Position numbers and translations under genes: made by a program. From Vigna angularis (taxonomy: Eukaryota > Streptophyta > Magnoliopsida > Fabales > Fabaceae): a DNA stretch of 64,000 nucleotides. This document shows, in pieces, positions 1 to 64,000 of the stretch. Each line of letters begins with the position of its first letter. The first letter of the stretch is position 1. The notes beneath the pieces are model-generated. The model was given only the letters and a program-made list of their open reading frames with translations, was not told the origin of the DNA and did not search any database. Location of the stretch: the NCBI RefSeq assembly GCF_016808095.1, contig NC_068971.1, positions 23,548,501 through 23,612,500 of the forward strand, given 5' to 3'.

Positions 1-529
1 AGCTTCACTTGTTAATTGTTGGATGGAAGCTTGTGCAAGCCGTGAGTTGGATGTGCAGATTTTCCAATTTAATGTTTGCTAAATCATGTAGCAAGCAAAG
101 AAAGCCGTGAGGTGCCCCTTCTCCATCAGCTTTTCGGTTTTCAATTCATAAGGCAAAAGAAAGATTTTCCAATGCTAAATGGTGGATCCCATCTGATTCC
201 AATTGCCTTGTTTTGTCCTTTGCAAAATTCTTCAATTGAAAGCAAGGAGAAATACATTGCCGTGCCCTTTCATTGGTGGTGGATCCCACTTTCTTCAATT
301 AAAATGATGATGGTTGATTTCCTTATGCTTCTACGTGAATGTGCTAGCAAGTGGCCATGACCTTCTTTGCTTTCAACTTGTTTTGCTGAATTTTTCAATG
401 GGACATTGCTATTGCAATTTATATTTGGAACGTGATTGTTTTTCAAGTGGTGGCCCCATGTGTTTGTCCAACTTGCAAACTTTTGACTTGAAAGAAATGA
501 GTTGCAACATGGTCTTCCATTCACTACAA

Positions 530-740
530 AAAAGTAGGGCATTACCGAAGGCCATAAGCCCTCGGAAATTGCCAAAAGCCGTCGATAATGGATGTTTACC
601 GAAGGCCTATCGACGGCCAAAAATCCTTCGGTAAATCGCTTGTCGCTAACCATTACCGAGGGCTTCTGCCCTTCGGTAATTACCGAGGGCTTCTGCGATA
701 ATTACCGAGGGCCAAAAGCCTTCGGTAATTACCAAATAGC
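530..740. repeat. Subterminal repeat array (ACCGAAGGC family), left end of CACTA
   Basis: ACCGAAGGC/GCCTTCGGT and variants such as CCGAGGGC recur about ten times in alternating orientation. In CACTA elements such arrays bind the TNPA-type protein. The same array occurs at 5950-6100, 23975-24185 and 37565-37715. Confidence 0.85.
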
Positions 741-779
741 TGAAAAAAAAAAGTATAATGGAGGGTACTCAGTCAAGGG

Positions 780-2440
780 TCTGGTAATCGTTTACACCAA
801 CCCTGTAAACGATTACCCAAGAGAAAATTGGAATTTGTACAGAAAGTCCAACACAGGTACTCAGTCAGGTGAACAGGGGTCACCATTGAAAAAAAAGTGA
901 CTTTTAGGCACTTTTGCACTTGTCTTAGGCTGTTCCTTGTGTTTCAGTGGTGGGAGAGGGAGGTTAGTGATGTGATTATGTCCCAATGATGGAGGAAAGT
1001 GATGTTTTGGCACCCCATGATGGAGGAAAGAAACAATGTTTATGAGATGAGCAACTTGAGTGAGTTAACATGCTGTCAACTTTGACCTTTGCTGGGTATT
1101 TTACTGATAACTTTTCCCACCGACCTCCAAATGATGTGATTCTTTTTTTATTAGAAACTAGACTCAAACATCTTTCCAATGACTACTATTTTGTAATTTT
1201 TGGACATTTGAGTTGGTACAGTTTATTGTTTCAAGTTAGCGTTTCATATATTTTTGCCAACTCTGAACTTTGCTTGTTCTTTTGCTCATAACTTTCTCCA
1301 CCGAACTCCAAATGAGTTGATTCTTGTTTTGTTGGAATCTATACTCAAAGACCTTTCCAATTATGCCTTAGAAATCAAATTTATACCTTCTTTGACACTG
1401 TAATCGATTACAAGGACACTGTAAACGATTACCCGAGAGAAAATTGGATTTTGTACAGAAAGTCCAACACAGGTACTCAGTCAGGTGAACAGGGGTCACC
1501 ATTGTTAAAAGAAGTGAGTTTTAAGCACTTTTGATCTTGTCTTAGGCTGGTCCTGGTGTTTTAGTGGAGGAAAGTGATGTTTTGGCACCCCATGATGGAG
1601 GAAAGAAACAATGTTTATGAGATGAGCAACTTGGGTGAGATAACATGTTGTCAACTTTGACCTTTGCTGGCTAGGTAATTCTTTGCTTTTGACAAGTTTC
1701 CTAGCTTCATTCCACTAGTTTAGACATGTTAGGATGTTCACATACCTTAGAATGAGTCTACATTAGGTGAAATGACAATTTGTCACCTTATAAGTACACT
1801 TTTTAGGTACTAAATACTCAAACTTTGAGTTTTAGGTGAAGAGAAGCCACTTGCAGCGTGAATGAAGTGAAGATAATTCCACCAGCAGCTGCAGCTACCT
1901 ACATGGTCTAGTTTGCAGCAGTCTAGCCACGTAGAGAAGCTTCACTCACGGCCTTTGAAGGAGGGGAAACATGTCCAGCAGCTGTAGCTACCATCACATC
2001 CAGTTGGGAAGAAGAAGGAAGCTCACGGTTTCTTTGAGAAGCATGGCAGCAGCTCACGTTCAAAAGAAAGGCTTCTATGGAGTGGAAGAGCTAAGAGAGA
2101 AAAGGAGATGAGTTCAGGGCTGAATGGAGTTGGACGTGTGAAAGAAGAGGAATAGGGAAGGAAAGTCCAGCCACCACTCATGGTTGGCAAAGCTCCAGCT
2201 GCAACTCATTACTTTCAAAGTGAAGAATTTTGCAAGTTGGACAACACAAGGGCCACCACTTAAAATCTGGTGCAGTGCAGATTTTTGATGTGACTGGTTT
2301 AATGTGTGGTATGGTGTTGTGACGTTTTGGTGAGGCTTCCAAGGTCCAAAATTCTTGCTCCAAGGGGGTAGCATACTAGGTAATGGAAGGGTTGCTGAAT
2401 TGGACAAAGAAGTAGCTCTAAAAGTAGCAATTTGGCTTGA
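780..2440. repeat. Segments inside the CACTA that resemble the Athila LTR
   Basis: 785-900 and 1400-1560 resemble 6758-6890 of the LTR on the same strand; shared features are the pair GTAATCGTTTACA/TGTAAACGATTAC and the phrase CAGAAAGTCCAACACAGG. About 2190-2280 resembles the reverse complement of 440-515 of the LTR (TGCAAGTTGGACAA, then GGGCCACCACTT). The match is diverged, so this is older LTR material carried by the CACTA, not a duplication made at insertion. Confidence 0.65.
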
Positions 2441-5400
2441 TTTTCAGTAGCATTTCACTAACTTGGAACCACTTTTTTAGGTCCAAACAACTTAAACTTT
2501 GAGTTTTACCTAATTCTTTGCTTTTGACTAATTTCCTAGGTTCATTTCACTACTTTAGACTTTTAGTTGTACCTAATTCTTTGCTTTTAAATAGTTTCCT
2601 AGGTTTATTTGACCATTTTAAACTTGTGTGCACTGTTCATTTGGTCAAATTTTAGCATACATGCAAAATCACTTCCAATACCGTTAATTTTGCTTAAATT
2701 TGGATGTGAATTAGTGATTTTCGAGTGTGCTATGATTCCTTGTTGTTTCAATGTATAAACACCTTTAAATTGATGATATAAAGTTGCTGGAATCATCACT
2801 TAAGCTTTACAAACACTGCCAATCATTTTTGGGTTTGAAAGCACACTTTTGAAGTCCATTTTCTGGTGCAGTTTTCATTCTTAGTGCTGTTTGATTTTGT
2901 ATACTTTGTATTTTCCAATTGTGCCCTCATATCTATCTTTCTTTTATGTTTTAAAACTTGTGTATATAGTTGCTTTACTGTTTTGGTTAATGCTTTAATA
3001 TTATGACCACTTTTAGTGTATTCTACTAACTAGTTCTAGGTTCTAGGGTGTCATATTTTGAGTTCTAAGTTGTTTTTGTAGTATGACTTTCTCATTACCA
3101 TTGATTTACCATCCTAAACTTGTTAGGACAGTTTGTTTCAAGTTTCTTAGGCTAGTTTAGTGCAGTCATCATGATTTCACCATTCTAGTGCATTTATAGT
3201 AGCCCTTAAGAGGTTTCACTGCATATATATGAGTGGCAGTATATGTGAGGCTCAAATGATTTGTCAAACAAGTTTACATCATCAAATTGGATGTGTGCAA
3301 ACACTTAAATAGTCAAGAAACACACTGCAACAGTATTTCACTAGTGCACTTCCAAATTTAGGCAAAATGGATGGTCTAGTAAGAAATTTTGCATATGAAC
3401 TGACAAATGACCAAATGAACAGTGTGCACAAGTTTTAAATGGTAAAATAAACTTGCATACACTTTGAAAATGCACTTGCAGAGACAGATTCGCAAAATCA
3501 CAGCAACTGAAGCCAAAAATGCAGCAAAATTTGGTGGTTTACAGAGGAAATCTGCATATAGGCTTCTTAATGACCATTTCAACAGTAGAAACAGATTTCA
3601 ATTCACAAAATATACTTTCACAAACATTGAAACATCACAGAAACACACAGTAGCAACAAATGACAGTGGTAGTTGCTTAAGAATGCATAAAAATAAAGCA
3701 AAACTGCAGCAGAATTGGAAATTCATGTGAATCAATGCTGGATGGATCAAGAAACATGTAAGAAAAGTCCTAAGCAACCAGATCTAGCTTGAACATGTTA
3801 GCTAGGAGAATTAAAATGGCCTAAAACATGGCAAGGATTCAAGCACGGTGCAAAAACTTATGGAGAATACTGTGACAGTTTTGGAAACCAGATTTTGATC
3901 AACTCAACTACTGTTTTTGAAATTTAGTGGTGAATACAGATTTCTAGCACTTGAAACATGTATAAATTCATCAAATAAACTTGTCTCAAGCATTAGAATC
4001 AATAAATCTGAACAAAAACAGTGTGCACATGTTCATGGGTCCAGCAACATCATTATTTTACACATTTCTACTTTGTTTACTTTTCAAAGATGAATAGAGA
4101 GGTGAAGTGAATGTGCAGCTACGTTTTTTATTCTTTGGCAACAACAAAAGCTTTCAAAAGTTGTATTCTTATGTGAAAACCTCTTAGGTTTACGTGAATG
4201 AAGAAAGTGGTAGGGTCCTCCTTGTTTTTCTTGCCAAAATGCTTTGTTATCTTTACCTTTCTTTTATAAAATACCGTGTTGTTGTTGTGTCCAGTGGCAG
4301 CCCCTCCCTTTAATGTCTTTGCACCTTGTTTTGTCTTTTCATTGAAGGAATTAAGTGAATGGATGGATAGGAGAGCAAAGTTTTCAGATTTCTAAACCCC
4401 TTTTCACGTGAAGAAGACTTGGTCCTTTATTGCATTTTACTTTTATTGATTGAGACTTATTGACTAAGATGGAGTAGTAGATAGCTTTTATTTTTATTTG
4501 TTTTCAATTCCCTTTGCAATTGAGTGGATCTTGTGTATAGAAGATAAAGTTCACGTCTGGAAGGTAGAGAACCAAATTGCTTGACATTTTCTTCTTTGCT
4601 TGCCAAATAGCTCACGGCCATCAGCAAAGCAATTGAAGATTGGGTGATAGATTTTCCAACCACTGACAGTGGTTGAAATCATATTTTAAACTCAGTTTTG
4701 GTGGTGTGATGGAGTGATTTTACCACATTTTTTTGGCCATAATAAAGTCATATTTCGAATGCTAGAAGTTTCTATGTTGTGTGACACTTTCAGCAAGTCT
4801 AAAATGTTGTTTAAAAGTTGCTAGCAGAGTTCAATTACTGATATAATGGGGTGAGTGCATAATAGTATACTAAACCATGATTTTGGAGTCAAAATTGGGA
4901 AGTGACAAGGTGTTCTTCAGTAACAGTATGGATTTGACCGAATTCATAGTTATAACAACTTTAAAATCACTAAATTAAGTTGTTGGAGTGATTAGTTTTG
5001 ACCTACAACCACTGCTATGACATTTGCTGTCTTGAACCACCAAATTTTGACAACTCTGGCCTAAATCTATAAGTCGGGGTCGTTGGGGGAAATAACTAGC
5101 TTTACTAAGTTTAAAGTTATTGCTCATCAGTCTGGAAGTAGGATAATTATATTATTCTGAAGGTTGAGATGTGCACAAACAGAGGTGGAAGATTTGCACA
5201 AACAGATGTGCTTAATCTGATTCACTTATAATTGCTGAATCAATTGCTTAAAGTAGATGGTATAATGGTTGAAGGGGATGTCAAATTAAAGAGGAAAATT
5301 CAGGTCATGGCACATACTGAGATGTATTTTACAGAGCAATTGTAGTTCTAATGTTAGTGAAATATTTTGTGTCAACTTAAGAAGAGTTCAAAACTATGTT

Positions 5401-7150
5401 CAAACTCTGGATTAGCTCAACATTAACAATTCAGGAGAATTTAATCCTTCTACATCAATACATCCTTCTTAGCTTTCATAGTTCATCAATGCAAATAACA
5501 ACTTACCTCGACGGTAGCCCCTTCGATAGCCTCTGAAGCAGTAGTGGAAGACCTTGTCACCCAGCGACACTGCCCTGGTTACGCCGCCTCGTCCATGCCG
5601 CGTCGTCCGATATCCTCCGTCGACAATGGTAGCCTTCAACTCAGCCACCCACCACCTTCCTCAGCTCAGAACACTGCAAAACGCTACAAGGAAAAAGGTT
5701 ACACCATTGACACGTAATCCAAAACAGTAACAGGAACACAAAATGAGATGGGAGAATGGGACACTTCACCTCTAAGTTCGGAGTGGAGAAGAACCGTACC
5801 AAGATTGTGCTTAGGGTGGGAAGCAGTCTGCACAAGCCACCCACTGAGTTCGTCGATGAAGTTAGGGCAGAGAATGTGAAGATTGGAGGGAAAACGGAGT
5901 TTTCGCGAAATGCTTCCCAAATATCTGACTTTCTAATTTGATGAACGTTACCCACTTACCGACGGTCGTTTGCCTTCGATAATCACTCAGGCCCTCGGTA
6001 AAGTGATGTAACACAAGCCCTCGGAAAAGCCCTCGGAAAAGCCTTCGGTAAATTACATTTACCGAAGGCCAAAAAGCCTTCGGTAATTAACCGTCGGTAT
6101 TAATTGATTTTCTTGTAGTGATTTGATGTTTGCTGAATACTTCATGAAAATGAATTGTGCATGGGCCATGCTCTTCCAATTGAGAAGAAAAAACGTGAAC
6201 TTGCTATGTGTGTCCCTCTTCATCATTTTACTTCAAATGTGCTAAACTTTGCCCAAATGGCCGTGAGCTATACTTAATGGATATGTGAAATATGCCTTCC
6301 TCCCTTATGTGGCAGCTGAATGGGGGCCTTGTGGTTTACTTTCATCATACCAATCCAATAGAATTCAGCATTACATTTTGGAGGTCTTGGTGTGAGTTTT
6401 AGCATGTTTTCCAATGTTACTTCTTGAAATGAGATATAAAATGTGCCAATATGAGTGTTGAATCCTTGAGTGTTGGGAGGTCTTAGCACCGTCTAATGAT
6501 CAATTCCAGCCACCACAAGTATCAAACAACAAGCAAACAATGCAAACAGATTAGAAGTCACTCAAATAATAATCACTAGACTGACATAGGAGAGTAAAAT
6601 AAATACTGGGAACAGCACAAAACGAATTTGAACAAAGTAAAAACTATACGTAAAAATAGACATCCAGACGAAACTATGAAAAAAAATTGCATGCAAAACG
6701 GATAAGAATTGAACTCAAACGAAGACACACAAGTTGACACAACATTCACGCAGCACTGGTAATCGTTTACAGCACCCCTGTAAACGATTACCCAAGAGGA
6801 ATTGCAAATTTGTACAGAAAGTCCAACACAGGTACTCAGTCAAGTGAACACAGGTCACCATTGGCAAAAAAACTGACTTTTAGGCACTTCTGCCCCTGTA
6901 AACGATTACCCGAGAGAAATTGGGAATTTGTACAGAAAGTCTAAATGTCCAAAAATATTTTCCAAAATTTTTCATGCACTCAATAATGTAAATAATTCGT
7001 TTCAGATAATTCAAATTAGTTAAAATAAGAATTTCTGATCAGATTAGGCTCAATTCAGTAAAATGGGAAAATACTGGACAATTAAGCACAATTCCCTGAT
7101 TAATTCTAGCACAATAAACTAAATGAAGTGAATAAAATAATGATTCATCA

Positions 7151-7168
7151 AAATAGACCACACTTAGT
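7151..7168 (-). other. Probable polypurine-tract region next to the 3' LTR
   Basis: Read on the minus strand the bases directly upstream of the 3' LTR are TAAGTGTGGTCTATTT, the place a plus-strand priming tract must occupy. It is not a pure purine run. The core AAGTGTGGTC recurs on the minus strand at 7914-7924, 8515-8525 and 10817-10827. Confidence 0.5.
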
Positions 7169-8504
7169 CTCTTGCACTCCTGGGCAAAATTAAGACGCAA
7201 ATCAGGGAATAATTCAAAGGACTTTCAGGAATGGTGACATAAAACGCAGCATACAGAAAAATAAAATAAATACTAAAGAGAAAAATAAACAGAATTTACA
7301 AAGTTCTCAAGAAGTCTGGACAGAGAAAAAGAAGTAGACAATATCCAACACATAGTCAAGAAAAGCACATACTTACAGAAATCATCCAAGCAATTCAATA
7401 CATAGCAAAATGATTAATCAGCTTAAGAGGTGATTTAAAAATAACAAAACCTCACAGATGCACTCACAGTGTTTCTCTCAAGTGTCTAGGGTAAATAATA
7501 ATATCAGCTCGATGTACTCAAGAAAACAAACACAAGTAGACTTGGCAAGCTTCTAATTATCAATACTTAAATCATATGCATGTTCAGATCAAAAGGTCTT
7601 TTATAGGTTGTAATGGGGCCAAGGATAGGGGAGGATAAATTTGGATAAGTAGCTATAGCTCAGAAGAAATAGAGGTGCACTAGGAAAAAATGTAAACACA
7701 CTGAAATCTCACTCAAACCTCTAATTCAATCCTCTTCTCGACTCCATTATTCACAAAAATTATTTTTCAATTTTTTTTTTCTTTTTCTCATCATTTTTTT
7801 TATCCTGTCTTCTTTCTCTCTCTTTTTTTTTTTTTATCACATAACAGGATATAAATTATCATTTCAAAACATGATGAGGAACCAACTAGCCAATTCATCA
7901 GAATTCCCAAGGAGACCACACTTATTCACAAAATACTTCTATAGCTCCAGACTTTCCTAAGGTTAAGGTAATCATTTGTTTTTCACTTAGGATCAGTGTA
8001 TGAGCTTCAACACAAAGAAATATATACAGTATAGGCTCAAAGGGGTTATCAAAGGATAATAACAAGGTAGGCTTATTTGGCTAAAGAGGCTCAAGAACAA
8101 AAATGCCTTTATCACTTCCAAAAATGCATATAAATCAAGTATATCAAAAAGAATCAAGCCAAGGCATATGTGCAAGCAATCAAGAGACATATCACACACA
8201 AGAAAGAAAATTAAGTGGCTCAAATCTCACATAGGGTATTCGTCACAATCAAATCAACCTCTCAAACGTATAATCATCTTTCCAAGCAAAGAAAAAGCAG
8301 GGATTTTAAACCATAAGTATTAATGAAGTGGAGGAAAAATCTACAACTTTAGACATTATCCAGAAATCAAGAGAAAAATGTAAAATTTATTGCACTCAAG
8401 ACACACTAAAACAACTTAAAACAGAAAAAATTTAACACTCAAAAACAAAAAATTTAACACACAAAAATACATACTAAAAGAAACTAACAGAAAAATCAGA
8501 ATTT
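7169..8504. other. Internal spacer of the Athila-like element, no gene seen
   Basis: AT-rich non-coding sequence with oligo-T tracts at 7769-7835. It contains one GACCACACTTA motif at 7914. No protein-coding similarity was recognised on either strand. Confidence 0.6.
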
Positions 8505-8640
8505 CTCCCCAGTAGACCACACTTAAATCACACAATGTCCTCAGTGTGTCACAATCATCAGATTATCAATTTCAAAGCAGTCAAATAATATAGACAAGTG
8601 CAATAAAAAGTAGGAAAAAAAATGGGAAGAAATTTTCAGA
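8505..8640. repeat. Copy 1 of a diverged direct repeat bracketing the WOX-type gene
   Basis: The order GACCACACTTAAA, TGTCCT, ATCATCA, ACAAGTGCA at 8515-8610 is repeated at 10817-10900. The two copies lie on either side of the homeobox gene and in the same orientation. Confidence 0.6.
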
Positions 8641-8641
8641 A

Positions 8642-8715
8642 ACATCCATCAGTAGATGTTATCATTGACATCCATCAGCAGATGTCTAAATCACCTAGCA
8701 CCCATCAGTAGATGC
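8642..8715 (+). promoter_or_regulatory. Triple CATCAGTAGATG-type repeat upstream of the WOX-type promoter
   Basis: ACATCCATCAGTAGATGT, ACATCCATCAGCAGATGT and GCACCCATCAGTAGATGC start at 8642, 8668 and 8698. Each has complementary arms (ACATC/GATGT or GCA/TGC type). They lie 140-210 bp upstream of the TATA box. A regulatory role is inferred from position and repetition only. Confidence 0.45.
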
Positions 8716-8851
8716 TAATAATAATTTTTTTTTAATTTTTTTTTTAATTTTTTTTAATTTTTTTTTTTTTTGAAAAAGGAGATGACCGGCACTGTGACAA
8801 TAGTCTCGGTGGCAACGACCGGAACTGTTGCTACAGTGGAAACAATTTGCC

Positions 8852-8859
8852 TATAAATA
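8852..8859 (+). promoter_or_regulatory. TATA box of the WOX-type gene
   Basis: CTATAAATAGG is a strong plant TATA box. About 30 bases downstream begins a CT-rich leader (about 8897-8942), typical of plant 5' UTRs, so transcription probably starts near 8885. It points away from the retrotransposon's own direction. Confidence 0.7.
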
Positions 8860-8884
8860 GGCCAATCTCAGCGTCGAGCAACAT

Positions 8885-9652
8885 TTTCTGACCTAGTCTC
8901 TCTCTCTAATCCTCCCTTCTCTCTCTTCTCCTCTCTTCTCCGAGCATCTGGAGTCTGCACGGAGCCTCTGCCACCGCGCCGTTTGGAGAGTCTGAGACCC
9001 GCGAGGAGCTCCTCTTCCAACCTTCCGCTTCCGGGTAAGTCCTCAGAACTTTGGATCTCCCTTTCTTTCTGTCCTTCATCCTCCCTCTTCTCTTTTATCA
9101 GCTTTTATTTCTCTTTTTCATTTCCTGCTTTCCTGCTTTCTTGCTTTCCAGTCTTCCATTTCATTTTTTTTTTATTTTCCATTTCCTGCTTTCCTTTATT
9201 TTATTTTCTTTTCTGCATTACCTGTCCTCTTCCCCTCTCCGATCCATCTTCTTTCTTCCCCTTCAATTTTTTTTTCAGCCTTTCCAGTTTTCTGATTATT
9301 ATGCACACTAAAAACAACTAAAAATCAAACTAAAATCAAAAATAATGGACAAAACACTGGACCTAGATTCGTTAGGACCCTTTGCGAGGACCAGGACCTA
9401 AACATGGACAAAACAGATGGACCGAAAACTAGAAAATGGACAAACCTGAGACAAGACACTGAAACAAAGACTGACAGGACAAAATAAATTTAACAGGAAA
9501 CAAAAACAAATAAGGAAAACACAGAACTAATCTAATTTTTTTATGCTTCTTGTTTTTCCTTTTATTTTTATTTTTTTTATGTTTTGTTTTTTTCTTTTTT
9601 TTTTATGTTTTTGTTCTTTTTATTTTTATATATATTTTTTTATTTAGAAAAT
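8885..9652 (+). other. 5' UTR exon and leader intron of the WOX-type gene
   Basis: A non-coding CT-rich exon runs to 9034, where GGGTAAGT gives a consensus donor. The T-rich stretch to 9647 ends TTTATTTAG, a good acceptor, five bases before the first ATG. The predicted intron is 9035-9647 (613 bp). An open frame at 8983-9321 starts at TTG, not ATG, and runs across the donor, so I treat it as chance. Confidence 0.6.
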
Positions 9653-10192
9653 ATGATGAGTGAGATGGAAATCGAGAGATACACCAGTCAGCGGTGGTGT
9701 CCTACCGAAGATCAGGTCAAGATGATGACCAACATCTTCAACTACGGGGTTACCCATCCAAGCAGAGCGCAAGTCGTCGAGATCACGTCTCGACTAAGGA
9801 CCTACGGAGATGCCAGCGAATACAACGTGCACTGTTGGTTCAACAATCACGGCAATCGGGTCAGGCGCTGGCAAGCGGAGATAGACCCCACTGGCACTCA
9901 GTTTTCACAACTGCCGCTGTACATGTACGGTAAGACCCTGATCACACCTCAATTTTTATTGATTTTTTTTTTCCAATTATTAACACGATTTTTTTTTTTT
10001 TTGTTGAAAGAATATGGCTGGGTGGTAATGAGGGCACCAAGGCTGCTGGACCTGTTTCCCGTCCCGATCATCATCGACGACGACAGAGATGAGCGACAAA
10101 TCCCTCCGCCTAGGCCTCCTACTTTCCGAACCAGAGCTCCCTCGACGGAGCTTACCCTAAGATCACCACCGAGCAACTACTTTCGTTTTTAA
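9653..10192 (+). CDS. WUSCHEL-related homeobox (WOX) type protein, antisense in the retrotransposon
   Basis: A small homeodomain transcription factor of the plant WUS/WOX family, expected to act in the nucleus. Exon 1 is 9653-9929; intron 9930-10010 (81 bp, GTAAG...GAAAG, T-rich); exon 2 is 10011-10192. The spliced product is 152 residues. The homeodomain spans about residues 11-73: RWCPT at its start, helix-turn spacing as in WOX proteins, and recognition helix NVHCWFNNH. The canonical WFQN is WFNN, and the next residues GNR replace KAR, so the invariant Asn is kept but a basic contact is lost. NH after WF-N fits the WUS clade rather than the WOX9 or WOX13 types. LLDLFPV at 104-110 matches the WUS-box pattern and ELTLRS near 139-144 resembles an EAR motif. 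The intron length is a multiple of three and contains no in-frame stop. The second ATG at 9656 is an alternative start. The exons are clearly less AT-rich than the flanks. It lies opposite to gag and has its own TATA box, so it looks like a captured gene. Function and expression are unproven. Confidence 0.85.
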   Translation: MMSEMEIERYTSQRWCPTEDQVKMMTNIFNYGVTHPSRAQVVEITSRLRTYGDASEYNVHCWFNNHGNRVRRWQAEIDPTGTQFSQLPLYMYGKTLITPQFLLIFFFQLLTRFFFFLLKEYGWVVMRAPRLLDLFPVPIIIDDDRDERQIPPPRPPTFRTRAPSTELTLRSPPSNYFRF

Positions 10193-10799
10193 TGCTTTAT
10201 GTTTTTTTTTTTTTATATGTTTTTGCTGGCCGAGTGTGGCCAGAATAAGGGTTGTAATATGAACACTTAATTTGTTTTTATATGTTTTTAATGTTTTTAT
10301 GTTTTTTTTTTACTATGGTGTGTAATATTAACGATCAGAAATGATCGACCGTGAACAACTTTATTTTATTTTTTTGTATTTTTGTTAACAGCAGTGTAAG
10401 ACATAATATTATCGGCGTATTTGGTTATTTTCAAATAAATGCACTCAGATTAAATCTGCTCGAACCTCACCTCTCTGCCTATTACTGCCATTTTGCTCTT
10501 ACGATTATTTATTTATTTAATTTTTTTTTTATTATTATTATTTTTTTTTAAACAAAAACTAAATAAAAAAAAACACAAATTAACAAAAAAAAAAGACATA
10601 AAACCGAACACAAAATATCAAAGCACACAAAACACAAATGTCAAAAATAGCAGAAAAAACATATATTTACAGAACATAAATTAACAAAACAACAGATCTG
10701 GAACATAACATACAAATTTTTTTTATTTATTTTTTTTTAAAGATAATAATTCGAAAACAAAAAAGAAAAGGAAAAACAAACTTTAAAAGAAAAAATAAA
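10193..10799 (+). other. 3' flank of the WOX-type gene, AT-rich
   Basis: Contains poly-T tracts and AATAAA-like signals (for example AAATAAATG near 10432), compatible with 3' UTR and polyadenylation. No further coding recognised. Confidence 0.4.
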
Positions 10800-10932
10800 A
10801 TGCAGAATCTTCCCGAGACCACACTTAAACTACACTGTCCTAGATGTTTTCTAAGCATAAGATCATCAATTAAAACAATCAACAGATAAAGGACAAGTGC
10901 ACTAAAAATATGAAAACGGGGAAGAAAGAAAA
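10800..10932. repeat. Copy 2 of the diverged direct repeat bracketing the WOX-type gene
   Basis: Shares GACCACACTTAAA, TGTCCTAGATG, ATCATCAATT and ACAAGTGCACTAAAAA in order with 8515-8610. In the retrotransposon's sense it follows the gag stop closely, so it may be the original post-gag spacer. Confidence 0.6.
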
Positions 10933-10947
10933 AGAAAACTTCCCTGG

Positions 10948-12327
10948 TCAGGGTGGCAGTTGCCAATTTTGGATTTGTAGGGAGATGTTCTTCTCTTCAG
11001 GATCCAGCACAAAATTGTTGAGGACGAACTGCTTCATCCTCCAAATCTGATCAAGCAGGGAAATATCCTCCACCGCCGGATCTAAACAACAATTGTTGTT
11101 TCTGAGCGGATTCAGTACGTGCCTTTTGATCTTCGAACTGCTGTATGTAGTGGCACCTTTGTCTTCCAGCGTGGGTGCATGCTGATCAAATTCATTTGTA
11201 CCTTCTGCAATAGGGTTAGTGCAATGTGGTTCCAAAGAAAATTCATGCAGGGGTATAACACCCAAATTATCATACTGAACCGTAGATACCTCCTCAAAAC
11301 ATGAATCAATTTCAAAATTATATGCAATATCAATAACAGATTCAAATTCATGTTCAGAGCGAGAATTAAAAACATGCTCAGCAACAATATGATTATCAGC
11401 ATACCTATCATCATCACAATCAACAGAATAATCAAATTGTGGTATGCTTACCTCCTCTTCCTTGAAGATTGCTAGAGTGTGGGAAGATGAAGGTGGTCTA
11501 CCTGGTTCAGAACTACTGCTTATTCTTGCCTGGTCCTCAAAATCTTCAGCATTCTCCTCAGGTGCAAGAATGGTCATCTGCCCGATCTGATCACTCAGAT
11601 TCTGCATGGCAGCTTGAGTTTCCTGTTGGATCTTCATGCTCTCTTGCTTGAACTTTAGATTCTGCATGGTTATCTGCTCCATTAACTCCTTCAATGTGGG
11701 TTCAGAAGTAGAAGGCTGAGGAGCTAATTGAGTAGGAGCATCATACTGCTGAATCTCATATTGTTGGACTTGTGGAGGCATAAAGGTGCTCTGGAATGGT
11801 GGTTCTTGGTATTGATGTGGGGCATCGTACCATCCCAAGTTAGGGTCATTCCATCCAGGATCGTTGTTGTATCCATCTTGCACAGGGGAAAATTTGCTCA
11901 GAAACTGAAGCTCAAGATATCCCCAATCGGTAACGGATCCTAGAGGAAGAGAATCTTGCCAATCCTTAGCTGCTCCGTGTAATGAGTGTGGAAATGCCCT
12001 CAAGAAAATGTGATCAAGAGGGACATGTGGAGGCTTCATTGATGAGCACATGTTGTGGAACTCCTCCAAATGTCTATGTGGGCATTCTCCGGCAAAACCA
12101 TGAAACTTAGGGAGCAGATATATCAGTCCAGTGCTAAGAACACAATGAATATCATCCTTAGGTGGAACCGGCTCCCAAAGGGAGCTCTCAGAAAATTGAG
12201 GATAATCATTATAATTTTCATCATAAAATTCAGCAGAATTAAAATCAGAGCAATATGCAGAATAAGAATCATAATCAGAGACATTGGCAGAATAAGTAGT
12301 ATTCACATAGCCAGAATAGATAGACAT
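10948..12327 (-). CDS. gag: Gag polyprotein of the Athila-like element, internally shortened
   Basis: An intact 459-residue reading frame. Residues 72-147 form the retrotransposon gag core (KFHGFAGECPHRHLEEFH, then AFPHSLHGAAKDW, then QFLSKF), which closely matches Athila-type gag. In the family this core is followed by a long helical region. Here it jumps straight to a Gly/Trp-rich segment (GYNNDPGWNDPNLGWYD, about 152-168), so roughly a hundred residues seem to be missing in frame. Residues 211-252 are a Gln/Met-rich likely coiled coil, followed by an acidic tail of about 200 residues of no known domain. No CCHC knuckle or protease is present. Gag should assemble the particle in the cytoplasm. 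The start ATG is the first in frame, about 500 bp downstream of the primer site. Confidence 0.85.
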   Translation of the reverse strand: MSIYSGYVNTTYSANVSDYDSYSAYCSDFNSAEFYDENYNDYPQFSESSLWEPVPPKDDIHCVLSTGLIYLLPKFHGFAGECPHRHLEEFHNMCSSMKPPHVPLDHIFLRAFPHSLHGAAKDWQDSLPLGSVTDWGYLELQFLSKFSPVQDGYNNDPGWNDPNLGWYDAPHQYQEPPFQSTFMPPQVQQYEIQQYDAPTQLAPQPSTSEPTLKELMEQITMQNLKFKQESMKIQQETQAAMQNLSDQIGQMTILAPEENAEDFEDQARISSSSEPGRPPSSSHTLAIFKEEEVSIPQFDYSVDCDDDRYADNHIVAEHVFNSRSEHEFESVIDIAYNFEIDSCFEEVSTVQYDNLGVIPLHEFSLEPHCTNPIAEGTNEFDQHAPTLEDKGATTYSSSKIKRHVLNPLRNNNCCLDPAVEDISLLDQIWRMKQFVLNNFVLDPEEKNISLQIQNWQLPP

Positions 12328-12698
12328 GAATAAAAATAAAACAAATAAAAACTAAATACTAAAAATTATGAAACAGATAAATCACAACACATTTATACAT
12401 GTTACACGCACACAAAAGACAGAACATAATTTTTTAATATTTTTTTTTAATTTAATTTTTTTTTTAAATTAACAAACAAAATAGATACGACACATATACA
12501 GAAAATAGAACATCACATCACAAGATAAGATAAAACACAACACAATTAAACATGCTTCAGACACAAACAAAATAGAACAATTTTTTTTTTCAACAGCTAG
12601 ATACAAAATAAAATACAATAAAAATATAAAAGACAAAACATATATTTCAACCACGTAATAAAAATAGTAAAAATCTAAAACAAGAACCTGGACTGAAG

Positions 12699-12745
12699 TG
12701 ACAACGCCGCCAAAATTTGCTGAAGGTGTCGTTGTCGCCTACAAA
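12699..12745 (-). repeat. Degenerate second copy of the primer-site/LTR junction
   Basis: CAACGCCGCCAAAATTTG at 12701 parallels CAACGGCGCCAAAATTTG at 12839, and both are followed by a GTCGYKGTC-like phrase. It looks like a partial duplication of the PBS-LTR boundary about 138 bp inside the element. Confidence 0.5.
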
Positions 12746-12830
12746 AATATACAAGACAAAACACACAAAACAAATATATTAACAAAACAAAATTTTACAC
12801 AACAAAAATCTAAAACCAAACCTTCATTGG

Positions 12831-12848
12831 TCCCCGGCAACGGCGCCA
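12831..12848 (-). other. Primer binding site, tRNA-Asp type
   Basis: The minus strand reads TGGCGCCGTTGCCGGGGA, complementary over 18 bases to the 3' end of plant tRNA-Asp. It lies five bases from the LTR edge at 12854. This fixes the element as minus-strand. Confidence 0.9.
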
Positions 12849-12853
12849 AAATT

Positions 12854-15553
12854 TGGTATGACTGTCGCGGTCATACAAATTTGATGTGCACGAAAATATG
12901 CAGTATAACTAGGAATTGACTCCTAGGTCGTCTCTCAAGGACCAATTTTGGAGGTTCAGTCTCAGATTTATCACGAAGTGGGGGGGGTTGTGATTTTTGA
13001 TGCAAAAAAAATTAAATCAAACTGAATTTAAAAATACTGAAATAAATTTTAAACACTGTAAAAACTGAACGGTAAAAATGGAAAACGTCTGAAAATAAAA
13101 CGAACGGTCAAACGTAATGACCGAATTTTAAAGAAAGTACAGAAAACAATTAAATTGGAAAGCGTTAAATTTAGTGAATGGTAAAAATAAAATTTAACAT
13201 TTTTAACATAACGTAAATCAACAGTGCAGTGAAAATAAAATTTGAGAAACAATTAAATAAAGTTTTGAAACCGTAAATTGAAACTGACAGAATAGAAATT
13301 GCAGTTAACATCAATTAAATTCCAATACATTGAAACTAGAAAACTAGAAAATTGAAACACATAAGACCCAAACCTCCCCAACAGGGGAGGAGGAAAAATA
13401 AACACTCAGAATCAACACGTCCGTGGTTGCTCTTCCTAAAACTACTCCTCAAATCTAACTTGTTGCTCCTTGCATTTTATAGCCACTCCTCACATACTCC
13501 CGTGAGCCCTCCTTGTTTCTAGCAAGGTTTTTTTTTTCTTTTGTCCAATTGCCAGCCTGAATTCCTTCCACTCCAATGTGCCAAAGAATTAGGATAGGGG
13601 CCCTCCATTTCTTGTCTTCACGCAGCAACCCTTCCACCCGTGGGCTTCCTTCTCCATTCCTCTCCATTCCATGTTTCTCTTCTTTCACCCGTGAACACCT
13701 TCTGGAAGTGGCAGCAACAACTCCCTCTTGGTGGCTTCTTCTTTGCTTTGCTTCTTCCAATTTGCGTGTGCTAGCAACAAGAAGGTGAAGAAGTCTTCTT
13801 CTTCAACTAGACTAAGACCTTGGAGCATCTCTTCTACTGGACCAGCTACTGAATGTGCTTCCATTCTAAGATTATTGTTTCCTCTTCAAACTCAGTTGCT
13901 AGACTTTGACGTAAAACATCTCCTTTGCCTTGCTTGTATGCTCCAAGTAGGAAAGCACTACTTCATTCTTCCTTCTTTACGTGAACTGCCCCCTTCATTC
14001 CAGCAAGCTTCACTTGTTAATTGTTGGATGGAAGCTTGTGCAAGCCGTGAGTTGGATGTGCAGATTTTCCAATTTAATGTTTGCTAAATCATGTAGCAAG
14101 CAAAGAAAGCCGTGAGGTGCCCCTTCTCCATCAGCTTTTCGGTTTTCAATTCATAAGGCAAAAGAAAGATTTTCCAATGCTAAATGGTGGATCCCATCTG
14201 ATTCCAATTGCCTTGTTTTGTCCTTTGCAAAATTCTTCAATTGAAAGCAAGGAGAAATACATTGCCGTGCCCTTTCATTGGTGGTGGATCCCACTTTCTT
14301 CAATTAAAATGATGATGGTTGATTTCCTTATGCTTCTACGTGAATGTGCTAGCAAGTGGCCATGACCTTCTTTGCTTTCAACTTGTTTTGCTGAATTTTT
14401 CAATGGGACATTGCTATTGCAATTTATATTTGGAACGTGATTGTTTTTCAAGTGGTGGCCCCATGTGTTTGTCCAACTTGCAAACTTTTGACTTGAAAGA
14501 AATGAGTTGCAACATGGTCTTCCATTTGATGTTTGCTGAATACTTCATGAAAATGAATTGTGCATGGGCCATGCTCTTCCAATTGAGAAGAAAAAACGTG
14601 AACTTGCTATGTGTGTCCCTCTTCATCATTTTACTTCAAATGTGCTAAACTTTGCCCAAATGGCCGTGAGCTATACTTAATGGATATGTGAAATATGCCT
14701 TCCTCCCTTATGTGGCAGCTGAATGGGGGCCTTGTGGTTTACTTTCATCATACCAATCCAATAGAATTCAGCATTACATTTTGGAGGTCTTGGTGTGAGT
14801 TTTAGCATGTTTTCCAATGTTACTTCTTGAAATGAGATATAAAATGTGCCAATATGAGTGTTGAATCCTTGAGTGTTGGGAGGTCTTAGCACCGTCTAAT
14901 GATCAATTCCAGCCACCACAAGTATCAAACAACAAGCAAACAATGCAAACAGATTAGAAGTCACTCAAATAATAATCACTGGACTGACATAGGAGAGTAA
15001 AATAAATACTGGGAACAGCACAAAACGAATTTGAACAAAGTAAAAACTATACGTAAAAATAGACATCCAGACGAAACTATGAAAAAAAATTGCATGCAAA
15101 ACGGATAAGAATTGAACTCAAACGAAGACACACAAGTTGACACAACATTCACGCAGCACTGGTAATCGTTTACAGCACCCCTGTAAACGATTACCCGAGA
15201 GGAATTGCAAATTTGTACAGAAAGTCCAACACAGGTACTCAGTCAGGTGAACACAGGTCACCATTGGCAAAAAAACTGACTTTTAGGCACTTCTGCCCCT
15301 GTAAACGATTACCCGAGAGAAATTGTGAATTTGTACAGAAAGTCTAAATGTCCAAAAATATTTTCCAAAATTTTTCATGCACTCAATAATGTAAATAATT
15401 CGTTTCAGATAATTCAAATTAGTTAAAATAAGAATTTCTGATCGGATTAGGCTCAATTCAGTAAAATGGGAAAATACTGGACAATTAAGCACAATTCCCT
15501 GATTAATTCTAGCACAATAAACTAAATGAAGTGAATAAAATAATGATTCATCA
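12854..15553 (-). repeat. 5' LTR of the Athila-like element (2700 bp)
   Basis: Runs from TGGTATGACTG to TGATTCATCA, with TG...CA termini on either strand. It contains pairs of GTAATCGTTTACAG and CTGTAAACGATTAC around 15161-15195. Its 14006-15553 part is uninterrupted and shows the pre-insertion target of the CACTA in the other LTR. Confidence 0.92.
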
Positions 15554-16430
15554 TGCACCATTTGGTCTAGCTTGCAAAAGAACAAAAGCACATTGTGTTT
15601 TTCTAGTGGTTTTGGTTTTTTCTTTTTGGGATCCATTCTAGTGTCTTTCTTTAGGTAATTCCTTTTGTTGTGCTAACCTTTCTTTCTTACCCTTTAATTG
15701 CTTGATTGTCTTCTAAACATTCATGGTTTTGTCAAAGTAAAACTCCATTTGAAGAGCCTTTGCTCATTTTAGACCTTTTCTTGCTTTTTTCTTGGACTCC
15801 TTTTGGCTTTAGTGGTGTTAACTTGTGGTGTAGGTCTTTGGATGGTAAAAGAACGTGAGGATCATGGGGATAATAGCCCAAAAAAGTGAGCAACATCCAA
15901 AGGTGAAGGATGCCTTGAAGGGAAACTTAAAGTCTTAGACTAAAACACAAAACAAGAGAGTATACACTTGGTGAGAAAGAGAGATTTGTGTGTATTTTCT
16001 TTGAATTGTAAAATTGTAATTGTTTCCCTTTTTGTAATTGTATTTTTGACTTGTTAGGGGTTTGTCCTAACAAGAACATTGGACATTTATTATTTAAGCG
16101 AAATTTGTAGTTGGTGGGTAAGAGGGAACCAAAGTTCCTTCTAATTCATCATTAGGCTGCATAGTTTAGATTTATTATTTTCCTTACTTTTGGTATTTTA
16201 GTGTGTCTTTACTTTAATTTCAATTTTTTTTTTCCTTTTGAGAAGTTTGGTGTAAGAGTACCTAAGATAAGCTTTGGCTAGGAAAGGCTTGGTTCATAAG
16301 CAATCCTTTGTGATTCACCTCCCTTTCCTAAAAGTGAACTTGGGCATCTTTTACTTCCTTAAGTGTCTTAGGGAACTTCTCTTGAAATTTGAAGTAATTT
16401 ATTTGTTGCATTGCATATTTTTGAAAAGTT
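15554..16430 (+). other. 5' leader of the Gypsy element
   Basis: Non-coding sequence before gag. Nothing else recognised. Confidence 0.5.
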
Positions 16431-16436
16431 TGAGAA

Positions 16437-18548
16437 TGTCTAAGACCACATCCTTTGAAATTGGTAGTGACTTTAGTGAAGAGGTCAAGCCTACTTTGAA
16501 AAACTTGGCCAAAGAACTAAAGTCACTAAAAATTTGGCAAAAGCAAGAAGCTATTTTGAAAGAAAAAGAAAAGATGGAAAGAGAAGAATATCTTGCTAAA
16601 TTGGATGAGGAACTTAGAATTCTCAATGAAAAACAAGAGAAAACTCAAGAAGAGATAAGAAAAACCAAGAGCAAAACCAAGAGTAGGAGTAAGAGTCACA
16701 CAAGAAGGAGTTCTAGGACTCCAACTCAACCCACACACTATGAGGTAGATAGTAGGCTTGCCCATCAATACTATCAACCTCCTCCACTTAGAATTCAAAG
16801 AGAGCACCCTCCAAGAGAGGTTAGAGTAGACCTCCCCCATTTCCATGGAAAAGAAAATGTCGAGGCATACTTAGATTGGGGAAATGAAAGTTGAACAACT
16901 CTTTGAGTGTCATGAAGTGAGTGAGGAGAGAAAGGTCACATTGGCCACTTTGAGTTTCCAAGGGAATGTCATGTATTGGTGGACTTCCCTTGTGAGAGAA
17001 AGAAGGCTTTCTAATTTTCCCCAAGTCACCTATTGGAATGACATAAAGAGTGCCATGAGAAGAAGGCACATTCCCCATATTATCATAGGGAGTTAATGGA
17101 CAAACTCCAAAGGCTCCAACAAAGAGACATGACCATAAATAGCTATAGGAAAAAGATGGAGTTCTACATAATGAGGGCGGGAATTAGAGAGGAAGAAGAG
17201 ACCACCATCTCTAGGTTTCTAAGTGGTCTTAATCTTGAGATTAGGGATAAAGTGGAATTGTTGCCCTACCAAGATTTAAATGACTTGGTACAAATTTGCA
17301 TTAAAGTAGCACAACAACTCTTAATAAAAAGTTTGAAAGCTTTCCACTCTAACTCTAGTGTTAAGAAAGACTACAAGAGGGAGGGTAAGCAAGTGGTAGA
17401 AGAAGAACCCTCTAGGAATCTAGGGAGGGAGAAGAGAGTAGAGAAAGAAAAAGAGAAAGCCAAGGGTGGGAACATCATCTCACACTCACACTAGTGAAAT
17501 TAAGTGTTTCAAGTGTCTTGGTAGAGGTCACATTGCATTACAATGCCCCACCAAAAAGACCATGATCTTAAGGGGTATTGATGTGTATAGTAGCCAAGAT
17601 GAGGAAAGTGAGAGTGAGAGTGAAAGAAGTGGTGCAAAGAAACAACAAGAAAGTGCAAGTGAAGATGTTCATCCTTGTGAGGGAGAGCTTCTTATGATAA
17701 GAAGGGTTCTCCATAATCAACCTAGTTCACAAGAGCACACACAAAAGGATAACATCTTCCACACTAGATGTAAAATCTTAGACAAAATATGTTCCCTTGT
17801 TGTGGATAGTGGCTAATGTTCAAATTGTTGTAGCACTAGGTTGGTTAACAAGCTTGGATTAACTACTTTTCCTCATCCTCAATCTTATAAACTTCAATGA
17901 ATCAATGAGGACAAGGAATTGAAAGTTAATCAACAAGTGATGGTCAAGCTATCCATAGGGAATTATGAAGATAGTGTGTTATGTGATATAGTACCTATGG
18001 ATGCTTGCCACATTTTATTGGGAAGGCCTTGGCTTTTTGATAGAGAATCTTTACATAATGGCCACACCAATGAAATAAACATCACTCACAATAAAAAGAA
18101 TTTTGTACTTCATCCTCTCACACCTTCTCAAGTGGAAGATGATCAAGCACAAATGACAAAGAAAATAGAAAAACAAAGAGAAAAAGAAGGTAAAAAGAAA
18201 ATAGAAGACACATTTTGTTCTAAGTGTCAAAGCATGATACACAAGTCTCATGAATGCCCCAACAAGAAAATTATGATGTTAAGGGCCAAAAGCTTGTGTA
18301 AAAGTGTAAAGGTCTCCTTTCCATCTTCCTCTATAAGCATGGCCATAAAAGACCTAAAGCATCATTGTGTGGGAAATAAAATTTTCAAGAAAAATGCTCC
18401 TACTTTCCAAGACCTTAATCATTCATTTGATTTAAGGTGTATCCTTATTGGGAGCTATATCCTTCACATACTCACTATTATAACACTTGTTCTAACTTAT
18501 GTTATACAATGGGTATTTGACCCTGGTGGAAAAATAAGGAAGAATTGA
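16437..18548 (+). pseudogene. gag-pr: Ty3/Gypsy gag-protease, frameshifted
   Basis: The coding begins at ATG 16437 (MSKTTSFEIGSD) with a Glu/Lys coiled coil. It continues as the gag core (DLPHFHGKENVEAYLDW, then a WW dipeptide, then MDKLQRLQQ and SGLNLEIRD). Next are a CCHC zinc knuckle (CFKCLGRGHIALQC, near 17509-17550) and an aspartic protease with the DSG site at about 17806-17814. The protease continues to DACHILLGRPWLFDR. The chain is broken by single-base shifts near 16878, 17085 and 17470 and by stops at 17815 and 17898. A second Cys-rich segment (CSKCQSMIHKSHEC) follows near 18220. It cannot give a full product but clearly once encoded gag and protease. Confidence 0.85.
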
Positions 18549-18555
18549 AAATTAA

Positions 18556-18730
18556 GAAGAAAAGGAAGTTGACTTTAGCCCATGTTGAAGATTTGAGGGA
18601 AAATCCTTTTCAAAAGGGAGGGAATGATGGGAAATCTCTTAGCCATGGTCAAGCACTTTCAAGAGAGTTAAAGTCATCCTTGAAGATGGTGTCAACTCTA
18701 CCTTGTGGACCACCTTTGGAGCCATCATGA
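18556..18730 (+). pseudogene. Remnant of the pol C-terminus
   Basis: HVEDLRENPFQKGGNDG resembles the tail that follows integrase in many plant Gypsy polyproteins. It lies about 20 bp before the LTR and directly after the protease region, so RT, RNase H and integrase were removed by one or more deletions. Confidence 0.55.
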
Positions 18731-18749
18731 AGCATGGATTGAAGAGTAG

Positions 18750-19479
18750 TGTAGGAATTTAGGCCATTGTATTAGGCCATGTAGTGTAGGTTTGTTTAAG
18801 GCTTGTATTAAGGCCTAAGTAGCATAGCATTTTCCTTAAAAGTTAGACATCCAAACCAAGTGGAAAGTGTGTGCCATGTGTCATGCTTTCATTGGAGAGG
18901 ATTTACTTTTTAAAAGGTAGTCACATGGCACCTTAGGAGTGGAGAGTTTTTGGCTTTAGTATTGGCCACATGGCACTCTAGGAATGGAGAGGATTGTGTT
19001 TTGTGAGTGACCACATGTCCTCCCATCATTGGAGAGGATTGGTGGACAGATCCACTCCTTAGAAGGCCTCATTTTTGGCCAGTGAGAGCAAAGGTAGGAG
19101 ATCATGCTTTTAGGGTTAGAAGGAGACACACTTGGCCTATAAATAAAGGTGTTTTCACCCTTGTATTTCATCTTTGATGTTGAGTAATGTTATGCTGCCC
19201 ATTTTTGGCCATACTACTCATCTTAGATCAAGACTAGAGCAACCCATGAGGCCCCTCTAGTCACCTTCCTCCTTGAGTTGACCTAACCTCTCTTGGAGCC
19301 ACCAAACACTACACCACCACCACCATATCTCCTAGAGGCTTTGATCTTTACACCATTCATACATTAGCTCATCATCCTTGAACCATTTACCACCACATTT
19401 CCACAGCATTCATCCAAGGAACACCCCTCCATGCACATCTCCTAGCTTTGGCCCAATCTAGCCAAGGAGGTTTCCATCA
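18750..19479 (+). repeat. 3' LTR of the Gypsy element
   Basis: Begins TGTAGGAATTTAGG and ends TTTCCATCA. Its last 549 bp are repeated at 44481-45028, where the copy also ends at CCATCA, confirming the right edge. Confidence 0.85.
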
Positions 19480-19484
19480 CAGTC

Positions 19485-20550
19485 TATTGGTCGACACATG
19501 TTGATGTTCAACCTAAGTCGACCAGTCTCGACCTTTTCTCCAAGTCAATACATTTTGACATTTTATCAAAGTTACCCCATCTCAACCTTTTACTTAGGCC
19601 AACATGTCTCAATCCTTTTCCTACACTGACATGTACCAACCTTTAGTCTGATTACACATTTTCTCAAGCCGACACGTCTTGACTTCTAACCCAAACCCAT
19701 ATCCACCTACACCTTGTGTCAACCTTACGGTGACCTAGTTCTATCTAGGTTGGTCCGCTTTCATCTTTAACTCGGGTTGACTTGTCTCGACCATTAGCTT
19801 GAGCTAACACATCTTGACCTTCGATCTAGGTTAGCCAATCTCATCCTTCGATGTAAACCGACTCATCTTAATCTTCAGTCTAAAGCAATTCGTCCTAACC
19901 TTTGACCTGGGTCAACCGATCTCGACCTTTGGTCTAGCCCAATCGATTTCGACCTTCGACTCGGACCCGTCTATTTGGACCTTTGGCATAGGCCCATCCA
20001 TTTGGATTTTTCGCTTAGGTCGATTCGTCTCGACCTTTTGTCAAGGCTGGTCTATCACAACCTTTTGCTTGAGTTGGTCCATCTAGACCTTCAGCTCAGA
20101 CCATCCAATTTTGACGTTTAGCTTGGGTCAACTTGTATTGGCATTTGGCCGAGGCTGATTTGTCTCAATCTTCACTTCAATTCGTCTTTTCTTGACCTTC
20201 ATTACTGGCTAATAGGTCTTGAATTTTGGCTTAAGTAAACTTATCACGGCCTTAGGCTTAAGGTAACCCACCTCTACCTTTGGTCAGGATAGTCCATCTC
20301 GACCTTTGGTCCAGACTAGTCCATCTTGATTTTCAACCCAAGTCGATTAATTTCTACCTTCAAATCGAGTTATTCTAGCTGACTTGGTTTGATTTTTGTC
20401 TTTCTAAGGCACCGATCAAACTTTAACCGTAGCCGACTCGATTCGATCTTGTTTCAGGAAGACTCAACAAAATGTTCGATCCAAGTAGACTTAACTTGAC
20501 CTTTAACCCATATTGAATCCAACTTGACCTTTAAACTCACATTTGGTCCT
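19485..20550. repeat. Degenerate 27-bp minisatellite, about 38 units
   Basis: A unit near GACCTTTGGTCTAGGC then CATCCATCTC repeats every 27 bases. Between about 19920 and 20190 ten successive units keep exactly 27-bp spacing although their sequences differ widely. It starts directly after the Gypsy LTR. The unit is a multiple of three, but stop codons interrupt the one frame I followed. Confidence 0.8.
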
Positions 20551-21299
20551 AACCATATCCCACTTTAAAAGGGGTCTGTGGGGGCTTAAAACGTTTTTTG
20601 GTCCACTCATTTTGTGGCCCTGTAAAAGGAAGCGTATTCAAAATTTGGTTAAAGCTCACCTGTTAACCATGAGTCAAATTAACACCTTTATTTATAGCCC
20701 ATTTTTCTTACTTGTATGTATTTAAACTAGTATAAAAACAAAATATTCGCTAAAATAATTTGTAAACTTTTTCTAAATTTGATGGACAATTCAACATTTA
20801 ATAAACTTTTCATTACAAGTTTTCCAAAGCATTTTATTAGCTCTACGCCACCACTCTTTTCTATATCTCTTCTAACAAGAGGAGTAAATACAAAATGTTT
20901 CAATTAAAAATGAAGAACAAGTCAATAGACCACCCCTCTTAAAATGAGAAAAAAAATAATTAACTATCAGATAAAGAGAATGAATACAATATTTGAATTG
21001 TGTCATATTCACATATGGATATAGTAGAAAACAAAAAGTATGTTCAATTAGGTGACAATTATGAACCCGTACCAAGAATTCTATGGAAAAACGAGAAATG
21101 AATATCAACTCAATTCCATGGCTTGAAAGCGCTATAATGTTCAATATTAAGGTGCATAGGTTCAAGTGAGCAAAAGAAATGTGAGACAAACTTAGTTTGC
21201 TTACTCAACAATAAGAGTCTTCAATAAAGAAATAATAATGCAGTCAAGAGAAACGACAATGGTTATTTTCGCCCATAGACAGCGATTCCTGAACTGATG
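20551..21299. other. No gene recognised
   Basis: AT-rich sequence without a recognisable coding region or repeat. Confidence 0.5.
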
Positions 21300-22784
21300 C
21301 ATATACAGGTAAGGCAAAAAGTCTACGCCTTTTTTCCTCGGTTGTGAACCGAGGCAAAAAACAGTAGGATTTTTCCTCAGTTCAAAAGTAACCAAAGAAT
21401 AAGGGTTTTTTCTTTTTTTAATTTTCTTTTTCAAATGACTTTTTGCCTCGATTCCTTTTTGAACCGAGGCAGTATCTCGCAAAAGTTACCATAGGAAGAG
21501 CCACTACAGTTGTGTTTCTTGATTTTGCAGCTTTTATTATCAATCTACCATGGTAGTAAATATTAATTAGGTACTTTAATTCAGCTACTTAAATAGTATA
21601 TAGATATGACTTTGAAGTTTAATCTAACCGTGAAGGGGTCATTTATGAGAAGGACAATAAAGGAGGGCGGGGTATCAAAACAATTAAAAGGACAATAAAG
21701 AAACATGAGTTTAAGTAAGAAAACTACTTTCTGACAAAAGTGTAAAAACACAATCACTATACAAGACTATAAGCCCAACCAAGTTGACATGCATCAATCA
21801 TTTGCACCACACCAAAATATCATTAATGAAATAAAGCAAACAAAATATTTGTTCAGTATCCTATTCATTACACCTCTAACAATTTCCTTCTCATAAACCT
21901 AAACTAAATTATAATCGTTTTATACTTAAAAAAATGCCCTTGTTTATAATATGCCATTACAATATAAAGGCATGAAATTTCTTTCTAACTCATTACAACA
22001 AGTAGAAATGAGACACGATATTACCATGTCCTTAATTCTTTACATATTAGGCTGGTCACGTTTTCTTGACTGGTATCAGAACTGTTAGGATCTATAATTG
22101 ATTACTCTATTGTTACCTTTAGGACTTCTTCAATGTTAGGAACAATGACAGCCCCTAAACAATGGCAGATTTGGAAGGTTGAACAAGCCAAATCTTTACA
22201 GACCTTACAGAGTTCCGTTGCCAACATTTTGGGCGGCAATGTTGTGTTTTCCTCCTACTTTATTGCTTATTCTTGTAATGTGTTTGGCTTCTTCGACAAC
22301 TTTCTTTATGAGTGGAGCTGTCATTCTCCTAGGGTTCACCCTGTAGCATGTCTTAAGAACTGGATTCTGTTTGAAGAAGACTCACCTACTTTGCATTCCT
22401 CTGGCTAGTAGCAATGTACTCAGTTATTTCAGAACTAATTGACCTAGACCAAGAAAATAAGGGTGTTGAGCTTCTTGTGACCTCGCCATTTGCTAGTAGG
22501 GAAGAAGAGTTGTGTTTAGTGCATAGTGATTCTAAAGTCTAAACCAACATGGCAGGATCTTCTCTTCACATGATTTTTGGTAGCAACTTAAGCATATGAT
22601 GTGTCTCGCAGCCTTGGACACTACTCAGTTAGCAAGAATAGGGGCGTGATTTTCTGTTATGCTAGGGCTTATTAATTCCAATAAGCTGAGGAAAACAAAT
22701 ATTAAAGAGCAGAGGTGGGAATCAGTGATAGTTGAACTTAGCATAACCAAAGACAAAAAAGAAACAGAAAGAAGATATACCAGC

Positions 22785-23319
22785 ACGAGTCAATTCTTCA
22801 TTAAGCATCTTGTACTCGTGCATGACCTAATTGGTGCGACGACCATATGGGGCTTGACCAATGTGGTACACGAGGGTCTTCTTCATCCCCATGGTGCGGT
22901 CGCCATGGGCCGCAAGGCGGTTCTTTCCAGTGGTCTTCCAGTAGCCCTTCTCGGTGGCACGGTTGGTCTTGGAGCCATTTCCATACTTGCGGTCCATCAC
23001 GCTGAAGAAGTACCATCCCAAGTCCTTTCAGTACCTATTACTAAAACAAAACCTTATTGTTAACAATTCGATAACACAAAAAAATAAAATAAGTTAAGAA
23101 ACACTTTGAATCCTTGGAACTAAACCCTATTGCTAACAATTCGATACCACCAAAAAAGGCAAAATGCTCACGGGGAAGGTCCTAGGGTCGAGCATGTAGA
23201 CATCAACCACTGTGATATGGTCGTACCAAGACAGATTTCCGGTGATCTTGCACTTCAGGTTCAGGTAGAACACTACCACCTCTTCGTCAGTGGGGGTGGA
23301 ATCGGAAGCCGGGACCCAT
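22785..23319 (-). pseudogene. NAC-domain transcription factor fragment, captured and broken
   Basis: Exon 1 (23319-23172) starts with ATG and encodes 49 residues of NAC subdomains A and B (GFRFHPTDEE, then HITVVDVYMLDP), ending at a GTGAGC donor. Exon 2 (about 23033-22785) encodes subdomains C and D (WYFFS, DRKYGNGSKTNRATEKGYWK, then GMKKTLVYH and APYGRRTN, then VMHEYKML). A TAG at 22827-22829 replaces the conserved Trp before VMHEY, and a TGA sits just inside the start of exon 2. NAC proteins are plant nuclear DNA-binding factors. Here only the DNA-binding domain is present, without a C-terminal activation region. It lies between inverted CACTA-type subterminal repeats, so gene-fragment capture by a transposon is the likely origin. 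Confidence 0.88.
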
Positions 23320-24559
23320 AGGTGCCATGGATTGGATTCAAGAGAGATGAATCTCTGAGATAGGAAAAGAGTGAAAGATAATTGGGGATTAGGGCTTTCG
23401 TCTATGATGGGTGAAGAACGAGAATTGGGATTATGAATATGAATAAGAGAAATTTTGGGCTTTGGTATTAAATAGGATGAGTAAGAAAGAGAAGTAGAAG
23501 AAGGTTCTAGGTGGTTGGTAAGTAAAAAAACTTACGAGTTGAAGAGAGAAACGGTGGCAGCGAGAATAGTAGGTGGCGGCGATGTCGGCGAACGGCAGAG
23601 ACAACGACGGCGTTGGACGATGGCACTGGACGACGGCGCTGGAGGCAGTGAAGGTGAGAAGAGAGGACGGTCAGCCGCGAAAGGAAGAAGTGGAGCAGTG
23701 GATTCGCGAGGAAGAAGAAAATTGTTTTCTCCTAAATGAAACCCTATCTGCGTTTGTGAAAGTAATTAAACGATATTAACTCGGTTAATTATACAATCGA
23801 GGCAATAACACCCTACCACATCGGTTAAGTGTACAACAGATGCCTATTCCTTTCAATAGAGCTTTTATGCTTCGATTTTTGGTGAACCGAGGCATATAAC
23901 TTCGTCATATTTACGAAAATGGCACCACCTTTTATATGCTTCGGTTTCATAGAACTACAAAAGAAGAAGGGCATTACCGAAGACTATAATCCTTTGGTAA
24001 CAGCCAGAAGCGGTCGGTATTGACTATTTACTGACGGCTTATCGACGGCCAAGAGATCGTCGGTAAATCTCTTGTCGCTAACATTTACCGAAGGGTGGAA
24101 GCCTTCGGTAATTACCTAAGGGAAGAAGCCTTCGATAATTACAGAACGTGGGTATTTACCCTATGCCATAAGCCTTCGGTAAGTTCCAGGCAAATCTCAG
24201 GCACAATTGTATTTCTTATCAAACCAAACAAACCTGTATAAATTGTTCACAACACAAACAGACCTGCATAATATTTTCCAACCACATACAGACCTGCATA
24301 ATGTGCATCTCAATCATGCAATCATTTATCAGAAAAACAATATAAATCTGAATCATCCAATCATCCATAGAACATGTATTTATAAATGAAACATAAAACA
24401 ATTTAACATAATGTTCTAACATCCAAATCATCCAATTGATCTAACATCCATATGATCTAACATCCAAATGTTATAACATCCAAATGTTTCTATAACATCT
24501 AATAACAAAATAAAACTAATAATCTACATAGTTATCATCAGAATGATATTCATCATCCT

Positions 24560-26110
24560 ACTCCTCTGTAGATGGCTGGACTGGTGTGGGTTAGACTGAT
24601 GTGAGCTGGACTGATGAGGGTTGGACTGATGTGGGCTGCTGAGGGACGGCGGGTGACAGGAAGGGTTGTGGTTGGGTCGGAGGGATAATGAACTGATCTT
24701 GTGAAGTTTCAGGAAACACTCTCATGATCAGGGCCTTAAAGTTTCTAAACTTTGCTCTCAAATCAGTGATTTCCTGGTCACGTTGCTCTAGTTCCTGTGT
24801 GAGGCGGACAACGGCCTCGTCAGCAGTAGTGGGGAAGAAGAACGTTGGTGCTTCAGAGTACCTCCTCTCGATGTTGTATAGTTTACAGCAAATTGTCCTG
24901 CACCGTACACTCGTCCCTTTTTCTTCCCACCAATGATGTCGACCCAGCACTGTGTCCTATGGATGTCGTCTTCTACATTACTCGCATCATCCGGTGTAGG
25001 AGCTGACCCATGTTCAAATCTAACCTGTGAAAGTCTTGTAGAAAATTCTTCCTGTTCAAACATTAAAAGCAATGTTAGGGAATGATAGAATAACATAAAT
25101 GAAAAATTACTAATAGTAATAGTGTTATTTGCTTATATGAGTCTTCCAAGATCTTTCATCAACGAATTCATTAGTGCTCTTCCGAACATGAATATGTGCA
25201 AAGACCTCATCAACATGGACCGCCCGTCTTAGAGCTTGTGCTTGTAACATAATTTAGAGTTAGAAGTGTACATATGAAATAGAAAATACATAAGTTATAT
25301 ATGAAAGAAACAAAAAAGTAATGAAAGTTTACCATACGAATGGCATGCTCATGAATCGTGATCGACCCACTAGTATGTAGGGTGCCACCCTTTTTAGAAG
25401 CTTTGTTCCTCTAGGCTTTGGCACACTTATTGTGAAACTCTACTGAATTCCAATGAGTCAGTAAAGAGTTCTAAATGTGCTCGTCCAACCAGTAAGGGCT
25501 CTATTCTACATTGCGGGCATCCCTAAACATCTCTGATAGCCGATGAGATGCTTTCATGTGGAAATTTCTTTGCATCTGAGTTTCATGTTCAGGTTTCCAC
25601 TACACCTTCATTTGTAACATTAAACAAAACAAACATTGATTAATGAACATACTAAAATAAAAATGACAATTAGTTTAATGGATTGTTCACCTGAAAATGC
25701 TGCCAGAATGGCTTTTTGTCCTCATCAGGTATTGCTCCCCAAGTAGGCCATGGATTTAAAAATTGTTGCTTAATTGATCTATGTGATGGCCTGGGAAGCA
25801 ACCCTAGATGGAATAAACCTGCATAATAAAAGTCATTTGAATTAAGGCAATCTTTAAACATCAAAATGGTTAAAAAAGGGATTAAAATCTTACCGTTTAC
25901 CATACAGCTCAATCCATGGTCGATCATGGAGGGGCGGGTCAACACCTTCACCATCACCAGCTGAATCTAGATCAGCAGATGGTGTGACAGTCTCAGAAGG
26001 CGGTATACAAGACGAGGAAGGTATAAAAGTAGGGTCAGGGGGAGGAGTGGGGTAATAAGCACAGGGGGAAGAGTGGGGGTTATAATCACAAGAAGAGGAA
26101 GAGGGTCTGC
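24560..26110 (-). pseudogene. CACTA TNPA-like transposase (plant Ptta/En/Spm family), decayed
   Basis: TNPA-type proteins bind the subterminal repeats of CACTA elements. Exon pieces read leftward. About 26110-25900 encode a Pro/Ser-rich stretch ending PPLHDRPWIELYGK at a GTAAG donor. 25835-25690 encode RSIKQQFLNPWPTWGAI then KKPFWQHFQ. About 25600-25335 encode HETQMQRNFHMKASHRLSEM and a following segment. 25258-25130 resemble VHVDEVF...ERSWKTH. 25060-24850 end with CWVDIIGGKKKGRVYG, the family's C-terminal signature. Three stops lie in the 25600-25335 exon and a one-base shift near 25784, so it cannot make a full protein. Confidence 0.8.
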
Positions 26111-26157
26111 TGCAGGGGTAGGAGAAGGGTGTACTGCAGGGGTCGGAGAAGGGTGTC

Positions 26158-26652
26158 TTCTTCTTCTTCTTCTTCTTCTTCTTCTTCTTCTTCTTCTTCT
26201 TCTTCTTCTTCTTCTTCTTCTTCTTCTTCTTCTTCTTCTTCTTCTTCTTCTTCTTCTTCTTCTTCTTCTTCTTCTTCTTCTTCTTCTTCTTCTTCTTCTT
26301 CTTCTTCTTCTTCTTCTTCTTCTTCTTCTTCTTCTTCTTCTTCTTCTTCTTCTTCTTCTTCTTCTTCTTCTTCTTCTTCTTCTTCTTCTTCTTCTTCTTC
26401 TTCTTCTTCTTCTTCTTCTTCTTCTTCTTCTTCTTCTTCTTCTTCTTCTTCTTCTTCTTCTTCTTCTTCTTCTTCTTCTTCTTCTTCTTCTTCTTCTTCT
26501 TCTTCTTCTTCTTCTTCTTCTTCTTCTTCTTCTTCTTCTTCTTCTTCTTCTTCTTCTTCTTCTTCTTCTTCTTCTTCTTCTTCTTCTTCTTCTTCTTCTT
26601 CTTCTTCTTCTTCTTCTTCTTCTTCTTCTTCTTCTTCTTCTTCTTCTTCTTC
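26158..26652. repeat. Pure (TTC)165 / (GAA)165 microsatellite
   Basis: 495 bp of uninterrupted TTC on the plus strand, then about 40 bp of interrupted TTC/GTC. It lies between the TNP2 and TNPA remnants. Reading the minus strand gives poly-Glu and the plus strand poly-Leu, poly-Ser or poly-Phe; these frames are artefacts of the repeat. Confidence 0.97.
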
Positions 26653-26689
26653 GTCTGCTTCTTCTTCGTCTTCGTCTTCTTCGTCTTCG

Positions 26690-28400
26690 TCTTTTGACAT
26701 GGTGTAATTTGTTTTTGGTTTAAAGAATCGGTCGTTACCTTGCGCCTTCAACTCTAAGACTTTTCGTCCACAATACAAAGGTAAATCTCTCAAAGAAATT
26801 TCTTTTCTATGGGCATTACATCGAGGTTATGTCTTAACAAGTTATCTTTCCAATAGGGAAGATCCCAAAATATGCTTCTTTTAGTCCAATTATGTCATTC
26901 TTCAAACCCTTCTATCATATTCTGACCACATTCAGTGACTTTTGGCAAGTTATTCACTCTTCTCCAAACGTGTGATCCAGTCAACTTCGGCGGGGGCATA
27001 TCCGTTTCAACTTACCCTTTTCAAAATGCCTTTTCGTTTCTTCTAAAGGGGTGATCAATGGGCAAGAACCGTCAATGACAGTCAAACCAACTACTTTTTC
27101 GACCATAACTAAATTGGAATGACTTTATATGTTCCATGCAATGTGGATAAGCTAATCGACCATGCATGCTCCAATCAGATAACATGCCATACGCTGGAAA
27201 GTCATTAATAGTCCACATCAAAGCTGCCCTCATAAGGAAATTTTGCTTCCTTGAAACATCATATGTCCAAACACCATTCCAGAGCTTCTTCAAATCATCA
27301 ATTAAAGGCTTCAAATAAACATTAATCGCTGATTTGGGATTAGATGGACCTGGTATTATACACGCTAAAAACATGAAAGACTTTGTCATACACATCTCAG
27401 GTGGTAGATTGTATTGGGTAACTATCACCGGCCAACAGGAATATGGTGATGCAGACGCCTAAATGTACAGCGTAAACGCATTAGATCATAGACCAAGTCT
27501 GACGTTACGCGGTTCACTAGCAAATGATGGATGTTTACGATTGAAGTGCTTCCAAGCTTCACCATCAGAAGGATGACGCAAAAATTCTTCAGTTTTGTTA
27601 CCATCATGCCATGTCATGTGTTCTGATGTTTGTATTGAAGTAAACACTTTTTGTAATCTTGGAATTATAGGCAAGTAGAACATGGACTTTAAGGGTATTG
27701 GTTTTTTTTCCCTTTGTCCAGCATGCATCATATGATATCGAGGTGAACCACAAAACTTGCATTCAACCAACAATGCATCATTTTTGCCACTGTCATTGTC
27801 ATAGAATAACATACATCCATTAACACAACAATCAATCTTTTTGGCTTCCAATCCCAGCTTTGACACACATCTTTTGGCTTGATAATAATTTTTCGACATA
27901 GAATTGTTTGGTGGTGTCAAATCTAACATCAATTTTGTATAGAAGTCCGCTGCTTGATTGGGAATGTTCCAATTAGATTTACAAGCCATGAGTCTAATAC
28001 ACACTGACAATTTTGACTCAGATGAACCTTCAAATACAAGTAGATTTACCTCTGTCAGTAAATTGTAAAACCTCTGAGTGGTTTCATTTGGAGACTCTTC
28101 ATCATGACTATCGTTTGCTTCTTGTTCAGCATGTCGACGAAGAGCATTGTCGACCATCTCTTGCATATAGGCAAATTGATCTATCTCAGATGTATGTACA
28201 ATAGTATTCGAACTTGATGCAAGCCGCTTTTCAGCTGTAGTGGAGGTTGAAGGAATTTGTTCACCATGAAATGTCCAAACCGTGTAATTAGCCATGAACC
28301 CTCTTTGGTATAGGTGAACTATGACGACTTCATCTTTCAAAATCCTTGGACATTCGCACTTGATGCAAGGGCATCGAATCCCTCCATCAAGAGCATAATA
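26690..28400 (-). pseudogene. CACTA TNP2-type transposase (Transposase_21 family), decayed and truncated
   Basis: TNP2 is the catalytic transposase of CACTA elements. From 28370 leftward: HLYQRGFMANYTVWTFHG, a long open frame (28340-27486) with a Cys-containing region (CCVNGCMLFYDND, then CKFCGSPRYH), EAWKHFNRKHPSFASEPRNV, then YSCWPVIV and QYNLPPEMC. Next come IIPGPSNPKS, LIDDLKKLWNGVWTYD, RAALMWTINDFPAYGMLS, and near 26870 a segment ending RHNLDVMPIEK. A last piece, FKPKTNYTMSKDE, runs directly into the GAA repeat. Stops are seen at about 27508 and 27481 and in the 27072-26780 part. The C-terminal third is missing where the microsatellite begins. Confidence 0.9.
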
Positions 28401-28969
28401 TTGATATTGCTAAGCCGTCTCGACAAACTCTTCAACTCCGATGACAAAAGCTTCCTTCAAACCTCTCCTTCCGCTATAACAACAGTTGTACATCCACCCA
28501 CGGTGGTTGGGAAAATAGGCCATGTTCTGTGACAAGCCAAACAAAGAAAAACTTAACCAAAACAACAACACTCCATGTGACATAAGTAATAGACCTATTA
28601 CTACGTAAGTCGAACATGGAAGGCAATTTGAACACTACTTTCATAAGCATACAATAAGTATATGCAAAGAGAAGTTCTCAGTATTGAAATGACTTAGACA
28701 TCCTAAGGGGTTGTGTAGTAATAGTTGGGAGAGACAACTTATTACTACTGAAGTTCTCTTTTATAGCGTACTTCCAAATATTTTGTAGGTTCTAAGTGTT
28801 TATATATACTAGTTTTACCCTTCTCATTGCATTGAGAATGTGTGTAGTACCATAGGATTTTAAATGACTACTTAACTTAATCAAGTTGTAGCCTAATAAA
28901 TGAAATACAATATACATGAACATACAATATTAACCTACATTTGGGTCTAGCTGCAAATTTTCACATGTT

Positions 28970-29640
28970 AGGATGTTCACATTAGTTAAAATTAGTGTAC
29001 ATTAGGTCTGGTTGAAAATTCTCACCTTTTAAGTACACTTTTTTAGGTTCCAACTACTCAAATTTTGAGTTGTACCTAATTCTTTGCTTTTGAATAGTTT
29101 CCAAGGTTCATTTCACTACTTTAGACATGTTAGGATGTTCACATTAGTTAAAACTAACCTACATTGGGTCTAGTTTCAAATTTTCACCCTTTAAGCACAC
29201 TTTTTAGGTTCTAAATACTCAAACTTTGAGTTTGAGGTAATTCTTTGCTTTGGACAAGTTTCCTAGCTTCATTCCACTAGTTTAGACATGTGAGGCTGTT
29301 CACATTAGTTAAAATTAGTGTACATTAGGTATGTTGCAAATTCTCACCTTTTAAGTACACTTTTTTAGGTTCCAACTACTAAAATTTTGAGTTGTACCTA
29401 ATTCTTTTCTTTTGAATAGTTTCCTAGGTTCATTTCACTACTTTAGACATGTTAGGATGTTCACATTAGTTAAAATTATTCTACATTAGGTCTATTTGCA
29501 ATTTTTCACCTTTTACGCACACTTTTTAGGTTCTAAATACTCAAAGTTTGAGTTTGAGGTACTTGTTTGTTTTTGACAACTTTCCTAGCTTCATTCCACT
29601 AGTTTAGACATGTTAGAATGTTCACCCTTTAAGCACACTA
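28970..29640. repeat. Tandem repeat of about 160 bp, four units, in the CACTA leader
   Basis: CATGTTAGGATGTTCACATT and close variants start near 28972, 29126, 29287, 29447 and 29608. Each unit also holds TTTTAGGTTC and a GAGTTGTACCTAATTC-like phrase. Related single units occur at 1690-1830 and 2440-2620 in the CACTA derivative. Confidence 0.85.
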
Positions 29641-30911
29641 AAAGCATGGCTACTGCACCATCATTTCAATCACACAAAACCAGATTTTGTGGCATAAATT
29701 GGAAGCCAAACAAGTTGGAATCAAGTGATTTTAAGCATTGAATCAAAGGAGGGACACAAAAGGAACCTAGGAAAGGCACCAGAACAAATTAAACAAGCAA
29801 GAAAACTCAAAAACAAAGATCAAAATCAAGTGCAGTGAAACTGTTTGATAATTTTGTAAACTGTTTGATGAAAGTCCCCAATGAATTTCAGATTTTGTGA
29901 TTTTAAAGTTTTGGGACCAAAACTGGATTACTTTGTTTTCTTTTGTTATTTATGATTGTATTACAGTGTAAAGATCATTTAATTATATTTGGAAACACTA
30001 AACCAGCTTTTGCCAATCCAGAAATGAAGATTAAAGATTTGAAATTCTCAAACAACACTTAAAATGCTCACCGCACTAAAAAATGACATTGAAAATGTTG
30101 GTTTCAAACCAAAAAATGCTTGGAAGTGTTTCAACAGCTCAAGTGATGCTTCAAGCAAGTTTATATCATCAATTTGAAGGTGTGCAAACACTTAAACAAC
30201 CAAGAAACAGATTGCAATGAAAAATCACTGGTTCACTTCCATTTTAAATCAAATTTTGATGGTTTAAAAGGTGATTATGCATTTAGGATGAAAATGACCA
30301 AATAAATAGTGCAAACAACTTTGAAATGGCAATTTAAACTTGCTCAAATGTTGGAAATGCACAAAGACAGCAAGATTCAACAAATCACTCTTGTTATAGT
30401 CAAATATGCAGCAAAATGCACTAAAAACAGCACCAGGAATCAGATTTGAAAGAATGAAAAAGAGGATAGCAGCAACAAGGACTCTAGGAAGGCCTAATGC
30501 ACTACAACTAACTGAGATAATCAGCTAGAAGATTATAAGCACCTAAGACATAGTCAAAGAAAGCCAGCACGGTGAAAAAGCTTGATGGAAAAATAATAAC
30601 AGTGGTTAAAATCAAATTTCAAGCAACTCAAATAGTCAATTTTCAATTTTGTAATTATTAGGAGTTGCTATCACTTCAAAAATATGTAAAATCATCAAAC
30701 AAACTTGTCTTAAGCGGTAGAACCAAGAAATGTGCATTGAAATAGAAGCTTGATATTGCACCAGCATTGAATAACCATTCAGCATTTAGATTTCAGATTT
30801 AAGGTTTGCACAGTGCTGTTTGAGTTGTGTGTGAGTCTCATTCGAGTTTAAGTCCACCTAGCTGTTGTTTTCCAGCTTGGTCTTGTGTAGTTACACATTC
30901 TTTGTAACTTT
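29641..30911. other. Non-coding CACTA interior shared with the derivative
   Basis: Phrases such as GTGTGCAAACACTTAAA (30181) and GCACGGTG (30571) recur in order at 3294 and 3844. No coding recognised. Confidence 0.6.
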
Positions 30912-31850
30912 TGTTGGAGCAATCGGTACCGTTATAGAGTAGCGCAGCGGAATAAAATATAGATAGCGGAAAGCGTGTAACGATCACAACACAAGTTAAA
31001 ATAATAAGTTTCAAAAATTGATTTTCTTAGTGAACTTTTATCGAACGGTTGATGTGCTAAGAGTTTAGGGATAAAGAAAATCAACACAGAATTTTTATCC
31101 TGGTTCGAATCAAAAGATTCTACGTCCAGTCGTTAATCACTATAAATAGTGATTAACCTTTTTCACAAAAAATATGGTTTGCAGATTACAATCAGATAAT
31201 CAAAATAAGCAAGGAATAGAAAACACCTTCCTTCGACAAACGAACGAAAGAACCTGCTCAGCCAACTTGAAGAGAACCACTCCGACCTTTGACACACAAA
31301 ACGCGAGCTTCTCCTATTCACAAGACCAGGCAAGAGCACTCTATCACTTTGAGAACTTCCTCAGACAAACTGTATTCTCAAAATGGTATAGATCCTTTTC
31401 ACTCACAGAGAGCTTCCCTTAGGCACAAAGCTCTAATACTCTCAATTGAAAAGTTCTTTCTAAGAGCTGTGAAGACCTCTATTTATAAGCCTAGTTTCGT
31501 GCAAGGTCAAAAACTGAAAAGACATCTCCCAACTGCCACTGATAATCGATTATCAAAAGTGATAATCGATTATTTGTGTCCGTTATGGGGTTTACAAAAA
31601 AGTGATAATCGATTATATGATGTGATAATCGATTATTCCTGTATGACTCTGTGATAATCGATTATTGCCATTCCATAATCGATTATTGCAGTTAAAAATG
31701 AAAGTTTACAAAGTTTACAAGAATTTCCTACTACATTTAATCTCTACAAATTGCTTTTAACTAATTCTAATATCTTCTTCAACTAAAACTTCTTGCAGCA
31801 TCATCAAAACAAATTTCTTCAAGATTTACCAATACTCCTTATTGGTAACA
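30912..31850 (-). repeat. 3' LTR of the Sirevirus-type element
   Basis: TGTTGGAGCAATCGG to TTATTGGTAACA. Same length as the partner LTR. Holds six copies of ATAATCGATTAT within 31541-31687. Confidence 0.95.
31541..31687. repeat. Array of ATAATCGATTAT palindromes
   Basis: Six copies of the 12-bp palindrome within 147 bp, repeated in the other LTR at 34521-34667. Four further related copies lie at about 32303-32408 in the interior. Confidence 0.9.
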
Positions 31851-32610
31851 ATCTCCCCCTTTTTGATGATGATAAAAAATACCTTCTTGTTAAAAGCATT
31901 TCTAATTTCCTGCACAGATTTCATACTTACAAACATGTTAGTAATAACTGCACTACTTAAATTAGAAGTTTTCTCCCCCTTTTTGATCATAAACAAAAAG
32001 TAAAAAAGTGGAAAAACTCCCCCTCAAATTTTTCTCCCCCTCAACAAAAGAATTGATGCATTTCAAAACAGAAATAAAATTGAAATTTCATAACATGAAA
32101 GAATAGAATACCTCATGGGATATAAGAAAAACAGAAATCCAACTCTAATTAAGAAGTACAAACAATATTAATTAATCCATAATAGAGATAAAAACAAGAT
32201 ATCTAACAAACTTATATATCTTCCCCTGAATGTAATAATCCCCTTTTAAAAACAGACTTAAAAAAATTTTAAAAGTTTTTTTTTTTTACGCTGTGACTTA
32301 AGATAATCGATTATTACTTTAAATAATCGATTATTTGAGAGCCAAATTGTCAAAATCCAAATTTTGAGGACGAGATAATCGATTATTACCCTTGGTAATC
32401 GATTATTTACGTTAATTTTCGAAAAACACAAATTTGGGCCAAATTTTCAACCTAAGACACATCTAACATTCATAAATTATTTCAAAGCTCTTAAAAGATA
32501 CTAGGATACCATAGAGTCTTCTTTTCCTTTTGAAAAGTTAACCTGCAAAATCAAACAATAGAGTTTTGGTCCCCATAATCTCATTTGGGTCCTTTGAGGT
32601 TAGAGACAAT
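31851..32610 (-). other. Polypurine tract and repeated PPT-like motifs
   Basis: On the minus strand AAAAAGGGGGAGAT abuts the 3' LTR. Further AAAAAGGGGGAGA or GAGGGGGAG copies lie near 31973, 32010 and 32033. Multiple PPT copies are a known Sirevirus trait. The rest up to 32610 is non-coding. Confidence 0.8.
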
Positions 32611-33846
32611 TTACTTTATAACAGGAATCCAATCATATTTTCCATTTGGAACATCAAAATGTTTAATTCTACATTTGTTAGAAGTGTGCCCCTTTTTCAT
32701 ACAATAAAAGCATGTGACAACATTTGGGTTTCTATAAGACACAATTCCTTTTTCAACCCATACCCTACGGGTTCTTTTAATTTTGTTCTTACTTTTAAAA
32801 ACAATTTTGTTTTTATAAACCTTTTTAACAGTTATAGGCATTTCAACATTATTATTTCCAGTTGCAACTTCAAGAAGATTTTCAAGAATATCAATATCAA
32901 GCATATGACTCTTATATGAAAGACATTCAACAGGATGTTCAACATTTGAAGACTCTTTCATTTCCAAGTTGCAAATTTTATTTCTCAAACTTACTTCCTC
33001 ATCTAATGCCTTCTCATATTTAATTTGCAATTGTTTAAATTCCTTTTTCAAATTTTTATGAGCAGCATTCAATTTTTCAGATTCATCAAGCAATTCAAGA
33101 AAAGCTTTTTGCAAATCAAATTCACTAGATTCAGAATTAGAACAACTTACTTGGCTTGCAGTATCATCAGTATTTACCATCAAACACAAGTTTGCTTCTT
33201 CATCAGAATCACTTGAACTACTTGAGTCATTATCAACCCAAGCAATGTGGACCTTCTTCTTTTTGTGAATTTTCTTGATAATTGGACAAACGGCTTTTAT
33301 ATGGCCTTTTTCACCACATCCATAACATTTAAAGCTTGATGAGGAGCCTTGATTGTCCTTCTTTTTCTTCAAGAGTTGGCTTTTAGATGATTCATTGTTG
33401 GCCATTAAGCATAGATTTTCTTGCTCATTTGAATTGTTTGAGCTTGAGGAGCTTGAATCGAACAACGTCAACTTAACAACATCTGTGACTTTATCATGAG
33501 TGACTCTTAAAAATTCCCACATTTCCTGAGCACTTTCATAAACAGAAACTTTGAAAAAATCATCAAGGGTTAGTGCAGATAAAATTATGTTCCTAGCCCT
33601 AACATCATATTGTACCATTCTATTTTCATCCATAGTCCACTGTAAAAAAGGTTTTTCTACCTGCATATCATTTACAAAAATAGTGGGAACAATTGGTCCA
33701 TTCATAACAACTTCCCAAATACCCCTGTCAATAGACTCCAAAAATATTTGCATTCTAATTTTCCAAAACGCATAATTTTCCCCCGTAAACAAAGGAGGTC
33801 TATTAATAGAAGCACCCTCAGCATAAACTTGGTTATGACCGCCCAT
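32611..33846 (-). CDS. gag: Gag of the Sirevirus-type Copia element
   Basis: An intact 411-residue frame beginning MGGHNQVYAEG. The N-terminus has the Copia gag signature (PPLFTGENYAFWKIRM near 17-32), followed by AQEMWEFLRVTHDKVTDV (106-123). Most of the following UBN2-type helical domain is absent and the chain passes directly to a Ser-rich acidic linker. One CCHC knuckle is at C174-C177-H182-C187. A second linker repeats the LCLM(A/V)N phrase (145-150 and about 219-224). A coiled-coil stretch spans about 240-310, and a C-terminal CCHC knuckle is at C379-C382-H387-C392. Gag builds the particle. Without pol the element needs enzymes in trans. The start ATG lies 46 bp from the LTR edge. Confidence 0.88.
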   Translation of the reverse strand: MGGHNQVYAEGASINRPPLFTGENYAFWKIRMQIFLESIDRGIWEVVMNGPIVPTIFVNDMQVEKPFLQWTMDENRMVQYDVRARNIILSALTLDDFFKVSVYESAQEMWEFLRVTHDKVTDVVKLTLFDSSSSSSNNSNEQENLCLMANNESSKSQLLKKKKDNQGSSSSFKCYGCGEKGHIKAVCPIIKKIHKKKKVHIAWVDNDSSSSSDSDEEANLCLMVNTDDTASQVSCSNSESSEFDLQKAFLELLDESEKLNAAHKNLKKEFKQLQIKYEKALDEEVSLRNKICNLEMKESSNVEHPVECLSYKSHMLDIDILENLLEVATGNNNVEMPITVKKVYKNKIVFKSKNKIKRTRRVWVEKGIVSYRNPNVVTCFYCMKKGHTSNKCRIKHFDVPNGKYDWIPVIK

Positions 33847-33877
33847 TTTCGAAAAATTTGAAAAACTATCAAAGCAA

Positions 33878-33889
33878 GCTCTGATACCA
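33878..33889 (-). other. Primer binding site, tRNA-Met type
   Basis: The minus strand reads TGGTATCAGAGC, the usual Copia primer site, two bases from the 5' LTR edge. Confidence 0.93.
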
Positions 33890-33891
33890 AT

Positions 33892-34830
33892 TGTTGGAAC
33901 AATCGGTACCGTTATAGAGTAGCGCAGCGGAATAAAATATAGATAGCGGAAAGCGTGTAACGATCACAACACAAGTTAAAATAATCGGTTTCAAAAATTG
34001 ATTTTCTTAGTGAACTTTTATCGAACGGTTGATGTGCTAAGAGTTTAGGGATAAAGAAAATCAACACAGAATTTTTATCCTGGTTCGAATCAAAAGATTC
34101 TACGTCCAGTCGTTAATCACTATAAATAGTGATTAACCTTTTTCACAAAAAATATGGTTTGCAGATTACAATCAGATAATCAAAATAAGCAAGGAATAGA
34201 AAACACCTTCCTTCGACAAACGAACGAAAGAACCTGCTCAGCTAACTTGAAGAGAACCACTCCGACCTTTGACACACAAAACGCGAGCTTCTCCTATTCA
34301 CAAGACCAGGCAAGAGCACTCTATCACTTTGAGAACTTCCTCAGACAAACTGTATTCTCAAAATGGCATAGATCCTTTTCACTCATAGAGAGCTTCCCTT
34401 AGGCACAAAGCTCTAATACTCTCAATTGAAAAGTTCTTTCTAAGAGCTGTGAAGACCTCTATTTATAAGCCTAGTTTCGTGCAAGGTCAAAAACTGAAAA
34501 GACATCTCCCAACTGCCACTGATAATCGATTATCAAAAGTAATAATCGATTATTTGTGTCCGTTATGGGGTTTACAAAAAAGTGATAATCGATTATATGA
34601 TGTGATAATCGATTATTCCTGTATGACTCTGTGATAATCGATTATTGCCATTCCATAATCGATTATTGCAGTTAAAAATGAAAGTTTACAAAGTTTACAA
34701 GAATTTCCTACTACATTTAATCTCTACAAATTGCTTTTAACTAATTCTAATATCTTCTTCAACTAAAACTTCTTGCAGCATCATCAAAACAAATTTCTTC
34801 AAGATTTACCAATACTCCTTATTGGTAACA
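33892..34830 (-). repeat. 5' LTR of the Sirevirus-type element
   Basis: Near-identical partner of 30912-31850; differences include G/A at the eighth base and one base change next to a palindrome. Confidence 0.95.
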
Positions 34831-37560
34831 ACTTTTAACATTGCCTAGTCCATTGAATCTTTTAAACTCAGTTTTCGTGGTGTGATGGAGTGATTTTTCC
34901 ACATTTTTGGCCATAACAAAGTCAAATTTCGAATGCTAGAAGTTTCTATGTTGTGTGACAGTTTGAGCAAGTCTAAAATGATGTTTAAAAGTTGCTAGCA
35001 TAGTTCAATTAGTAATATAATGGTCTGAGTGCATAATAGTTTACTAAACCATCAATTTTGAGTCAAAATTGGAAAGTGGCAAGGTGTTTTTGAGTAACAG
35101 TTTGGATTTGACCCAATTCAAAGTTTCAACAAGTTTAAAATCACTAAATCAAGTTGCTAGAGTGATTAGTTTTGAGCTACAGTCACTACTGTGACATTTT
35201 GTGTCTTAAACCACCAAATTGTGAGTCATTTTTTTGGAAAAAAGGAACCAGACAACACTTGTGTAGATAATGGTAGCATCTTGAGGGGTGAAAACTTGTA
35301 TAGCTCTTGATCTAAGTGCCTATACAGCAAGGGAAAATAGCTTCCTGAACATCATTCTGCATTGAGAAAAAGAGTGAAAATTTGGCAACTCCACTAGCCA
35401 AATTTTGAGACACAAGCCAAATAGCTGAGGGATTGTAAGATTGAGTGTCTATCCTCTAAAAGAAACTTGGTAGAGTACCCTAAGACAGTTCATAAGTGAG
35501 ATTTGAATAGCCTTGGCCGAGAGGAACAAGAAATTACTACATGACACATCTAAATTGTAGTTTTAAAATAAAAAAGTGAGAGATTTTGATGTTACAGAAA
35601 GAGAGAGATTTTGTTTTCTTGCATAGATATGGGATGAACAAGTGGTTGAAATATGTGAGACTATAGGTGCATGTTGGAGGGGCATGGTCCTGGCGTATGA
35701 TTTTTGGGTGGAAGTTAAATGAGAAAGGAAGGAGCATAGTGTGGGGGAGAGGGGGGGCATGGTCCTGGCAGGAGCAGAATGAAGAAAGAAATAAAAGGTA
35801 AAGATAAGAAGAAGTGTACAATACACATTCTTATTGTTAGTGTCAACCCTAAAGCATTACTTTATCCCCTTTTTCATTAGGTTTTTGTTATCAATTGTTA
35901 TAGTTTTTGAAATTAGAAAACACAAAAGTGTCTTCAATGTATAGGCTTTTACACAGATTAATCAACAACAAACTAAAATAAAGCATGTACATAAGTTTCC
36001 ATGCTCAATTTACAGAATTTAATTCTCATGAAGGCTATAATAACGAAACACACAATTCATACATGCTCAAATTGGTCAAACTGCGAAATTAATTAAAAAA
36101 AATCAATTGTAATGATGAAACTGTGAACATTAGGTACCTGGAAATGATGAAATCTTGGACACTTGACTTCAATTGCAACCCTTCACCAATTGTACCTCAG
36201 CCCCAGATCAAAACACCAAAACCTTGTACAGTAATGAAAAAATTACATTACCACTCAACAATAACTTACTTTCAATGTTATTATATTCAAAATGAAAATG
36301 TGTCTAAACATTTTCTATTTCCATTCCAACTAGCCCCAAATATACCCAAACAAATTTAAACTAGCCAAGAAACTGAATCCAAACCTTTAATTACACTAAA
36401 CATAATTAAACAAAGCTTAGGACATTCCCAGATACATACAACCATATCAAACCAAATTCATTTGTAGAGAAACATGTACACTTAAAGTTATTACCAATTT
36501 TGATTAATCCCACCCAGATATATCATAACAGCAAGCTTAAAAAGACTCCCTTAGGTTCAGACGTTCCATTCCAAAACCTAATAACATAGCATTCATTTCA
36601 ATTCCACAAAATACAACTTCAAACATAACTAATAGCTTAAAGAACTCTAATAACGTTAAAAACTACACAACATATCATTAAATTAAATTCATCTTCCCTA
36701 CTACATAAGCAAATATCCCTCCACAATAGATTATCATATCAATATGTCATTACATAACTCACTACACCCTTAGAACAAAAGAATCTATACTATCGTCAAT
36801 TCAAGTTGCTTAATCTTTGGGTTAATTCACTTTTATGAGAATAAAGCATATTATAATTGAACTTAACCAATTCATATTAAGTTTTCCTCATTCCCATACT
36901 CTTAAGAACTACAAAGCATAATTAACAGCTTGAGTGTTATTGATTTACAACTTGGTCAGCAGCTTCTGATAAACCTTTTTTGCATAAAACAAATACAAAA
37001 TTTAGGGACTCGACAATTCCAAAAAACATTGCAAGACTAAATCCTTGCCACCATAAGCCACAACGAAGAGCTTGAAATAAAGGAAACTGAATGAGAAGTA
37101 GAGAAAGTAGGATTTACATAATCATATATTATTACAACACGGGCCAAGGCTTCAAAGCAAACTAAGCTTACTCTTTAAGTTCATGAAATCATACGGGCCA
37201 AGGTTTCAAAGCAAACCTACCGGAAGCACTGGTCACGCCGCCACACCACCCTCGTCACACCACGACAAAAACCTCGTCAAGAAACCCCTTCGAATAGCCC
37301 CCTTGCAACAACCTAATCCCTCACCTCAACCACCACCCTCCTCACCGGCACTCTCCTTCCACGACAAAAACCTAGCACACAACGATTGAAGACCAATTTC
37401 ACAAAAATGGGGAAGGGCGGAACGAACAACAGTGGTTAAGTTTGGGGGTTCTGAATGATAAAGGAAGAGTAAGGGAAGAACTTCTCACTTGGGGGAAGCT
37501 TTCACAAAAATAGAATTTGGTAGAATGGGAGAGGGAAATCCCAAATTGTTATTTCATTAA
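34831..37560. other. Right interior of the large CACTA, no gene recognised
   Basis: 34850-35225 matches 4670-5090 of the derivative. 35684-35772 holds a short duplication of GGGGCATGGTCCTGGC. 37183-37389 has a GC-richer stretch resembling part of 5500-5950 of the derivative, probably the transposase leader region. I recognise no protein. Confidence 0.5.
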
Positions 37561-37564
37561 GTCT

Positions 37565-37734
37565 GAGCAATATACCGACGATCATATTCCTTCGCTAAAG
37601 TCACTATGTTAATACAAACAGCCAAAAACCGTCGATAACATGATCGTCAAAAAAGTCTTTGGTAATTCAACTCTACCGAAGACCTGTAGGTCGTCGGTAT
37701 TAATCCTTCGATAATTGACAATTTTCTTGTAGTA
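37565..37734. repeat. Right subterminal array of the large CACTA
   Basis: Variants of TACCGAAGAC and GTCGGTATTAAT leading to TTTTCTTGTAGTA. Counterpart of 5950-6120. Confidence 0.8.
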
Positions 37735-38216
37735 AAACCAAAGCTTATATGACACGTTAAAAAAGGTGTTTTTTCATGCAAAATATGTTTACTAAACCAT
37801 ATTAAATGAACTTTGTTTACTAGATAAACATTATGACACTAATAGAATTTTTCATATTTAATGAGATTTTTCTTGCAAATTTCTTAAAAAAATTTGAAAA
37901 AAAAACTTCTTTTGCCATTTTTTTAAAGTTTAAAGTTTTTCAAATGGAAGGTAATTCTTTGGTGAATAATTATTTTCCTACAAAATTATAAGATTCAGAA
38001 GTATTTTGTACAAAATTTATGTAAAATGTTGTGTACAAAATATTTTACTAAAGTAGCAATTTCTTACAAATTATTTTCCATAACAAAATTTATAAATATT
38101 TCCTAAAAAAATTTATAAAACAAAATTGGCAGAAAATGAGTTTTTTCTAGTAGTGTGATACATGATCATATTAACAAGATTTTACCCAACTTACCTAGAC
38201 AATAGAGATAGTAGGT

Positions 38217-38310
38217 AAAAGCTTAAAGTTGTCTAAGGAACTAGACAACATGTCCCTAAAAGATCTCGTTGACATTCTTAAAGTGCACAAATTGAAAATA
38301 CAATGATGAG
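38217..38310 (+). pseudogene. Small Ty1/Copia gag fragment
   Basis: LSKELDNMSLKDLVDILKVH, followed by KLKIQ and stops, resembles the end of the Copia gag helical domain that precedes the zinc knuckle. Nothing else of that element is seen nearby. Confidence 0.4.
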
Positions 38311-41300
38311 GGCATGGGAAGGATGTTTATTGGTTTTAAATAAATAATTTCATTTCTATCGAATATAGTTTACCTTTAACTGTATTTTCATTCATACGTA
38401 AAATAAGACCAATTTGGACCTATTAAGTACAATTTTTAAAGACATTAAGTCCTTATAGAGCCCGTGTTTACTTTTTGTCTCGAAGAAAGTGAAAGTAAAA
38501 GGGAGAAAACTAGATTCTGTAGTATAGGAAGTGTGACTAAAATATAGGAAGTATGAATCAATAGTCATTGATCTAGAAGTTTTGAATTTTAAAATTTATT
38601 TTTCTCTCCTCTTCTAAATTTTATTTACCACCAAGAGTGGTTTGGGTCCTTTGTACAAACACTTTTTTTATGATATTTGAGAATTAGAGAAATTCTTGAG
38701 ATCATTGGGGAAAGTGATCAACTTTCTTTAAAGTTTTATCTTGATTCTTATGGTTCAAGTAATGAATATCAAGTATTCTCCATTTTCAAGTATCACTAAT
38801 GTTCTTCCATATTCATAAGTTTATTTACCTTTTCTATTTCCAACTTTTTTTTAATACTTGTTTTTGTTCTTCATCTGAATTCCACCATTGTCATCTAAGC
38901 TTCCTTAAATGTATCATCATATCTAAATTATGTGAGAAAAATATACCAAAATATGAATAATATTTTGGAACTAGAAGTTATTCCATGCATAAAATTATTA
39001 TATAAATAAAATTTGGATTTCATAGATAAAATTATATTATTATGTAGTTATAATTTTAGTGTTTTTTTAAATAATCAAATTCATACACTTAATGTTTCTA
39101 TTTATGTTTTAAAATTTGTAACTTTTTTATTTCCGCAAGTCATTTTATTTAACCAATTAATCTGATGAACATTAATAATTTTATTCAATCTGATGAGCAT
39201 TAATCAAATTTAACTTTTATTTATTTATAAATTTATTTATTATTTCTCAATTTAACTTATATTAATTATTTTTTATTTGAGATATATAAAAAATTTAAAA
39301 ATTAATCAACAAATAATAAAAATAATGTAATAATTAAAAAAATATACTCAATGTCAGTAATTGAAAATTTTAAAATATACACATGTAAAAAAAGGTAATA
39401 AAAATTATATATTAAAATATAAAAGACGGTAATAAAAAATTAAATAAACTACAAAATATAAGGTAATTAAAGTAACTACTAAATTATAAGTTAGAAACTT
39501 TTAAAAAAAAGTTCTTTAAAAAGATCTTATAAAATTATTTTGCAAAGGTAAAATTATATTATAAACTAATCAAACAAGAATATCATATTGGTGCTTTAAA
39601 ATTTGAGCTCACTAACAAATACTCTCTTTCTGTGACTTCTTATTTATATTCTTTATATTTTCTTTGTTTAGTTTGAAGGATGATGATTATGATGTTGTAG
39701 CTTCTTTTTACTTAAATATATGAAAAATACACTTAATTACTCTTTTTCATGATTAGTTTGGCAATGAATAATTTTTCAATAAAAGATATAAAGTGGGTGT
39801 ATTTGGGTTTTGAAAGATGGATTTGTTGATAATGTGAATGAAGGTTATTTGAAGAGTGATACAGAAGTAGATATGGTGAATGGTTGGTGATAAGATGATT
39901 TGTTGATTTTGGTGGGGACTAAAGTCCGTGCTTGATGCTGATTGTAGAGAATTCACTAGTCGTATAGTTTTCATCACAATTACTGCACATGAATATTTTA
40001 TGCATCTACAGTGTGAAGAGACTTGTCACAAAGTAGTTGGCATGTGATTAATTGTGGCCAAGTGTTTCAAATATTGGGTTTTTCAATGGTAAATTACAGA
40101 GTTTTTTTTTATTATTCTTTTAAGTCTTTAAAATATATTGATATTAATATATTAAAAAATAATATATTTTTAAATATTAAAATCAGTGTTTATCAATTTA
40201 TTTTCAAGATTTAATGGAAAAATAAATATAAAATGAACAGAAATTTGAAATTCTGGTAAAATGGTAAGTAGAAAAAAATGGAATTTAGATTCTTTAGTGA
40301 GTGTTTAGTATTATTTATATGTTAGGTCTTCAAAATAAATTGATTTTGATATTTAAAAATATATAAAATAATAATAATACATCAAAGTCAGTGTAGCTTG
40401 AAGGTACAACAAATAAACAATACTAAAAGTTTAATTTGTAATTCATTTATTGTTTTCTTGTTCTACTTTTTAATTTTGTTTCTTTATTTTTAGTCGTTAC
40501 AGCATTTTTCTCACTAATCCAAAGTGGTTGACTCTTTTATCGTTCTTATTAATAATCATTTCTCCATCTTGAACATTTAAAATTTTCCATAAAACCTTTC
40601 AAACGTGTCACACTGAATGTAGCTACTGTATCAATATATATTTTTTATTAGTTATATGATAAGGATAATTTAGAAAAAAGTTTCAATAAATATTTATATG
40701 AAGTTAAAAATGTAATTACTTTGTGAGAATTAATGACTTCAAAAGAAGGGACATAAAATATAATAAGTGAATAAATATTTAAAATTGGTAGAGATAAGGA
40801 TATAATTGGAGAAATAAAAATTCATTTTCATTTGAACTTTTTAATGCAAAATTAAATTATGAGAAAAGTTAGTTTAAAAATAGAAAAATAAAATTAAACA
40901 AATAGTAATTATCCTTTCTTATATGTGAATAAAAGAAACATCCTTCTTAAATGTCGCTGTGACTTTAAATTATAATTATGTTTAAATGGAAAAGCTTTTG
41001 GAATCCAAGAAGCACGTCAAATAGCAATCTTATCATAATGGGAAACAAAAATGACAAATAAATTATATTTTAAATAGTCAAAATTAAAATATTAATACAC
41101 ATGGTTGATCCACTTAATGAAAAGTGACAATTAAAAAACAAACTTAGTTAGAGATTTAATTCATATGATGTTGATTCGTTTTTTATTTTAATTTAATTAG
41201 TCTCAATATTTATTATATAAAATCAACATAATCGTTTTCATTAAATTTACAATAATATCATTTAAAAGGTAATCACGTGTCATTTCAATAAAATGTTTAA

Positions 41301-41616
41301 TTAATAAGTTGGTTTTTATATTTTATATATGAAGATGACGTGGTATTTTTTCTATATCAACATTCTTTTCCATGAATATTAAGAATAAATCTAAAAGTCC
41401 TTGTCTAGTTTTGAAAATACAATAAAAACAAAGATTTTGGATTTGAAAAAGATGATGTTGGATTTGAAGAAGATAATCTTAACGAAATAATAAAGAATAA
41501 AAGTTGAAGAAGAAAAAAATATTTATACTTACACGTGATAATTTTCTAATAATATAAACATTTCATAGAATGAATAAAATAAAAACTTAATTAAATCCAA
41601 AATTAAAACATAAAAC
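38311..41616. other. AT-rich intergenic DNA, no gene recognised
   Basis: Very AT-rich, with short stop-rich frames on both strands. No coding similarity or terminal repeats found. Confidence 0.5.
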
Positions 41617-41874
41617 CAAATTACTAATTAAATCTTTTATTAGATTAATACGTAACCACTTTATGTTAGTATTAATTTAAATAAGAACTCACATTGACTA
41701 TATTTCACTATAAAAAAACATAAAAAAGCACCTAACAAAAAATCACAAATTACTAATTAAATCTTTTATTAAATTAATACGTAATAACTTTATGTTAATA
41801 TTAATTTAAATAAGAACTCACATTGACTATATTTCACTATAAAAAACATAAAAAAGCACCTAACAAAAAATCAC
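41617..41874. repeat. Tandem duplication, two units of 129 bp
   Basis: CAAATTACTAATTAAATC starts at 41617 and 41746. Both units run through CTCACATTGACTATATTTCA to CACCTAACAAAAAATCACAA with few differences. Confidence 0.88.
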
Positions 41875-42046
41875 AAAAGGTGGAAAACTCACACTTACGT
41901 GTCATATTAGTGTCATATTAGCGTGGAAAACAAGCCCATTCTTATACCAAGGTGGCTATAATCCAGTACAGCGAGGTATGACACAATCGTCTCCCAAAAC
42001 TGCGGTGAAACCCACTACATGTATAATTTACAAAAAAATAGTTATA

Positions 42047-42226
42047 CTTTCACAATATTTTTTTCAAAACATGTTAACACCCTTTATCATTTATATATCA
42101 TTGGTGTATATTGGTGTTTATAATTATTATTATTAATTATGAAATAATTTTGAACTAATTACAAAATGATAAGTAAATGATGTTAAAATGTTTTTATAAA
42201 AATATTGTCAAAATATCATTATCCTT
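42047..42226. mobile_element. MITE-like inverted-repeat element
   Basis: The left part (ACTTTCACAATATTTTT...AAAACATGTTAACA) is the imperfect inverse of the right part (TGTTAAAATGTTTT...AAAATATTGTCAAAATAT). About 180 bp, AT-rich, no coding. Confidence 0.55.
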
Positions 42227-42508
42227 TATAGTAATACTATATTTTAATCTTAAACATATTTTTTTTAAATATTTCTAATGCAATTAAATAATTTAATGTT
42301 TAATATATTGTTTACATTTATGATATGCTTTGAAAATTTAAATAAATTTATTGTGCAGTATATGTCGACACTTGTTGGAAAAAAATTCAAAGGCTTTGTT
42401 TATTGTCGAAACCAAAATTGCAAAGCAAACCTGATTCAACAAATATATATTTCAATTTAAAATTCCATAGACCAACTCATACCGATTAAAATTTAGGAAA
42501 ATGATTCA

Positions 42509-43790
42509 TTAACAACATATTCTTAACAATAATTTGACAACGACACGTGTCGTTCTGTCATTTGTTGTTTTAAATGATTTATTAAAAAAAGTTAATTTTA
42601 TTTTCGAGGGTGATTTTGGAAAAATGCTGAAACCTGTTGGCGCCTTTCACAAAGTGAAATTTATCCCTACGAAACTCTCTCATTAGTCTTTCGTTTTCCA
42701 TTTGAAACTCTCGCTCCACCAACGAAGTGCTTTTTGTCCACCGCTGTGAAATTTGTTCTTGGGTCTACCGTTCTATCTGGACGAAGTCGTGTGTGTCGGT
42801 CCGCCATTGAAGTGCTGGGAGGAAGTCTCGCTTGGGTCCACCGTTGGCGTCATTTGTCGAAAGGTTTCGTTTTCTTGTCGTTGTCGTTGGTCCTTCATCG
42901 GTTGGGTGCGGTGGTCACTTTGTCAACAGCGATTTTCGTTTTTTATCCAAAGGTATTGTTTATTCGTACATTGTATCATGCTTCGTTACTAAGGTTTTTT
43001 GGTTTGTCAATGGTTTCTTCCTTTCTTTGTACTCTGTATTGTGCAATGGATGTGGTTACCTATTTTCCCCTTCCAACTTGTAAACTCTTTCTATGAATAT
43101 TTCACTTTCCATGTCTTTAAAGTAGCTTTTACGTTCAAGATCTTCACATGCATAGGCTAGCTCATAGACTTTCTCTTCAAATAATGTGTCATTAATGACA
43201 AAAATCTAGAGTCTAGTTGTTCCCTTGAGTAGTTCATGACTTAACTTCTCTTCCCTCACTTTAATTTGTAAATATTACATTATCGTTGTCTTCATATTGT
43301 TTCTAAATTTCAAAATGTTCATTTCAAGAGGACTTGGCTGCGTTTAGGAAGAAGTATATATTTGACTCGATCCTAGACGAGGACAACGTCCGAAGATTTC
43401 AAACACTGCAACATTTTGGATTACTATAGCATTAGAAATGTGTTCTTGGTTTAGATTCTTATTTTATAGCAAATGAATAGACATTGTACAAAATTATACT
43501 ATTAAATTTTTTTTACAGAATTGTACATAATTATAGCAAATGAATACAACTAAACTATTCTTGATTAATTATTCTTCATATTCATTTTCTTTGTCAGTGT
43601 TTTTGGTTGAGTGAGTTTATTCATTAACTTGTTGGGTCAAAATTGACGTGTCCGTGTACTGATGAGGAGTTGAACAAATTCATTAACCCTTACCTGCCAA
43701 CTTTAACAAAAAAAAATAATATTTTAAATGACCCAATAATCTTTTGACACATATATGTTGTCAAATTGTTGTTAAAATTATGTTGTCAAC
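42509..43790. mobile_element. Non-autonomous MULE-like element
   Basis: TTAACAACATATTCTTAACA then AATTTGACAAC at the left is matched in inverse at 43749-43789, giving TIRs of about 40 bp. No clear target duplication was seen. The interior at 42650-43100 is less AT-rich and looks like a captured gene leader (pyrimidine-rich, possible donor AAAGGTATTG near 42951), but I recognise no protein in its 120-codon frame. Confidence 0.55.
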
Positions 43791-44115
43791 ATATCGCGGT
43801 CCTAAAATTTATATCCAACTACAATCACATTCCCAAAGTCCAATAAACTACTAATATAATTTAAGTTTTATCTTAAATTGAAATTGGAATAAAGGTGCAA
43901 TGTCATTGTACAGACCTACATTTCATTTACATTAAAAAAAAGAGAGTAGATCTCCATGGTAGAACAACATAATATTTCATTTACATGAAATAACAAAAAA
44001 AGTGGATCCTCCACGAAAAAAAAACATGGATCCTCCATGAAAAGCGACATTGCAGTTCTTTCAGGGTAAGGGTAAGAATAGCTGCACAGGGCAAACAGCC
44101 TTAGAGGGATTGGAT
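43791..44115. other. No gene recognised
   Basis: Short AT-rich spacer with a repeated GTGGATCCTCCA/ATGGATCCTCCA phrase near 44000-44040. Confidence 0.4.
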
Positions 44116-44484
44116 TCTTGGAAGTTCCACATCAACTAGAGACAAGGCCAAATTATAGTATATAAGTGGGTGCAAACCTCACCTTATAAGCCGATTTTGT
44201 GGGGTTAAGTTAGACTTAAACTCACTTTCTAATATTGTATGAGAGCCATGGTTAGAGCCTATCCTAGCGATATTTCTTGTTTCTTGGAAATTTCTATTCC
44301 ACCCATTGTCGGGCCACTATCGGACCACCTAATTTCTACTATCATGCTCAAGATGTCTATACCTCAGCGTGAAGGGGTGTGTTGGAAGTCTCACATCGAC
44401 TAGAGATAAGGTCAAATTATAATATATAAGTGGGGTGAAAACCTCACATTACAAGTCAGTTTTGTGGGGGTTGAGTTAGGCTTA
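44116..44484 (+). mobile_element. TRIM (miniature LTR retrotransposon)
   Basis: Two LTRs of about 100 bp share the TTGGAAGTYYCACATC...CTAGAGA start and the TATATAAGTGGG and TTTTGTGGGGTT phrases (44116-44220 and 44380-44484). Between them are a degenerate tRNA-Met site (TTGTATGAGAGCC, 44235-44247) and a purine-rich tract GTGAAGGGGTGTG. This is the common plant TRIM design with no coding capacity. Confidence 0.82.
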
Positions 44485-45028
44485 GGAGTTGAGAGTTTTT
44501 TATTTTAGTAGTGGCCACATGACACTCTAAGAATGGAGAGGATTGTGTTTTGTGAGTGGCCACATGTCCTCCCATCATTTGAGAGGATTTGTGGACACTT
44601 GTCCACTCCTTAGAAGGCCTCATTTTTGGCCAATGAGAGAAAAGGTGGAAGATCATGCTTTTAGGGTTAGAAGGAGACACCATTGGCCTATAAATAGAGG
44701 TGTCTCCACCCTTGTATTTCATCTTTGATGTTGAGTAATGTTATGCTGCCCATTTTTGGCCATACTACTCATCTTAGATCAAGACTAGAGCAACCCATGA
44801 GGCCCCTCTAGTCACCTTCCTCCTTGAATTGGCCTAACCTCTCTTGGAGCCATCAAACACTACACCACCACCATATCTCCTAGAGGATTTGAGCTTCTAC
44901 ACCATTCATACATTAGCTCATCATCCTTGGATCATTTACCACCATATTTTTGCACCATTCATCCAATGAACACCCCTTCATGCACATCTCCTAGCTTTGG
45001 CCCAACCTAGCCAAGGAGGTTGCCATCA
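44481..45028 (+). repeat. Truncated Gypsy LTR, same family as 18750-19479
   Basis: Aligns end to end with 18931-19479, with small differences, and ends at TGCCATCA. The first about 180 bp of the LTR are missing and the TRIM abuts at that point. Confidence 0.9.
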
Positions 45029-45029
45029 T

Positions 45030-45370
45030 TGAGTGAGGGATGACACTTTGTGCTAGATGTTGGCAACCAAGTCTTCAATTCCATAAATTCTACCTTTGTT
45101 CTTGCCTCCAACAACATCCTTTGAACATTCAATCTTTGTTGTTGATGGAATTTGTTGGAGCTCAATACTCAATCCTTTTGACGTGTTTACTTGGATGGCC
45201 TTAAACTGCTCATGGTATTTTTCAAATAAATTAGTAGAATTAACAATTTTTTATCAATTAATATTAAAAAAATAAGTAAAGTAACTAAACTATAACAATA
45301 GCTTACATAAGTCTCACGTCATTGCTCTTGGTGTGAGTGGCGATAAATAGTTCATTCAGCTCAATAGATC
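45030..45370 (-). pseudogene. CACTA TNPA-like C-terminal fragment
   Basis: The minus strand encodes GGKNKGRIYGIEDLVANI followed by a stop, preceded by a Gln/Lys stretch. An upstream exon piece reads NELFIATHTKSNDVRL. The VGG-KGR-YG signature is that of plant En/Spm TNPA-type proteins. It lies between the LTR fragment and the next CACTA and seems to be a remnant of a separate element. Confidence 0.7.
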
Positions 45371-45424
45371 AACCATATTTACATTCCTAGATAAACACTA
45401 CAAGAAAAATTACTATTACATACC

Positions 45425-45720
45425 ACCAAAATCCGTATATAACATCAAAAATCCGTATATAAAATGATTTTACATACGAATTATATACGGATAAAAATCC
45501 ATATATAAAAAAGGCGTAGCTAAATTACATACGGAAAAATTCGTATATAAATTATATACGAATATTACATACGGATAAATCCGTATGTAATTTACATACG
45601 GATATTATATACGGATAAATCCGTATGTAATTTACATACAAATATTATATACAGATAAATTCATATGTAATTTACATACGGATATTATATACGGATAAAT
45701 CCGTATGTAATTACATACAG
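45425..45720. repeat. Subterminal palindrome array (ATACGGATAAATCCGTAT)
   Basis: ATACGGATAAATCCGTAT and partial copies recur many times, spaced by TTACATAC or TATATAC. The array has a shorter partner at 51265-51415. Confidence 0.9.
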
Positions 45721-47399
45721 TATGTACATATGTATCTATTATTTATAACATATTTAATTAGATTGGTTTTTTCTAATAGTTATATAATTAATATTAAAAA
45801 TTTTACACATTAAAACTTCTCATAAAATTTTAAATAACTACTACTAGATTATAAATGTTAAGAATTTATAATATATAATTGTGTTGAAAATCAAATAATT
45901 AAAACATGAAAATTTTATTTGAATACTCTATAAAGAGAGTTCAAAGAAATAAATACAACTACTTAATATTAATATCTCATAACACTCAAATTTAACTTTT
46001 ACAATAATTTAAATCTAAAACAAACAGGTCCTTGTATAACATAGAGTTGAATATTAACTTAAACTATAATTTACACCTAAAACAAAATCAAGTCCTGACT
46101 TAGAAAGAAACTCCAAAGCAATTGCTGATAAATCTGCAAATGTTGCACATATAATTATTGGGTGGAAGACCTTTTTCAAGTTTGATGGCAATCCGAAAAC
46201 AAAGGGATAAGAAGAGGCATAATTATAGTTAGTTCTAATAAAATGCAAATACAATGTTGCATGACAATATAACATTTTTGGTCCATCTAAATGAGCCATC
46301 AAAGCAATCAGCCATAGAGGTTGCTAATGTTGTGAAGAATCAAGCCAAAGAACTTGAGTAGGCATTATCTTTCTATAATAGGTACATTATCTGAATATTC
46401 TTGCTTTGAGAAAACCTTAACCGTAACACCCTAAAGAAACATGAATATATTTTTGTCTGATGCACAAAGTAAATTTCAGTTGAACACTTTAAAAAAGGAC
46501 TTTAAATGATAGTAATTTGAATTGCAACATAACCAATAGTGTAATGTATACAAAAAACTTAAACATGTTAAGGAAGATGAAATTTAAAATAGAAATTACA
46601 TGAAGAGGAAAGAACATACCAATCCATACTACAAAGCATGATATACACAGTTCCACAAGATCCTGCAAACCAACAATACAAAGCTAAATAAAAAACACTC
46701 AAGTTGATATAGCATGCCAATGGACAATAACTACTTTTCACATCAAATTAAGGTGATGGGCCTAATAAAGAAGCAAACAAATTTCAAAAGTACAGAGTAA
46801 TCACCCTTACTTTTATACTAGTAATCACCCAATTTTGACCCAATCTCTTTTTTCTTTTCCTCTTTGCCAAATTACACTCCACATTAACTCTCAAACCAAA
46901 CCAACAAAATGATTCAATCTCTTTTTTCTTTTCCTCTCTGCCAATACAAACTTAATATAAATTATGCCAATGACATAATCATAACACCACCTGCAGTTCC
47001 AATTTTAAATTATATACGTCATGTAATGTAACTTAAAAAAAATTACATAACCAAAAAACAGAACCAAGAATTACCACTTGGCAACTTCCTCATATAAGCA
47101 ACCTAAATATCGTAAATGAAAACATATAGTTTTAAATTTCTATTTTAATTAGAAGATGAGAATATGCTTGTTCTCATTGATTTAGAAGTACATTCCACGC
47201 TGCAACTAGTTAACAGGATTCTTTCAACCATTCTAAATTACATTTTTTAATTATATTTTTCACTTTACACTCATACATCTCTGCATATTAATTTCTAAAG
47301 TAAATTTTAGTAGTCTTTTTAAGTTGTCAACTATTAAAAGAAGAAAATTACAAATGAATCTTAATCCTCAAAAAGAAGAAAATTGAAGGAACTCAATTA
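45721..47399. other. CACTA interior, no gene recognised
   Basis: AT-rich. A minus-strand frame at 46054-46302 has no similarity I recognise. Confidence 0.4.
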
Positions 47400-47408
47400 C
47401 CCAAGTTC

Positions 47409-47645
47409 TCAAGGAAACTCTGCAACTCCTTCAAACCTTAAGCAGAGAGTAACAAGGAGTCCGTCAGCATGTTTGAGCAGACAACTGGTACTAAACACAA
47501 TTAGCAATGATTTTGAAACAGAACATACCCCTATAGGATGTAAGCAGATAGAAAAAGATGACGAAGGAGCACACTGTATTTGTGAAAGGATCGTGCCATT
47601 CATGTCAAAGTGATTGAGCAGAGGATTTGTACCAACTGTCAAAAT
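47409..47645 (-). pseudogene. WD-repeat gene fragment resembling THO complex subunit THO6
   Basis: After a CTTTCAG acceptor at 47646 the minus strand encodes ILTVGTNPLLNHFDMNGTIL then SQIQCAP and FSICLHPIGV. This resembles the last blades of the plant THO6/DWA-type WD40 protein, an mRNA-export factor, from memory. After HPIGV the match is lost although the frame stays open to 47409, so the end is decayed. Only this one exon is seen. Assignment to WD-repeat is firmer than to THO6. Confidence 0.55.
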
Positions 47646-47944
47646 CTGAAAGTAAAATACAAACAATTAACATGAGTTAGCAGAGCTACAATTTTCATGA
47701 GAGTTACTGATATTATAAGAACAACAAATGAGTTAATCAATATTCAGATAAGGGTTACATATTTGTTTGCATATATAAATGAATAAGAATCAATTACCCT
47801 ACAATATTTATCAATTATCAAGTTGTTATATACTAACCTTGGTGGAGCTGTAAGGAGTTCTGCCTCTGCCATGCACAACACGATACATTAGTACAATTTA
47901 GAGATGAAAGCAACAACAGAAAATTGCACAGATAATAATAAATA

Positions 47945-48110
47945 CTTTACAGCCCAATAAGATCAATATAGCTTAAGCAAAAACGTATTCCATCCTTGGA
48001 CATTTAAACAGGACAGTCAAGAACATCCACACCATCTGAAATAGCCTTCTCATATGCTAAGTCAGTACAAGAAGGATTAGTCTCCACTTGCTCCATATCT
48101 TGGAATAACC
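47945..48110 (-). pseudogene. Glycerophosphodiester phosphodiesterase-like (GDPDL/SHV3 type) fragment
   Basis: The minus strand encodes TDLAYEKAISDGVDVLDCPV, a TAA stop, then MSKDGIRFCLSYIDLI, with a shifted GASGD piece just upstream. This is the conserved metal-site region of the plant GDPDL proteins, where the stop stands at a usual Gln. Members of the family are cell-surface proteins affecting the wall. One stop and one frameshift show it is a non-functional captured piece. Confidence 0.75.
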
Positions 48111-49763
48111 AAAGTGTTAACTGAAACATGAACAAAATGAATGTATGTGGTTCACAATGATGTAATCTCCACTAGCATAAAGGTATTATGAAATGAATTT
48201 ACCATGAATACACTAAAGAACAAGATGAATACATAATTATAGAAGCATAAAAGCACATAATCATAAAAGTAAAAAAGCATTGATTTTAACACACTTTTCC
48301 TTGGAGTATTGAGGCCTATGTGAGCAAAGCAGTCTACATAAAGAAGAATAGAAATCAGTAATCATTTAAGGGGCGAAATTTTATACTCACGCCTATATGT
48401 ACTCTAAAACATTGGAGGAGATAACTTGCCTCGGAAACACTTTTTCAACTACATGTCGGGGTATATAGTTGAATCTATAATGATTGAAACATATATTTTC
48501 AAAGTTATTAAAGTTCAAACTTCATTATCTTGACGTCATTAGTAAGGATCAACTTATCAAAGTTGAAACGATAAATTAAAAGACAACATACTAAAATTGT
48601 TTCTTTATCTGATAACATATGATTAGTTTCTGGACTAAATGATCATGATCTATTGGGCTATTGGACATAGTAAATTCCATACAAAAGAATAAGAAAGTAT
48701 ACCACAAACATTTTTTCACAAGTATATTATAGCCTCCAATGGATGAGAAGGAAAGCTCAACCTATTTAATCCTTGGAATCAGCTTCTACACAAGATGCAA
48801 AGAAAACAACTAGGTGCCTGGAAGTTAAGAATTTGAGAGTCCAAGTTATCTTTTATAACAATAAGAATAACATAAACTTATCTTGAATAAATATTCATTA
48901 AATAGAATAATATAGGATTTACATTATCGAACAACAATAGTTCAAAGAAACAAAGTTCATTTGTGAAGACTATTTAAAGAATGCATGCATACCAGCATTG
49001 GTATAATTAAAGGAGCTTGATTTTCCATGGCTTAAAACTTTAAATCATGAAAACCTGAAAAGCCAACAAATTGCTTAATGAGATTATAAAAATCTCTTAT
49101 TGGATAATGAAGAAAGAAGCTTTGACTCAATGAACACGGTCTTAACATACCATTGAGTATAACATTGCCAATACACCCATGGACAAAGTCATTTATCTTA
49201 ATTAGATTATTTATACCATAGAGATGCATATAAAATATTGGCATGTTACCAAAAGTTTCTCTAACAGATAACTTGATTATATATTTTAAAGGAATTTAGT
49301 TTAAAGCACAATAATTTTATAAAACCTATAATATAAGAACCATAATGAGATTATAGGTTATTATCTTCATGTAGATAAAAGGTAAAGATTGATGAAATAA
49401 AAACAAGTTACGTTGACATCTTGGATTTTGTTAGAGGAAAGGAATAAGAAAGCAAATATATTGCTTTATTTCAAACAAATGAAAAGTAGATTTTATCAAC
49501 CCTTGAAGATAACCTTCACTTTATAATGAGATCCAGAGCCACTGTCACTATAGTACAATATATACAAATGAATTAAAGAAACAATAATTGGACTTTAACT
49601 TCGAATCACATTTAAAATATACTTCATGAGTTAGTACCCACACACCATAATCTATGTTTTGTAATGTATGGGAGAAAACAAAACTCATATTACCCCTTTC
49701 ATTTTCTTTATATTTTGGTTGACAAAAGTAGTAATACATTTATTAGAAAATGAGAAAATTTAC

Positions 49764-49829
49764 CTCATAATCAACCCCTTGAATATAGATGCAGTTCGGG
49801 TTTATTGTTGAGAAAGCCAACCCTTTTAT
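49764..49829 (-). pseudogene. Orphan exon-like open segment
   Basis: 66 bp bounded on the minus strand by TACTGCAG (acceptor) and GTAAAT (donor) encode 22 residues starting IKGLAFSTINPNCIYIQG without a stop. The look is that of a beta-propeller protein exon. I cannot assign a gene. Confidence 0.35.
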
Positions 49830-51264
49830 CTGCAGTATTAATGAAATCAATTACAGTCATCTGTGGCTGCAATAATCAACAACTAACACAATAATAACAT
49901 CAACAGTAACCTTATCTTAGTGAAATCAACTATATGGATCACACACTAAGTTAAAAACGAAATTCTAAAGGATATTATTATCTACCGTGAAACCAAAAAA
50001 GTAATTTTATGTAGAAGAATATTGACATCAATGTTCACCAAAAACAAAATTCCTTTTTTCATCCTTCTCAGTTTCTGGTTATCCTCCACCCACCTCGTAA
50101 CCACCAATGGATGTCCAAATGTGATTCTTTCCAGTGAGCTTTTTTGGCCTCAACCTCCATCGCTGCTGCGAGGAAATGAAGTTATAATATGTCATTGGAA
50201 TCAACAAAGAATAATAAAAAGGTACAAATTAGAGAAGTTGGGATAAAAAGAAGTGAAAATGAATTCCGATGGTTAACATTGAAATCCCAAATTAGGAGAG
50301 AATAGATAAAGATATCACCTCACGCTTGCGAAGGGAGGTGATGGAATAAGCTTCGAGAGAAGAACCCCAAACGAACACGCTATGGACTCCTTCGAAGCTC
50401 CCTCAAAGAGTGAAACGCAGCGGAATGATACGAATCCAAGAGCAAATGAACCAAAACTGTGAATGAAGCAAGGAAACCCTAAATCGAACGGTGAAAGAAC
50501 CTTAAAACACTAGGTTAACCGATTAAACGGTGGAAAGTGTTTAATCGGAGTAAAAGAGGATTTAAACGGTTAAAATCAAAGAAAAAGATGAAAGATGAGG
50601 GAAACTCTAGCGGAGGCCATAGATCGAAGAACTCATCGGTGAAGATGGTGTTTCTAAGGCTGAAATAGCTGAAATAAAGTAGAAGATGTTGCAAAGGAGA
50701 GCGCTGACTCGAGGTGTGGTTTGTTGGTGATGCCTTCAACAACACCATCACTTCTCTCTCCAGAACTTCTGGCGAAGCATTAAACCTAGCCACGACCGTA
50801 CTAATTTCTTGAAGGAGGCTGGTTTCCTAAACCCTTATAGGTGACCGCAATTGCTGAACTTTGGCCGGCCGATGAGCAATGATGGAGAAGACAACGCAAT
50901 AATGACTTGCTCCACTAAGAACTATTAGGTTTGATAAATGAAATGCAGGTTTGGGATCAATGCAAAGTGATATTTGAGAGCAAGTACGAAGTAAAATTTA
51001 GAGGCAAATCGAAATTGAAATTTGGGGATGAATTTGTACCTTTAAGTGAAACTGAAAATTTAGGAGGGGGGAGAAAATTTTTGAAAATACGAGAGTAAAT
51101 AGAAAAAAGGAGGAAATTTTGAAAAATATAAGAGTAAAAAGATGTTGAAATAAAAAGAAGCTCGAAAACATAAATATGGTAGCTAACACGTGGATATAGT
51201 TACATACGAATAATTGGAATCATATATGGATCTATCCTTAGATAACTTTTCCGCCACCACGCGC

Positions 51265-51415
51265 CAATATTACATACGACTTTTATATACGGATTTGTCG
51301 TATGTAAAAATCCGTATATAATATCTGTATATAATTTTTTTTTCAAAATCCGTATATAATATGTATATAATATACGGATTATAATCCGTATATAATAATC
51401 CGTATGTAATAACCA
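51265..51415. repeat. Right subterminal array of the third CACTA
   Basis: Repeated ATATACGGAT and ATCCGTATATAA units leading to the terminal repeat. Confidence 0.85.
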
Positions 51416-51459
51416 TATTTCTTGTAGTGAAAGTTGTATAGTTAAGAATAAGTTTAAAC

Positions 51460-53067
51460 TCTCGGATGGTCCTCATATTTTTTGAGGAATCTCAAGTGGG
51501 TCCTCTTGTTGAAAACGATATCATTTAGGTCTTAAATTTTGAAAAATCGTAACAATTAAGCCCTTTTCGTTAAGTGTTGACAGACGACGTTAACAAATAT
51601 TGACATGTTGCATAGTAAATATGCTAAAGTTAATTGTTTTATTACATGGAATTATTATTTAAATTAAATGGGGTATTAGTTTTTGACATGACAAAATGTA
51701 ATTGGTCATTGTAGTTAAAATAATATATTAGGGATTTTGTGTACTTCAGATTAGAGTTTGTGAACTGAATAGGGTTTAGAGAAAGAGGGATTACCTCCGT
51801 CGACGTCGGTGACCATCGCGACGTCGCCGACCTATACGTCGCTCGAACCCTTCTCCCATCATTCATTGACGCTATTCCTCCCATCCATGGCAACCTAATC
51901 TTCCTCCATCATCTCCATTGACGCTCCACCGCGAGCGCAAATCGGCACCATGGTCAGCGTTCAAGCTCTTCGTGCCTCAACAAAAGTCACCATCATCTCC
52001 ATTCTTTTCTATCAAACCATTTGAAACCTACAAAGAGAAAACAGAAACGTAGAGACCCCAAAACCACACCATAGAAAACCCCAAATTTGTGAACCCTAAT
52101 TTCAAGGAAGAACCCTCAAATCCTGCATTGCCTCCATCTTTGCATCTCGACTCTACGAAGCAAAAATTCAGAAATGTGATCCCCTTTTCCTGGTCGCGAC
52201 ATCAAGTGAAACCAATTTGCACCGCCTAAAGCTTTTGGAAACGTCATAAGCGCTAACACAATGCCTCTTTCCTTCTCTCTCTTTGATTTGGGCTTCCTCG
52301 AGATAAAAGGAAAAGGGAAAAGGAGAAGGGTTTTATCCCAATCACCTCTCGCGCGACAAAGAAAACTCTAGGTTGGGTAGTTGGGTACAACAAAGTCCCA
52401 CATCAGATAAAATAAGAGATGAACATGGGTTTATGTACACATAAGATACCTCCATTGGTAAAAGACCTTTTGGAGTGGTACCAAAAGAATATTCGTGAGG
52501 GCTTGGCCCAAAGCAAACAATATCTTACAAGTGTGGAGATCTATGTGTATGTGTGTATGTCGAACCTCCCTACATGGGTTGGATGCGCGAACCTGAAGCA
52601 AAGAAGATGAAGAAGAATAGTTCCCTGCTAGTAAACCAAAACGAAATAGAGGAAGGAGGAGAATGTCGCCCTTGTGCGACGACGAAGGACCCTCTGATGT
52701 TGGGGTTTCTTGACGAAGAAGAGGAACCCAAATTTGGGGAAAAGGTGTTTCTGATTAGGGTTATTAGGTGAATTAATATTTTGAAAGCTAATTGGGATAA
52801 TTAAGGTTAAGGAGATTTAATTTCATTACTTAATTAGAATCAAGGACGTAATTTAAAATTTTCATTACAAGTCTTAATTTAAATTTTCCACGTAATAAAA
52901 TCATCCAGATCTATATCACCACATCAACATACTTTGACATTGTTTCTGACCACTTAACGGAAATGACTTAATTGTTATGATTTTTCAAAATTTAGGACTC
53001 AATTGAAATCGTTTTCAACAAAAGAACCCACTTGAGATTTCTCAACAAATATAAAGACCATCCAAGG
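51460..53067. mobile_element. Long-TIR DNA element 1
   Basis: 51460-51640 is the inverse of about 52890-53067, including CTCAAGTGGGT, TGTTGAAAACGAT and AATTTTGAAAAATC. GTTTAAAC on both sides (51452-51459, 53068-53075) may be an 8-bp target duplication but is itself a palindrome. The interior has a less AT-rich part (51780-52340) of no recognised coding. Confidence 0.75.
52385..52560 (+). repeat. TRIM- or Copia-type LTR-like segment inside long-TIR element 1
   Basis: AAGTCCCACATCAGAT, then GAACATGGGTTTATGTACAC, then CAATATCTTACAAGTGTGGA is the recurring wording of a short legume LTR family with the 'AGTCCCACATC' start. Only one copy is seen. Confidence 0.5.
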
Positions 53068-53467
53068 GTTTAAACCTTATGAATAATATATCTTGAAAAG
53101 ATGAATCCAATAAGATTAAACAAAGTGTACATAAGTTATGAATTGTACTTGCTAGGACCAATGTTATGTCCAAGTGAGATTTGCAACTAGTTGAGTGCAA
53201 CGCTCCACCTCTACTTGAAGACCAATTCAATTTGTTTTAAGGTGATCTTTCTTTGAACTTATAAAAATCCCAATAGTCAAAAGTCAACCCTATGCTTATT
53301 CTCATCGAGGAAGGTTTGGCCTTCTGCACCTTTGCTTTGGACAACAGATGATAGAAGACTTTTTCTTTTTTACTTTTGACACATATGCCTTCCACATAAT
53401 TTTCATATAAATTTTCAAAAAATGTTCTGAACGAAATGTGTTCATTTTTAGGGGTTCTTGTAACTGA

Positions 53468-54805
<1,338 letters not shown>

Positions 54806-54864
<59 letters not shown>
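54806..54864. repeat. TA microsatellite
   Basis: About 59 bp of TA with one TG interruption, directly at the right edge of long-TIR element 2. Confidence 0.9.
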
Positions 54865-54866
<2 letters not shown>

Positions 54867-55262
54867 CATTTTTTTTTTATAATCCTATTCATAATTAACT
54901 TTTCTTAGTTGACACGTAGAAGGATGATAAAATAAATGAACTAATGTATATACATGGGCCTACAAAATAGTTTTTTACTACAACTTGTAGCTTTGTATAT
55001 GGACTACTCAAAATATTAAGTTGTACAAGGTTTGTTATTTTTGCTTTTCATTTTTCTTGGTATTGGAGGTTAGTTAGACATTTTGTTTAATTGAATAGTT
55101 CAAAAAGACATTTATCTTGTATACTCAAGTTGTTTGAAATATATTGTGCTCAGTGTAGGATTATAGAAAAAGATACTTAAAATGACATATTATTATCACG
55201 ATCTCTATTATAAATATTATGTATAAGAATTAAAGTACTCTCAACACTTTCATTATCATAAA

Positions 55263-56322
55263 GAGTTAAATATGTTTTTGGTTCCTCAACTCTATTACAA
55301 AATTAGAATTGGTTCATCCTTGAAACTTTTGTGTTTGGTCCCCTAACTTTAGAAATGATTATATATAGTCTCTCAAACTCGATAACGTTAAATTTTATCT
55401 AACGTGTCAAATGATCACCCTCCATTATGTCATCTGCATTGTTTACACATCATTGCTACATGCTTCTTCCCCATTCGAGTCCTTTACCCTCAATCAACCT
55501 CTATGGTAATAACATAGTGGCATTGAATAACTTATAATAAACAATCTCCTCTAGTTCTTTTTCACTAAATCTTGAACATAAAAAAGAATAAACGTTTTAA
55601 AAAAAAATACACAATGATGAAACTTCAGTGAATATAAAGAAAGTAAACAATTTATAACATTAGGTCCATTTTGTAATTTAAGAAGAAGAATAAGAGCCTC
55701 ACACAATATAGAGGAGACAGAGAAGGAGAGCCCCACACAATTTAGAAGGAAAGAAGGAGAGCCCTGCATGGGAATATAAAAAGTTCAGTGATGAAACTTC
55801 ATTGAATATAAAAAAAGTAAATAATTTATAACATTTGGTCCACTTTGTAATTTTAGAGGAAGAATAAGAGCCAAACACAATATAGAGGAGAAGGAGAAGG
55901 AGAGCCCTGCATGAGGGAAGAAGATTGTTACCTGTAGTAGTTGGATGTAAAATGAAGAAATCCTATGCGAGGAAGGAGAAGAATGATGTTAGTGATATTG
56001 CCGGTTGGGAGGGTTGGAACAACATTGGCGATGGAGGATTAGGTATTGCAGAAGAAGCTTCAATGGCCATGATGGGAGAAGGGAGTCTTGCGTAAGAGGA
56101 AGAAGTCAGGGAACAAATGTGTTTGGGGGGGAAGAAACCTATGACCCTGAAGTATAAACAATGTGAATGCACAGTGGAGTGTCATTTAACATGTTAGATA
56201 AAATTTAACCCCATTGAGTGAGAGAAACTATATCTAATGATTTCAAAATTTAAGAGATCAAACAAAATCAAAGTTTCGACCAATTTCAATTTTGCATTAT
56301 AGTTGAGAAAAAATTATTTAAT
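55263..56322. mobile_element. Long-TIR DNA element 3
   Basis: The left about 180 bp (GTTAAATTTTATCTAAC and surrounding) is the imperfect inverse of 56150-56322. The interior holds a direct repeat: 55609-55765 and 55785-55915 share TTTATAACATT, GGTCCAYTTTGTAATTT and GAGAGCCCTGCATG. No coding recognised. Confidence 0.75.
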
Positions 56323-56460
56323 CCTATAACAAGCATATAATTTTTTTAATAAAAAATTGTGAATGAAAGCCTATATATGTGTAATAGTGACATAAGGTAG
56401 TGATTAGTATAACTTGAAAGATGTAACTAAATGAAATCACATGTAAATTCTAGACGATAC

Positions 56461-56497
56461 GGGGAAGGGGGAGGGAGGGTGGGAGGGGGTGGTGGGA
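56461..56497 (+). other. G-rich tract with quadruplex potential
   Basis: At least six runs of three or more G separated by one to four bases within 37 bp. No gene is seen at this place. Confidence 0.8.
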
Positions 56498-56539
56498 GAG
56501 TTAAATATAGTTTAATTCTTTTCACAATTAGTGATAGAC

Positions 56540-56935
56540 GTTATTTGTTTGGGTTAGATGGTTTGGTTGAACACTTAAGGATTTTAGAAGTTTTTAAAAA
56601 CCTTTTAGAAAGATAACAAAGAAGAAGACTGGTTTGTATAATCATTCTAATAAGAGCTACATTAAGTTTTCCCTTAAGCACTTTTAAAGAGTTCCACTAA
56701 TCTTTGAAAAGATTACAACGTGTTTAATCAGTTTTGGTTTACAACGAATATAACCAATCTTGGTATCAAATAGTCCAACTGAATATATCATTTAAATCCC
56801 CTGAGTTAAGCAAACAAGTATTTTAAATCACTTTTGATATGACAAACAAAACAATGATTTTATGAAAATAAGTACAGATAACAACTATCTTAAAGAAGAT
56901 ATTTTTGTAATACAAAGTATATCTAAAAAACTTGA
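56540..56935 (-). repeat. 3' LTR copy (partial) of the old Copia element
   Basis: Matches 62270-62665 with many substitutions. Homology stops at 56935, where RNase H coding begins. Confidence 0.8.
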
Positions 56936-56964
56936 TATGTATTATGCTTCAACTATTGAGATGA

Positions 56965-57130
56965 TTATTATCCCTTACTTCTTGCTCGACCAAGATATAA
57001 GGTTGCCTCTAATGAAGTGACATCCTTCACTAGTGGTTTTTCTTTCAATCCTATCTCTTGTGCAGTCAACATCATAATATCCTTGCAACTTGAAAGTTTC
57101 ACGTCCTTTGGAACACATACCAAGATTAGA
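56965..57130 (-). pseudogene. Copia RNase H fragment
   Basis: The minus strand encodes DCTRDRIERKTTSEGCHFI then RGNLISWSSKK and a stop, the central part of the Copia RNase H. The remaining C-terminal part (the family's STAEAEY region) is missing before the LTR. Confidence 0.75.
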
Positions 57131-57289
57131 GGTTTCAATAAGATAACAAAAAATGCGTTAGACTAAAGTTAGTTGGGTTTCCCTAGGGTCTGATTGAAAT
57201 CATGCACAGAAACAAATGTTAAACATAATATATGGCCTACACACTATAAGATACAAAAGTGAACATATCATTTGATAATAAACGGTGTT

Positions 57290-58110
57290 GTCCACCTTTG
57301 TAGAGCTCTTGTTTAGCCCTAAGCTTGTCGTTGATGCATTGGAGTCTTAGTTTTCTTTGTTTCGTCCAACTTAAACTTCTTTAGTAGCTCTTTCACGTAC
57401 TTTGTTTGGTGGATATAGATAGTGTTTTAGTCTTGCTTAATATTTAGCCTTACGAAGAACTTCAGTTCTCCCATCATGCTCATCTCAAAATCATTCTGTA
57501 TTAGCTTCAAAACTATTGACATAGAGAGTTGTTAGTAGCACCAAAATTATGACGTCAACATAAACATGAACAATGATGAAATCATTGTTGAGGATTTTGC
57601 GGAACAACATAATTTCTACATTCCCTTTTGAAATGTCATTTTGAGTTAAAAACGAACTTAAGTGTTCCTATCAAACTCTAGGAGCTTGCTTAAACCATAT
57701 ATCGTTTGTTTAATTAAAAAACACGATTTGAGGTTCATAAAGCACTCAAAACATGGACGTTGTTCTACATAAACCTCTTCTTTAATATCACCATTTAGAA
57801 ATGCACTTTTGACATCTATTTGATATAATTTAATTTTACTATATGCAGCAAATGAAAGTAAAATGTGAATGGTTTTTAGTCTAACTATAAGTGCATAGGT
57901 TTCAGTATAATGAATATCTTCCTGTTGAGAATAGCCTTTGACAGCAAGTCTGGCTTTGTTTCTCATGATTTTACATCCTTGTCTAGATTATTTTTCAACA
58001 CCCATTTGGCTCCTACAACGTGTTTGCCTTTGGGCAACTCAATGAGCTTCAAGACGTTGTTTTTCTAAAACTAGTCCAACTCTTCTTGCATGACCTTGAT
58101 CCATGAGTTA
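57290..58110 (-). pseudogene. Copia reverse transcriptase (RVT_2), decayed
   Basis: From right to left: ELPKGKHVVGAKWVLKNN (about 58045-57990), then a 103-codon open frame at 57966-57658 with KARLAVKGYSQQEDIHYTET and YQIDVKSAFLNGDIKEEVYV, the first catalytic motif region. Near 57560 the YVDD box is YVDV, so a catalytic Asp is lost. MMGELKFF and IYIHQTKYVKELLKKFK follow towards 57370. Stops and shifts separate these pieces. The product would have copied element RNA into DNA in cytoplasmic particles. Confidence 0.88.
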
Positions 58111-58253
58111 TCTTCCAATGCTTCATTAACATTACACAACTTGATCTAAGATATAAGAGCATATGGTCAACACTCTCGTCTTGATATCTTCCTTTATATC
58201 ACTGATGATAATGTCTAAAGCATGATTCTTAACAGGTAAATGGTGTGACTTGT

Positions 58254-59455
58254 TGATAATGCTAATTCTTACCATTATAAAAGCATAAATTTAGTAGCAA
58301 AATCAACTCTTTTCTAGCTTGTAACTTGCTTAATCCTCTCTTTTGTCTCAGTTTTATGGATAATTGTGTTTTGGGCTACTTTGATCTAATTTCATCTCTA
58401 TTCCCTTTATTTTGTAGCTAATATTGTGCTTGGAAGAACCTCCATCAATGTAGAGAGCTAAATGAGTCACAGAAGCAAGCAGAGTTGCACAATAATGAGA
58501 AAAAGAAGCAGTGTAGCAAGGTCAAGCCCGAGCGCCCTTGGCTCAAGGGCGCTTGAGAGCTAGTGCACCACGACAAACGCACGCCTATGCGCCTCTCCTT
58601 CTAGGCTCTTGAGCGTCAACTTTGTTGACATGGCAGATTTGCCCTATTTAACTCAGAAACGCGAAGAACTTTGGATCTTTGGGCACCCGAACACGATTTC
58701 TCTGTCCTTCTTCTTCCTTGGGTTCTCTCCCTTCTTCCATTTCCACCATTGTTGTAAGCTTAAGCTCTCCATTCATGGAGAGCTAGATTCATTTATTATT
58801 GGGGATTGATGTAACCACGAACCTCTTATGTAAGCTACAATGTTTTGATGATTATATGCCTATTTCATTGATTGTTAGTATTTATTTCCTGTACTTAAAG
58901 CTTGTTATGATTTAATCAACCATGACATGATTTTAAGGTCTGCTTAATATTGGGAAATATTGTGTGAATCTGGAACTGGATTAAACTCCTAAAGGAAAAT
59001 TGTATCTAGGAATAGAACTAGGATTGGTTGTCGTTAATCTCAATTCTTAATACGGAAATAATTGTTAGGTTTTCCAAGGGATTGAAATCTAATAAGGAAG
59101 TCTAGGCTCTCTTTGTCAAGGGATTGGGTTTGAGTAAATTTGTAGATTGACATTGGCATTTTAATGAAGAGGAAGTGAATTAACATGCATAAGAGTGAAG
59201 TAGGTGAAATCATACCCCAACAATATCATTTCTAATCTTTTCACTCCTAAGTGTTTGAGTAACCAAAGTTCACTTTTACTATTCTTGTCTTATATTTACC
59301 TTAATTGCATTAAAACCTAAATTATTAAATCATTCCTTAGTCTAAGTTAGTTAGAAATTATACGATTGTTTGGTGATATGAGTCTCTTGGGAAACGATCC
59401 AGTCTTACCGGTTTATTACTTGATACGAATTGGTACACTTGCCAAAGTCTCAACA
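58254..59455. mobile_element. Solo LTR (1202 bp) inserted in the Copia pol
   Basis: Starts TGATAATGCTAATTC and ends AAAGTCTCAACA, flanked by the perfect 5-bp duplication CTTGT (58249-58253 and 59456-59460). It holds an inverted GCGCCCTTGG...CAAGGGCGC phrase near 58530. Its internal region is absent, as expected after LTR-LTR recombination. Family not determined. Confidence 0.88.
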
Positions 59456-59589
59456 CTTGTAAGGATCCCTTTTCTCATCAAAACTCTCGTCTTCTTGTCT
59501 AGACGCATTTGGTATAGCTAACGCCTTGTTGTCTAATTTCATATCTACAAAGGCTTTATCTAGCTCTAACATTTTATTATCAGGGTCAC

Positions 59590-60180
59590 AATCATTAAAT
59601 TTTACATTAATGACCTCTTCTACTTTAAGGGTACTAAAGTTATAGACTCTAAACGCTTTAGAGGTTTCTGAGTAGCCAAGTTATACCTTCATCACTCTTG
59701 TAATCAAACTTCCTTAAACTATCATTGATATTTAGAATGAAACATTGACATCCAAAAGAATGAAAATATGATATGTTGGATTTTTGTTCTTCCATAATCC
59801 ATATGGAGTTTTTCCTAAGATTGGCCTTAAACAAATTCTTTTTTAAAGATAATAGGCAATATTTACAACTTCATCCTATAAGTGTAGGTATATTAAAATC
59901 TGGTTCTGGCCATTTCTTGTAAAAAAAAATTTTCCTCTCAACGATACCCAAAAAAATCATTTTCAAATTCCCCTTCATGATCACTTCTGATTAAAACAAT
60001 TTTATAGCTTTCATCAACGACTACTAGGCCATAGCTTTTACTGTTGACAAACGTTATTCTAGTTGGACCAAATAGATCTAAATGTAGTAGCTCAATAAGA
60101 CTCCCAATTGAAATTTTATTTACTTTTGAAAGACTCTTTGACCTACTTGCCTTTCATGCATGTATCACAAAAGATTTTTT
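59590..60180 (-). pseudogene. Copia GAG-pre-integrase and integrase, decayed
   Basis: CDTCMKGK (60155-60130) is the end of the pre-integrase Cys motif. IELLHLDLFGPTRITF and LVVVDE follow, then directly YKIVLIRSDHEGEFEND, so about twenty residues between the two acidic blocks are missing. Further left, SNISYFHSFGCQCFILNIND matches the integrase C-terminal part. Several stops are present. Confidence 0.8.
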
Positions 60181-61341
60181 CATTGAATGAAATATTAGGT
60201 AGCTCTCTTACGACGTCATGGCGTTGCAACATTGAGATTAATCCCACATTTGCAAGTCCACATTTATTATGCCATATCTTAGCCTCAACATTTATAGATA
60301 CAAGAATGAAAAACTTTGAGCGTGTTGTTCATGTAGATCTATTTTGAACAAATTACCTTGTATGTCGGCAAAAAATACTTTATGACTTTTGTCGTCTAAG
60401 ACTTTACATTGACCTTTTTCAAAAATAACATTGTATCCACTATCACATAATTGACTTATGCTAAGCAGATTATGTTTTAAGTCGTCTACTAATAAAACAT
60501 TTTCAATAGAAGACGAAGCGTTTATACCTATCTTTCAAATGTCGATGATCTTTCTTTTTTGGATTTTGGTGAAAGTCATTGTTCCTCCCTTCTTCTTTCA
60601 TAGGTTTTGGAACCTACACTTTTCACCGTCATTTGACGTAAGCACCCATTGTCCAAGTACCATGATTGAGGTCTCCTTTTGATCTTCAAGCAATTCTACA
60701 AGATTAGTAATTTTAGTTTTAGGTACCCATCTTGCATTAGGTCCTACTTTGTTAGTTTTTTCTTTTCATAAATTGACACATGATTTGAGATTTTCTCTCC
60801 AACTTTAAAAAACTTAACATATTTAGATGTAGGCATATAGTGAGCATGTTTTCCTTTGAATCCTAAACCACTTTTGTCAAAAGGGTGTTTGTAGCTTTTA
60901 ATTAAAAGACCTAAACACTTGTTTCCTTGAAACGTTCTATTCAACACCTTCAGCAAGGTGTCCTTTTTGTGTCAAAGGAGATCAACGCATTTAGTTTCTT
61001 CTGCAATTTTTTAATTTTTCTCTAGTCTTTCATCTAAAAAAATGATTTGACGTTTGGACTCAACTAACTTCCTGTCTAGGTTTCTATTTTGTTGTTTTAA
61101 AGAATTTATATCGTGTTTAGACGTTGTCAAGTCCTTTTTCAATTTTCTTCTTCATTTGACCTTTTTTGATATTTCTTTTTTAAAATTTTGAAAGCTTATG
61201 AAAATACAAAAGCTCATTATAAGCTTGAATTACAAAGTGGAGGTCATAGAAATCTACCTCTTTGTTAGAGTAGTCTAACGACTATTTAGTAGTGTCTACT
61301 ATAAGGCATTGTTTGCTTCTTCTTCTTCTTCTTCCTTGGAC
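60181..61341 (-). other. Decayed gag/protease portion of the Copia element
   Basis: Minus-strand frames such as 60956-60744 (GNKCLGLLIKSYKHPFDKSG, then LGFKG) fit the protease-upstream linker of Sirevirus-like elements. Stops are frequent and no protease site is certain. Confidence 0.45.
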
Positions 61342-62037
61342 TCAGATGAGTCTAGGTCTTCCCAGGTACTCATAAGTACCTTCTTTTTGTCCTGTTGAGG
61401 AAAATACCACTTTCTTCTTGGACTTTTTGGACCTGAAGTGTCTAGGCTTCTTACATCCATAACACACTACTGGCCCTTCGTTACGCTTTTCCTTCTGATT
61501 TTTCTTAGAAGATGATTTGATGCGTCTACCTCTAAAAAATGTGTTGTTCTTCTTTCTCCACATAGACTGGATCTTCCTTGTGATGAATGATAAATTTTAT
61601 TTTTCTTTTACCTTCATGGAGTCATCATCAACATTTAACTCTTCAGACAAATTGTCCACCTTAAAGGATTTGGTGGGCGTCCTTCTCGTTGGTCATTGAG
61701 AAGTTCTTCGAGGTGCTACATCCCATCTTATTGTGATTCCAACTCATGGACTTTAAGGATGTCAATAAGTTCTTCGAGACTTAAACCGTCAAGGTTCTTA
61801 GAAGTCCTCAACGTTGTTACCTACGATCTCCATTGTCAGGTTGCGCAAAATAATATAATCAAAATAATCATAAGACTTACCTAATGATTTTAATTCATTT
61901 AAACTTGTTTGGAACATAGTATAAATATTTTTGTTGTCCAAGATGGTAAACAACTCATATTGTCTTACAAGCATACAGAGCTTGTTCCTCTTTACTTCGT
62001 TTGATCCTTCGTATGTGGTTACCAGTGTGTCCCACAT
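61342..62037 (-). pseudogene. Copia gag fragments
   Basis: 62037-61798 encodes MWDTLVTTYEGSNEVKRNKL and a following helical part of the Copia UBN2 gag domain. 61563-61342 encodes a basic stretch and a defective zinc knuckle CYGCKKPRHFRSKK, in which the last Cys of CCHC is replaced. The two frames are separated by stops. Confidence 0.8.
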
Positions 62038-62264
62038 CTCTTTTATGCCTTTGTGACGTGTACTTTCCTGTAGTCCTATTCATAAAGAACACATATAAGT
62101 GAATTCTTAGTTTTTGAGTTTAGAAGATACTTTTGTTTCTAGTCATCTAACCATTGGGTTCTAGTTAGAGGCTTTCCCTCTTTACTAAGGGGTATATAAT
62201 TACCATTTTTCATGATATCTCACATATCAATTTGACCGGACTGAAAGAATGCAATAATTCTTTT

Positions 62265-62990
62265 TGCAATTTAGTGTTAGATGTTATTTGCAAGGTAGTG
62301 TTGAACACTTAAGGATTTTTACAATCATTTAGAAAGCTTTTAAAAAGATAAGGAAGAAGACTTGTTTGTATACTGGTTCACTCCAATATGAACCACGTCC
62401 AGTTCTCCCTTAAGCATTTAAGGGATTCCACTAATCTTTGAAAAGATTACAATGAGTTTAAGCACTCCTGGTTGACAACGACTATAACCACTCCTGGTAT
62501 CAAATAGTCTAATTGACTATGTATATCATTTACTCCCTTGATGTAAATAAACAAGTATTTTAAATAACTCCTGATTGTACAAAAACAATGAATTGTTTTT
62601 ATGAAAACAAGTACAAATAATGACTCACTTAGAGAGGATATTTTTGCAATACAAAGTATATCTGAAAACTCTTGTAACAAAGGTTTTCTTTTTCAAAGAA
62701 AGGTTAGACAACGTAAGCGTAAGAAAAAATTGACACCGTAAGAGTATGCAATAATGATTCTTCATGATATTATCCTTATTGTTTTTTCTTTATGTAGTCT
62801 TCTTTATATATAGGGTTCTTCAGAAAAAAAATTAGTTACTCACAACATTGACTTTCACGTAGGTGTGTAGCCTTTTGGTATGAGGTGAGATGTTATGGTT
62901 CTTTTACAGAGCCAACTATGTTGCTGGTATGGATACGTGAGACAGAAGGCATTGAGGAAATATTTATAAAATGTCTTTCTATCTCTTATC
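62265..62990 (-). repeat. 5' LTR of the old Copia element
   Basis: 62270-62665 pairs with 56540-56935. The LTR probably continues to about 62990, but the other copy is cut short, so the edge is uncertain. No clear primer site survives to its left. Confidence 0.6.
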
Positions 62991-64000
62991 GTTTTTTCTT
63001 AAGACACAACTTTTGAATAAAGTTTTATGCTTTATAGATCAAATAAAGAAAATAACATAAACATATAAGAAAATATTATTGATAATGTTAAATGTTCATT
63101 AGTGTTAACTTGATAATTTATAATTTATTAACACAATTTATTAACACATGTATAACGTTTAATGACACCAGTATAACAACTATCTCGTTACTCACTATAG
63201 TTAAACTTGAAAAGAAAAGCCCTTGTATTATTATTCAATAATTAGTGGATCCAAGTTCTTGTTATAGAGTATGATTTTTTAATGGTGGAAACTGAAAATT
63301 TTGGTTGAATTCAGAATTTGAAGGGTTAAATGCATGGTGCTTAGGTTGGAGATGGGCCCCCGTGTAAATGTGAAGTTGTCAAATCCATGGTTGAGCATCG
63401 ACAAGTGCCTCGGATTTTGGTTATCTAACTTTTGCAATAATTATGGCAGAAAAAATTCAATAAACCCCACGGCAGGGATTATGTATTAGAAAACGACACA
63501 AGTCAAAAGATACAGCTTTACAGAAAGGCAATTTTGAATGCAAACCTACCCATCTTTCATCCCCTTTCAATTACAAAACAAATCAATTACTGTGTGCTAT
63601 AATATATAATATTATTATCATGAAGGCACTTATTTATGAAAATGAAATTACATTTCTTTATGCAAATCAATTTTAAAGGTTTCATAAATTAATTACTTTT
63701 TTTAGTGGGACTTTTTATTATTAATCACTTCTCTATATTAATATAGTAACATATTTTATTGCTTGAGAGTGTAATGTGTCCTTCATACACATACCTTTTG
63801 TAAAAAACATCAAGATAATATAAAATTAAATCATTTAGTATTCTATAATAATAATAATAACGAGAGATTAACATAATTATATTACATATAAATCTCTGAA
63901 AAGCAAAAGCATGACTTAAATGTTGTAATAAATCACTTAAACTTGTTACAGTAGTTATTTCTTAACACAAGTGTCATTGTCAGCTACATGTTATATTTTG
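62991..64000. other. No gene recognised
   Basis: AT-rich sequence with stop-rich frames. No terminal repeats or coding similarity seen. Confidence 0.5.

Follow-up and report, generated by a model that had tools for sequence, protein, structure and literature searches.

Extra open reading frames (ORFs) in antisense orientation between pol and the 3′ LTR are carried by several plant Ty3/gypsy retrotransposons, among them Grande (gene23), RIRE2, and Retand (TRP28), and as far as the accessible parts of PMC11963269 and PMC7264820 describe them, they are present in most copies of their families and are suspected of DNA binding. For Retand elements they are described as a defining feature, and 97% of clusters contain TRP28 (PMC11963269, accessible text); no clear similarity to other proteins is reported for them, but SMC and transposase-28 domains are noted, and Grande has a promoter of its own for the antisense ORF (PMC7264820, accessible text). 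A nuclear regulator encoded antisense at the 3′ end of a retroelement is known in HBZ of HTLV-1, a bZIP protein. HBZ is also mentioned in the accessible text of PMC11963269.

Capture of host-type domains is documented in the accessible text of PMC9289625, which describes an m6A demethylase ORF of 2-ODD/AlkB-like type that Ty3/gypsy elements of orchids have retained and diversified through many rounds, and mentions Gypsy elements with a LONELY GUY (YgdH/LOGL4) ORF. In its screen of 121 genomes, 15 unusual domains turned up, each of them in elements of the Gypsy type; the word "homeobox" is absent from its main text, and gag-only families could have escaped the screen because it started from reverse transcriptase hits.

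The window analyzed here, a stretch of 64,000 nucleotides from Vigna angularis, holds a young gag-only LTR retrotransposon with 2.7-kb LTRs, and between its gag and its 3′ LTR lies a WUSCHEL-type homeobox gene in antisense orientation. Place, orientation, presence in most copies, and suspected DNA binding are shared with the Ty3/gypsy antisense ORFs, and the putative promoter of the gene recalls that of Grande. Those ORFs have no clear protein similarity or carry TRP28, SMC, or a few other domains, whereas here the domain is a WOX-type homeobox, the introns are conserved, and the element is gag-only. The orchid ORF is likewise a host-type domain captured as an extra ORF, but encodes an enzyme, and LONELY GUY is likewise a plant developmental gene in a retrotransposon, reportedly in an Athila context (Steinbauerova et al. 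2011), but is not a transcription factor. HBZ shares the antisense position at the 3′ end of a retroelement, with a bZIP in place of a homeodomain, and the function proposed below draws on it by analogy. Antisense extra ORFs are thus already a known kind; for a WOX or homeobox ORF in an LTR retrotransposon, no published report was found among the titles and abstract openings listed, mostly from outside the subscription literature. The locus is of interest because selection has maintained a transcription factor of host type within a mobile element. Its cargo is a member of a DNA-binding family whose structure is known and for which standard assays exist, so that the role of such antisense ORFs becomes directly testable here.

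Structure of the element and its cassette

The element reads leftward in the order 5′ LTR, primer binding site (PBS), gag, gene cassette, and 3′ LTR, and reaches past the left edge of the window. The right copy, the 5′ LTR, measures 2,700 bp (12854-15553, minus strand). The left copy, the 3′ LTR, starts 1,153 bases before the window, runs to position 521, and continues from 6121 to 7150. Its first visible part (1-521, minus) is 100% identical to the right LTR within the window and 99.6% identical with the stretch left of the window included, and its second part (6121-7150, minus) is 99.5% identical. A CACTA-like DNA transposon (522-6120) with the ends CACTACAA...TTGTAGTG and ATT on both sides interrupts this LTR. 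TG...CA LTR ends, paired LTRs, a PBS, and a 5-bp target site duplication (TGCAC at 15554-15558, the other copy left of the window) are all present, making this a complete LTR retrotransposon insertion. In an alignment of 2,700 sites, the LTR pair shows 11 differences (nine transitions, two transversions) as well as a 1-base gap, a K2P divergence of 0.0041. At rates of 1.3e-8 and 7e-9 substitutions per site and year this gives ages of 0.16 and 0.29 My, respectively, and the element is as young as originally predicted.

The CACTA-like insert also holds two copies (784-924, 1400-1540) of a 141-bp sequence found within the LTRs as well (6759-6899, 15162-15302; 79-83% similarity to the copy at 1400 taken as reference), so that the two elements share sequence. 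Tandem repeats of 161 bp at 29011-29625 resemble parts of the same insert (1635-2623), and another CACTA/En-Spm element is marked by Transposase_21 (tnp2) and Transpos_assoc matches at 27072-28409 (minus). A neighboring element right of the target site has a Retrotrans_gag match (17042-17491, plus), and a Copia-type gag frame with a zinc knuckle lies at 32611-33963 (minus).

The PBS TGGCGCCGTTGCCGGGGA (12831-12848, minus) is five bases from the LTR end and is presumably complementary to tRNA-Asp, a primer type tied to the Athila lineage. In the accessible text of PMC6317226, tRNA-Asp is listed among the primers of non-chromoviruses. The gag ORF (10948-12351, minus) comprises 467 aa from stop to stop, with a Retrotrans_gag match (E 0.0053) below the Pfam cut-off, and no pol frame was found in the window element. 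A genome-wide search gave at least 135 gag matches from 91 scored of 3,279 candidates; the longest gag frame among the matches listed has at most 517 codons, and hence none of these copies has gag fused to pol. The label Athila-like given in the original prediction draws on the PBS and a weak gag match, in an element that has no pol.

The cassette lies between gag and the 3′ LTR on the plus strand, antisense to gag, and consists of a leader intron and two coding exons behind a putative promoter. At its upstream end are three 16-bp copies of CATCCATCAGYAGATG (at 8643, 8669, and 8699; 8643-8714, plus; up to two substitutions allowed), which occur nowhere else in the window. At least one copy of CATCCATCAGYAGATG is found in 44 of the 47 gene copies with at least 1,050 bp upstream, and none in 12 gene-less elements. 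The candidate promoter core with TATAAATA at 8852 and the non-coding leader exon (8783-9034, plus) show mostly high agreement across 41 aligned copies; only 26 of 48 copies have an exact TATA word at a distance of 700-1,000 bp upstream of the ATG (manual count). The leader intron (9035-9647, plus) is of the GT...AG type, with its donor after 9034 and its acceptor before 9648, and 43 of 48 copies have a GGTAAGT-type leader donor upstream. Coding exon 1 (9648-9929, plus) begins translation at the ATG at 9653 and encodes the homeodomain; a phase 1 coding intron follows (9930-10010, plus; GT after 9929, AG before 10011); and coding exon 2 (10011-10192, plus) encodes the WUS-box-like LLDLFP and the EAR-like LTLRS before the stop at 10192. 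The joined coding frame is open over 152 aa. The TATA box, leader intron, ATG, coding intron, homeodomain, and the two short motifs, and the antisense placement of an intron-bearing gene opposite gag, had been predicted and were recovered, with the splice junctions at the positions given there.

The cassette is bounded by a direct repeat, the left copy at 8481-8647 aligning with the right copy at 10786-10943 (123 identical bases; alignment score 131, compared with at most 56 in 200 shuffles). At 7155, 7913, 8514, and 10816 stand exact copies of AGACCACACTTA, every one within the internal 3′ region of the element; 0.35 would be expected in the window with one mismatch allowed, and the copy at 7155 is a few bases from the LTR edge. 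These copies may be polypurine-tract-like joints of a modular region, and it is possible that insertion or template switching at such sequences gave rise to the 3′ part of the element.

Encoded protein and its relatives

Exon 1 encodes a WUS-type homeodomain. The Pfam Homeodomain match has an E-value of 3.2e-6 (27.3 bits, cut-off 22.9), and phmmer against the PDB returns, at E up to 0.1, only WUSCHEL (7.3e-11) and STENOFOLIA (2.6e-10). Modeling exon 1 with AlphaFold yields three helices, with block pLDDT of 93-97 over residues 21-70; when this model was searched with Foldseek, the top eleven PDB rows all belonged to homeodomains of STENOFOLIA and WUS (E ≤0.001 for three), and the model superposes on chains A and E of the WUS homeodomain 6ryd at 1.1 and 1.0 Å over 65 columns. 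The predicted gene type is thus upheld.

The protein nevertheless departs from WUS in several places. Its recognition helix reads WFNNHGNR, compared with WFQNHKAR in WUS-clade host rows; W, F, the second N, H, and R are kept, the neighboring residues are changed, and the helix is unlike those of all 14 host WOX rows compared. The canonical WUS box is T-L-x-L-F-P, and the canonical EAR motif is LxLxL. The stretches that the original prediction called WUS-box-like and EAR-like read LLDLFP and LTLRS; the canonical T is changed to L in the first, and the second is only part of LxLxL. P0070-type relatives have TLDLFP; the EAR-like form is LSLRP or LTLRS/LTLRP in most window-type relatives among the matches listed, and LSLRL in most P0052- and P0070-type relatives.

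A homeodomain tree sets 26 element-type rows apart from 14 host WOX rows with support 98, although it has 64 columns only and the program warns of long branches meeting. The element-type rows form a window type, a P0052 type (support 79), and a P0070 type, and they do not group inside the host WOX tree. On these comparisons the element gene is classed as WOX-derived, and membership of a host WOX clade is not assigned to it. Mean homeodomain identity between element groups and host rows is 29-48%, values that single out no donor gene. Three host genes, WUS (L083) and two WOX5-like genes (L089, L092), are interrupted between homeodomain and WUS box by an intron read as phase 1; the element gene has its intron in the same place and phase, with the same homeodomain type and part order, but differs from these genes in identity, in the changed recognition helix, and in its many copies in repeats. 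The labels WUS, WOX5-like, and WOX9/11 were assigned by us. P0070 has SVPDRVTLDLFPI, to be set against SEPDRVIETLQLFPI of the host WOX5-like type. P0052-type homeodomains are nearest to rows labeled WOX9/11, whereas motifs and intron point to the WUS clade. The intron and the P0070-type motifs suggest a single capture event, in which DNA of a WUS-clade gene was taken up with its intron.

The 12 P0052-type loci (L011-L022) have flanks in common among themselves, which identifies them as repeats, and these flanks gave no DNA match to the window element. Their intron is at the same place wherever donor and acceptor are readable, and in the one copy that was extended, the gene lies between the two copies of a 330-bp direct repeat (94.6%) separated by 6.5 kb. 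Judged by flanks, relatives of the gene stand in at least two unrelated repeat backgrounds in Vigna, and the second carrier is likely an LTR element too.

Copies with and without the gene

The peptide CWFNNHGNR, searched with degenerate codons, has 442 exact occurrences (217 + 225) in the 448-Mb genome assembly, and a reversed control has none in the same genome. A protein search returned 59 clusters, the largest with 62 members and every one under the name Vigna angularis, and alignment-based searches (79 and 83 proteins) added Vigna radiata, umbellata, and mungo. One Rehmannia protein among the matches looks like an ordinary WOX. Absence from other taxa is weak evidence, because the protein searches need shared short words, and a scan of IMG/VR found no relatives of the gene. 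An ORF unique to the window copy is ruled out by the protein matches, the gag-flank counts, and the genomic motifs.

The 3′ flanks of the best 49 of the 91 scored gag copies were examined, and 37 carry the gene, antisense in every one (all 29 copies at ranks 1-29 and 8 of the 20 at ranks 30-49). The ORF is therefore an antisense ORF 3′ of gag in most family copies, and the predicted spread by the element, along with the further copies that the prediction had proposed to look for, was found. Two lower-ranked gag flanks, picked for an already listed gene and left outside this count, carry the gene as well. Matching the 91 gag places with at least 143 gene places, exon-2 rows left out, gave at least 17 gag-gene pairs within 4 kb, and 17 of 17 are antisense at 0.9-1.5 kb.

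The remaining 12 copies show no gene by tblastn at 1e-4 and have an empty site: each can be aligned with the window to the left and to the right of the cassette, in parts of 7151-8619 and from about 10770 onwards. Two of them (L063, L065) have short T-rich blastn matches inside the cassette stretch, and L071, the only gene-less copy with its junction displayed, has a single copy of the cassette-bounding repeat sequence. A flank tree of 38 copies, the 12 gene-less ones included, needs three gains or losses of the cassette, and gives no preference to a single gain over repeated losses. Since 12 of 49 gag copies are without the gene, it is dispensable for spread.

Selection, splicing, and proposed function

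Conservation was measured in 48 copies: the 37 gag-ranked ones (window included), the two lower-ranked ones, and nine fetched for a listed gene. The coding intron was detected by GGTA near the expected codon and an in-frame AG near exon 2, and where two AGs were possible, as in six copies, the one agreeing with the other copies was taken. With these rules, a donor GT at the same codon and an in-frame AG are present in all 48 copies; the donors read GTAA in 47, the acceptors end in GAAAG in 44, and intron lengths range over 79-110 with modulo 3 classes of 20/14/14 (12/14/11 in the 37 gag-ranked copies only). That the splice sites persist while the intron varies freely in length is indirect evidence that the coding intron is spliced. 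Read-through was rejected as a general explanation, as only 13 of 48 introns are readable in frame; the window's own 81-base intron is readable (open frame 9536-10192). After splicing, 30 of the 37 gag-ranked copies are fully open, and a stop within exon 1 occurs in 4 of 48.

Both exons are under purifying selection. Omega (Nei-Gojobori) is 0.27, 0.30, and 0.21 in three dS bins of exon 1 and 0.30, 0.21, 0.21, and 0.20 in four dS bins of exon 2, the latter from 42 of the 48 copies after six with an early or late stop were dropped. Codon-bootstrap upper limits are all ≤0.62 in both exons, intervals that are only indicative because sequence pairs share history. These values lie well below 1, which answers the dN/dS test proposed with the original prediction. 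Read in the wrong frame +1, exon 1 gives 1.57 and 1.29, and in frame +2 it gives 0.62 and 0.74 (bootstrap 0.38-1.00 and 0.47-1.17); the +2 control is not cleanly neutral, yet the true frame is clearly lower. Exon-1 variability is 0.126 at third codon positions, compared with 0.044 at first and 0.056 at second positions, an excess that indicates selection on the protein. A chance ORF is ruled out by homology and this codon-position pattern.

A captured fragment amplified with the element and lacking function would agree with the 12 gene-less copies among 49, but this already disfavored reading is very improbable with omega of 0.2-0.3 in both exons, 30 of 37 frames open, and splice sites kept while introns drift. 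Hardly more credible is an effect of the antisense transcript itself, through dsRNA or transcriptional interference on gag; such effects are discussed in the accessible text of PMC7264820, but the exon-1 codon positions show that the protein is what selection acts on. The gene is very probably a selected protein-coding accessory gene of the element.

For 41 copies aligned without reference to the motif, agreement with the window reaches 0.76-0.89 in the site array, drops to 0.28-0.47 across the T-rich stretch that follows up to the promoter, and is mostly 0.63-0.91 over promoter and leader exon before it declines to 0.54 and 0.38 within the leader intron. A site array more conserved than promoter and leader exon was ruled out, the two being about equal; the first measure of 16-bp site conservation was biased by its 25 copies having been chosen by the motif itself. 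The conserved array is the best candidate for a target of the protein.

The reading that we consider probable overall is that of a captured WOX-type gene serving as an accessory gene of gag-only LTR retrotransposons, its product possibly a self-regulating repressor. A host WOX-type homeobox gene would have been captured, probably once, as genomic or unspliced DNA and become an accessory gene of these elements in Vigna. The cassette forms a self-contained antisense unit of site array, putative promoter, leader exon, and two coding exons, which would be transcribed and spliced to yield a nuclear DNA-binding protein. WUS recruits a TOPLESS-type corepressor through its WUS box and EAR motif. The element protein, probably a DNA-binding repressor, would be a short version in which remnants of both motifs beside the homeodomain recruit the same type of corepressor. 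Acting on the control regions of the element itself, in the manner of HBZ, it would tune element transcription, and it is through element replication that selection acts on the protein. This self-regulation is the least certain part and is advanced tentatively, as somewhat doubtful. Seven words that we take to be WUS-type binding sites show no enrichment in the LTR, the internal region, or the promoter; the changed neighbors in the recognition helix mean that targets probably differ from those of WUS, which fits the lack of WUS sites. The reading is further weakened by the incomplete EAR motif of this copy, the lost T of the WUS box, a TATA word in only about half of the copies, and the 12 of 49 gag copies that do without the gene.

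Next in rank after self-regulation comes action on the host, in which the protein as a WUS-like repressor or a competitor of host WOX proteins would act on meristem genes and enlarge or mark the stem-cell or germline pool where the element transposes. The WUS-type fold, the WUS-box and EAR remnants held by selection on exon 2, and the TLDLFP and LSLRL kept in relatives speak for it, but none of the 14 host WOX rows compared has this recognition helix, and hundreds of active stem-cell factor copies would presumably be harmful unless tightly controlled; we regard it as unlikely. Of the stem-cell-type factor in the original prediction, the WUS-type homeobox is supported; action as such a factor is doubtful, given the changed helix, the incomplete EAR motif, and the WUS words that are not enriched. 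Third is another DNA-related accessory role, such as anti-silencing, nuclear import, or integration targeting, with the homeodomain only for reaching DNA. Such roles have been guessed at for other antisense ORFs. Position and orientation are those of known antisense ORFs (PMC11963269 and PMC7264820, accessible parts), but nothing in the sequence points to such a role, and its chances are poor as well. Equally speculative, and improbable in its full form, is an extension of the self-regulating repressor: that the lineage took over a plant stem-cell regulator, a WUS-derived repressor expressed from its own antisense promoter and perhaps self-steering through a CATCCATCAGYAGATG operator, to time or place transposition in meristem and germline cells, with relatives in at least two unrelated Vigna repeat families.

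On the side of the host, the 442 exact recognition-helix motifs compare with at least 14 ordinary WOX homeodomains, counted among 17 loci taken as host candidates. Seven public Vigna proteins of the wider family (P0047, P0060, P0062, P0063, P0067, P0071, and P0081) are named WUSCHEL-related homeobox, and with such names on relatives of the element gene, WOX counts and surveys in Vigna may be inflated or distorted.
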